Below, piece by piece: positions 1-45,896 of a stretch of 45,896 nt of DNA (position 1 is the first letter of the stretch; the number at the start of each line of letters is the position of its first letter). The stretch comes from Cladosporium sp. IMV 00045 (lineage: Eukaryota; Ascomycota; Dothideomycetes; Cladosporiales; Cladosporiaceae): the NCBI GenBank assembly GCA_001931905.2, contig MSJI02000432.1, positions 1 through 45,896 on the forward strand, given 5' to 3'. Below the pieces are notes generated by a model, which saw nothing but the letters and a program-made list of their open reading frames with translations, had not been told where the DNA came from and ran no database searches. Made by a program: the position numbers and the translations under genes.

Positions 1-606
1 CGACCGCACCAACGTCAAAGACGTAGTGAAAGGTAGCACGAATCCCAAGCCCCACGCAGCAACGCAAACGTTGATCCCCCAAGGGCAGGCATCCTGCACA
101 CGATCTTCTTCCACCGCCTGTTCACGCCCGTGCTCCCCGCCACCCACGACGTCCTCGACACCACCCTCCCCTACGTGACCGAAGACGACATCGAACGCAC
201 CATCGACGCGCGCACTACCGCCCTCCTCCGCGCCCTCGACACTTCCGCCACCCAATACCACACCTCCACCTCCAAGCCCGCCCACGGCACGATCGTCGTG
301 CAGTTCCTGGAAAAGAAACGCAAGAAGAGCGGCTGGTTCATCGCCAAGGCGGACGAAGAGACTGTTTGGGAAGTGTGGGTGCTCAACGTGAGTCTGACGG
401 GCGCGAGGAGCGAGCCGGAAGCTGAGAGGAATCGGAGAAGGATGGAGTTGGGGTTGCAGGAGACGGCGTTGAGGGTTCTGGAGGTCGTGAATAAGGATAG
501 GGATTATATCCCCCCGATTACGACGAATGAGGCGAATCCGTTCCCGTTTCAGGTCGCGGTGAATCCGAAGGGGGATGGGTGGGGGCAGAAGATGGGGATC
601 TTTTGA
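1..606 (+). CDS. ATG101: Autophagy-related protein 101 (3' part; 5' end outside window)
   Basis: ATG101 is the HORMA-fold partner of Atg13 in the autophagy-initiation (Atg1/ULK) complex of fungi that lack Atg29/Atg31. The visible exons are <1..32 and 89..606. The first ends in residues DRTNVKDVVK; a 56-nt intron (33-88, donor GTAGCA, acceptor GGGCAG) splits a Gly codon, and the frame resumes with GILHTIFFHRLF. The VKDVVKGILHTIFFHR block is the family signature near the N-terminus. Later motifs include KKSGWF and NPFPFQVAV, and the protein ends GWGQKMGIF before TGA at 604-606. About 183 residues are visible, so only a short N-terminal stretch is missing from a protein usually near 200-220 residues. 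The convergent neighbour is RIX1. Identity is secure from sequence; the role is family knowledge. Confidence 0.93.
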
Positions 607-1702
607 GAGAGCTGTTACGTTCATGTGAGGAACCTCGAACCCTGGACTGGATATGCTATGCTACGTTGCGGTCACACCGCTCAGGCACTGGTTCTTGCAT
701 TCCTGTATTTACGGAGAGATCCTGTCCCGAGCGAAGATGGATGGGCAGATCTATCAGGATGAATACGGACTTCTGAGTTTCATCTTGCTCTTGACTGGAC
801 GCCACCGATTCATTGCTGGCTCTTTTGGATTGGCGGCTCTCCTGGACGAAACAGACTCCCATGGAACAGTCCTGCCGACACACGTTTCAACAACAACTGG
901 ACTGCGTATATCACATGCTGCTTGGTCGTTGGCCAGCTGTTGCGGCGTCCGAGTCGGTACCATCGAGGAAATGTTAGCACCTGGGGCAGGCATCCTAGAA
1001 CCGAGTGCCTTCAGTCCCTCAAGCGTTCCTACTGGCAAGGCTGAACCTGGGTCGTACCGAGGCGAAGGGATTTTTGGAAATCAAATCCAGTACATCACAA
1101 ATCGCTTGAGTCGAATCAGAGGCAACAGGAAAACCCACAACAAGCCTGCTCCTGCATCCAAAACGGACCACAGTGCCTCGAGCTGCATATTACGAGCTAG
1201 AAACGCCCCTCCGTTCAAAGCTTGATATTCGACTGGGGCATCCGGATGGTCTCTCACCGTTCCTGCTTCAACAACGTCAACTCATCGACCTTGCCCAGCT
1301 TGCCCAGCCAGTCAGCCAGCCAGACTCGGATGTCCAATGAAGATGGAATAACGTATTCGCCTCTAAATACAGGGCAGGCGTAGGGAAAGGGGAAGTCTTG
1401 GAATAGATCGATGGGCTCACTACCTGGGGAGCGGGTGAGGTGGACGCTGGACGAAGTCTTAAGCAGTTTAATACACGTATCATAGATCGATCGACTGCAA
1501 TTCAATAAGAGGTTGACAAATCTGCAATGATTTGCAAAGACATAAGCTTTTTGCCGTTCCCTTTTTCTATTGTTTCACAATGTGGTAATGTACAAATGTA
1601 TATCAGATTATATTCAAATTCGCACGTAAGCACCTGGTTCGGGCAGCCAACACTCGTTTCCGAAAGTAAAACCCAACGTCTTTTTGCCGCTCCCGCTCAT
1701 AA
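607..1702. other. Intergenic region between convergent ATG101 and RIX1
   Basis: About 1.1 kb lies between two 3' ends. It contains open frames of up to 190 codons, but none shows a recognisable motif, protein-like composition or convincing splice structure. I see only 3' untranslated sequence and spacer. Confidence 0.6.
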
Positions 1703-4009
1703 TCACTCCTCATCCTCCCCCTCATCCTCCTCCCCCGAACTCTCCATCGTCAACGGCGGCATTTCGAAATCACTCCCCTCCCCTTCCCCATCCTCCCCAT
1801 CATCCCCAGCACCAGGCGCAGCTTGCGCCGGCAACGTCACAACCGGCTCCTGCGCTTTCCCTTTCCCTTTCGACCTCGTCACGACCGTTGTGGGAACGTG
1901 CTGCGCGGCCGTCACGGGGTCTGGGCCCGGGAGGTCTTGCGCCGTGGACGTCTCTGCTGCGAGGGTTTCCGCTACGGGGGAGGCGCGCAGGCGTTTGGCG
2001 GAGATTGTGGGGGAGGGAGGGGTGGGGGCGGAGCGTTTGGAAGTTGAAGTGGTGGTGGTGGTGGTGGGAGGTTGTTCGCTGGGGGAGGCAGCGTTGTTGT
2101 TGTCGTTGCCTAGGTGTTCGTCTAGGGCGGTGAGGAGGTCTGGTTCTGATTGGGCGTTGGGGTCGTCGTGCATGTTGACGTCTTCGTCTTCGTCCTCTTC
2201 TTCGTCCTCCTCTTCATCTTCGGAGCTAGCGCGGCGTCCAGTCCATGTAACGGGCATGCGCGGACGGATTATGGCTTCGACTTCGGCGTCGCCCGGGAAA
2301 AGGCGGGCGAGGAAGGGGAGCAAGCTGGTCTGCGCGCCTGTGCCGGAGGGGTTGACGGGTGAGTTGAGAACGCTGGCTACGAGGGCTTTTTTGTTCTGCG
2401 TCAGGATTGCGGTGCGGTCGATTGAGGCGCGGAGTTTGCGGGGGAAGGAGGCGGGTGAGAGAGTTGAGAGGACGATTGGCAGGAGGGTGGCAGCGGCCTT
2501 GTGCAGGGCGGCGTTGGCGATGGGGGGTTTCTCGGTTTGCAAGGCTGCAGAATTGCCGGACTTTTGGGAGCTGTTTGTCGTTGTTGGCAGGTGAGGGCGG
2601 TCATCCTCGGGGAGCAAGTCGATGCAGCAGGCGGCGATGAAGGGAGCGATGTCTGCGATTTCATCTCTGTTGACGGTGTGGCCGACCAAGGTGAGGATTT
2701 GGCCGAGGATATCATAGGCGGCAGATCGGAATTGCTCGTCTGCTCGCTCCGCTTTAAACACCCAGACCAGTTGCTCCTTCAGGTTGGGAAGGATAGAAGC
2801 CAAAGCAGTACCGAAGCGGCGAAGGATGGAGCTGAGAAGCTGGATGGTGGCGACGTGGATGCGCGGAAGGGTGTTGTACACAGCATCTCTCTCGTCACGC
2901 GAAACTTGGTTGTTAGGCTTGACAAATTCCTGGCGTCCGGCAGTTGGGACAGTGACGCTGAGAAGCCTCGTGACCAAGTCGATGATCAAGCCAATGCGGA
3001 TTGGCGCGGTGCTAGCTGTCGCATTGTCCAGGTGTGTTTGAAGAAGGCCAAGCAGAGAGATTATCCTTTCACTCCCGCTGTGAACACCCTTCCAACCACT
3101 CAAGCCGATGGCATCGGGACTTTCAACCTCAGTCTCACCAGCAGCAGCAAGTTGTTGCGTTGGCGCAGAAGGCTGCACGCCAGCGACGGATCGCCAATCT
3201 TCAATGACAGATCGGAAGACGCGATCGCAGGTGGCGTGCGTGGCAGCAACGGTGGACTTGAGGGTGTCGTCCCATTTCTCTGGTGCACCCTGCTTCGGGG
3301 CGCAATTATGCAACAACACAAGGACTTTCTGTGCGGCAGCGACGTGGGATTTCAGGTAGTGCTGTCCAGTGGGCGTGGCGGTGGATGAGACGATCCTGTT
3401 CAGAATGGCGCGGATATTGTTCTCGTGCGTCCGGAAGACTGTAGGATGTCTCGGCAAGAGGGTCATCAATGCCTCGAGGATCACCTGAAGCTCACTGGCA
3501 GAGCATCGCTTGTTCTCGATGTTACTCAAGCAGGAAGAGATGAATGCTGGCAGAGAAGGTGTCGTGATCTCTCTGACGAGGTTGGCGTGATCCCATGTCA
3601 GCATGAAGATTCGGACCAAAGTGATCACAGCCAGAGAGCGGGTAGTAGGAGGATCCGGTTTCTTGAGGAAGCCCAGGAGAGATTTAACCCATCCATTTGC
3701 CTTGCCGAGCACCTCGAGACCACCAGCTTCAATAGTCGCTTTGACGAGGACAACGGCGGACCATCTCCCCTCGACAGTGCGGTCTTGAAGCAGAGTAGAA
3801 AGTTGGGTCTTGAATCGGTGGACCGTCACACCGTCGTCTGAGTTCTGCTTGCCGGAAGGTGCAGTATATGAGAGCAAGTCTCTGCAGGCCCACAGGGATC
3901 CAGATACTTGAGCTGCGACTCGTGGGAGTTCGGGCACCGGAGTAGAGGAAATGCGGAAAGTCAGCTGCTTGAGAGCAGCACCTCCTTGGGGGCTCGGTTT
4001 CTGAGCCAT
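1703..4009 (-). CDS. RIX1: Pre-rRNA-processing protein RIX1 (IPI2)
   Basis: A single 768-residue frame without introns. RIX1, the PELP1-related scaffold of the Rix1-Ipi1-Ipi3 complex, works in the nucleolus and nucleoplasm on ITS2 processing and on Rea1-dependent remodelling of pre-60S particles. The N-terminal 230 residues or so form the helical Rix1 domain (for example WSAVVLVKATIEAGG, SLLGFLKKPDPPTTRSLAV and FRTHENNIRAILNR). The centre is HEAT-like. The last 170 residues are low-complexity and acidic (EDEEEDEEEDEDED, then GSDFEMPPLTMESSGEEDEG), typical of fungal RIX1. The start at 4009 follows a purine-rich leader. It diverges from YPP1 across 367 bp that contain a TTAGGG repeat (see the promoter feature). 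Confidence 0.93.
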   Translation of the reverse strand: MAQKPSPQGGAALKQLTFRISSTPVPELPRVAAQVSGSLWACRDLLSYTAPSGKQNSDDGVTVHRFKTQLSTLLQDRTVEGRWSAVVLVKATIEAGGLEVLGKANGWVKSLLGFLKKPDPPTTRSLAVITLVRIFMLTWDHANLVREITTPSLPAFISSCLSNIENKRCSASELQVILEALMTLLPRHPTVFRTHENNIRAILNRIVSSTATPTGQHYLKSHVAAAQKVLVLLHNCAPKQGAPEKWDDTLKSTVAATHATCDRVFRSVIEDWRSVAGVQPSAPTQQLAAAGETEVESPDAIGLSGWKGVHSGSERIISLLGLLQTHLDNATASTAPIRIGLIIDLVTRLLSVTVPTAGRQEFVKPNNQVSRDERDAVYNTLPRIHVATIQLLSSILRRFGTALASILPNLKEQLVWVFKAERADEQFRSAAYDILGQILTLVGHTVNRDEIADIAPFIAACCIDLLPEDDRPHLPTTTNSSQKSGNSAALQTEKPPIANAALHKAAATLLPIVLSTLSPASFPRKLRASIDRTAILTQNKKALVASVLNSPVNPSGTGAQTSLLPFLARLFPGDAEVEAIIRPRMPVTWTGRRASSEDEEEDEEEDEDEDVNMHDDPNAQSEPDLLTALDEHLGNDNNNAASPSEQPPTTTTTTSTSKRSAPTPPSPTISAKRLRASPVAETLAAETSTAQDLPGPDPVTAAQHVPTTVVTRSKGKGKAQEPVVTLPAQAAPGAGDDGEDGEGEGSDFEMPPLTMESSGEEDEGEDEE

Positions 4010-4376
4010 GGTGTATCTTGATCTCCTCGATCGGGTTTGATTTATTCTCGGTGTCTCTGAGGATTGGACGTTATAGAAAGTTTTCGATGTAGGCCAGCGC
4101 TGGCGTTAGGGTTAGGGTCGCAGGGAAGAGGGCAGCGCTCGCGGAGATGAGACGAGCTGGGCCAATGACGTTGGTGCCCTTCCACGCAACTTGAAGCATG
4201 GACAGCATGGGATGGCATGGGGCATGGCGACGCAACTTAATTCTGTCTGCCTGATCGCCCGCCTTGACTGACATCGTGAAACCCGAAGCGTCTCGAAAAC
4301 AACAATAGCCCGACCAAGGATGAGGCTGATATAGGAAATCTACGACCTCATCATCTCCTACTCCTGCTCCTCCGCA
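4010..4376. promoter_or_regulatory. Divergent RIX1/YPP1 promoter region
   Basis: This 367-bp stretch separates two divergent start codons. It carries a perfect double telomere-type repeat at 4106-4117 (TTAGGGTTAGGG), 97 nt upstream of the RIX1 start. At 4162-4174 a CCAAT box runs into a TGACGT half-CRE and then TTGG. TTAGGG elements bound by Tbf1-type factors drive snoRNA and ribosome-related genes in yeasts, so regulation of RIX1 is a reasonable inference. No binding data are available here. Confidence 0.55.
4106..4117 (+). promoter_or_regulatory. Telobox: two tandem TTAGGG units upstream of RIX1
   Basis: Seen directly as TTAGGGTTAGGG. It lies 97 nt before the RIX1 start codon and 260 nt before YPP1. 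Interpretation as a Tbf1/telobox regulatory element rests on knowledge of ribosome-biogenesis promoters in other fungi and plants. Confidence 0.5.
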
Positions 4377-7300
4377 ATGAGCGTCGGCGCCAAATCCGCC
4401 TCGAACCCTGAGAAAGGCGCGCGTTACCTGGAATTACTGGATCAGGCTCTCTGCAATGCTTCCTGGTCTGAAGTGCCCGAGCTGTCGCGAAAGACTGAGA
4501 AACACGCGCCCAACCGGAAATGCCTCACTTTCGCCGCCAAGTCAGAGGCACAGATAGCTTCAGCTTCGCATCGTCCCACCTCTGCCTCCTCCGACCCTAC
4601 AGCCAGCCTTCACGGACTGAGCGAGCTCATACCGCGTTTGGAAGAGGCGATCGTGGTAGGCAACAGCATCGAAGAGGATGCCTTCATCGCGAGCGTCTGC
4701 TTGGCTGAGATCCATTGGCTTAGGGAGGATCAGGATACCGCACTGAAGCTGCTGCCCGACTTTATTCCAGAGTCAAACACGCATAGCCTGCCCTCCGCCT
4801 TGGGTTGGATGGAAGTGTGTGCAGCAAAGACCACGTATATCAAGGCGACTTCGCTAGAGAGTCAAGGAAAAGTTGCTGAGGCACGAAAGCTATACCAGGA
4901 GGCAGTCACCAAGACACCCAGCGCAAGGTCACCGGAACTGCGAAAATGGAATGAAAGACTGCTCGCCAGAGCATGCATGCATTTCAATGCGAACACTACT
5001 ACACCTTCCATCGGGACACTGACTGATGCTTTGCGGGCTTTCACAGCGTGGAACGATTTCTGGCAGCGCTCTCCTCCAACGTCAGCCGGCTCCGGCGATA
5101 GTCCTTCAAGGATCGATACGCCTCGCCGACAAGTATGGCGAGCCTACTACGACCTCCTCTCGATGATTTTGCAGCGTGGCTTTACATACTACATATCATC
5201 GAACGCGCGGATTCACATAGGCAAATTGGATACCGTGCCAGAAGAGTTCCGCAAACCGGCCAAGCAAAGACAACGTACCGATCTGAAACGCGTGGAGAGC
5301 ACGTACGAATCGCTTCTCATCCAAGAGACAAAGTTTCCTAAGGCGAGCCAAACGAATCTCGAGGTCGATGAATGGGTCGCACAATCCATGAAGAACTGGA
5401 GGATCATTTGTGGCTTTGGCTGGACTGATGCTGAACTTGGACAAGGCGGCAAGGCAGGTGTCAGTCGTTCCATGTTGGACATACTCTATCGCGCAGCAAC
5501 GAAAACATTCCACTCCACTGCCGTGTTGAGGGAATTGTTCAACGTGCATGCTTCGTTGGGCGAGTTTGATCTTGCTATGCATGCCTTTGACAGCTATGTT
5601 GATATCATTAGCAAAGGCAAAGCACGGTCAGAAAAGACTGGTCAACATGATGCCGGTCTTGACGATGACGATACGGCTGTGCTGACGGGAGCTGAGGCTG
5701 TGCGTGTGTTGTGCCGGTATGGTGACCGTGCCCAAGCTGAAAAAGCTTTGGCCGTTGGTAAGAATTTGCAAAGGTGGTTAGGCCTGCAAAGACCGCAGTC
5801 ATCAGGATCACAGCAGGGTGGCAGTGCGAATAATGCTCAGGTGGTAGAACCTCAACTCAAGGCGTCCACTCTCGCCATCGCTTACAGGGCAATTGGTATC
5901 AGTCAGGCCCATTGGGCGCGTCTGACGTACGACACGGATTTGCGCCCCACCCTTCAGACAGAGGCACTGCAATGGCTACGACGATCAGAAGCCCAAGAAC
6001 CGAGCAGTATCGACACTGGGTATTCGCTGGCGTCGCTGTTGGCCGAAACACGAGATGTGGCTGCGGCTGTGTCAACCATCAAACGAGTTCTAGCTGCTAA
6101 TCCCAAAGATGAGAAAAACGTCGAAGAGAATGACTTCAAGAGAGAGAGGAAGCTTGTGCCGCTCTGGCATCTGCTGGCGCTGTGTCTAAGCGCCAAGGAC
6201 CAGCAAGATGCTGCTATCAAGATGTGTGAAGTTGCATTCGACCAATTCGGCGACTCTTCTCTCCTCTTTGGCCAAGCAACGACCCAAAGCCAGGACCCTG
6301 AAAAGCAATCAGCTTCAGCAGGCCTTTCGCGAGGATTGGTTGATCAGATGGAAGGCTTCGAGAAGGAGACGTTCGTCAAAATCAAGATGACGCAGCTTGC
6401 CTTGATGGAGCTCTTGGACGGCCCCAGTACGGCCGTGGACATGACAGACGAGCTGCTAGGCTTGTATGCGCGGTTGTTTGGAAAGCCTGAGCAAGTCAAA
6501 ATCCCTAAACCACCGCAAACCGCAAACTCGATCGCGCCGTCCAGAGCTGGAGGCACATTGCGAAGCATCGCTGGTAGCATCAGACCGAGAACTCACAGGA
6601 ACAGCGTCGAAAGGCCGAGACAACGCGTCGTATCACAAGGGTCGACTTTGGAACCAGTCATTGCAGAAGGACAAGCCAATCCAAGCACGGCCACCGGTCA
6701 AGACATTGGTGCCCCTATAGCAATAACAGTGACTAACGAGGAGGGAGCACCTGCCGACCGAGGGCGCGGTGAAAACAGGCATCTGCCTTTCAGACTACGC
6801 GCAGGCACAAGCAAAACTCGATCGCGCTCGCGCAGCTTAGGGGGCAAATCCAAGCCTGTTCCTATCGACAATGATCAACCCCCACTTCCGCCACCTAAGG
6901 ATGTTACAGCACTGAATCAAGGCACTGCTGCTACTGGCACATCTCCCGTGGCCCAAGTGGTCAGCACTACCAGCGACCAAGCAAGCCCGCCAGAGCAAGA
7001 GCTCAAATCAATGGCTCACAACACGACTCACGACGACTGGCCGCCCCCTGCTGGCCACGACGAGCAGCCGCCACGACAAGATGTCCGTCTGCCAGCTCCT
7101 CACCCGGCTTCCAATGCTGCTCCTGTACCGAGCTTTTCGCTCGCTCAGCAGCAAAGGCACAGGGTTAGTATTCTCGTGGGAATCTGGCTTTTCATTGCCG
7201 AGCTCTACATCAGGGCGGAATCATTGGACGACGCTGCAGGCGCTGTCGAGGAAGCTCACAAGCTCGTCGAGTCTCTCGAAATGGAAATCGCTGTCGAAGA

Positions 7301-7969
7301 CTCCAGCGCGCAAAGCCTGTGCTCCAAGGGCTGGGGTGGGGGGAAGAGCGTCGATGAGTTGTGGGCGGATGTTTGGTCAACCGTAAGTCTAATACGAGAG
7401 ACAGAAACCTCATTGTGCAGTGCTAACAAATCATATAGAAAGGTGACCTCGCCTCCGCCCGCTCCTTGCCATTCGACGCGTCCTCGTACTGGGAAGCATC
7501 GCTCTCGTACTTCCCCGACCATCCGGGCTCCATCATCTCGCTGTCAAGCCTGCTGCTAGACATCTACACCCAGAAATTGCCCGCCGAGCCACCTCAGCCC
7601 CTCCTTCCGACTACAGGAGGCACTGCCATCAACACCGTCGCCCTGCGCAGCCAAGCAGCACCCACTTCTGGACTCCCCGACATAGAACCCTCGGCAACAG
7701 AGGCACCGGGGCCTTGTTCAAGCTCTCGCAAAGACCCATCTCCCGCAGAGCTGAATCGCTTGGCCGCAAGGGAGAGGGCTTACATGTTGCTGTCTTCTCT
7801 TACTCGCTTGGGCTCTGGATGGGACGATAGTGAGGCTTGGCTGGTTCTGGCGAGGGCGCATGAATTGAGTGGCCAGGTAGGCAAGGCGAAGGAGGCTCTT
7901 TGGTGGGTTGTTGAGCTTGAGGAGAGCAGAGGCGTGAGGTGTTGGAGGGATGGTGGGTTGGCGTTGTAA
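4377..7969 (+). CDS. YPP1: Cargo-transport protein YPP1 (TTC7 homologue, PI4-kinase complex)
   Basis: Exons 4377..7382 and 7439..7969 encode 1178 residues. The 56-nt intron has donor GTAAGT, branch TGCTAAC and acceptor ATATAG, and lies between codons. Without splicing the frame runs on to 7559 in an unrelated reading, so the splice is needed. Ypp1/TTC7 is the TPR scaffold that, with Efr3, places the PI4-kinase Stt4 at the plasma membrane. N-terminal features include ARYLELLDQALCNASW and a series of helical TPR-like repeats to about residue 700. Residues about 711-918 are low-complexity, Pro/Ser/Arg-rich and probably disordered. TPR repeats resume with LVGIWLFIAELYIRAESLDDA and end with WLVLARAHELSGQVGKAKEALWW. 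Diverges from RIX1. Confidence 0.88.
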
Positions 7970-8257
7970 GTTGTTCGAGCTGAGAGATGTCCCGGTTTGT
8001 AGTGTGTAGAAATGCTATCTATAAAGTATCAACTCGATCAGAAAGAAAGCACAAATTCGAGATTCGGTGTGTTGAGCGACCTAGAGATCGTCTTATCGTG
8101 AAGTCTTCATACGTGTCATGTGCTAGCTAGTAAGCTGTATAGCCATATCTCCTATGCCATCCTGCTATACATCCTCTAATCCATAATGCTACCTTCTTCA
8201 ATGCAATGAAATGCCGCTTCCAAAAATTCAAAATAGCAAATGCGATCCCAAAACGCA

Positions 8258-9949
8258 TCACAATGCAATACCCGTATCCCACCAACCCCTCCCACTCCTC
8301 CACTCCACCAACCGCCCATACCAACACCACCACCCCTCCCCCTCGGGCCCCAACCCAAACCCCCTGAAAAAGCTAATCGGCACGGGCTCGAACATCCAAA
8401 TCCCCCCGCGCGCAAAATCGTCCACCAGCAACGGCGCCGTGAAATACATCCAAACCGCCACAATGGCAAAATTCCCCACCCTCCTCAACCACCTAGGAAA
8501 AACCCTCTCCAACGCCAGAAAATGCACCAGCCCAGTCTGCACCGTCACCCCGAGCGCCTGCAGCATGAAAAACGCCATCGGACCCCTCAGAGGCCGCGTA
8601 TCGCCCATCTGCGTATAACTCCCCGTAGCGTGCAGCACGCCCGAGAGGAAGAACGCCGTCCACGTGCTCACCAGCCTACCCGCCACTGAACGTTTTGGCA
8701 GGCCCAGAGCTCGCACGAGCGCATCGCCCGGCTGCTGGAAAGCGAACCGGAAGGTCTGATGCCACCACGCGCCCCACCAGCCCGCCAGCCCGCTGTCGAG
8801 CACGTGCGTGAACGACCCGAACATGTCCGCGGGGTTCATCCAGGGCTCGCCGCGCACGCCGACGATGGTAGGGCCGAGGAGGCCGACGAAGAAGACGGGA
8901 CCCATCTTAAAGATGGCCCAGAGGGCGAGGTTGATGGCGCAGAGGCAGATGAGGAGGCGGTAGGCTTTCGTGAGTGCGTAGGAGTTGAGGATGAGGCGGG
9001 GCAGGAAGGAGGGTGGGGCGAGCGACATGTCGCCGTACCACATGTAGGGGTCGTGGATGCCGAGGGTCTTGACTGCGTCGAGGACTAGGTAGGCGAAGGC
9101 GAGGTTTTTGAGGCATGCTTTGAGTAGGGCGCGGCGGTCGTTGAAGCGTCGGATGCCGGTTTTGCTGGTCCGGAGGGTTTCGTTTGAATCCTCGTCTTCT
9201 GTGAGGGCTTCGCCTTTCAGTTCTGCTTCCACCCAGCGCGGTGCTGGCGGGATGCCAGAGGATTGCCAATTCCAGCCCACGCCGCGGAAACTGCAGAAGA
9301 CGTCCGCCACCCAGTCGAGACGCTCAATAATCGGTCCCGTAGGATAAGCTTGCCAGATCAAAGGGCCGGTTCTCTTTCTCGGACCCAACGTGGCCGTCTC
9401 CTCAGCCTTCTTGACGTTGCATCGTTGCCTGACCGCATGGTGCTCGCCACCATTCATCTTCGCCTCGCCATTCATTACCACACCATTCGCACGCCCCACA
9501 TCCCCCTCAATAACCTCCCTCCCCCTCTCCGCCCTCTCAACCCTCCTGAAATCCCTCTGACAGTCATTAAAAACCATAATCGCCGCACACCACATGATGC
9601 CAAAACTGCTCACCAACCCCACCCCAAACGACGCCGCCGGATTGCGCGCTTTGTTCGTCGCAATCGTCCAGAGTTGGAAAGCACACATGGCGGCGAAAGC
9701 TGCATAGCTGGCGATCCTGCGCGCCCGCGAGCGTCGGTAGTCGATCAGAAGGACGACCAGAACCAGCAGCGCGCCGAGGGAGGCCCAGGGGTAGAGGAAG
9801 GGGTGGGCCTCGCCTGCGTTGATGAGGGCGTCGTAGCGGGCGTCGTAGAAGGCCAGGACGGCGCGGTGGGAGGGGAGGTTTGGTGGGAGGGGTTGGTGGG
9901 CTTGTGCGCGTGCTAGGGATTTGAGGTCTTGGGCGTTGAGAGCCGACAT
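8258..9949 (-). CDS. MBOAT/wax-synthase-domain O-acyltransferase
   Basis: A single 563-residue frame with multiple membrane segments, for example residues 54-70 (ASLGALLVLVVLLID), 109-126, 329-357 and 424-440. Family marks are the RGVGWNW block (222-228), WWHQTFRFAF with candidate catalytic His397, and FFLSGVLHATGSY with His440, all typical of the MBOAT_2 (wax synthase-like) group. Such fungal proteins transfer acetyl or acyl groups to hydroxyls of lipids or natural products in the ER. The substrate cannot be read from sequence. A hydrophilic insert (about 131-190) rich in Glu/Arg/Gly separates the N-terminal helices from the core. No biosynthetic backbone gene is nearby, so a natural-product role is not supported by context. 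Confidence 0.8.
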   Translation of the reverse strand: MSALNAQDLKSLARAQAHQPLPPNLPSHRAVLAFYDARYDALINAGEAHPFLYPWASLGALLVLVVLLIDYRRSRARRIASYAAFAAMCAFQLWTIATNKARNPAASFGVGLVSSFGIMWCAAIMVFNDCQRDFRRVERAERGREVIEGDVGRANGVVMNGEAKMNGGEHHAVRQRCNVKKAEETATLGPRKRTGPLIWQAYPTGPIIERLDWVADVFCSFRGVGWNWQSSGIPPAPRWVEAELKGEALTEDEDSNETLRTSKTGIRRFNDRRALLKACLKNLAFAYLVLDAVKTLGIHDPYMWYGDMSLAPPSFLPRLILNSYALTKAYRLLICLCAINLALWAIFKMGPVFFVGLLGPTIVGVRGEPWMNPADMFGSFTHVLDSGLAGWWGAWWHQTFRFAFQQPGDALVRALGLPKRSVAGRLVSTWTAFFLSGVLHATGSYTQMGDTRPLRGPMAFFMLQALGVTVQTGLVHFLALERVFPRWLRRVGNFAIVAVWMYFTAPLLVDDFARGGIWMFEPVPISFFRGFGLGPEGEGWWCWYGRLVEWRSGRGWWDTGIAL

Positions 9950-10483
9950 GGTGGTGTTTTCTTTTTTATGGTAGTCTTTTGTTATATTTTATCGGCGAAC
10001 ATAAATCGCGGTCCGAGAGTGAGAAATAAGAAAGAGTGCGATCTGTCAGGGAGATATCATGGTATTAAATGACGGTGTGCAACAATTCCCGGGCGGTGGA
10101 GGTCTGGTGAATAAGGTAACGAAAGAGTGGTGTTATCTTCTCGTTGCTGACATCGGAAGAAACGAAACGCCATCGCCTTCGCCTTCGCCTTCGCCCCGTC
10201 GTCGTCATTCAGTAATAATAGCCAACGGTTTCGCAGGGCCACTGGTGCCACTAGTTGGGAAAAATGGCCTGAGGCGTGACGTGACGTCTTCCACCGCATG
10301 CTTATCGATTGTGAGAAGCAAGCCTTTCCGGTTAAGGAACGGCGCGTGGCCCCACCTGAGAGAGCTTGCTGTGAACAAGGATGTGGGTAGACCTCTTGAG
10401 ATCGCGAGCTGGTAATTTTTTAATTTAATGATCTTGATTTGTGCATATGTAGATAACAAGTAAACTAGAATACAGTGACCCGT
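9950..10483. other. MBOAT promoter region and MFS gene 3' flank
   Basis: These 534 bp lie upstream of the MBOAT gene and downstream of the MFS gene. They include a hexamer microsatellite of about four TTCGCC units (10173-10195) and two overlapping TGACGT half-CREs at 10277-10287. No gene is visible. Confidence 0.5.
10277..10287 (+). promoter_or_regulatory. Overlapping double TGACGT (CRE-like) element
   Basis: The sequence reads TGACGTGACGTC: two TGACGT cores overlapping by one base, about 330 bp upstream of the MBOAT start. TGACGT is the core bound by ATF/CREB-type bZIP factors in fungi. Function here is inferred. Confidence 0.35.
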
Positions 10484-11908
10484 CTAGCCATCTTTCTTCA
10501 GCGTTCCTCCACTGGCCTTCTCGTACGTCGGCTTAAGTTTGAGCCCGATCGGGTTCTTGAGGAAGACCATCACAAGGCCGCAAACGCCAAACATACCCGC
10601 AGCACCAGCGAAGTAAGCCATGTCCCGACCAGCCCACCAGTACAGGGTGCAGAACAGCAGAGGGCCGATGGCGCGCCCCACCTGTCCAAAGCTACGGTGG
10701 TTGCCCAGCTTTCCACCGCGCTCGTTGCTCGAAGCTTCGAAGCTGGACAGACTGTTGAGGCCGGTGACGACGGTGCTGCTGGTGACGGCTAGGAGGGTTG
10801 CGGCGATGTAAAGACCGCGCTCGTTGTCCACTCGGGCGAGAATGACGAATGCGCCGGCGCAGCAGAGCACGCCCAGTTGCACGATCTTGAGCGGGTTCAT
10901 GCGGCGGACGACCGCGCCTTGGAGGATGCTGGCTACCAGGCCGATGAATCCCAGGAGTTTGCCGGATTCCTTGGAGCCGTAGCCGAAGAGGTCGTAGGTC
11001 ATGAAGGGGAGGGAGAATTCCATGCCGCTGAAGAAGAGGATGAAGATGAAGTGCGTGAAGTTGAGAAGGGCGTGGGAGTTTGTACGTCTGGTCTCTTCTC
11101 CCGCTGGCTTAGATTTCTTTGCCGCGCCCTTTGCCGCGGGCTGATTGGGAGGATGGGTCTCCGGCAGAGCGAAGTAGAGGTATGCAGTCTCGGTGACGAT
11201 GAGCAGGAGAGAGAAGCCAGCAGCTGTCGCAAAGGGGTTCGCAGCAACAACCGTAATTTGTGACAGCGCAGCTCCAAGCGCCGGTCCGAACGTAAAGGCG
11301 ATGCTGAAGCAAGCGCCCACCATAGCCATCGTCTTGCCGCGGTCCTCGTCGCTACTGATGTCCGTCGCAATGGCCATGGCGAGTTGTACATTGCCCTCGC
11401 TCAAGCCTCCCACCACGCGACTAGCCAAGAATGTCCTGAAATCCGTTGCCGCGCACCACAGAGCGACAGAAGCGATGTTGCCCATCATGGACCAGAGGAG
11501 GGCGGTGCGTCTGCCATAGCGGTCGGAGAGAGTTCCAATCACCGGCGAGGCGATCGCCTGGCAGAAAGAGAAGAGCGAGCCCAGTGCGCCGCCTAGCAGG
11601 ACGATGTCGTAGCGGTCGTTGATCGGCTTGCTGAAGCTGTTCTTGTATGCGTTGAGGCCGGAGAAGATCTGCGAGAGGAGGGTCTGGGAGGATTGGGTTT
11701 CGACATTGCGATAGAATTCAAGGAGTTTAGGGAAAAGCGGGAGAATGAAGGTGAAGGATATCTGGTGAGAGGGTCAGTATTTGTTTCCTAGGTAGGTAGC
11801 CGCCAGAGCGCGGTGGGGTCTGCGTACGAGATCCAGCAAGAGCGAAATAAACAGGACTCTCAAGACCTTCTTGCGCCTCTCCGGCGACACAGGCGGGCCA
11901 GTTGCCAT
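10484..11908 (-). CDS. MFS transporter, MFSD10/TETRAN-like
   Basis: Exons 11828..11908 and 10484..11761 on the minus strand give 452 residues. The 66-nt intron (donor GTACGC, branch CTGAC, acceptor CACCAG) joins LLLDL to ISFTFILPLFPKLLEFY, which rebuilds transmembrane helix 1 and confirms the splice. The start at 11908 gives MATGPPVSPERRKKVLRVLF, a short basic cytosolic N-terminus. After helix 2 comes the MFS motif A (GTLSDRYGRRTALL, about residues 103-116). The architecture is 12 helices with a Lys/Pro-rich central loop (PAAKGAAKKSKPAGEETRR). The family (Tpo1-unrelated, MFSD10-like) exports organic anions in animals; the substrate in fungi is unknown. The closest relatives are housekeeping-type transporters. 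Confidence 0.82.
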
Positions 11909-13322
11909 TGTGAAAACAGGTGTGAGAAGTGAGAGAAGGTGGGTTGTGCAGGAAGTAAACAAATAGTAAAGGAATCAAGACATAGCCAGAAATATACAGT
12001 TTAGAATAGGGAGGGACAGCTGTCTGCCTACGCTGGAAACACGAGCGAGCAAATAACAATCAGTCTGACACTGACGTGCTGACTCTGGGACGAGCGAGGG
12101 CGCAGTTATTGGCCATAGCTGCAAATGGCGACAAGGCAAAAACGTCCGCAGATCATGATGCTCGCTGGCCCTGGAATCCGCGAACTCTCCCCACTCTGGC
12201 CATCCTTCTCCTTCTACTGCAAGGCTGTTAGCAGCTGAAAATGGGTTGCCACGTGACAGAGCCAAACAAGCCCTCGAAACAAAGAGGTATGGGTGGTGAG
12301 GGATCGGAGAGGATCTCGCCGCTTCCAGACACGCGGACGCACACACGATCCACGCGATCCCACATGGATCTGTGCGACCTCAAGTAGTCCTCGACACATT
12401 CGACCTCAAAGGGCCCGTCAGTACACTTTGAGCGAACCGCATCTCAGCAATCCCTTTCGCTTTTATACTTTGCGAGCATCTCCTGCGGCACCTACCTGCT
12501 ATAGCCTCCGGAGGCTCCAATCCCGAGCTGCGCTTCCAGCCATCTTGGATCCGACGAGTCAATCGTGTTGCTGCAGCCATCTCTCACCAGATCTGGGCTT
12601 TGTTGAGCCATGTCGTACACGATTGTCATGATTATTTGACAGCAGAGTTCAACCTCCTGTCGCCTCGTACACCAGCTCCACCGAAGACCGCCACTTATCA
12701 TAACACAGCACGCGTTTTGATAATGCGTTTCAACAAAAGTACAGCTCATCTCTCGCGGATCTGAATGCCGTGCCGTACCTGCATGTTAAGAAGGCGACCA
12801 GCGAGTTCAACAGTATGGAAGCGCCCGGCAAGACGCCTCACATGCGAGCTATTCCTGGTCGCCTCCACTTTCCCCCAATATGTCAGCGCCACATACACAC
12901 GATCGGTCCCAGCGATCTGGCTTTGCTAGCCCATCCACGGTCAAGCCTGGAACTTCTACCCACGCCACAACCGCAAAGGACTGTTTAGCTCAAGCAACTC
13001 AATCCCCATTCGCCATGGCAAGCCCCGGTCAGCCACAGAAGTACGAAAACGCCTCTTCGCCTGCTCAGTGATACATGCTTCCGCACTATCATAGAGAGCG
13101 CCTTTTAACTCAGGATGAGGGGTTGGTTGCGCGCTGGCTCGTCCGCGCGCCCTCGTGTCTGTCGCATGGCATGTTCGCAGGTTTGACCTGGATTATGCTT
13201 AGCATCCTCTATAAACCGAGAAGATCGCCTTCGGTATTAAATCGATCGTCGTCTTGCATTTCTTCATCCACCTGATCGACCAGACCAACGTGCTGCTAGA
13301 CTCGGTCCGTCAGCTAATCACC
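11909..13322. other. Large divergent intergenic region (MFS / receptor genes)
   Basis: About 1.4 kb separates the divergent MFS and receptor starts. Open frames here are at most about 120 codons and look like random GC-rich sequence. No tRNA, repeat array or protein motif is visible. It probably holds both promoters and long 5' leaders. Confidence 0.5.
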
Positions 13323-15289
13323 ATGCTAATCAATCCACTCGGACGGAATTGGGGCTCTCTGGTCAATTGGGACGATCTTGGTAAAGACACCTGGTGAATC
13401 TAGTGATATCAAAGACTAAACGCTTACAACACTCAGGAAAATTGTATGCCGGCCTCATCATCGCATGGTCTGTCTCTCTACTCGGCGGCGTCATATGTCT
13501 CCTCTGGCACCGAAGGTCGCCTTTCGTCAGGATCCGCAACCTTCCCATAGCCATCACTTCGACATTGTTCCTGCACATCTACCTCGTCAAGATCTTACTG
13601 GCCTACACGACAAATGGACACTTTTTGTGCAGCGCCGAGTTCTGGATCATGAGCATATACCTTCCCTTTGGTATTGCCCTTTTCCAAGCCAACGTCACTC
13701 AGCTGCGAAGTATCAGCGAGCAGCAGGATGCCATCCTTTACCGTGAGACTTCGCACGGCAGTGCTCCGGAGGTGGCCTACCACGGACGCTTATCTCGAAT
13801 GTACATGCGTTACCGTGGGCTCACTCAAGCGCAGAAGAGCTATATCTTCATCGCGATAGGCATGATCATACAGGTACGTGACTGGCGTGGCATGGAAGCC
13901 ATGTGCGTGTTTGAGCTCCTCTAACGTCCATCAGGTCGTCATCACATCTGCCATATATGCAACGTCACCTACCCTGCAAGGAGACTGGTCCAGTTATGGA
14001 AAGCTTCCCTACAACAAAGGTCAAGTCAAGTGCCGGAAAACGTGGGAGTGGATCCCAAGCGCTTTCTGGCAGCTGTTCTGGACCTGGATCTACGGACCTT
14101 ATGAGCTCTACAGGATCAGGCACATTCGTGACGCTCACCGTTGGCGCCTGCAGACAATCCTGTGCATCGTTTCTGGGTAAGTCGTCACGCAACACAAGAT
14201 GACTAGGGAGAAAGCTGACCTTGCAGACTTCCTGGATCTCCCCTCTGGATCGCAGCAGTCTTCTCCACCGGGTTCAAACCCGTCAATCCCTGGTTTGTGC
14301 CTCCCATGTGGCTCGCACCTGGAATCGTCGTGATGCAGTTTGCAACCATTTTCTTCCCCGTTTTCGAAGTCTACGAATATAGATCATCGACGCACAAGAG
14401 AGTCAGCTCATTCAGCAGCTCCGAATCAACACTTCGGTCTTCATCTATCGTGCCGGACAAGATCGGACGTACCCTCTCGAGAAACTCGACGAGCGAACTG
14501 TTCGACGAGATCAGCGCCGTCTCCGCCGGCAGGCTCTACTCCATGTTGGCACTGGAGCGCGCTCTGATCGTCAATCCCGCACCCCTTCTCCACTACGCCG
14601 CGAAGAAAGACTTCACAGCGGAGAACATCGTCTTCCTGACGCAGGTCAGAGACTGGCGACAAGCATGGGACTCCGCTCCCCGGAATCCCAGTACCGGTCT
14701 AGTGACCGAGGACGCACAAGTGCGCCTCTTCCGCATGGCCGTGGACATTTTCGCCACGTCCGTCGACGACAAGACGGCCGACTTCCCCATCAACATCGAA
14801 AGCCACATCCGCAAGACCCTCGCCAGCATCCTCAGCCCCGCCGTGCTCAACGCCCTGAGCGGGTTCGCAGGCCGCAACGGCTCAGCGACCACCACCCTCA
14901 ACAACGAGAAGACCAGCAACCAGCTCGCGCCCATCATGTCCCCCTGGGCGGAATCCAAGCAGGGATCTGGCACTGTCACGACCATCGTCTCCGCCTCCCC
15001 CGCGTCCTCACCAGGCCGCACCCTCCATTCCATGTCCTCGGCGGAAACGGCGGTGACGACGGTGACGAAGACCGCAACGAGCGAAACCAAACCCTACCGC
15101 CTCGAGGACCGCCCAGACCTCTCACCGCAGACCAACGGGCGCGGCATCGACATCCCGGGCTTTGACGAGCACGTCTTCGCCGAGGCCGAGTCGAGCATCA
15201 AGTACCTCGTGCTGACCAACACGTGGCGCAAGTTTGTGCACTTGAGGGAGAGGGATCGGGAGAGTGGAGGGTTTGATTTTGGGGGGTAG
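13323..15289 (+). CDS. Seven-transmembrane receptor with C-terminal RGS domain (GprK-like)
   Basis: Four exons: 13323..13380, 13437..13873, 13935..14176 and 14227..15289 (599 residues). Introns of 56, 61 and 50 nt all have GT...AG ends. Exon 1 (MLINPLGRNWGSLVNWDD...) follows an in-frame TAG and joins a split Gly codon to KLYAGLIIAWSVSLLGG, the first helix. Seven hydrophobic segments follow, up to WLAPGIVVMQFATIFFPVFEVYEY. A Ser-rich linker leads to an RGS domain: LYSMLALERALIVNPAPLLHYAA..., then DAQVRLFRMAVDIFA, and finally FAEAESSIKYLVLTNTWRKFV. A low-complexity insert of about 100 residues splits the RGS fold. Such proteins (Aspergillus GprK, plant AtRGS1) are thought to couple a sensor to GTPase acceleration on a G-alpha subunit. 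The ligand is unknown. Confidence 0.85.
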
Positions 15290-16159
15290 CGGTCTCTTGA
15301 GCTGTATTTTTTTTTTTTGTGACGGGCAATAATTACGCTTTTGGTTCGATTTGGGCGTCGCTTGGATGCATCATTTTCGTTTGTTTGTTTGTTCGTTGTC
15401 CTTCACCTGTCGAGTCAGGCTGGTGTCATGTTTTCCCATGCATGCACGCTTGGACTTCTTGTGGACATGTACGATGACGAAAGCGCGCGAGAAATGCGCC
15501 ACGCAGGTATCAGTATCAGTAGAAAGAATGTATACATAACAAAGGTTGACGGCTACGATGAAAACCCAGTAAAAGTACAACAAACAAGAGTGAACGAGTC
15601 CATGTTGTCTTTGACCCGTGTTTTACATACGTCGGCCTCACTCGGCCAGCGAATACATGTACTGTGAGGGACCCCCAGCTCGTCATTCCCAGGGATTTTC
15701 CCTGGAATCAGGGCACTGGCAAGTTGCGAGTCCGAGCTCCCGCGCCTCGGATCTTGGGATGTCACTAGTACTGTTGGTAGCTCGAGTAGTAGTAGCAGCC
15801 TAGCAGGCGAGAGAAGGTCTCTTCTGTCATTATCACTACTATCTCTCGGGCCCTTTGATCACGGGCTCTCTCTTCTTTGCCGTGCGCCTTTTTCTTGGTG
15901 AAACACCACTTCTATCTCTGTCGTTCTTGTACTCGTGTGGATTTGTGTGGACTTCTGCCATTTTTTGCTACACATATTTCACACGACATGATGATGAGCT
16001 AGCGAGACGAAAAACGCAGTTCGATACCGACACGGAAAGACACAATCGCAAGCACCGGTGACAGACCTTACCTCGGACCCAAGGAAGGCAGGCAGCGAGC
16101 CCGGCAGCGACGCGCCAGACTGGCACACAAAAAAACCCAGAAAATAATAATACATAATA
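15290..16159. other. Intergenic region upstream of the NIPA-type gene
   Basis: 870 bp between tandem plus-strand genes. A T12 tract at 15307-15318 sits in the receptor 3' flank. The sequence just before 16160 is AT-rich (AATAATA units). No gene is recognised. Confidence 0.5.
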
Positions 16160-18454
16160 ATGTACATACCCGCGCCATCCACACCACCGCTGCCAGCGAG
16201 CAGCAACGCTAGCCCACCAACACCACCACACCTGCAACAACTATCCCTCGGCTTCGGAAACGGCCACGACCTCAGCCCCGAAGACTGGTCGAGTCTAATC
16301 GGCATCGTGACAGCAATAGTCGGCAACGTACTCATCTCCTTCGCGCTCAACACGCAGCGCTATGCGCATTTGCGACTGAGTCGGGAGAGCGACACGCGCG
16401 CCAAGGAGAGGAGGAGGGACAGGAAGAGACGGCGAAATGGGAGGAAGAACGGCGCGGTGAAGAGTTACGGCACGCAGCAGATGGAGCAGCAGGAAGAGAT
16501 CGCGGAGGCGCGCGCGAGGGATAATGTGCGGTATGGGCCTGCGAATGGGCAGTTGGAGTTGGAGGAGGAAGAGGAGGCACAGGAGGGCGATGCGCTCATT
16601 CCGAGCTTGGAGAGTAGTAAGGCGAGTCTGTCGACTGTGGGTTCCTCGGCAGCGTCGGCGAATATGCGCAATGAGAAGGGGGAGGATGAAGGGAAGGGGA
16701 AGAGTTACCTCAAGTCGCCTATTTGGTGGCTTGGGATTGCTATGATGGTGCTGGGAGAGGCCGGCAATTTTCTGGCGTATGGGTTTGCGCCGGCGTCGAT
16801 TGTTTCGCCGCTGGGTGTTGTGGCGCTTATTTCTAACTGCCTCATCGCGCCGCTGCTGCTGCATGAGAAGTTTCGCTGGAGGGATGCTGTCGGCGTGGTC
16901 ATTGCCGTTGCGGGCTGTGTTACGGTCGTGTTGTCAGCCAGCGATAGCAATCCGAGACTGGATCCGGATACGATCTGGGAGCTCATTACGACCTGGGAGT
17001 TCGAGACCTACCTTGGAATCACGATATCTCTCATCGTCGTGCTTCTCTTCGCGAGCAATAAGTACGGCGAGAAGAGCATTCTCATCGACCTTGGACTGGT
17101 CGGCTTGTTCGGTGGCTATACCGCTCTATCGACGAAAGGTGTCGCTTCTCTCCTCTCGAACAAGATCTGGCGGGTCATTACTTTCCCTATCACTTACCTC
17201 CTGCTGGCTGTCCTAATCTTGACGGCTGTCATGCAGATCAAGTACGTCAACAGAGCCCTGCAGCGGTTCAACGCTACGATGGTCATCCCAACACAGTTTG
17301 TCCTCTTCACGCTCTCCGTCATCATTGGAAGTGCCGTGCTGTACCGCGATTTTGAACGTGAGAGCGCCGATGATGCCGGCAAGTTCGTAGGCGGCTGTGC
17401 CCTCACCTTCTTGGGTGTCTGGTGCATCACATCCGGTCGATCGGACGACAATGATGGCGACGAAGAACTTGAAGGTGACCTTGAAGAAGACGCCGTCGAC
17501 CTCATCGACCACGAAGGCGTGCAAGCCGAAGTCCATGAACGTCCAGACGACGAACATCGGTCGACCTCACCCACCAAATCCTCAGCAAAGACAGCACCAG
17601 CACAATCTCGCCGACTGCAAAGCGCAGCCGACATCCAACCCTCACTAATCATCACGCCGGACTTCCAACCCTCAACGCCCTCCAACCCCTCCCACCTTAC
17701 CCAATCGCACACCCTCTCCCCCGGCCCCGCAAACCGCAGCGCAATCCACGCCACCTCCGCCTCCGACCTCTCCTCAACCAGCACCACAGACCCCTCCAAA
17801 CACCCCCCAATGCACGCCACGACCTCCGCCCCCCTCATCCCAACCCTAACCCCCCGCCCCACCACACCGCTCCGCAACCCCACCTCCCCCTCCGGCACCT
17901 CCACGACCCAAAGCCCACGAACCCCCCAACCCCGCCTGCCTCCCGACCAACAACAGGCGCAACAACATCAAAACCTCTCCCCCGCCCGCGCCGCCCTAGC
18001 CCGCAACCGCAACTCCATCACCACCCTCCTGCCCGATCTCGGACCCTTGACCTCCCCGTTATCGTCAAGTCTCAGCGCCATCGTCGCAGACTCCCTGCGC
18101 CGCGGCGTCGACCACCCTCATGCCCATGCGGGGAATCCGAACCGTACGCTGCGCAGGAATACCGCTTCGCGCAGCGGGGTCCAGCAGGCTCAGCAATATA
18201 GTTCGAAGAAACGGCACTCAATTGCGTCAGGGACGCTTTCGGCCGACGAGGACGAGGGGCAAGGCGGTGGAAGTAGGAGTGTGAGGAAATCGACAGCGGG
18301 GACGGCGGCGAGGAGTGGGGACGAGACGCTGCTGCGCGCGAGGAGTCTGAGCGCTACGTTGGGGGATTTGTTTACGAGGGGGAACGGTGGTGGGAATGAT
18401 GGTGGTGGTGCTGGGAATGGTGGGAATGGTAAAAGGAGGGAAGGGGAGATTTGA
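16160..18454 (+). CDS. NIPA-type magnesium transporter (DUF803)
   Basis: A single 764-residue frame. NIPA proteins are nine-helix DMT-superfamily membrane proteins proposed to move Mg2+. Helix 1 is at about 44-66 (WSSLIGIVTAIVGNVLISFALN). After a charged 116-residue insertion (71-186, with RRRDRKRRRNGRK and an EEEEE run) the core resumes with WWLGIAMMVLGEAGNFLAYGFAP and SPLGVVALISN, the NIPA signature. It ends near FVGGCALTFLGVWCITSGR. The last 330 residues or so form a Ser/Pro/Thr-rich tail, likely cytosolic and phosphorylated, with Gly/Asn repeats at the end. The total is about twice a minimal NIPA protein; long tails are common in fungal members. Transport of Mg2+ is family knowledge, not shown here. 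Confidence 0.85.
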   Translation: MYIPAPSTPPLPASSNASPPTPPHLQQLSLGFGNGHDLSPEDWSSLIGIVTAIVGNVLISFALNTQRYAHLRLSRESDTRAKERRRDRKRRRNGRKNGAVKSYGTQQMEQQEEIAEARARDNVRYGPANGQLELEEEEEAQEGDALIPSLESSKASLSTVGSSAASANMRNEKGEDEGKGKSYLKSPIWWLGIAMMVLGEAGNFLAYGFAPASIVSPLGVVALISNCLIAPLLLHEKFRWRDAVGVVIAVAGCVTVVLSASDSNPRLDPDTIWELITTWEFETYLGITISLIVVLLFASNKYGEKSILIDLGLVGLFGGYTALSTKGVASLLSNKIWRVITFPITYLLLAVLILTAVMQIKYVNRALQRFNATMVIPTQFVLFTLSVIIGSAVLYRDFERESADDAGKFVGGCALTFLGVWCITSGRSDDNDGDEELEGDLEEDAVDLIDHEGVQAEVHERPDDEHRSTSPTKSSAKTAPAQSRRLQSAADIQPSLIITPDFQPSTPSNPSHLTQSHTLSPGPANRSAIHATSASDLSSTSTTDPSKHPPMHATTSAPLIPTLTPRPTTPLRNPTSPSGTSTTQSPRTPQPRLPPDQQQAQQHQNLSPARAALARNRNSITTLLPDLGPLTSPLSSSLSAIVADSLRRGVDHPHAHAGNPNRTLRRNTASRSGVQQAQQYSSKKRHSIASGTLSADEDEGQGGGSRSVRKSTAGTAARSGDETLLRARSLSATLGDLFTRGNGGGNDGGGAGNGGNGKRREGEI

Positions 18455-19260
18455 TGATTTATTGTGGTATTATTACGATGATTCTTGAAGAAGCGGAGGA
18501 GATAGTTGGGGGAAGCATTTTGGTAGGATTTTAGCGTGTTTGATTTCTTTTACCTTCTTGGTTTGTTTTCGAGGGTTTTGTAAAAAGATGACGAGAAAGA
18601 ACGCAAGAGGCGCAAGGGAACGCAAGATTGGGGAACTCTTTTTGTTACTGACTAAATAGCATAGGCGCACGAGGTGTTTCCTTCCCCATTCTTGCTTTCT
18701 CTTTTTCGTATAATAAATCCAACTCATGAATCTAAAGTCATCACGTTCAATTCGGGCACATTCCAACTCTCGGTGTTACAAAAGAAAGGATTCCAATAAG
18801 GTGCTTTCCACGGATGAAAAGAACAATGAATTTTTTCTGTTCAAAGAGGAAAAAAAAAAAAAAAAAAAATCAGAAAGTACTCTTTTCCAAATCCTCCCCC
18901 TTCTTCTCTCTAAAAGATAAAAAAATCATGCCATGCGAGGCCCTGGAATCCTCGCATCGCCCTGGCATTAAAAAAAATAGGAACAAAGCAATACGTACAG
19001 ACAGCGCTAGCCTGCCTCCCATCATGCTCCAAGAACTGCTAAACCAAAGACCCTCCGCGGAAAGCAATAAGGAAACCCCGATCCGAATGCAGTTGCATTA
19101 AACGCCATGCTTTGCCGGGTGGGCAAGCAAACCAACATCAAATCAATCCCGTGACTCTGAGAAATGCAATGTTTCCAAAAATCCAAACCGTACCAAGAGA
19201 AGCATCCCAAATAAAAAAGAGGCTCCGAGCAAACCCTTCCACGCCCCTAAACCATTCAAC
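18455..19260. other. Intergenic region between convergent NIPA-type and USP genes
   Basis: 806 bp between two 3' ends, AT-rich relative to the genes, with a perfect A20 run at 18850-18869. No gene is recognised. Confidence 0.55.
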
Positions 19261-22200
19261 TCACATGACAACACAATCCCTCTCCTCCCCTCCACTCTTG
19301 CCACTTCCATGCGAAAGATGATGCCCATGCCCATGCCCATGCCCATGCTTCTCCTTCTCCTTCTTCTCCTTCTTCTTCGCCCTCACGCTTCCACTCCCCA
19401 CAGCAGGAAGCGGAGAAGTCGAATGCGAATGCGACGACGAAGGCGGAGGGAGTGCGATGTTCTCCTTACTCGCACCCTCGCCTTCAGACAGCACGTGCGC
19501 GCCGTCTTCGGAGACTGGCACGCTGGGCACGCTGGGGAATGCAGGTGGAGGTGCAGGGGCAGGGTGGGCGTCTCGCTCGTTGGCCAGTTCGGCCGCGACG
19601 CTGGCGGAGGGTTGGATGGGTGAGGTGTTTGTGCTCGTGATAGGGTTGTTGTTGGTGTTGCTTCCTGTCGCGGGCGAAGTGTCCGCCCGGGACATGCGAA
19701 GCGTCAACTTCGACATGTTCAGACTGAAGCGCGAGCTCTCCTTTTCCTTTTCCTTGTCCTTTTCGCGCTCCTTCTCGCGATCGGCGGACGCGGGCCCCGT
19801 GGAAGTGGGTCTGGAGCGATTGTTGCGGCTTGAGCGGCGGGTGCCGAATGTCTTCGCGACGGAGAGGAAGGAGTTGGTTTTCTCCTCGATGGGCGTGGCG
19901 GGGACGGAGTTGGAAGTCGCGGTGCCGATGCTGGTTCCCGACGCGGAGCCGGCGAGCGTGTTTTCGTCGAATGCGATGCTGCGCCGGCGCGGCTGGTCGC
20001 GCGATGTGCGGCCGCGGGGGTGGAGGGCGGAGTTGATGTCGAGGCTGGTGCGGGTTGAGGAGTGGGAGAAGTCTGCTGTGTCGCTTGCGCGTGGGAAGGC
20101 GTGGCGGAGGGCGGGGTTGTTTTCGAGCGCGGCGAGGTCGGATTCGCTGAGTTGGCCGTGTTTTTCGTTCAGAGGCATGGCGTCGGAGTGGGAGCGGGAG
20201 GTGGCTTCGGCGTAGGTGGGGAGATCATGGATGCTGTGGCCGTCGTCGCCGATGGGTTGGACTTGGTAGAATAGGAGGTATGGTGTTTCTTGCTTGAGGG
20301 CTTCGTGGATGTTGACGTAGCTCACGCGTTCTTCTGCCAGGTCGTCGAAGCGCATCCAGGGATCTTCGATGTCTGCGGTGCTGCTGTCGCTCTCGCGGCG
20401 CTCACTTGTCGAGGTTCTCTTTGCGTTGGGTGCGCTTCCTCTGCTGAGGCAGACGTAGTGGCCAGAATGCACGGAGACGCCACGATGGCATATGACTGAC
20501 TGTAACATCAATCGAAAGTTTCCAACGAGCGGGCCTTCTTCCTCCATGCTGTCGTCGCCAACGAAGTTCGGAACGGCAATTTCGAGAGGGATATCGACGT
20601 AAGCGTCGCGCCTGATGGCCTGTCCCTCGTTGGTGTATGAATACCGTTTGAGGGCGATGCCCAAGACAGGCCGCTTTCGTGAGAAATGAGCGGCGACTTG
20701 TGCATCCGTTTCGGGCATGTTGTCGGTGTACCAGGGCAGGAGCTTGAAAAATTGCCATGCGGGCATGAGAACTTCTGTGCGAGTGCTCATCCGGCGATCC
20801 TTCTTTTCCTGTGAGCTCTTTGTGTCATCAAACACGGGTTTATCTTTGTCCGGGTCCACGCCTTCGATTTGGACCTTTCGTTGACTGAAAATGCTATCCG
20901 CTCTTTTCCTCCCACTACCAGGTCGCAGCTTGTCCGCTGAAGTTTTGGGTTGCGATGGAGCCTCTGCGATGGGTGTTGACACCACCGGTGTATCTGGTAC
21001 CTCTGCAATTTCAACATGCAGTCCGCCCTCTACTTTCTCCTCTGCTTCGAATGCCTTGAGTTTTTCGTCCTCTTCCTTCGATCCCTGTAGTGTATTTCGC
21101 CTTTGTTGTTCCATATGCCGTTTGACCTCTATTCGATTGTTGAAGTAATGTTCCAGGCAATCCTCCAGAGTGATAACACTGCTGCCTTCCCGTGGCTCGT
21201 CCATGATGGCAACCTCTAATAATCGTTCGTTGACAAACTTGTGGTCGTCGGTAGGGTCTTCCTTTCCAGTATGATACAAATCCATCTTCAACGTCAACAA
21301 TGGAAGCTCCAATTGTCCAGTGATGAAACCAAAAGCTTCGGAAGGGTCTTGCTGCCTAAGATTCGCCGCATCCTTCCAGCCGCAATCGGCAAGCGCTTCT
21401 TGAAGATGCTTTGTGACGTCGGTGGTGATTAATCTGCCAGATCGGAGAAGGTTGACCCATAATCGCAGGAAGCCAGCCAACTTGCGTCGTTGAGGGTCTT
21501 CGAAACTCTCGTATAGCATGGCCTCGAAGCTGTCCAGTCTGGCGAACATGCCGAACAGAAGTGCGTCCAGATAGCATGTCACAGACTCCCGATTTACAGC
21601 TCCAAGTAGTCTTGTGTTGGGATCGAACGGTCGTACGATGCCCTCGTAGGTTTCCTCCAACAACATCAACAATCTAAACGCCGCCTCTGGATCGCCCTTG
21701 GACGACGGCGCTCTCAGGGCATATTCGACGTTGTCGTCGCAGATATTCTCAATGCCATAGCTTTGCAACCGCGCAACGATTGCCTTGACATGCTTTTCCT
21801 CTTCCTTGTCGAGCTTTTTGCGATTTGGATCTGTTGGGGTGAATACTCCACCAAAGTGATCTGGTTTGACGACGGTCTGATAGTAAAGCTGTTAGCGAGT
21901 TTGTCTAATCAGAACAGCACACAAGAAGAAGTAATGCGACTCTGAGCGATTTCCAACTCCGAAGAGTGAGCCTACGACGCAGCGACCCGCCTACAGACGC
22001 CAGGTCGAACATGCTCGAGCCAGAATCGCATCGTCTTGCACGCTTGCGCCAAACGAGCAGGGGTTCGCGCTCGTCAAAGCCATAGGTCGCACTGCTGGGC
22101 GGGGCTTCGCTGGCTCGGCGGCAACGCTTGACGCCGCCGACGCGGTGTATGAATGCGTGCATGACGGATGCGCATGATATGCAAGGGAAGATGATGTGAG

Positions 22201-22294
22201 GGGATGATGTGCATACTCTTTCAGGCGGGTGGCCTTTGTGGTTGTGGTGCTTCTTCTCCCCCCGCCGGCTGAGGAAACGGTGGACCCCACTCAT
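19261..22294 (-). CDS. Ubiquitin-specific protease (peptidase C19) with C-terminal CaaX box
   Basis: Model: exons 22217..22294 and 19261..21876 on the minus strand, 897 residues. Exon 1 (MSGVHRFLSRRGEKKHH...) has a strong start context (ACCATGA). Exon 2 opens TVVKPDHFGGVFTPTDPNRKK. The 340-nt intron is long for this window, so a small extra exon cannot be excluded. The catalytic Cys box is NRESVTCYLDALLFGMF (Cys127), closer to CYLD-type than to the usual GNTCYxNA. The His box is VHSGHYVCLSRG (His499), followed by WMRFDDL (Asp537). The region after about residue 600 is disordered and Ser-rich, then a Lys/Glu tract, a His-Gly repeat (from about residue 870), and the last four residues CVVM, a perfect CaaX prenylation box. 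Expected to deubiquitinate membrane-associated substrates; the substrate is unknown. Confidence 0.82.
19315..19348 (-). repeat. 6-bp tandem repeat encoding a His-Gly tract
   Basis: Repeats of CATGCC read on minus as GGCATG/GGGCAT units and encode alternating His and Gly near the USP C-terminus. This is in-frame microsatellite sequence, likely to vary in length between strains. Confidence 0.6.
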
Positions 22295-23255
22295 GGTCGC
22301 GCGCGTTGGTGAAAGTGCCCCGGGACTACTCCATGCAGGAAGGAGGGACAGGTGGAGAGTCGGCGCTGTTTGTTACCTTAAGTAAGGTATCTCGTATTGT
22401 CGCTGCCTTGGAAGGTGTGTCGGGTGGTGGGAGTGCGAGGGATTTTAGGCACCCAGCTGAAGTCGCCTGAACAGGATGCAGCGGTGAAATTGTATTGACT
22501 GAAGTGGTACGAGGTGCGTGATGGTGGTGCGTGATAGTATAGAGGGCGGGCGGACAGACATGCAGTGGTGAAGGGCGGGGAAGTGTTCAGGCGTGGTGTT
22601 GTTGCTTTTGCGGTCTGGTGGAGGGGAGTGGTGAGGTGGTTGGAGTAGTGGCATGAACGATAGGCATGATGGTGAGCAACAGGCGCAGTAGGAGAGCGGT
22701 CTATCTATCGCGCTACGGCATTACTGCAACATTGGCATTGCGTCTTGTGGCTTCTTGATCCCTCCCGCCCTCAACTACGCGCCAATAGCACTTTCGGACC
22801 CTGATGTGGCTGCTGGCCAGAAGTATGGAAGTGCTGAAGGTCCGCGCCCGTAGCTAGCAATACGATATGCAGGGCCTGTGCTCGCTAATCAATTTGAATG
22901 AAGGGAAGGCAACAACAATAATGATGATTGACCGTTCTCGCCATGCATCCGATCGAGGTATATGGAAGACTGGACACGACTAAGGCGGACATACGCAATT
23001 GCACCTCACCGGCACTGGAATAGCACGTGGTGAAGCTAAATAATCTCTAACTGACCTCGCCCACTCGTGCCATTATCTGCCGTGCTAAAGCGAAACAAGC
23101 GAAACCCTGGAGATGTATCGCTTGATCGGGTAAGCGTGCGGGCGATTCCCGTTCGGGCACAGCACCCCCGAGCGAGACCTCAGAGAAGTCCAGCTTCGGC
23201 TTCACTAACAGGCAATACTCACTACCAGCGGCACCGCACAGCATCAGCATTGGGC
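22295..23255. other. Divergent intergenic region USP / MRPL7
   Basis: 961 bp between divergent starts. The MRPL7 leader may contain an intron (GTAAGC near 23130, CTAACAG near 23212), but the evidence is weak. No gene is recognised. Confidence 0.45.
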
Positions 23256-24391
23256 ATGGCGTTACAAGAGGTCACCGCCTCATTCCTGAGGCGACTGCGC
23301 ACCCAGCAGCCCTCGACGACATTATCACAAGCCTCGCGCCTCCAATGCATCCGACACGCATCCTCCTCTTCCTCCACCCAGTCAACCGCCGTCGCCCAAG
23401 AAATCCAGGACCTCGAGCAAACCGACTTCGTGAAGCAAGATCCCGCCACAACAGAGCCCATCAAATATGACCCTCTGCACCGCTCGCGCAGCTTTCAGGG
23501 CACCCCTCCCTCCTCGAGGTACAAGTTCCGCCCGCCCAAGTACTACCGCGGCCCTCTGCACCCTCACCAGCCTCCCGCACCCTCCGACCCCTCCTCGCGC
23601 GAGTACATCCCCGGGCCCTTCACCCTCCCCCGCCTGCAGCAGACCTACGACTCCACTCTCGAACCCGACCTCATGACCCTGGCCTACGTGCACCACGAAC
23701 CCGGCTACGTACACCCTGTAAAAGGCGAGCGTCTGCGCTCCTGGCAAGGCGCCTCGCCCTACTTCAAGAACCGCGCCCTGCGCGGCCCCCGAGGCGGCGA
23801 CTCCCTGCGCCTGCTGCGCAAGCCCATCACCTTCCGCAACGTGCCGCGCATCGAGCGCGTCACCGTCCACAGCATGGTCAAGGGCGCCATTAGCGACTCG
23901 TCGCACCTGCACGTCGCCGGCATGGTGCTGCAGGCCATCACCAACGTGCGCGCCACCGCCCACGAGACCAAGGGCTCCGTCGCCGGCTTCGGCATCCGCG
24001 GCGGCCAGCACTTGTCCGTCACGTGCGAGCTGACGGGTGAGGACATGTACCACTTCCTCGGCAAGTGCATTGACGTTGTCATGCCCAAGATCAAGGACTG
24101 GCGGGGCGTCAAGGGCAGCTCTGGTGACAACTCGGGTAACATTGGCTTCGGTTTCACTGGAGAGGTGGTTGGCTCTTTCCCTGAGATCGAGGTCAACTAC
24201 GATGCGTAAGAATCACCAGCACACAAGCCAAAAAAGGGTAATGCAATACTGACGAAACATGATCCAGGTACCCTCCCAAAATGATTCCCGGCTGCCACGT
24301 CGTCATCCACACCAGCGCCACCACCGACCAAGATGCCCGCTTGCTATTGACTTCCATTGGTCTGCCTTTCTACGGAAAATTCATCAACTAA
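23256..24391 (+). CDS. MRPL7: Mitochondrial large-subunit ribosomal protein uL5m
   Basis: Exons 23256..24205 and 24268..24391 give 357 residues. The 62-nt intron (donor GTAAGA, acceptor ATCCAG) splits an Ala codon and joins NYDA to YPPKMIPGCHVVIHTS; the end IGLPFYGKFIN is the expected uL5 C-terminus. The start at 23256 gives a Ser/Arg-rich presequence (MALQEVTASFLRRLRTQ... to RHASSSSS) for mitochondrial import; the frame is open upstream, so a longer form is possible but would spoil the presequence. The uL5 core begins near PRIERVTVHSMVKGAISDSSH and includes GFGIRGGQHLSVTCELTG. It sits in the central protuberance of the mitoribosome near 5S-like contacts. Reading through the intron meets a stop at once. 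Confidence 0.9.
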
Positions 24392-25554
24392 GCAAGATAG
24401 GAAGTCAGCACAAAAGAAACGATGAGCAGAGCATAGAGCGGAAAGAGAAAAACAAGCAAGCCGAGATCGCACTTCGCCTTGGGGCGTGAATGAAGAGGTA
24501 CATGCATGCGGAAGGTAGTTCACGAAAGCGTATACTTCTAAGAGGAGGGGCGGATCTATCCAGCGAAACGAGCATGAGGAGGGGGGAGAGAGAGAGAGAG
24601 AGAGAGGGAGGGGGAAAGCATGCATGTATACAAGAAATCTTCTGTTGAATGTTTGGGACTGGGGGGTTGTAAAAAAAAGTGCCACGCATGGGGTGCATTG
24701 GCCTGTATCAATATACACATCCTTTTATATCTTGCATTCCACTTCATATTGCTTATGATCAGTGGGAGGAGAGAATTTCCGACATTTGCGAATTGGCGTT
24801 TTGGCAGTTTTCTTTCACACATCGAACAAAAGCAAGCGTTTGAGTGATAAGAGCTGCGGTGGCAACGTTTTTTTCCAAATCCATGATGATACGTTATTGA
24901 ACGATGTATCCTCGTACTACATATCCCCTCCCCTTCCCTTTCTTTTCTACCTTCAAACGCAAGCCGCAAGGCTAATATTTCCGACATTACGCAAATCTGC
25001 CATTCACCGAGAAACCCGCTCGACGCTTTGGTTAACAACAGGCCACCGCCTTCACCTGTTGAACTACTCTCATTCCTCGACAGGCCTGGTTCCTAAACGC
25101 GCTCGCTTCGTAATCATCGTCAGGAGTCTTCGGACCTTCGCCACGAATTGCCGACCTTGCGTTTGCTGCACGCACTCGAGAGGCTTGAGGATATGGAGGC
25201 AGTCGAGCGGGTGAGTGTGCGTTCTTTGGGAGTTCGTCTGTCGGTGCGCGTTGGATGGTTTTTGGGGCGGGCGGTGTCTTCTTCGTCTTTCGCTGACGTG
25301 ACGTGGAGCAGCGGCCTTTCGTCACTTTGCTCATGGCGCGAACTGCGTGAGGACGTCTGCGTGGGATAGCAGTAAGGAAGGACTTCCGTGCCGTGCGTGG
25401 CGACGAGATACCTCCTTGGCATGGACTTTCTTTCCCCATGTTATATTGAGATCCGCCCCTCCTCGTTGAAGTGTACGCCCTTCTAATTGCACCTTAGGCC
25501 CAGTGTGCCCGTGAAGTCGAGAGGTCATGCGAAAGGTATTTCGATCGCCACGCT
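24392..25554. other. Intergenic region between convergent MRPL7 and SWD3
   Basis: About 1.16 kb between two 3' ends. It contains a (GA)n microsatellite at about 24586-24607. Open frames of up to 160 codons overlap on both strands but resemble random sequence. Confidence 0.5.
24586..24607. repeat. (GA)n microsatellite
   Basis: About eleven GA units in a purine-rich stretch between the convergent MRPL7 and SWD3 genes. Confidence 0.8.
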
Positions 25555-27015
25555 TCAGCCTTCTTCCATCGCAACGTCTTCTTGCGGTTGTGAATGGCCG
25601 TTGACTTCCTGCGCGGTCTTTTGAGGGGCATCGCTGAGAAGAGTCTGCCCGTTCGTTTGCTCAACGGCGTCACCTGCCACTGCTGCTTCCTTTGAAACCT
25701 CCGCGTGCTCCGCGCCACCGTCTGTTTGCCCATTGACGGCCGGACCTGCTCTACGTCGTCGGTAGATTTTGATAGTCTTGTCGACACCACACGTGGCAAT
25801 CGCGCCGTCCTGAGCGCAAACGTCCACACCCAACACCACGCCCTCGTGGCCCTGCAAGCGCTGCAGGATCTCCTTCGAATTGACGTCCCACAGCACGGTG
25901 CTCCCATCTTCACTGCCGCAAGCCGCAAAAGCCCATTGCGGCCTCTGTTGCTTTTCCTCCTCTGCTTCCTCCTTGCTTCCTTCCACCCGCGCAGCAGAAG
26001 CGGTGTACGTGCCAAAGCAGACCTGAATGCTGAATTTCTCGTTCTTGTGCCCCTGATACGTCTTCACACACCTGCCCTCCACATAGTTCCACAGCCGCAA
26101 GCTGCTATCCAGCGTCGCGGCCAGCACGTAGCGGCCATTGGGCGAAAACTTGACGCTCGTCACCGGCGCATTGTCTTCGTGAACGAGCGTCTTGAGACAC
26201 TGCCCTGTTCCTGTGTCCCAAATTCTGATCAACCCATCACTGCTACAGCTCGCCGATAGAGTCCCATCCCGCACAAAGTCCACACCCGAAACCGGATCCG
26301 AATGCGCCGGCAGCGACCGCATGACCCGCGCAGTCCTCACATCCCATAGAAAAACCGCTTCATCATACGAACCGGAGACCAGGATATTCCCCTTCGGCGA
26401 GAAGGCCAGGGAGTAGACGTAGTTATGGTGTCCCGCCAATGGCACCGGCAGCGCCTTGCCCGTCTCCACATCCCACATGCGAATGAGCTTGTCGTCCGAC
26501 CCGGAAGCGATCACGCGACTGTCGGGCGACCAGGACAGCGCCGAAATCCCGGCAAGGTGACCTTCGAGCGTGTGCTGCAGGGTGCCCGTCGCCGCAGACC
26601 AGATTTTGATCGTGCAGTCCGCCGAGCAGCTGGCGAGGCGCTTGCCGTCCGGTGAGAATTTCACCGCCGCGACGCCGCGCTTGTGGCCTTTCAGCGTGTA
26701 CTGCAGCGCGTAGTCGAGTTTGCGCGGTCGTTCCGCCAGCAGTTTTCTGCGCTTTGTGTTCGAGTCGGCGGACGGTGTGCCTTCGGCGCTGCTCCTGAGC
26801 TCTTCGGGGACTTCGGGCGTTTGCACTTCATTTTCGTCGTCGTTGTCGTCTTCGTATGCGAATGCGAATTGCTCGTTGGCGTCGTCGAGGGCGGGCGCTT
26901 GGTACGGTGTTGAGGCGGCGGAGTGGTAGGCGGAGGGAGGGTCAAGGGATTCGGAGCGTTTGCGTTTGGGCGAGCGTCGGTTGAAGTGAGGATCGGGGGT
27001 TGAGGCGTAGCTCAT
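25555..27015 (-). CDS. SWD3: WD40 protein SWD3/WDR5, COMPASS (Set1) subunit
   Basis: A single 486-residue frame. Seven WD40 repeats span about 103-419: GHKRGVAAVKFSPDGKRLAS...IKIWS, GHLAGISALSWSPDS...IRMWD, GHHNYVYSLAFSPKGN...VFLWD, AHSDPVSGVDF...IRIWD, DNAPVTSVKFSPNGR...LRLWN, GHKNEKFSIQVCF...TVLWD and GHEGVVLGVDV...IKIYR. Repeat order and spacing match Swd3/WDR5, the propeller that holds Set1 methyltransferase and histone H3 in the COMPASS complex for H3K4 methylation. The N-terminal 100 residues (with PKRKRSES, NLS-like) and the C-terminal 65 are disordered. A charged insertion (EGSKEEAEEEKQQR) lies inside repeat 6. Another WDR5-like paralogue remains possible, but Swd3 fits best. Confidence 0.82.
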   Translation of the reverse strand: MSYASTPDPHFNRRSPKRKRSESLDPPSAYHSAASTPYQAPALDDANEQFAFAYEDDNDDENEVQTPEVPEELRSSAEGTPSADSNTKRRKLLAERPRKLDYALQYTLKGHKRGVAAVKFSPDGKRLASCSADCTIKIWSAATGTLQHTLEGHLAGISALSWSPDSRVIASGSDDKLIRMWDVETGKALPVPLAGHHNYVYSLAFSPKGNILVSGSYDEAVFLWDVRTARVMRSLPAHSDPVSGVDFVRDGTLSASCSSDGLIRIWDTGTGQCLKTLVHEDNAPVTSVKFSPNGRYVLAATLDSSLRLWNYVEGRCVKTYQGHKNEKFSIQVCFGTYTASAARVEGSKEEAEEEKQQRPQWAFAACGSEDGSTVLWDVNSKEILQRLQGHEGVVLGVDVCAQDGAIATCGVDKTIKIYRRRRAGPAVNGQTDGGAEHAEVSKEAAVAGDAVEQTNGQTLLSDAPQKTAQEVNGHSQPQEDVAMEEG

Positions 27016-27801
27016 GTTTGTGGTGGGTGATGAGGTGTTGTGGTTTGGGTTGTGAGGTGGGTTTGATCTTTTGGGAATAATTTATGTGGAAGTTGAAACG
27101 CGGAGAACGCGCAGCTTGGGGAAGGCGCGTTTGTGGAGTGATGTCAATGGGAAGATCGGGGACTTGATTGTGAGATCACATGGAATAATAAGAACAAAGA
27201 GAAAATTGGAGGTCATGCAATGTAAACATCAAGACGCGGCAGCGAGCCTCTATCCACTTCTTTTTGTTTGTAGCATCGAGATCATTGCATCGTTGTAAAC
27301 GTTTCACTTGCAAGATCTCAAACATACATGTAGGTATGAAGCTGTATTGTACTCGTTAGAAAGCGGCTGATAATTGACACAAGCTGCGTTTGTAAAGAGT
27401 CAATGAACCAATGTGTTTCCTCGCGATACTTCGATTCCTATTGACCTCGAGCGCGTCTGTATTTCACAGACCAGCGGCTTTGAGCGTTCAAGTTTCATCC
27501 AACCTTCAGTATCCATCCATTAACATCCATCATCCAATTCCTTCCGTGTAGTTTTGACCTTCAGTTCCGTCCTTCAATTCGACATCCACCCTTTAAAGTC
27601 CGTCCTTCAGAGTCCACCCTTGCCATCATTGCCGCAACCTATCGAAACCCCATCCAAACCCCATCCCTGATCCCATCCTTCAAATCATTGTCGATGCGCG
27701 TTGTTGTGGTACTCGCAGCTTCGACAAGCATTGTCAACCCTCCCATCATTGATCCCGATCCTCCCTTCCTCCCTCCGCCACAACCGTCACGCCACTCAAT
27801 C
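27016..27801. other. SWD3 promoter and 3' flank of the lysine-rich protein gene
   Basis: 786 bp without a recognisable gene. From about 27490 to 27680 there is a loose pyrimidine-rich repetition of CATCC and CCTTCAG words, i.e. low-complexity 3' flank rather than a clean tandem array. Confidence 0.5.
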
Positions 27802-29586
27802 TCAGTTCTTGCCGATGAACTCATCGTCGGTGTTTGCGAAATCGGCGCCGAAGGCTGCCTCGTTGTTTGAGGTTTCGATCGTCCTCTCGTTGTCGCCTTG
27901 GTCGGCAGCGGCAGCAGAGTCGGCAGTGTCCTTCTTCTGAGCGGTCGCGGACTTCGTGGCACGCTTCGGAGCACGCTTAGTGGTAGTTGTAGCTGCGTTC
28001 GTGGTCTTGCGAGCGGCTGCCTTCTTGGGTGGCTTGGCCGGCGCCTTCTCCTCTTCAACAAAGTCCTCGTCCTCGTTAGCAGCCACAGAGGCATTCTGCT
28101 GGCGCTTGCTGGGCTTCTTGGTAGGTTTCGCTGAATTTGCTGTTGGTGTGCTGTTGCGGGTAGATGCAGCGGTACTCTTCTTCGCTCTCTTGGGCGCTGG
28201 AGCTTGCTCTGCCTCCGCAACGTCATCGTCATCAGCCGCTTTACGGGCTCGCTTTCTCGGAGTCTGAGCCGTCTTCTTGACAGCGCTGGTGGGAGCTGCT
28301 GTCGTCGACTTGTCCTGCGCTGCAGTTGCTGGAGCGGCAGTCTTCTTCACCCTCTTGCGGGCATGATCGGAATCCGTATCGTCAAACTCATCCTCGGAAG
28401 CGGCGTCACGAGAGCGCTTCTTTGAAGACTGGGCTTTGGTAGCCTTCTTGGAGTTGGCGGCTGGAGCAGTCTTGGGGTCACTGCTTGCTTGCGCTTTCGC
28501 CTTCTTGACTGCCTCAGACGTGATACAGTTCTCAGTACCGTCACTCTCATTGTCGGTGGTCATCTCAGTGACCGTGACCACGTTTGCGCGCTTCTTCGAC
28601 GGAGGATTGTCGTCTTGCTCCTCTGGTTCGACTTCGTCGCGCTTTCTCTTGTTGGACGCCAGCTTCTTTTTGCCATCTGGCTGTCCAGAGGCACGGGGAG
28701 TAGCAGTAGCAGCTGAAGCAGCAGCTGTCATCACAGAAGGATCCGTAGCCTTACATTCCTCGCTGCTAATCGTTCCTCTGGTAGACCTTTTATAGGCCTT
28801 TTCATGGAACCCAACGCGGAGGCGAACATGCCTGAGCAGTAGCCTAAGCAAAACATCAGGAAATCGACGGGCATCAACATATTCAGAGTCCAGACGAAGG
28901 TGCAACGACACCATCTCGACGAAGCGATCCTGTATCCAAGGGGTGAAGTCATAGAAGTGACGAACGATGTCTTCTTTCTCCATGAATGTCACCGATGGTT
29001 GCTGCGGCGATTCCTCCACAGCATCGGGATGATCGCGAGCGCTCTCGATCGAGGCGCAGAGTCCGAGCAGGGCGCGGGCAGTCTCATGAGGGACAGGGAT
29101 GCGCGGTTCTTCGAGTTCGTCGGGGCAGAGGTTCATGAGGATGTGGAATGCCTCTTCGTACTGCTGGTCGTCCATCAACTCAAGCTCGCACTTCAAGATG
29201 AATCTTTTCCTGGCAGTCATCGGTTGGTAGATGGCCTCGAACATGTCGTCGTCCGAGTCATTGCACACGCTCTCAGGCTCTGGGGTATAGCTTCGATTCG
29301 TATACTTGGTGTGAGCATCGCTGCTGGCTTCTTCGACTGCCTCTTCATCTTCAGACTGTTCAGACTCGACTCCATTCTCGAACATGTCGTGGTTGTCTCC
29401 ATCACTATTATCAGCCTCGTCAGACTGCTCTGCGTCCGCGTCAGGCTCGCTGTCGTCGGCGGCAGATGCCACAGAGACGGCCTTGTCTGCGGTGGTACCA
29501 TCGGCAGCAGAGATAGGCTCTTTGGGTTCGTCCAAAGAGACGGCAGTCTTATGCTGAGGCGTTGCCTTCGTGGCATTCTTGAACAT
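27802..29586 (-). CDS. Lysine-rich, largely disordered nuclear protein of unknown function
   Basis: I do not recognise this 594-residue frame. Residues 1-115 are acidic (many Asp/Glu/Ser, for example DDSEPDADAEQSDEADNSDG). Residues about 115-265 look folded and helical (MTARKRFILKCELELMD, EEAFHILMNLCPDELEEPR, EDIVRHFYDFTPWIQDRFVEMV, FPDVLLRLLLRHVRLRVGF). Residues about 290-565 are a Lys/Ala/Thr-rich tail with many basic clusters (KRKRDE, PSKKRANV, RKRARK, PKRAKK), like histone H1 tails or nucleolar proteins, and the end is acidic again. A nuclear DNA- or RNA-binding role is inferred from composition only. The start at 29586 is the first ATG after an in-frame stop, but the frame stays open upstream without ATG (including TTGGKGLKEFDS), so a 5' exon may be missing. 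Confidence 0.7.
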   Translation of the reverse strand: MFKNATKATPQHKTAVSLDEPKEPISAADGTTADKAVSVASAADDSEPDADAEQSDEADNSDGDNHDMFENGVESEQSEDEEAVEEASSDAHTKYTNRSYTPEPESVCNDSDDDMFEAIYQPMTARKRFILKCELELMDDQQYEEAFHILMNLCPDELEEPRIPVPHETARALLGLCASIESARDHPDAVEESPQQPSVTFMEKEDIVRHFYDFTPWIQDRFVEMVSLHLRLDSEYVDARRFPDVLLRLLLRHVRLRVGFHEKAYKRSTRGTISSEECKATDPSVMTAAASAATATPRASGQPDGKKKLASNKRKRDEVEPEEQDDNPPSKKRANVVTVTEMTTDNESDGTENCITSEAVKKAKAQASSDPKTAPAANSKKATKAQSSKKRSRDAASEDEFDDTDSDHARKRVKKTAAPATAAQDKSTTAAPTSAVKKTAQTPRKRARKAADDDDVAEAEQAPAPKRAKKSTAASTRNSTPTANSAKPTKKPSKRQQNASVAANEDEDFVEEEKAPAKPPKKAAARKTTNAATTTTKRAPKRATKSATAQKKDTADSAAAADQGDNERTIETSNNEAAFGADFANTDDEFIGKN

Positions 29587-31215
29587 GGAGTCAAACTCCT
29601 TGAGGCCCTTGCCGCCGGTTGTTCTGCGGTTTTCGGACGTGATGGATGTGGACTTCGGTAGATGTGGGAGGATTGTTGCGTGGGTTGTTGAAGCGGGTGA
29701 GAGGAAAGACGTTGCGAGAGGTATTGAGGTAGAAGGATACCGCAGCTCGAGTGGCTGTCGAGTTTGGTTGGTGTATGTTTTGCTTTAGAGCGAGTTGATT
29801 GTAAGTGGCAGTAGGGCGCTGGAGGTGTTGTAAGGATGTAAGAGGTTTGGTGATGGCGGCGGTATGTCGAAGTTTGTTTGACTCGAAATACCAGTGGGGT
29901 GTAGGTTTGCTTTTGCAAGTAGGAGAGGAAAGCTTTCAAGGCTTTCAAGAAGAAAGACAAGACTGCTCGGCTGGCAGTGTGCGACACGACTTGCTTTCAC
30001 TTCTTCCTGCGTTCACTTCACCACGGAAAGTTACTGGAATAACTTCTGTGCGATCTCCTCAACTTCACTGCTGCCAAACTGCAACGAGGAAGAGCCTAGC
30101 GAGTTGTCGATAAACGTCGATAAACGTCGATACGAGGATTTTGGTTCGGTCAGAGAAGTCTTGCGGCGCCGGTTAATCAGCTTTGGTAAAGGGGATGCGA
30201 TGCGGGAGGTCGAACTGTAAGCCAGTTCGTGAGTTGTGGGTTTACATGTTGCGAGCCTGGAAGTAGCTTAGTAGGATGCGAACCGCAACGTCCAGAAGTC
30301 GTCATACGTCAGTTCCCAAGGCTCCCATACAACGGAAGTGAAGTTTGCAGGGGAAAGTGAAGGGGCGCATCTATCGCCTCTCGGTTTCACCTCAACACAG
30401 GAGACTTTGCAATCCGGCAAATGCTACTTGGTATGAAAGACCTCTACATCTTTCATGGACCCGTGGTTCTTTGGTCGATGTCCTCAAGAGCACGATTGTA
30501 TCAGTAACTGTTGAGCGACAGGTTTATATTTGCTCGCCGCAGATTGAGCGAATCAGCCATGGCTGGCCAGTCATAGTACGCAATCGCTGTTCACAGAATA
30601 CATGAATGAACGGCCCAAATGTTTTTGGTTCTTCGTTGCAGAACATCACCTATTCTGTGTCTCATTCGGCAACCTGGAAATGTCGTATATATGAACGTTC
30701 GCGAAGTGGGACTGAGAAACGGTAGCAAAGAATATATGTGAAAGTAGTTACAATTTTGATGCAAGAGCAGCAATGATTCTGCACGCAAGATACTTAGCTC
30801 TGTTTGCCTGATTTATTGTTGTCTGGATCGATATGCCCTCCTTCTTTGTCCGTTTGAAAGGACGCATGACAGTCCATAGTATGCATTGATTGACGGATTT
30901 CGATCAACGAAAGAACGTCACCAATAGTGTCACATTGAGCCATGGACATGTCATCTGTCTTAATAATCATAATAGGAAAGTCGCTTCGATGATATGGAAG
31001 CATCGATGCTGGAAGTGAAGTTAGACAAAGTGAAGCCAGGCGACGAAGTGAAGTCAACTCTCGGCCTACAGCACCGGGAGTCCGAGCAATCTCCGGGTCT
31101 CTAGCAAGAAGTCGTCTCGAATACATGTGATATTGCTTTGGTCAGCGAGATATTTACTTTCTCTTACTTTCATTATTGCCATCCATACGTACGGCTTCGC
31201 ACGTAGCCTGCAATC
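29587..31215. other. Divergent intergenic region before COQ9
   Basis: About 1.6 kb. The first 200 bp may hold a missed 5' exon of the lysine-rich protein gene. A 10-bp unit (CGATAAACGT) is repeated in tandem at 30108-30131. The rest shows only short random frames on both strands. Confidence 0.45.
30108..30131 (+). repeat. 10-bp tandem repeat (CGATAAACGT)
   Basis: Two full copies and the start of a third in direct repeat, in the intergenic region between the divergent lysine-rich protein gene and COQ9. Each unit contains GATAA, the core recognised by fungal GATA factors; relevance is uncertain. Confidence 0.55.
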
Positions 31216-31962
31216 ATGTCGCTCCAACGAACTCTTCTCCGCACCCCTGCGACTCTCCGCCCTCTCCTTGTTCAACAACCCACGCGAGCCCTCTATCACT
31301 CCTACGAGCATAACCCTCCACCTGCCTATCCCGAAATCGAATCTAATATCTTGTCCACTGCCTTGACCCATGTGCCTAAACATGGCTTCAGTCAAGAAGC
31401 TCTCACCCTCGGCGCAAAAGACACTGGCTACCTGAACATCAGCACAAACCTCTTCCGCAAAGGTGCATTCGATCTGGTTCTCTACTATCTCGTCACACAG
31501 CGCCTTGCGCTCGGCAACCGTGTTCAGTTTCTGGATGAGAATATGGGTGTTGGGCGTAAAGTCAGATCATTGGTCATGGAGCGCCTGCGCGCAAACGGTG
31601 AAGCGGGTGTTGTACCGCATTGGACTGGGGCGTTAGGACACATGTCTCTGGCGGAGAACATCCCTGCCTCTCTTCGTGAGCTTGCGAAGCTCAGTGATGA
31701 GATCTGGTTCCTGGCTGGCGACAAGGCCGTCGATTCATCCTGGTACACCAAGCGAGCTTCATTGTCAAGCGTGTACGCTACGACAGAGATGTACCAGACG
31801 CAAGATCAGAGCACCGATTTCAAAGACACAGAGGCTTTCCTTGACAGGCGATTGGAGGAGGTGAGGATCATGGGCGGTGCAGTTGGTGGTACTTTGCAAT
31901 GGGCTGGTTTCCAAGCTGGTGCTATGGTCAACCTTCTGAGAAGCAAGGGCGTCAGGATATAA
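31216..31962 (+). CDS. COQ9: Ubiquinone biosynthesis protein COQ9, mitochondrial
   Basis: A single 248-residue frame. COQ9 is a lipid-binding, TetR-like protein that presents coenzyme Q intermediates to Coq7 on the matrix side of the inner membrane. The N-terminus (MSLQRTLLRTPATLRPLLVQQPTRALYHSYEH) is an Arg/Leu/Ser-rich mitochondrial presequence. The COQ9 domain follows: ILSTALTHVPKHGFSQEALTLGAKDTGYLN, LVLYYLVTQRL, then the strongly conserved PHWTGALGHMSLAENIPASL, DEIWFLAGDKAVDSSWYTKRASLSSVYATTE and RRLEEVRIMGGAVGG. Length is normal. No introns. Confidence 0.94.
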   Translation: MSLQRTLLRTPATLRPLLVQQPTRALYHSYEHNPPPAYPEIESNILSTALTHVPKHGFSQEALTLGAKDTGYLNISTNLFRKGAFDLVLYYLVTQRLALGNRVQFLDENMGVGRKVRSLVMERLRANGEAGVVPHWTGALGHMSLAENIPASLRELAKLSDEIWFLAGDKAVDSSWYTKRASLSSVYATTEMYQTQDQSTDFKDTEAFLDRRLEEVRIMGGAVGGTLQWAGFQAGAMVNLLRSKGVRI

Positions 31963-32881
31963 GAGGCTGAAATGGTCTTTGTGTTCTACTGGATCTCTAT
32001 CAAGCTTTCTGGACCACACCCTTGCCTTTCGGCTCAGGATCATGGCATCAAAGCATCAGAATAGTGCCCCTCATTGCCTGAGATATACCAGCCTCAGTTT
32101 GGAAAGAGGGTTCATTGTCTTGCGGTCTCTTCTCAACGGATCTAAGGGTCTTTTCATCTGGCCAGAGTCTAGCCGGCGGCGTCCATCCTCGTTTTCTGCG
32201 CAGAATCTAATCTACCCGAAGGCTACAACATTCGTACCCTAGGCCTTGAGCAAAACACGCCGTGCAAATGGCATAGCAGCCAGATGCCATTGGCTCTCTG
32301 ATTTCAGGCCAACACGCGGTGCGGAATGTGCATGACACATCACAGCACATGATCTGGTGTGATATTTCAAGATAATTCTGTTTTCTGGAAGGCTCGCGGC
32401 GATAGATCCGCCATCGAGTGACGACAACAGACACACTCTTGCTGTGTATGTCTCACATGGCTCATAGCTGTATAATTGTATCAATACTGTACTTTAAAGG
32501 GCACCTTTGACTAACAGGCTCTGCTTGGCCCTCCGACTTCTTCGTGTACTTCGCATCGTCTATATCAGCGTGAAAGAAGCATCGCTTTCTTGGCTCGATG
32601 TTTCCACATCAGGCCCTATTCTCGTACCGGTTTTGGCTTCTTAACTATCAATGTTGCTTCACCGCCGAAACGATCTACATCTTTCTTTCTAATCGACCAG
32701 AGATCTAAGGGATCTGGCCTTGAATTAATCGTGTTGGCTTCCAGAGAGGTGAGTGGATACGAGCATCATGGAAAATCACGTTGAACAATCACATCGGTCA
32801 GCCACTTCTCCAGAGCCTGTCAGAGAACAACTCCGCGGCTTAACAACCAGTATGCATGAAGCACAAAAGCAAAAAAAGAAA
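31963..32881. other. Intergenic region COQ9 - tRNA-Trp
   Basis: 919 bp of mixed composition with no recognisable gene. It becomes more AT-rich toward the tRNA. Confidence 0.5.
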
Positions 32882-32966
32882 TGAACCTGACCCGATTTGA
32901 ACGGATGACCTTGTGGATATCCCGATATCACTGGAATCACACGCGCTACCACTGCGCCACAGGTCC
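32882..32966 (-). tRNA. tRNA-Trp (CCA) with a 13-nt intron
   Basis: Reading the minus strand, all arms fold. Acceptor GGACCTG pairs with CAGGTTC (one G-U), with discriminator A. D arm is GCGC-AGTGGTA-GCGC. Anticodon arm is TGTGA, loop TTCCAG..T with anticodon CCA, then CCACA (one A-C mismatch next to the loop). The variable loop is AGGTC. T arm is ATCCG-TTCAAAT-CGGGT. An extra 13 nt (32918-32930, TGATATCGGGATA) sits one base 3' of the anticodon, the canonical tRNA intron site. The mature length is 72 nt without CCA. The sequence agrees with eukaryotic nuclear tRNA-Trp (TGGCGCAGTGGTAGCGCG). The A-C mismatch and weak T stem leave a small chance that it is a decaying copy. Confidence 0.85.
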
Positions 32967-33568
32967 AATTTGATTGGATTCGTGATATCATCAATAGCTT
33001 TGACAAATATAAATGCCGCAAATATTGCCAAAATTTTAAGATCAGAAAAATGGAGAACCTGAACCAATGCTACAAAATTAGAACAGAGGTACATCTATGG
33101 ACGGTCTCGGTCAATAGTAGATAAGATAAACAATACTGTCAATCATACAGTGCATTTTCTTCCAATTTCTGGGAAAATATTCACATTCCCAATGTATGTG
33201 GAAATATAGTAATGTGCGAACATGGCGAAGTTGTGAGAGTGGGCCAATCCGGACTCTCGATGCTCTTTTGTTCAGAGTCGCGCCCGAGCAATGCGAACGC
33301 TCATAGTAACGGGTATCAGCGTTGCTTTTCTGACGAGCATTTGTTCAACGATGAAAATAACCAAACAGATTTCTCCGAAGACCCTGATTACGTTACAGGA
33401 AGTGTTGATGGGCCTTTCGACGAACACCAACCCTAACCCTAGACCGCGTGGCTTACAAGCTTGCTCACTCAGAAGTGTTTTGTCTGAGAGTGGTAGAAAG
33501 TCAAAAGAAATTCAAATCTGGACATTTTTTATTGGATACATAATGTCCTCATAGAACGATTTTCACAC
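32967..33568. other. AT-rich intergenic region tRNA-Trp / TRM6
   Basis: 602 bp, clearly more AT-rich than the flanking genes. It holds the tRNA 5' flank and the TRM6 3' flank. A telomere-like AACCCTAACCCTAG lies at 33429-33442. No gene is seen. Confidence 0.5.
33429..33442 (+). repeat. Interstitial telomere-like sequence (CCCTAA-type)
   Basis: The motif AACCCTAACCCTAG carries two CCCTAA-type units. It lies 127 bp downstream of the TRM6 stop. It is too short to be a chromosome end; a telobox-type protein site or a chance or repair-derived insertion are the alternatives. Confidence 0.5.
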
Positions 33569-35313
33569 TTAGGCTGGCGTACCAGCCGAACTCTCAGTAC
33601 CCTCCTCAACCTTCCTCTTCTTGCTATGGTTACCCCTAGCCTCAACACCACCCTCAAGTGGGATGACCCTCCTAGCTGTGAAAACAAAACCCTCACTGCC
33701 ACCCTTGCTAGTCATGAGAGGATGCGTGCGACCGGGCAGGACCTGCCACTCACGAATGCGACTCGTCTGCAGCGTCGGCGCCAGAAGAAGACGCGGGTCC
33801 ATAGGGAAATCATCCTTGTCCGGCACTTCTCCCTTCGACAGGATGTTCAGGTATGCCGTGCGACGGTCCTTGGAATACCAGTCTGAAAGCTTCACCAGCG
33901 GCTCAACCGTGGGTGAGTAGACGACGATATGCCCACCGCCTCGGATGAGAGGCACGACATGCGGGAAGATGGTAGAAGGGTCCATGTGCGAAGCAACGAC
34001 AAGACCGTCGAAGCCGCCAGCGCGTGTCTCATCGACAATGTTCTTGCAGCGCTCCCAGCGTCTGCGCTTCTTGTAGTAAGTGCCTCGCTTGCCGCTCTTC
34101 CAGGTCTGAATGGTCTCATGATCGGCATGCTCGGGCTCGCTGTATGTTGGGTCCTCCTCCGGGTGGAGAAGTTGAAGCCAGGAGAGGGTCTTGAGATGTT
34201 CGTGTAGTGGGTGATCCGGATCCGGGTTATTGCCATCGTAGTCGAAGTATTTGAGCAGGCTGATGTTGGCTTGAACTGCCGCGTGAAGGATGGTGATGGT
34301 ATTTGACGAAGCAGGGATAGGGAAATCGTGATGGGTGATCGGAGTGTGAGGCTTGCCTTCAGGATGTCCATTCTCCATGGGCTGGTCGGCGGATTCTGAA
34401 GGGTTGCCTTCCGCAGGCGTCTCAGTGTTCACGACCTTTGAAGGCGCATTGTCATCTTTGCGGAGGAGGTTCATCCTCTCTGCCACAGCTGCCGTAACCA
34501 GACCACCTGTGTCGTCGATCACTAGCCATCTCCCGCCCAGGCCTGTTACACCCAAATCGTTGTCGTCACCAACCGGCTTGCTGAAGTGCGCATTGCTCCA
34601 TGCCATTGCCAATCCCAGTGTTTCCTCTCTGATTTCCATGGTCCGACTTGGCTCCTTCTCCATGATGTAGTCGATCAAGAATCCCAGCTCCATCGGCAAG
34701 ACGGTGAACTGTTTCAGGTACTTCTTGCTCTTTCGCAAAGTATATTTCGCCTTTGAGAACGCAGTCTTCTCAGCCAAGCCAGCATGGTTGGCGAGGATCT
34801 TCTCAATGACTTCCTTTCCGCCCGAGCTTTTCTTCAATTCCTCGATCTCATCGTGTGAGAGTGCTTGCCGAGATGCGTCGTCAATGGTGAGTCGGTTGTT
34901 CTTCATAACCACAGTGCCGTCGTCTGCCACAATATCGAATCCTTCCGCACCGCCATTGGCAGTCTCAGGCTCTCCCAGGTTCTCAGCCGGTGCCTCTTCC
35001 TCGGCCACAACATCTGCGTTCAGCTCACTGGGCGGTACAGTGCGCAGACGACTGTACAGTTCGCCTTCTTGCTTCTCGAGCACTTCATAGGTGTAGTAGA
35101 GCGGTCGGCCAAGGAGGAGGTTTGATGGAAATGAGCCGTACTTGCCGATTTCGATGATCCTGCGCCATTCTCAGCTTGGCTTCGCAGGAATCATGCGTTG
35201 TGGCCGGACGAGACCTACGTGTTTGGTTTGACCTCAACTGCTTTCAGTTGGTCGGAAACAAGGCGCAGAAACACCCAGCTATTGGGTCGGATGCGGCCAT
35301 TGCTTGGTGTCAT
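33569..35313 (-). CDS. TRM6: tRNA (adenine-58-N1)-methyltransferase non-catalytic subunit TRM6/GCD10
   Basis: Exons 35219..35313 and 33569..35159 on minus give 561 residues. The 59-nt intron (donor GTAGGT, acceptor GCGCAG) splits a Thr codon and joins MTPSNGRIRPNSWVFLRL...VEVKPN to TIIEIGKYGSFPSNLLLGRP, the conserved N-terminus of Trm6. With catalytic Trm61 it forms the nuclear tetramer that makes m1A58 in tRNAs, including initiator tRNA-Met. Typical blocks are TIDDASRQALSHDEIEELKKSS, KYTLRKSKKYLKQFTVLP and, late, RIREWQVLPGRTHPLMTSKGGSEGFVFT. The middle has an acidic, disordered insertion. It diverges from the homoserine kinase-AIRS gene over 339 bp and lies 0.6 kb from a tRNA gene, the latter likely chance. 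Confidence 0.92.
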
Positions 35314-35652
35314 AATGTGTGGACTATACTTGCCTTGCGAATGGGACCCGAGCACCCTTATTGCGATCTCTCAGCAAATGATGGTCGTTCAAGGAAAGTC
35401 GCGATGCGAGCTTGAGTGAATTATCACAGACTTTCACATGCTTGCCCGGAGATGGCCCGTGCCGGAAGTCAGATAAGATCTCTTATCAGGGAATATTTTC
35501 TGAGATATGTGGGGTTTGTGACTGGCCGATGAGGGACCATGCGAGGGCATTGAACACCCCCAAGGCAACTTCGAGATACAGTAATAGTGTAGACCCGGAG
35601 CAAACGACTATTCTGTCACCCTCTCCGGCCACCGCCTCATCGGCTCGACAAT
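35314..35652. promoter_or_regulatory. Divergent TRM6 / homoserine kinase-AIRS promoter
   Basis: 339 bp between divergent starts. I found no perfect Gcn4/CpcA site (TGASTCA), which would be expected for general amino-acid control of threonine synthesis. If transcription starts far upstream, ATGs at about 35452 (26-codon frame) and 35529 (overlapping the main start) would act as upstream frames. Transcript start is unknown. Confidence 0.4.
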
Positions 35653-37773
35653 ATGATTTCCATCAAGGTTCCCTGTTCGTCGGCCAACATTGGTCCTGGC
35701 TTCGACTGCATCGGTCTTGCTCTGTCAGTATGGCTTGAGTTGAAGATTACTCTGAACGATGCCTCTTCCAAGGATTCTCCCCTCAACTGCCGTATCACCT
35801 ACGAGGGCCAAGGGAAGGAAGATGTTTCCCTCGACCCCGAGAGGAACCTGATCACACAGACGGCCTTGTACGTCTTGAGATGCCACGAGCAGAGGGCATT
35901 CCCTGCAAACACACATGTCCACATTGTCAACCCAATCCCTCTTGGACGCGGTCTTGGATCTTCTGGAGCCGCGGTCGTCGCTGGTGTTGCTCTTGGTAGT
36001 GCTGTTGGCAACCTCAACTTGAGCAAAGACCGTATGCTTGACTTTTGCTTAATGATTGAGAGACACCCCGACAATGTGGCGGCCGCTCTTTATGGTGGCT
36101 TCGTTGGCAGCTACCTGAAGGAGCTCGACCCCGAGGATATGAAGCGCAAGGAAATTCCTCTGGCTGAAGTCCTTCCCGCACCCCAGGGTGGCGAAGACAC
36201 AGGGCTCAAGCCGCCTGTCCCTCCTCACAACATTGGCCGTCACATTCGTTTCCCTTGGGCCAAGGAAATCAAGTGCATTGCGATCATTCCCCAGTTTGAG
36301 GTCAGCACTGCAAGCGCGAGAGGCGTTCTTCCCACTACCTACGAAAAGCAGGATGTCATCTACAACTTGCAGCGTGTCGCCCTTTTGACGACTGCACTTG
36401 GCCAGTCGCCTCCTCAAGCAGACATGATCTACGATGGTATGCAGGACAGAGTCCACCAGCCTTACCGCAAGACTCTCATCCCCGGCCTCACTGAGATCCT
36501 CCAATCGGTCACTCCTGCGTCACACCCCGGCCTTCTGGGTATCTGCCTTTCAGGAGCCGGCCCTACAATCCTGGCCCTCGCCACTGAGAACTTCGATGGC
36601 ATTGCCAACCACCTGATCAACCAATTCAAGAAGGAAAACATCATTTGCGAATGGAAGCTTCTCGAGCCCGCCAACGATGGCCTCGTTATTGCAGACGAGT
36701 CCAATGCCAAGCCCGCGGGAATGACCTACGCTGACGCTGGCGTTTCTATTGACTCTGGCAACGAGCTCGTTCAGAGTATCAAGGCCGCTGTCAAGTCCAC
36801 CCGCCGCCCTGGTGCAGATGCAGACATTGGCGGTTTCGGTGGTGCTTTTGACTTCACTGCTGCCGGCTACGTGGAATCCCCGACCCTCATCCAGGCCATT
36901 GACGGCGTCGGCACCAAGCTTAAGATTGCTTTCGAGATGGATGACTTCAGCACCGTCGGTATCGATCTCGTCGCCATGAACGTAAATGACCTGGTCGTCC
37001 AGGGCGCTGAACCCCTGACCTTCATGGACTACTATGCCTGCTCCCAGCTTTCCGTCCCGGACGCAGTACGCTTTGTTGAGGGCGTTGCGCGCGGATGTAT
37101 CGATGCTGGCTGCGCTCTTGTCGGTGGCGAGACTGCTGAGATGCCTGGTATGTACCAAGGCAAGGAATTCGATGCCGCTGGTGCTGCCACCGGTGCTCTG
37201 AAGAAGGGCCGCAAGGTCCTGCCCTACACCGACACTATGAAGGCGGGCAATGTTCTGCTCGGTCTCGGCAGTAACGGGGCGCACTCCAACGGCTACTCTC
37301 TCGTGCGCAAGATCGTCGAGAGAGCTGGCCTCTCGTACAGCGACAACGCACCCTGGGACTCTTCCAAGACTGTTGGTGCATCTCTGCTCACCCCCACCAA
37401 GATCTACGTCAAGCCTCTCCTCGCTGCTGTCGAGAAGGACTTGCTCCTCGGAATGTCTCACATCACCGGTGGTGGTCTCGAGGACAACATCCCACGCATG
37501 TTGCCCAAGCACCTCGGTGCGGAGGTCGACTGCAGCTCATGGCCTGTTCCTGAGGTGCTCAAGTGGTTGAAGAAGGCTGGTGGCGTCAACGAGCGCGAGT
37601 TCGCTAGAACCTGGAACACCGGTCTCGGCATGGTGATTGTCGTTGAGGAGAGCAAGGTGCAAGAAGCCACCGAGGTGCTCGAGAAGGCCGGCGAGAAGGT
37701 TTACAAGGTCGGTAAACTGATTAACAAGGGTGATGAGGAGGTCGTGCTCAAGAACACGGCTGGATGGAACTAG
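35653..37773 (+). CDS. Fusion protein: homoserine kinase - phosphoribosylformylglycinamidine cyclo-ligase (AIR synthetase)
   Basis: One uninterrupted 706-residue frame holds two complete enzymes. Residues 1-345 are a GHMP homoserine kinase (Thr1 type, ATP + homoserine to O-phosphohomoserine): N-terminal IKVPCSSANIGPGFD (4-18), ATP loop NPIPLGRGLGSSGAAV (93-108), motif 3 GICLSGAGPTILALA (296-310) and the terminal CEWKLLEPANDG. A linker of about 10 residues (about 346-356) leads to AIR synthetase (PurM/Ade5,7 C-terminal type, 357-706, FGAM + ATP to AIR). Its motifs are TRRPGADADIGGFGG, DGVGTKLKIA (417-426), GIDLVAMNVNDLVVQGAEP (436-454), GGETAEMPGMY (491-501), NGAHSNGYSLVRKI and HITGGGLEDNIPR (603-615). 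In most fungi AIRS is fused behind GARS instead; no GARS part is present here. Composition and codon use do not change across the joint, arguing against an assembly chimera. Confidence 0.93.
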   Translation: MISIKVPCSSANIGPGFDCIGLALSVWLELKITLNDASSKDSPLNCRITYEGQGKEDVSLDPERNLITQTALYVLRCHEQRAFPANTHVHIVNPIPLGRGLGSSGAAVVAGVALGSAVGNLNLSKDRMLDFCLMIERHPDNVAAALYGGFVGSYLKELDPEDMKRKEIPLAEVLPAPQGGEDTGLKPPVPPHNIGRHIRFPWAKEIKCIAIIPQFEVSTASARGVLPTTYEKQDVIYNLQRVALLTTALGQSPPQADMIYDGMQDRVHQPYRKTLIPGLTEILQSVTPASHPGLLGICLSGAGPTILALATENFDGIANHLINQFKKENIICEWKLLEPANDGLVIADESNAKPAGMTYADAGVSIDSGNELVQSIKAAVKSTRRPGADADIGGFGGAFDFTAAGYVESPTLIQAIDGVGTKLKIAFEMDDFSTVGIDLVAMNVNDLVVQGAEPLTFMDYYACSQLSVPDAVRFVEGVARGCIDAGCALVGGETAEMPGMYQGKEFDAAGAATGALKKGRKVLPYTDTMKAGNVLLGLGSNGAHSNGYSLVRKIVERAGLSYSDNAPWDSSKTVGASLLTPTKIYVKPLLAAVEKDLLLGMSHITGGGLEDNIPRMLPKHLGAEVDCSSWPVPEVLKWLKKAGGVNEREFARTWNTGLGMVIVVEESKVQEATEVLEKAGEKVYKVGKLINKGDEEVVLKNTAGWN

Positions 37774-38180
37774 AAGATTCCGCAATACTTGGGTTTTTGG
37801 TCTTTTTTGAACGAGGCATGCGAAAAGAAGTTTATTATCTATGTTAGAAAGTCGAATAAATATTTATGTGCACATTGATTTGATTTGGGCTTCATCAGAC
37901 CGCTAGAAAGTAGTAGAAAAGAAAAAGAAAAATCAAATATTCATGCGTCTGATATACCTATGGTCAAGAACTTCATATCGTGTATATCTTATTCCAATCC
38001 TCCATCTTCACAAACACGTGGGTGGTCGTCTCGTCTTCAGCCAAACAAAATTGTCGAGGATGGCGTCATCTTCGTTGTGTCAGCAAAACCGCCCGCAGCA
38101 GCGCGCGCACTCATCTTTTGCGACAACCCACCTCTCGACGCCTAAAACCCCTCACAAAGACAGAACAACAGACATCGAAA
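37774..38180. other. Intergenic region before acireductone dioxygenase
   Basis: 407 bp between tandem plus-strand genes. An AATAAA signal with AT-rich sequence near 37855-37866 probably ends the fusion transcript. The rest is the dioxygenase promoter; no further element is recognised. Confidence 0.5.
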
Positions 38181-38903
38181 ATGAAAGCCTACTGGTTCGA
38201 CAACCTCCCCGTAAGAAGCCCCCAAAAAAACCCCAAACCCCCCGTCTTCCCCTCCTCTCAAACCAACCCAACCCACCTCAATTAACACCACCACCTGCAG
38301 GGCGACCAGCGCCTCCCCCACGACTCCGGCCGCCCCGTCGACCCCGCCTACCTGACCGCCCTCGGCATCTCCCACTACTACTTCCCGGACGACCTGGAAT
38401 CCGTGGACAAGATCGCGGCGGAGCGCAGCTACAAGAATCGCGACGAGATCGAAATCTCGCCCACGCTGCTGCCGGGGTACGAGGAGAAGGTCAAGAACTT
38501 CTTCCACGAGCACTTGCACGAGGACGAGGAGATTCGCTACATCCTTGGTGGCGGTGGATATTTCGACGTCCGTGGTAGGGAGGACGATTGGGTGAGGATC
38601 AGGCTGGAGAAGGGCGATTTGATGATTATGCCCGCGGGGATTTATCACAGGTTTACGACGGATGATCAGAATGTGAGTTTGCCCCCTTGGTAGTACTGGT
38701 TTGGGGGCCTGAGGAGACTGGTGTTTCTTCAACTGGATATTCTTGAGGCATTGGCTGACTGAGATGGTTTACAGTACACCAAAGCTCTGCGTCTGTTCAA
38801 GGAGGACCCCAAGTGGACGCCGCTGCAGCGCGGCGAGGAGACTGACCAGAATCCTTACCGTAAGGAGTACCTGAGCAGCACTGGTACTCCTCAAGCTGTC
38901 TGA
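38181..38903 (+). CDS. ADI1: Acireductone dioxygenase (methionine salvage)
   Basis: Exons 38181..38210, 38301..38672 and 38775..38903 give 176 residues. Exon 1 is only 30 nt ([10 protein letters not shown]). Introns of 90 and 102 nt start GTAAGA and GTGAGT and end CTGCAG and TTACAG; all junctions fall between codons. This cupin enzyme oxidises acireductone to 2-oxo-4-methylthiobutyrate (Fe form), the step before methionine is regenerated from methylthioadenosine. Metal ligands are visible in [18 protein letters not shown] (two His and a Glu) and [10 protein letters not shown] (third His). The C-terminal block [18 protein letters not shown] is typical. It follows the homoserine kinase-AIRS gene on the same strand, so two steps of linked methionine, threonine and purine metabolism lie side by side. 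Confidence 0.94.
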
Positions 38904-39128
38904 GCAGCTCGCTGGGTGAGAGCTACTCCAGTTCTGGAGCACCGTGAAGCAAAAATAGCATAGAATAGAAGCAGATACGTTTACGATAATGAATCGAACA
39001 TCAAATTTTAAACCGTTCATTCTTCTTGCGGAACTATATACAAATTCTTCGCTTTTAAGTTGTATGGGGGGTATCAAATGTAGGAAAACTGGAGGCTTCG
39101 GTCATATGCTCAGTCAATCCGTCGTCCT

Positions 39129-40144
39129 TTACTGGCCACCTCGGATGCGGCCTTGGAATTGAGACAGCCACGCCCGTTCTTGAGGCGACAATCGCATGTA
39201 ACTGGGAATGTGAACGCCAGACGCCGAGATGGTAATCTGATCTCGTTCAGAGACCTGCTCGTGCAGATCATTTGTCTCATCTTGGGAGACTCCGGCTGCT
39301 GTCGAAGCGTTGCTGAGCTGGTGCTGCAACGAGTTGTCGCTGTGGGAATTTGTTAGTAGATGCTCACAAACTCTAGCGATGAAAGTTCCTGCATCACTTA
39401 CCTGCTATCCGAAGCCTTACGGCCAGGCTTCTTCTCAACATCCGCATCGTCCGCTGCCTCAGTTTTGCCGCCAGGCAGTTTAGAACCTACTTCCGTGGGA
39501 GACCACCAGAATACCGGGTATTGGCGCAGAATGTTATTCCACAGCAATGCTACGACCTGCATGACGACCGATCCGAGGAGGACGATAGGGATATACCACC
39601 ATCCCATGGCGATGATGTTCGACTGAGTCGCCGCAAGCACGGCAGTCGCACCTCCGGGCGGGTGAACGGTGTTCGTCACACACATGATCAGCGACGCGCA
39701 GGCGCAAGCCATCGCGCCCGCGATCCATTGGATGCTATCGAAATCCGGATTGAGCTGGAAGAGTTTGGCGATGCAGACGCCGACGATGGCAGAGAAGGTC
39801 TGTCCACCGACCGAGTTGCGCGGCTGCGCGACAGGGACGCGGATGCAGCTATAGTTCAAGATCGCACTGGCGCCCAGTGATGCGACGATGACCGGAGGGT
39901 TCTTGTCGGCCACGCCCGGGGCGAAGGAGAAGATGGCACCGATGATGAGGATGCCGACGAAGGCACCGACGAAAGCCGAAAACCATTGCAGGACGGCGGG
40001 CGGTTCCCTGAAAGTATCTTTTCGATATCCCAGAAATCGCGAGACGGGTGTGGGAAGGCGATCCAGGCGGTTGCGCGGGACGAACGGATTGACATATCGG
40101 TCTATGTCGAAGTCCAGCAGTTCCGAGGCGACCTTTGACGGCAT
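39129..40144 (-). CDS. HPP family integral membrane protein
   Basis: Exons 39402..40144 and 39129..39339 on minus give 317 residues. The 62-nt intron (GTAAGT, branch CTACTAAC, acceptor CCACAG) splits a Ser codon. The start at 40144 (MPSKVASELLDFDIDRYVNPFVP) is preferred because family members begin with this LDFDIDRYxNPF-PxxRLxRLPxPxSRFLGYR block. An upstream in-frame ATG at 40276 would add 44 residues. Four membrane segments follow, with VGGQTFSAIVGVCIAKLF and the family signature TNTVHPPGGATAVLAA (the His-Pro-Pro motif). The C-terminal 70 residues are soluble and end with VHIPSYMRLSPQERAWLSQF. Bacterial and plant HPP proteins have been linked to nitrite transport; the fungal role is not established. 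Confidence 0.86.
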
Positions 40145-41400
40145 GGTTGCGGGCTGTAGGTCTTTGAGAGGCGAGTGGCGATTGTTTTCCTTGGTGGCAG
40201 ACAAAACCGAAATAACAGAAAACGCGGTCAAAGAAACAAACGCTTGCTTATAGAGGAGTGATGCGGACGAGCGCAACTCCGAGGCAAATGAGAGAGGGAG
40301 AGAGAGAGACAGAGTGCGCGTTCAAACCTTGAGAGCAGTCTCGATGCCGCAAGAGCCGCCAATATTCCAGAAGTCACGCTCCGCTATAGCGACACGCCCG
40401 TTTTTTGACCATTTGGAGAAATGACGCCTTGGAGCAGTGTGCACGATTGCGCTCACGCATGACAGATCCCCCAAGATCTGCCGTCGATTTCGCGCAACTC
40501 CTCGGCATGCTCGAGCCGAGCAGTTATAGCGAAGGGCGAAACTTACCGTTTTGAGGAAGACTTCGACGAGCGAGCTCTGGGTCCAGGAGTTGTAATGGTC
40601 GTTCAGGAGTAGTATAACAGCTCTCTTTGTTTTGTCATCTTATCGGCACCAAAATCTCTCGCAGGGTTTGCCTCGACAGCGGTGCTGCTGATCGCACTCG
40701 TCGCCTCCGGAGATGGATCATCGTTGAAATGACCGCCAAATGCCATCAGCGAGGCGTGACCGCGTTTCTTCCTGACCTCCGCTTTGCGAGCGAAGCTTAT
40801 TTCCGAAATTTGTACGTAATGGCTGAGTCAAGCGTAGGGTCGGGGTCGAGTGTCTCTTATAGGCATATTTTAGGCCTGCGCAATGGCTCGAGGTCGCTGG
40901 AGAGTTATGTGAGTGTAGTCAAAGTGTCTAGAGGAAGAAGTGAGGTCGAAATAAGAGCAGGTGAGGTCCATATCTACCTCAACTCGTTGTTGAGATAAGG
41001 AAGACTGTTCTGCGATTCGCCGGAGATGCCGGAGGTGCTGTTATCAGGAAGACTTGGGCTCCAAGACTGAGGCTCTGCGGTTAGACCCGACACGGAGAAT
41101 GATATTCCTCCACAGGTCCCTGCAGCCTTTTATTTGGAAGTATTGTTATTGTTACTTCCATACGTGGAACATATGGAGCGTCGCTGGATGTTAAACTTTC
41201 GTTGTTAAGCACGCAAATCCCCCCAACACCATCGTTCACGGAAACTCGGCAGACACATGCATATAATTTGCGTCGACATAGTTGGGGAGGTCCTTCTCAC
41301 GGGGTTGTAGATGGCAGGCTTGTGAAAATGGATGATTGATCGATTGTTTGAATGCCCAACCAAGCGACGATCTCACTCCAATCGGCCCATCAAACTAACA
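40145..41400. other. HPP promoter region and VPS45 3' flank
   Basis: 1256 bp. An AG-rich stretch at about 40290-40312 lies in the HPP leader. A 123-codon plus-strand frame at 40627-40998 has no recognisable motif. Otherwise I see nothing in it. Confidence 0.5.
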
Positions 41401-43341
41401 CTATCTCCCAACTTCCCTCCTCAACCTTCCAGCAGCTGTATTCTCCCTCGGTTCCGGCCAGGCCTCAGCAGCCTCCTCTACCTGTCCCAAGAAATCCGCC
41501 GAATTGAGCACACCCGTTCCACCCAGAACGACCCTAACACCGGGGCTACTGGCATTCACCTGCGCCACCATCTTGGCCTCTTCATACGTCGTGCCTCCCA
41601 CCATGAAAACAATGATATCCTGTGGCTTATCGCGCGTCTGGCCGCCGCCTTCCACGAATGGATAAGTGGACGCGTTGAGGCGGCCTTTGATCAGATCCTG
41701 TAGCGTCGCTTCGAGAAGAGGCGAATGCTGCGTGTAGACGTTCTCGACGCCGCGAAGACCGCGGTTGAAACGAGCCCGTGCGGAATCGAAGAGGCCGGTG
41801 GGCTGTGAGAAGAGGTCTGGAATGCCACCTGAGGCTCCTGCAGCGTTCTGAAGCGAAGAAGCGTAGGCGAGAAGGCGCGGGATGAGGTTCACGCGGTATT
41901 TGGGTATGCCTGCAGCGACGGATAAGAGGTCGCAGAGAGCGGGCGTGGCATTCGAGGAATGCGTGTGGTAGCGCAGGGCGTAGATCGCCACTAGGCGCAG
42001 CTTGTTGTCTGGTGGTACTGAAGGGTTTTGGATCAATGTTTGAAGTGTCTTGACGTCTTGCGAATGATTATCGTTGCAAGCCAGACTCTGTTCGAGCTCA
42101 GAGACGTCAAGCAAGTTGTCTGTGCCGACGCGGCGAGATAGTTCGCCAACCAGGGTAACGTGCTTGGTAACGTTTCCCGACAAGCGACGGAATTCTGGGA
42201 ACTCTTCAACGAAACGTTTCATGTCTTCGATGCTCTCCAGCTTTTGGCCAGATGCTTGTTTGGAGGCAAACTGCTCCACGTAGTCCTTTGCATTTTGACC
42301 AAGGTCGCCGAAATTGAGATACATGTTCTTCGAGAAGAAAGGGTCTTGGTCCTGGCTGATGACAATATCCTGAAATGACGTTAGTAGGGAACATGAATAC
42401 AGGAAAGAGAAGACAAACCTTGAATTCAGGCCTGATATCAGGGACATCACTCAGATTCACTCTGCCATTGTCGATACCGAGAAGCTCATGCACCATGGCT
42501 TGATACGTCCATTGCGTCAATAGAGGAGTGATAGGATCCTCTCTCCGGTCCAGAATAAGCAAGATTGGAGGTGTGTCTGTCTTGCGGAAGTCGAAAAGCT
42601 GCTCCTCCTGCGTCATGCTGTAACGCACTTCTGTCGCCAGTTTCTTGCATAGCAGGCTGTTTTTCTCATACCGAATGAGCGGCTTCTTTTTGAGCGAAAG
42701 CAAGAGCGCAATCACGCCTTCTGTGGTGCGCGAGAGGCTGTCCTGGTTCCAAAGCTCTGGCGACGATGAGAAGAGTCGAGCGGGAAGCCGTATTGAGCAT
42801 AGATCGGGATTGATGACCAGAAAATCGGCGAAATATTCCATGACGCCTTTGACGACTTCATGATCGTCCGCTTCCGCTAGCCGTTCAAGAGCGCTTTTCT
42901 TGACGATGTTGCTGAAGTCTGTGTCAGTCAGAAAGCCCGCCTGTAACAAGATGCTTCATTCGGCATGTTTGCAAACATACAGATGTGGTATTCTCCGTAT
43001 TTTGGCTCCCTGAGCTCATCAATGAGGAATTGTATGCTGTCGGAGGACGGTCGGAGGAAAGCCAAGCATCTCAGGTGCCGCATCTTTTCCCTCTCTTGAT
43101 TGTCAAGGCGGTCGGTGAGGTACACGTTGTGGTTGAGTAGGGCAGACTGGGTGGTTGCCGACGAGACAATGGGGACCTGCGCTGGGTTAGATGTGTATCG
43201 CAAGGACTCGAACATCAGGCTACATACAGTCTCGTTGTCAAGCAAGAGGACCTTCATTTTCGCAGCTGCTTGAGATTGGGCGGCATCCCCAGCCGACACC
43301 ATCTTGGTGATGTAGCCAGAGACCGTTTGGAAGATGTCCAT
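41401..43341 (-). CDS. VPS45: Vacuolar protein sorting protein VPS45 (Sec1/Munc18 family)
   Basis: Exons 42981..43341, 42419..42918 and 41401..42369 on minus give 609 residues. Introns of 62 nt (GTATGT...CACAG) and 49 nt (GTTTGT, branch CTACTAAC, TTTCAG) rebuild GEYHI-YFSNIVKKSALERLAEADDHEVV and IRPEFK-DIVISQDQDPFFSKNMYLNFGDLG. Vps45 is the SM protein that binds the syntaxin Tlg2 and promotes fusion at the trans-Golgi and endosome. Diagnostic parts are MDIFQTVSGYITKMVS, MKVLLLDNETVCSLMF, ILDRREDPITPLLTQWTYQAMVHELLGI and IIVFMVGGTTYEEAKMVAQVN. The start at 43341 is chosen over an ATG 18 nt upstream because Vps45 proteins start at MDxxQ. It diverges from PET127 across 450 bp. Confidence 0.94.
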
Positions 43342-43791
43342 GGTTGCCTGCGGTCGCAAGATGGTTTGTGTATAATGATCGCGGTCGACTTCACATCCCA
43401 GTGTCGATGCCGAAGTCTTGTTGTTTGGCGAGCAATGCCAAGCGACAAGTCAGGGTGTCGTTGTAAGAAAGTGCCGGTCGTCAAGCAACCTACATATAAG
43501 CACTGTTGTGCAGGAGAGCTTCTCCCAGCTGGAGAGAGGGACAACTGATGGGAGACGACGTAACATGCGCGTGCTCCCACCTCCGCATCGCAGCTAGCGG
43601 AGGGCGGATCTAAGCGACCAAAAAGCTCCTACCTCCTAAATAAGATTCTCGCCATAGATTAGCGCGCGCAAAAGTCCTAAACGTCACCAAAGAAAGGCAA
43701 CGGGGTGCCTTTTTCTTTCATTCTTCAGGACGCCACAGACGAGGGTGACTTGCGGCCTCTCATCCTCTCGTTTCCCCCCTTCTGGCGCCAA
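43342..43791. promoter_or_regulatory. Divergent VPS45 / PET127 promoter
   Basis: 450 bp between the two start codons. A pyrimidine-rich stretch (TTTTTCTTTCATTCTTCAG) at about 43711-43729 looks like a promoter CT block or possibly a leader intron end. No other element is recognised. Confidence 0.45.
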
Positions 43792-45896
43792 ATGTACCGA
43801 CATATTGGTCGCGCGCCACTCAATCTGTCAGGTCATGCGTGCCTGTCTTGTCGGCGACACTTCCATGTGGCGCGTGTGTTCCAGAAGGTTGAAGATGACG
43901 ACCGGCTTGCTAACTTCAACGACCTGATTGATCGTAGCGCGGGACGGTCACAACTAGACGCGAACCACGATACCCGTGCGGGTCTAAAGAGCCTGCTTCT
44001 TGGAGCAACAGAAAACGAACGAGCTCAGTACGGCGTCGACCCCGACACGCTCGACCGAAGAGTTGATGATATTGCAACAACGTTGGAAAAGCATCCTAAT
44101 TGTGCAGCACCAAATGACACCCGACAAGACTATGATTCAGTGATCGCAGCGCTGATTGAGCAAAGAGATGGAAATGCGAAGTCAACTGGACAAAGTAATG
44201 CGGTATCCGGCGGTGATGAGTCGCAAAGCTCTTCGATCGAAACAAGCCTTGGTGGACCGGAACTCATGCGAGAACACATCGAACACACTCCCGTGTCTTT
44301 CCAAAGAGACAGTGACACAAGTCCGACCGCAGCTGTAGACGATGTTAGAGTGAGCCAAGGCGTGATTTCCTCCACAACAAAGGGCCCAGAGTCGGCTGCC
44401 GGAGGGGATTTGAGCATTATTGGGAAGTCTCGCTTGGTCAGAGAGAGGCCGAAGTGGGGAGGCCCTACAACTGTGCCTGACCCTGCGGACTCGTTCAAAG
44501 CATCGTTCGATACTTTACGACAAGCGGACAAGGTGTCACCGCTCCCCGAGCCTCCGTCCACAGCATCCTCCGTGAGGCCATGGGGAGTTACAGCAAACGG
44601 CGCTAATACTGGATTTGCCGATTCTCCTGGCGAATTGGAGGCCGCTCAAAATCCGAAGGCTACCGACGCAGAATCCGAGAACACACAAACATTAGAGAGC
44701 AAACAAGAATCACAACCGGAGTCTGGCTCGTTCCGTGGGCATATGGGATTCAAGAAGCTCAGAAACATGCTTTTTGGCTCTGAAAAGAAGGTCGCAGATC
44801 CAAAAGAAGGGCAACAAGCTGCGCGAACGATTGATGTCGTAAGCGCGGGAACGCCAGATAGTCGATCAGACTTGGGGGGTCCATCAATCTCAAAGCATGT
44901 ACATGGTGCACCACAAATTCAAAAGCAAGTGGCATCATCAATCTCAAAGCACACGGTTGATACATCTTCAAAAAGAGGTCTCTCACGCAGGCAATTACAA
45001 GCCGAACAGAAGCGGGATGCCCTCCGAGATAAGCGCAAGAGGGAAACAGAAACACGTGTTTCGAAGAAGCGTGCCTCGAAGAGAGCATCTGAAGCGCCTG
45101 GAGCGCAGCCAGTCATACCCGCTGACTCAATCGAAACGCCTAAAAATGATGGCCGACCTCTAGGCGAGGTCATGAAAGGACGACAGCTAACAGACGCCAT
45201 AAAAAGTGAGCCCGGACCGCACGAAGAACATGCCGATGCAGACGATCCTGGTCTACCAACGATTGAGGCAAACGCACTAGAGATCAAAGCGCTTGATATT
45301 CCACAACCATCGGTTCCACCATTATCATTCGGTTTGGACAGAGTCCTATTCACACCCGGCGTCACACCTCTCCAAGACCGTCATTCTCGAGTCTACAATT
45401 TCGACCCGTACATGGAACACATCATGCCTGTGGAAGAATTTGACTTCAATGCTTTGGCGGAATATAAGACTTCTTCAAAAGATAAGACTCTTTCAGAACT
45501 GGCGAAAGCACACGGAAAGAAATATGTGGGGTCAACGTCCAGCATGACCGGTACTTTGAGCCACTTCCATTATCTATTGTCAGGATGGAGAGACCTCAAC
45601 CTCGGCATGCTCTCTCGCCAATTCCCCGAAGAATTGTCCACCTTCACAAGGATCAACCGCGCTCCCGCTGCCATATTCCTACGTTGGAAGAATGGCACGT
45701 ATGCCATCGATGCGGACAAGGGACACGACAGTGGCAACATTCTCATGATGCTTGGTAAATCCATGGAGAAGCTGCTCACAATGTCAAAGTCGGAGTATGA
45801 GCGTTACCGGAAGAGCGATCCCCGAAAGGTCACCGAGGAAGAGCGCAGCGCACCTGAGGCCTATCAATACACCACAATGGGCGATTTCTTAATGCG
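43792..45896 (+). CDS. PET127: Mitochondrial protein PET127 (5' part; runs off the window)
   Basis: An open frame of 701 codons continues past the right edge without a stop. Pet127 is a mitochondrial membrane-associated nuclease-superfamily protein needed for 5' processing and turnover of mitochondrial RNAs. The start at 43792 gives MYRHIGRAPLNLSGHACLSCRRHFHVARVF, an Arg/His-rich presequence with a CxxC. Residues about 50-510 are mostly disordered, with a basic stretch (KRDALRDKRKRETETRVSKKRASKR). From about residue 515 the conserved Pet127 domain begins: PLSFGLDRVLFTPGV, RVYNFDPYMEHIMPVEEFDF, KYVGSTSSMTGTLSHFHYLLSGWR, TYAIDADKGHDSGNILMMLGKSMEKLL, EYERYRKSDPRKVTEEER and YTTMGDFLM. The remaining domain lies beyond the window. 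Confidence 0.9.
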   Translation, partial: MYRHIGRAPLNLSGHACLSCRRHFHVARVFQKVEDDDRLANFNDLIDRSAGRSQLDANHDTRAGLKSLLLGATENERAQYGVDPDTLDRRVDDIATTLEKHPNCAAPNDTRQDYDSVIAALIEQRDGNAKSTGQSNAVSGGDESQSSSIETSLGGPELMREHIEHTPVSFQRDSDTSPTAAVDDVRVSQGVISSTTKGPESAAGGDLSIIGKSRLVRERPKWGGPTTVPDPADSFKASFDTLRQADKVSPLPEPPSTASSVRPWGVTANGANTGFADSPGELEAAQNPKATDAESENTQTLESKQESQPESGSFRGHMGFKKLRNMLFGSEKKVADPKEGQQAARTIDVVSAGTPDSRSDLGGPSISKHVHGAPQIQKQVASSISKHTVDTSSKRGLSRRQLQAEQKRDALRDKRKRETETRVSKKRASKRASEAPGAQPVIPADSIETPKNDGRPLGEVMKGRQLTDAIKSEPGPHEEHADADDPGLPTIEANALEIKALDIPQPSVPPLSFGLDRVLFTPGVTPLQDRHSRVYNFDPYMEHIMPVEEFDFNALAEYKTSSKDKTLSELAKAHGKKYVGSTSSMTGTLSHFHYLLSGWRDLNLGMLSRQFPEELSTFTRINRAPAAIFLRWKNGTYAIDADKGHDSGNILMMLGKSMEKLLTMSKSEYERYRKSDPRKVTEEERSAPEAYQYTTMGDFLM

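What the first reader, a model, noticed from the sequence alone, without database searches (positions are those of the whole stretch)
35653..37773. Homoserine kinase fused to AIR synthetase: a threonine-purine bifunctional enzyme
Seen: one uninterrupted 2,118-nt frame encodes a complete GHMP homoserine kinase and, after a linker of about 10 residues, a complete AIR synthetase with every main motif. Established: in most fungi AIRS is the C-terminal half of GARS-AIRS (Ade5,7), while Thr1 stands alone. I know of no description of this pairing. Inference: the pathways meet at glycine, because threonine aldolase splits threonine to glycine and GARS uses glycine to start the purine ring. A fused Thr1-AIRS could co-express or co-localise the two, or AIRS may have moved out of an ancestral Ade5,7. 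Both halves use ATP.
Basis: partly seen in the sequence, partly recalled or inferred. Interest (0 to 1): 0.9.

Follow-up and report, generated by a model that had tools for sequence, protein, structure and literature searches.

The report
Threonine-purine fusion enzyme of Dothideomycetes
One fungal gene encodes a complete threonine-pathway enzyme joined to a complete purine-pathway enzyme; the same joined gene occurs widely in one large class of moulds, and our searches of open papers found no description of it.

Summary
The fusion is real. ORF 35653-37773 (+) encodes 706 aa: a whole homoserine kinase (TIGR00191, residues 3-346), a short linker and a whole AIR synthetase (TIGR00878, 357-691), both far above cut-off. 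It is not an assembly accident: a diverged second copy differs at 107 coding bases but 2 amino acids (dN/dS 0.005), and 120 of 120 listed relatives carry both halves. Named carriers checked fall in eight orders of Dothideomycetes. Named stand-alone Thr1 relatives come from other groups, apart from two truncated Aureobasidium records. In this genome AIRS and homoserine kinase models match only the fusion; GARS is a separate 431-aa gene. In the best tree the fused AIRS is sister to Cryptococcus AIRS, beside rather than inside Alphaproteobacteria; a bacterial origin is not rejected (p 0.075). Likeliest reading: AIRS left a fungal Ade5,7 and joined Thr1, giving two independent active sites on one chain. 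The glycine link is untested. Against a simple single origin: the Thr1-half tree rejects one fused clade when Aulographum and unnamed rows are included. No paper found describes it.

The parts
35653..36690 (+). Homoserine kinase (Thr1) half, residues 1-346, GHMP kinase fold
36691..36720 (+). Linker, residues 347-356
   Evidence: Low conservation (0.32) and variable length 9-22 aa; pLDDT under 50 at 351-354
36721..37770 (+). AIR synthetase (PurM/AIRS) half, residues 357-706
37771..37773 (+). Stop codon of the fused frame
35420..35652 (+). Upstream region / possible 5' leader, nearly unchanged between the two diverged copies (6 substitutions and 3 gapped bases, counted by eye)
   Evidence: pairwise alignment printed; no unusual RNA fold in 35413-35652 (z -1.0)
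35472..35487 (.). Perfect inverted pair of GATA-type sites, GATAAG-ATCT-CTTATC, upstream of the start codon, kept in both copies
   Evidence: expected 0.02 matches per window at up to 2 mismatches

Best explanation
The gene encodes a bifunctional enzyme. Its N-terminal half phosphorylates homoserine in threonine synthesis, and its C-terminal half closes the imidazole ring (FGAM to AIR) in purine synthesis. The two active sites sit in separate domains on a flexible linker with no shared intermediate, so the gain, if any, is most likely joint expression of two essential enzymes rather than channelling. It probably arose at or before the base of the Dothideomycetes, when the AIRS half left a fungal Ade5,7 (GARS-AIRS) and was joined to the intact C-terminus of Thr1, leaving GARS as a lone gene. 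Once the other AIRS copy was gone the fusion was locked in. Shown: the frame, both complete domains, conserved motifs, purifying selection on both halves, wide presence, a lone GARS, and no other AIRS or homoserine kinase match in this assembly. Inferred: both activities, single origin, the route from Ade5,7, and the expression advantage.
For: Both halves exceed curated family cut-offs. Motifs PIPLGRGLGSS, QPYR, SGAGPT, GGETAEMPG and HSNG are the same in 168 of 168 rows at every place; HITGGG has one row with another residue at I604; in DGVGTK only the V varies (I in 102 of 168). Diverged second copy: dS 0.243, dN 0.0012; dN/dS 0.006 in Thr1 and 0.005 in AIRS. PF00586 matches only the 3 fusion copies in the genome, and TIGR00191 likewise. 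GARS on C288 is a gene of 431 aa (one intron, splice sites predicted by me) with a stop right after the GARS domain; a second GARS piece lies at the end of contig C709 with no AIRS match there. 120 of 120 listed relatives of the whole protein have both halves. A search with the Thr1 half, limited by its length to 193-612 aa, lists stand-alone Thr1 from other groups; among named rows the only Dothideomycetes I recognise are two truncated Aureobasidium records. Of 117 stand-alone Thr1s, 104 end 2-6 residues after the point that matches residue 346, so the fusion keeps the whole Thr1. AIRS tree: 21 fusions one clade (100/100), with Cryptococcus neoformans AIRS (7lvp) as sister (98/81). Magnaporthe has MoAde5,7, the homologue of both GARS and AIRS (PMC9502316, passages).
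Against: No transcript, protein or enzyme data. The AIRS trees hold only one fungal AIRS outside the fusions (7lvp) and none from Pezizomycotina Ade5,7. Database bacteria reach 56-58% identity, above the 52% of Cryptococcus, and the tree that places the fusions with Rhizobiales/Rhodobacterales is 19.9 log units worse but not rejected (AU p 0.075); in the quick 94-row tree the branch joining fusions and Cryptococcus has only 86. In the Thr1-half tree the 20 fused rows are not one clade among 40 stand-alone rows, and a single clade is rejected (AU p 8.9e-5). In four smaller row sets chosen after that tree was seen it is not rejected (p 0.40; p 0.25, 0.53 and 0.30). Five AIRS positions are fixed differently from other AIRS; their effect is unknown.
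Confidence: 0.8

Rival explanations
1. The AIRS half did not come from fungal Ade5,7 but from an alphaproteobacterial purM gene captured by an early Dothideomycete and joined to Thr1, after which the AIRS part of Ade5,7 was lost.
For: The 80 best named bacterial loci are, by record title and recall, nearly all Alphaproteobacteria, at up to 57% identity, above Cryptococcus AIRS (52%), Neisseria (50%) and E. coli (48%). The tree that would fit is not rejected at 5% (AU p 0.075).
Against: In the best tree the fusions' sister is the Cryptococcus AIRS (98/81), and both sit beside, not inside, the Alphaproteobacteria.
Confidence: 0.13
2. The pairing arose, or had its Thr1 half exchanged, more than once: for example in Aulographum, whose Thr1 half groups with stand-alone Thr1s.
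For: Aulographum P0354 Thr1 groups with Sarea, Xylona and seven unnamed stand-alone Thr1s (100/99), and a single fused clade is rejected with all 60 rows.
Against: With named rows plus Aulographum but no unnamed rows (41 rows) the single clade is not rejected (p 0.25), nor with the unnamed rows but without Aulographum (55 rows, p 0.30). Thr1 is short and conserved, so deep branches are poorly resolved. The AIRS half of Aulographum lies inside the fusion clade.
Confidence: 0.12
3. Artefact: a misassembly or annotation error joins two neighbouring genes.
For: None found.
Against: The same joint occurs in a diverged second copy and in 169 database proteins from many assemblies.
Confidence: 0.01
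4. The fusion couples the two pathways: threonine aldolase makes glycine from threonine and GARS uses glycine.
For: Pathway logic only (recalled biochemistry, not tested here).
Against: The two half reactions share no intermediate (recalled), and the glycine-using enzyme, GARS, is the part that is not in the fusion.
Confidence: 0.05

Closest known systems
Homoserine kinase Thr1/ThrB (TIGR00191)
   Same: Whole domain, all motifs; no position is fixed differently (90% or more on both sides) between 168 fused rows and 117 stand-alone ones
   Different: Carries a second enzyme at its C-terminus
AIR synthetase PurM/AIRS (TIGR00878; E. coli 1cli, Cryptococcus 7lvp)
   Different: Partner is Thr1; five clade-specific substitutions, e.g. 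W654 in 152 of 168 fusions where 145 of 147 others have F
Ade5,7 (GARS-AIRS) of fungi
   Same: AIRS as the C-terminal half of a two-enzyme chain
   Different: N-terminal partner is Thr1, not GARS; GARS is a separate gene here
GART (GARS, AIRS and GAR transformylase in one chain) of animals
   Same: AIRS within a multi-enzyme chain (rows P0241, P0243 and following)
   Different: All parts belong to one pathway; no enzyme of amino-acid synthesis

Membership tests
Homoserine kinase (thrB/THR1) | Full-length match above the TIGR00191 cut-off | tested here: met
   342.8 bits, cut-off 168.25, model 2-301 of 304
Homoserine kinase (thrB/THR1) | Conserved GHMP motifs (motif roles recalled) | tested here: met
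   PIPLGRGLGSS and SGAGPT 168/168 at each place; the N-terminal PCSSANIGPGFD is missing from 13-18 of 168 rows, which lack that stretch
Homoserine kinase (thrB/THR1) | Phosphorylates homoserine | not testable with these tools
   needs enzyme assay or complementation
AIR synthetase (purM/AIRS) | Full-length match above the TIGR00878 cut-off | tested here: met
   399.4 bits, cut-off 236.35, model 1-331 of 332
AIR synthetase (purM/AIRS) | Conserved motifs DG-GTK, GGETAEMPG, HSNG, H-TGGG (roles recalled) | tested here: met
   168/168 at the fixed places
AIR synthetase (purM/AIRS) | Converts FGAM to AIR | not testable with these tools
   only AIRS match in the genome, which fits but does not prove it
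Ade5,7 (GARS-AIRS) | GARS and AIRS in one chain | tested here: not met
   no GARS in the ORF; GARS ends with its own stop on C288
GART (GARS-AIRS-GART) | GARS, AIRS and GAR transformylase in one chain | tested here: not met
   neither GARS nor a formyl transferase domain is among the Pfam matches of the ORF

The most novel reading that the evidence does not exclude
Threonine and purine synthesis are coupled through this chain in a whole fungal class, and the pairing is selected strongly enough that the Thr1 half was replaced within it, or the fusion was made again, in at least one lineage (Aulographum).
Probability: 0.1. Interest if true: 0.75.

Novelty: new variant of a known kind. Interest (0 to 1): 0.56.

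Why it matters
Multi-enzyme fusions usually join steps of one pathway. Here two pathways are joined, and one of the best-known fungal fusions (Ade5,7) appears to have been undone and its AIRS half re-joined elsewhere, in a class that holds many plant pathogens, rock fungi and black yeasts. It may serve as a molecular marker for the class, it explains inconsistent gene names in databases, and it predicts that loss of this one gene makes the fungus need both threonine and adenine, which is directly testable. It also gives a case for asking why unrelated enzymes become joined and stay joined.

Tried and rejected
Artefact reading: rejected by the diverged second copy and the many relatives. Recent bacterial origin of the AIRS half: suggested by identity to Rhizobiales, not favoured by the careful tree, not excluded. 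Gcn4/Bas1-type sites (TGACTC, TGASTCA; names recalled) in 35084-35652: none found; only a looser TGAGTGA at 35413. Structured RNA in the leader: no signal; Rfam gave only a tRNA at 32882-32966. A retained start Met at residue 357 as a fossil of a lone AIRS gene: M in 140, L in 26, I in 2 of 168 rows, so uninformative. A scan of prokaryote contigs with the AIRS half alone found no relative by its patterns. One search (window 20000-34000 against the genome) listed C877 but neither C930 nor this contig itself, so it says nothing about C930 there.

Rows used and dropped: the quick AIRS tree had 94 rows: 26 chosen database fusions plus this one, 15 multi-enzyme (GART-type) rows, the Cryptococcus row, 30 of the 80 named bacterial loci, and 21 further bacterial rows (19 of the 20 loci, E. 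coli, Neisseria). The careful one kept 55 of them (20 database fusions plus this one), cut by hand for run time. The Thr1 tree used 19 database fusions plus this one and 40 of 117 stand-alone proteins. The 117 were those of the 120 rows that have 300-420 aa and no AIRS match; one of them, P0123, is probably a truncated fusion record. Fusions outside 650-900 aa (2 of 169) were left out. A FastTree run on 285 Thr1 rows did not join the fusions in one clade either: the closest branch missed 47 of them. The row sets were chosen after the tree was seen.

Labelling error: in the scripts and my notes PDB 7lvp was called Candida albicans from memory; its entry title says Cryptococcus neoformans. All statements here use the latter; that it is the AIRS part of an Ade5,7 is recalled.

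Papers: searches-59 seen as listings only (24 was on gene fusions in general, 10 of 21 papers listed); others returned nothing. PMC9502316 seen as passages only; no other listed paper was opened.

Full report

Is it genuine? The 49.9-Mb, 954-contig assembly holds three copies. Contig C930 is identical to this contig over 5,118 bases around the gene and 7,897 bases downstream; one search is uninformative for the stretch 20000-34000. C877 carries a diverged copy in the same order (92.9% around the gene, 93% downstream, 83-90% in matched pieces upstream) with 107 coding differences, 101 at third positions, and 2 amino-acid changes. By Nei-Gojobori, dS is 0.243 and dN 0.0012; dN/dS is 0.006 in the Thr1 half and 0.005 in the AIRS half. 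The two copies point to a hybrid or duplicated genome (inference). An accidental join would not be kept in two diverged copies with both halves under strong constraint.

What else the genome has. PF00586 (AIRS) is found only in the three fusion copies, and so is TIGR00191 (homoserine kinase); the other six GHMP-kinase matches are not homoserine kinases by that model. GARS is a separate gene on C288: ATG, one intron (splice sites predicted by me), 431 aa, stop directly after the GARS domain. A second GARS piece covers model positions 332-424 at the very end of contig C709, most simply the other copy cut by the contig end; no AIRS match lies there. Four further purD matches are weak and below the cut-off. 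The scans are six-frame and the assembly may be incomplete, so absence is strong but not absolute.

How widespread. All 120 listed relatives of the whole protein carry both halves. Of 359 proteins fetched in three searches, 169 carry both: 120 of the first 120, 2 of the next 120 and 47 of the last 119. Named ones include Zymoseptoria, Pseudocercospora, Aureobasidium, Cryoendolithus, Baudoinia, Hortaea, Delitschia, Didymella, Corynespora, Aplosporella, Lasiodiplodia, Phyllosticta, Lophium, Glonium and Aulographum. Eight of these taxa were looked up and all are Dothideomycetes, from both subclasses and from Botryosphaeriales; the rest I place there by recall. A search with the Thr1 half alone, which cannot return full-length fusions because of the tool's length range, lists stand-alone Thr1 from Morchella, Leptodontidium, Lasallia, Exophiala, Penicillium, Neurospora, Coccidioides, Lipomyces and others. 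Among its named rows the only Dothideomycetes I recognise are two truncated Aureobasidium records (P0122, which still has an AIRS domain, and P0123); P0121, unnamed, is also a shortened fusion (of the stand-alone genera only Cirrosporium was looked up). The lists show the 120 best only, so a Dothideomycete with stand-alone Thr1 could be missed, and unnamed rows could be Dothideomycetes. The third search was meant to list Ade5,7 proteins too, but its other 72 rows were animal GART records, unnamed rows of that kind and P0242, so no Pezizomycotina Ade5,7 was seen.

Conservation. In 168 aligned rows the listed Thr1 and AIRS motifs are invariant or nearly so, except that 13-18 rows lack the N-terminal stretch; the linker is variable (9-22 aa). 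Of 117 stand-alone Thr1s, 104 end 2-6 residues past the point that matches residue 346, so the fusion joins at the natural end of Thr1. No Thr1 position is fixed differently (90% or more on both sides) between 168 fused and 117 stand-alone rows. Five AIRS positions are (residues 365, 464, 478, 508, 654), compared with 147 other AIRS rows, 129 of them from prokaryote loci. Whether these came with the fusion or mark Pezizomycotina AIRS in general cannot be told here.

Where the AIRS half came from. In a careful 55-row tree the 21 fusions are one clade (100/100). Its sister is Cryptococcus neoformans AIRS (7lvp), at 98/81, then a protein of unknown source (P0242); these stand beside Alphaproteobacteria, not inside them. 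In the quick 94-row tree the same three form a group with support 86. Inside the fusion clade, the Dothideomycetidae rows and the Pleosporomycetidae/Botryosphaeriales rows form two clades, as expected for an old inherited gene. The alternative with the fusions joined to Rhizobiales and Rhodobacterales is 19.9 log units worse, AU p 0.075: disfavoured, not rejected. Taken with Magnaporthe's MoAde5,7 (PMC9502316, passages), transfer of the AIRS half out of Ade5,7 is the simplest account.

A result against a simple single origin. In the Thr1-half tree (60 rows) the fused rows are not one clade, and holding them together is rejected (AU p 8.9e-5). Aulographum's Thr1 half groups with stand-alone Sarea, Xylona and seven unnamed rows (100/99). 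The rejection needs both Aulographum and the unnamed rows: one clade is not rejected with 40 named rows without Aulographum, Oleoguttula, Cirrosporium and Polychaeton (p 0.40), with Aulographum added back (41 rows, p 0.25), with Oleoguttula added instead (41 rows, p 0.53), or with the unnamed rows but neither of the two (55 rows, p 0.30). These sets were chosen after the tree was seen. I leave this open: replacement of the Thr1 half, a second fusion, or poor resolution.

Mechanism and purpose. The two reactions (homoserine to O-phosphohomoserine; FGAM to AIR) share no substrate except ATP, so channelling is not expected (established biochemistry, recalled). The likely benefit, if any, is fixed joint production of two essential enzymes. 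Neutral lock-in is equally possible: once Ade5,7 lost its AIRS half the fusion could not be lost. Upstream, a perfect inverted pair of GATA-type sites (35472-35487) is kept in both copies, and the 233 bases before the start (35420-35652) show 6 substitutions and 3 gapped bases between copies, counted by eye in the alignment, which suggests control by a GATA factor (inference; the motif's meaning is recalled). No Gcn4/Bas1-type site was found.

Surroundings. Upstream and divergent is a Gcd10-family (Trm6) gene (33569-35083, -); further upstream COQ9 (31216-31962, +); downstream an acireductone dioxygenase (ARD family) exon (38301-38690, +), an HPP-family membrane protein (39398-40276, -) and a Sec1-family protein (41401-42450, -). 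None of these five is a purine or threonine gene.

Known or new. Protein databases already hold the architecture under mixed names, so it is not unseen. Nine targeted literature searches in open-access PMC and one on gene fusions in general, seen as listings, showed no description of the pairing; subscription journals and preprints are not held. I rate it a new variant of a known kind (a bifunctional biosynthetic fusion with an apparently unreported pair of enzymes), of moderate interest.

Noticed in passing
35472-35487: Perfect inverted repeat of GATA-type sites upstream of the fusion gene, identical in the diverged second copy; looks like a GATA-factor control site.
   Followed up: partly
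G000 contigs C429, C930, C877: C930 repeats parts of this contig exactly while C877 is a roughly 93% copy in the same order: the genome looks like a hybrid or duplicated one with redundant contigs.
   Followed up: partly
P0354 (Aulographum hederae): Its Thr1 half groups with stand-alone Thr1s (Sarea, Xylona, unnamed rows) while its AIRS half lies inside the fusion clade.
   Followed up: partly
P0242 (unnamed, 1464 aa): One chain holds two GARS domains, a GAR transformylase and a C-terminal AIRS whose N-terminus resembles that of the fusions.
   Followed up: partly
listing, e.g. P0131, P0137, P0142, P0158: Many stand-alone homoserine kinases are named 'Trihydroxynaphthalene reductase' in public records, probably because both genes are called THR1 (inference, recalled).
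   Followed up: no
P0325 (Lasiodiplodia hormozganensis): A fusion protein is named 'Bifunctional purine biosynthetic protein ADE1', a name for GARS-AIRS (recalled) that does not fit this architecture.
   Followed up: no
P0147, P0148: Two unnamed stand-alone Thr1 proteins with 12- and 17-residue tails (sequences) that look like the fusion linker; they group with Botryosphaeriales fusions (85/82) and may be split or intron-cut fusion genes.
   Followed up: no
P0243, P0244, P0250: Fish and mosquito GART records carry two AIRS domains in one chain.
   Followed up: no
32882-32966 (-): A tRNA gene by Rfam (48.9 bits).
   Followed up: no
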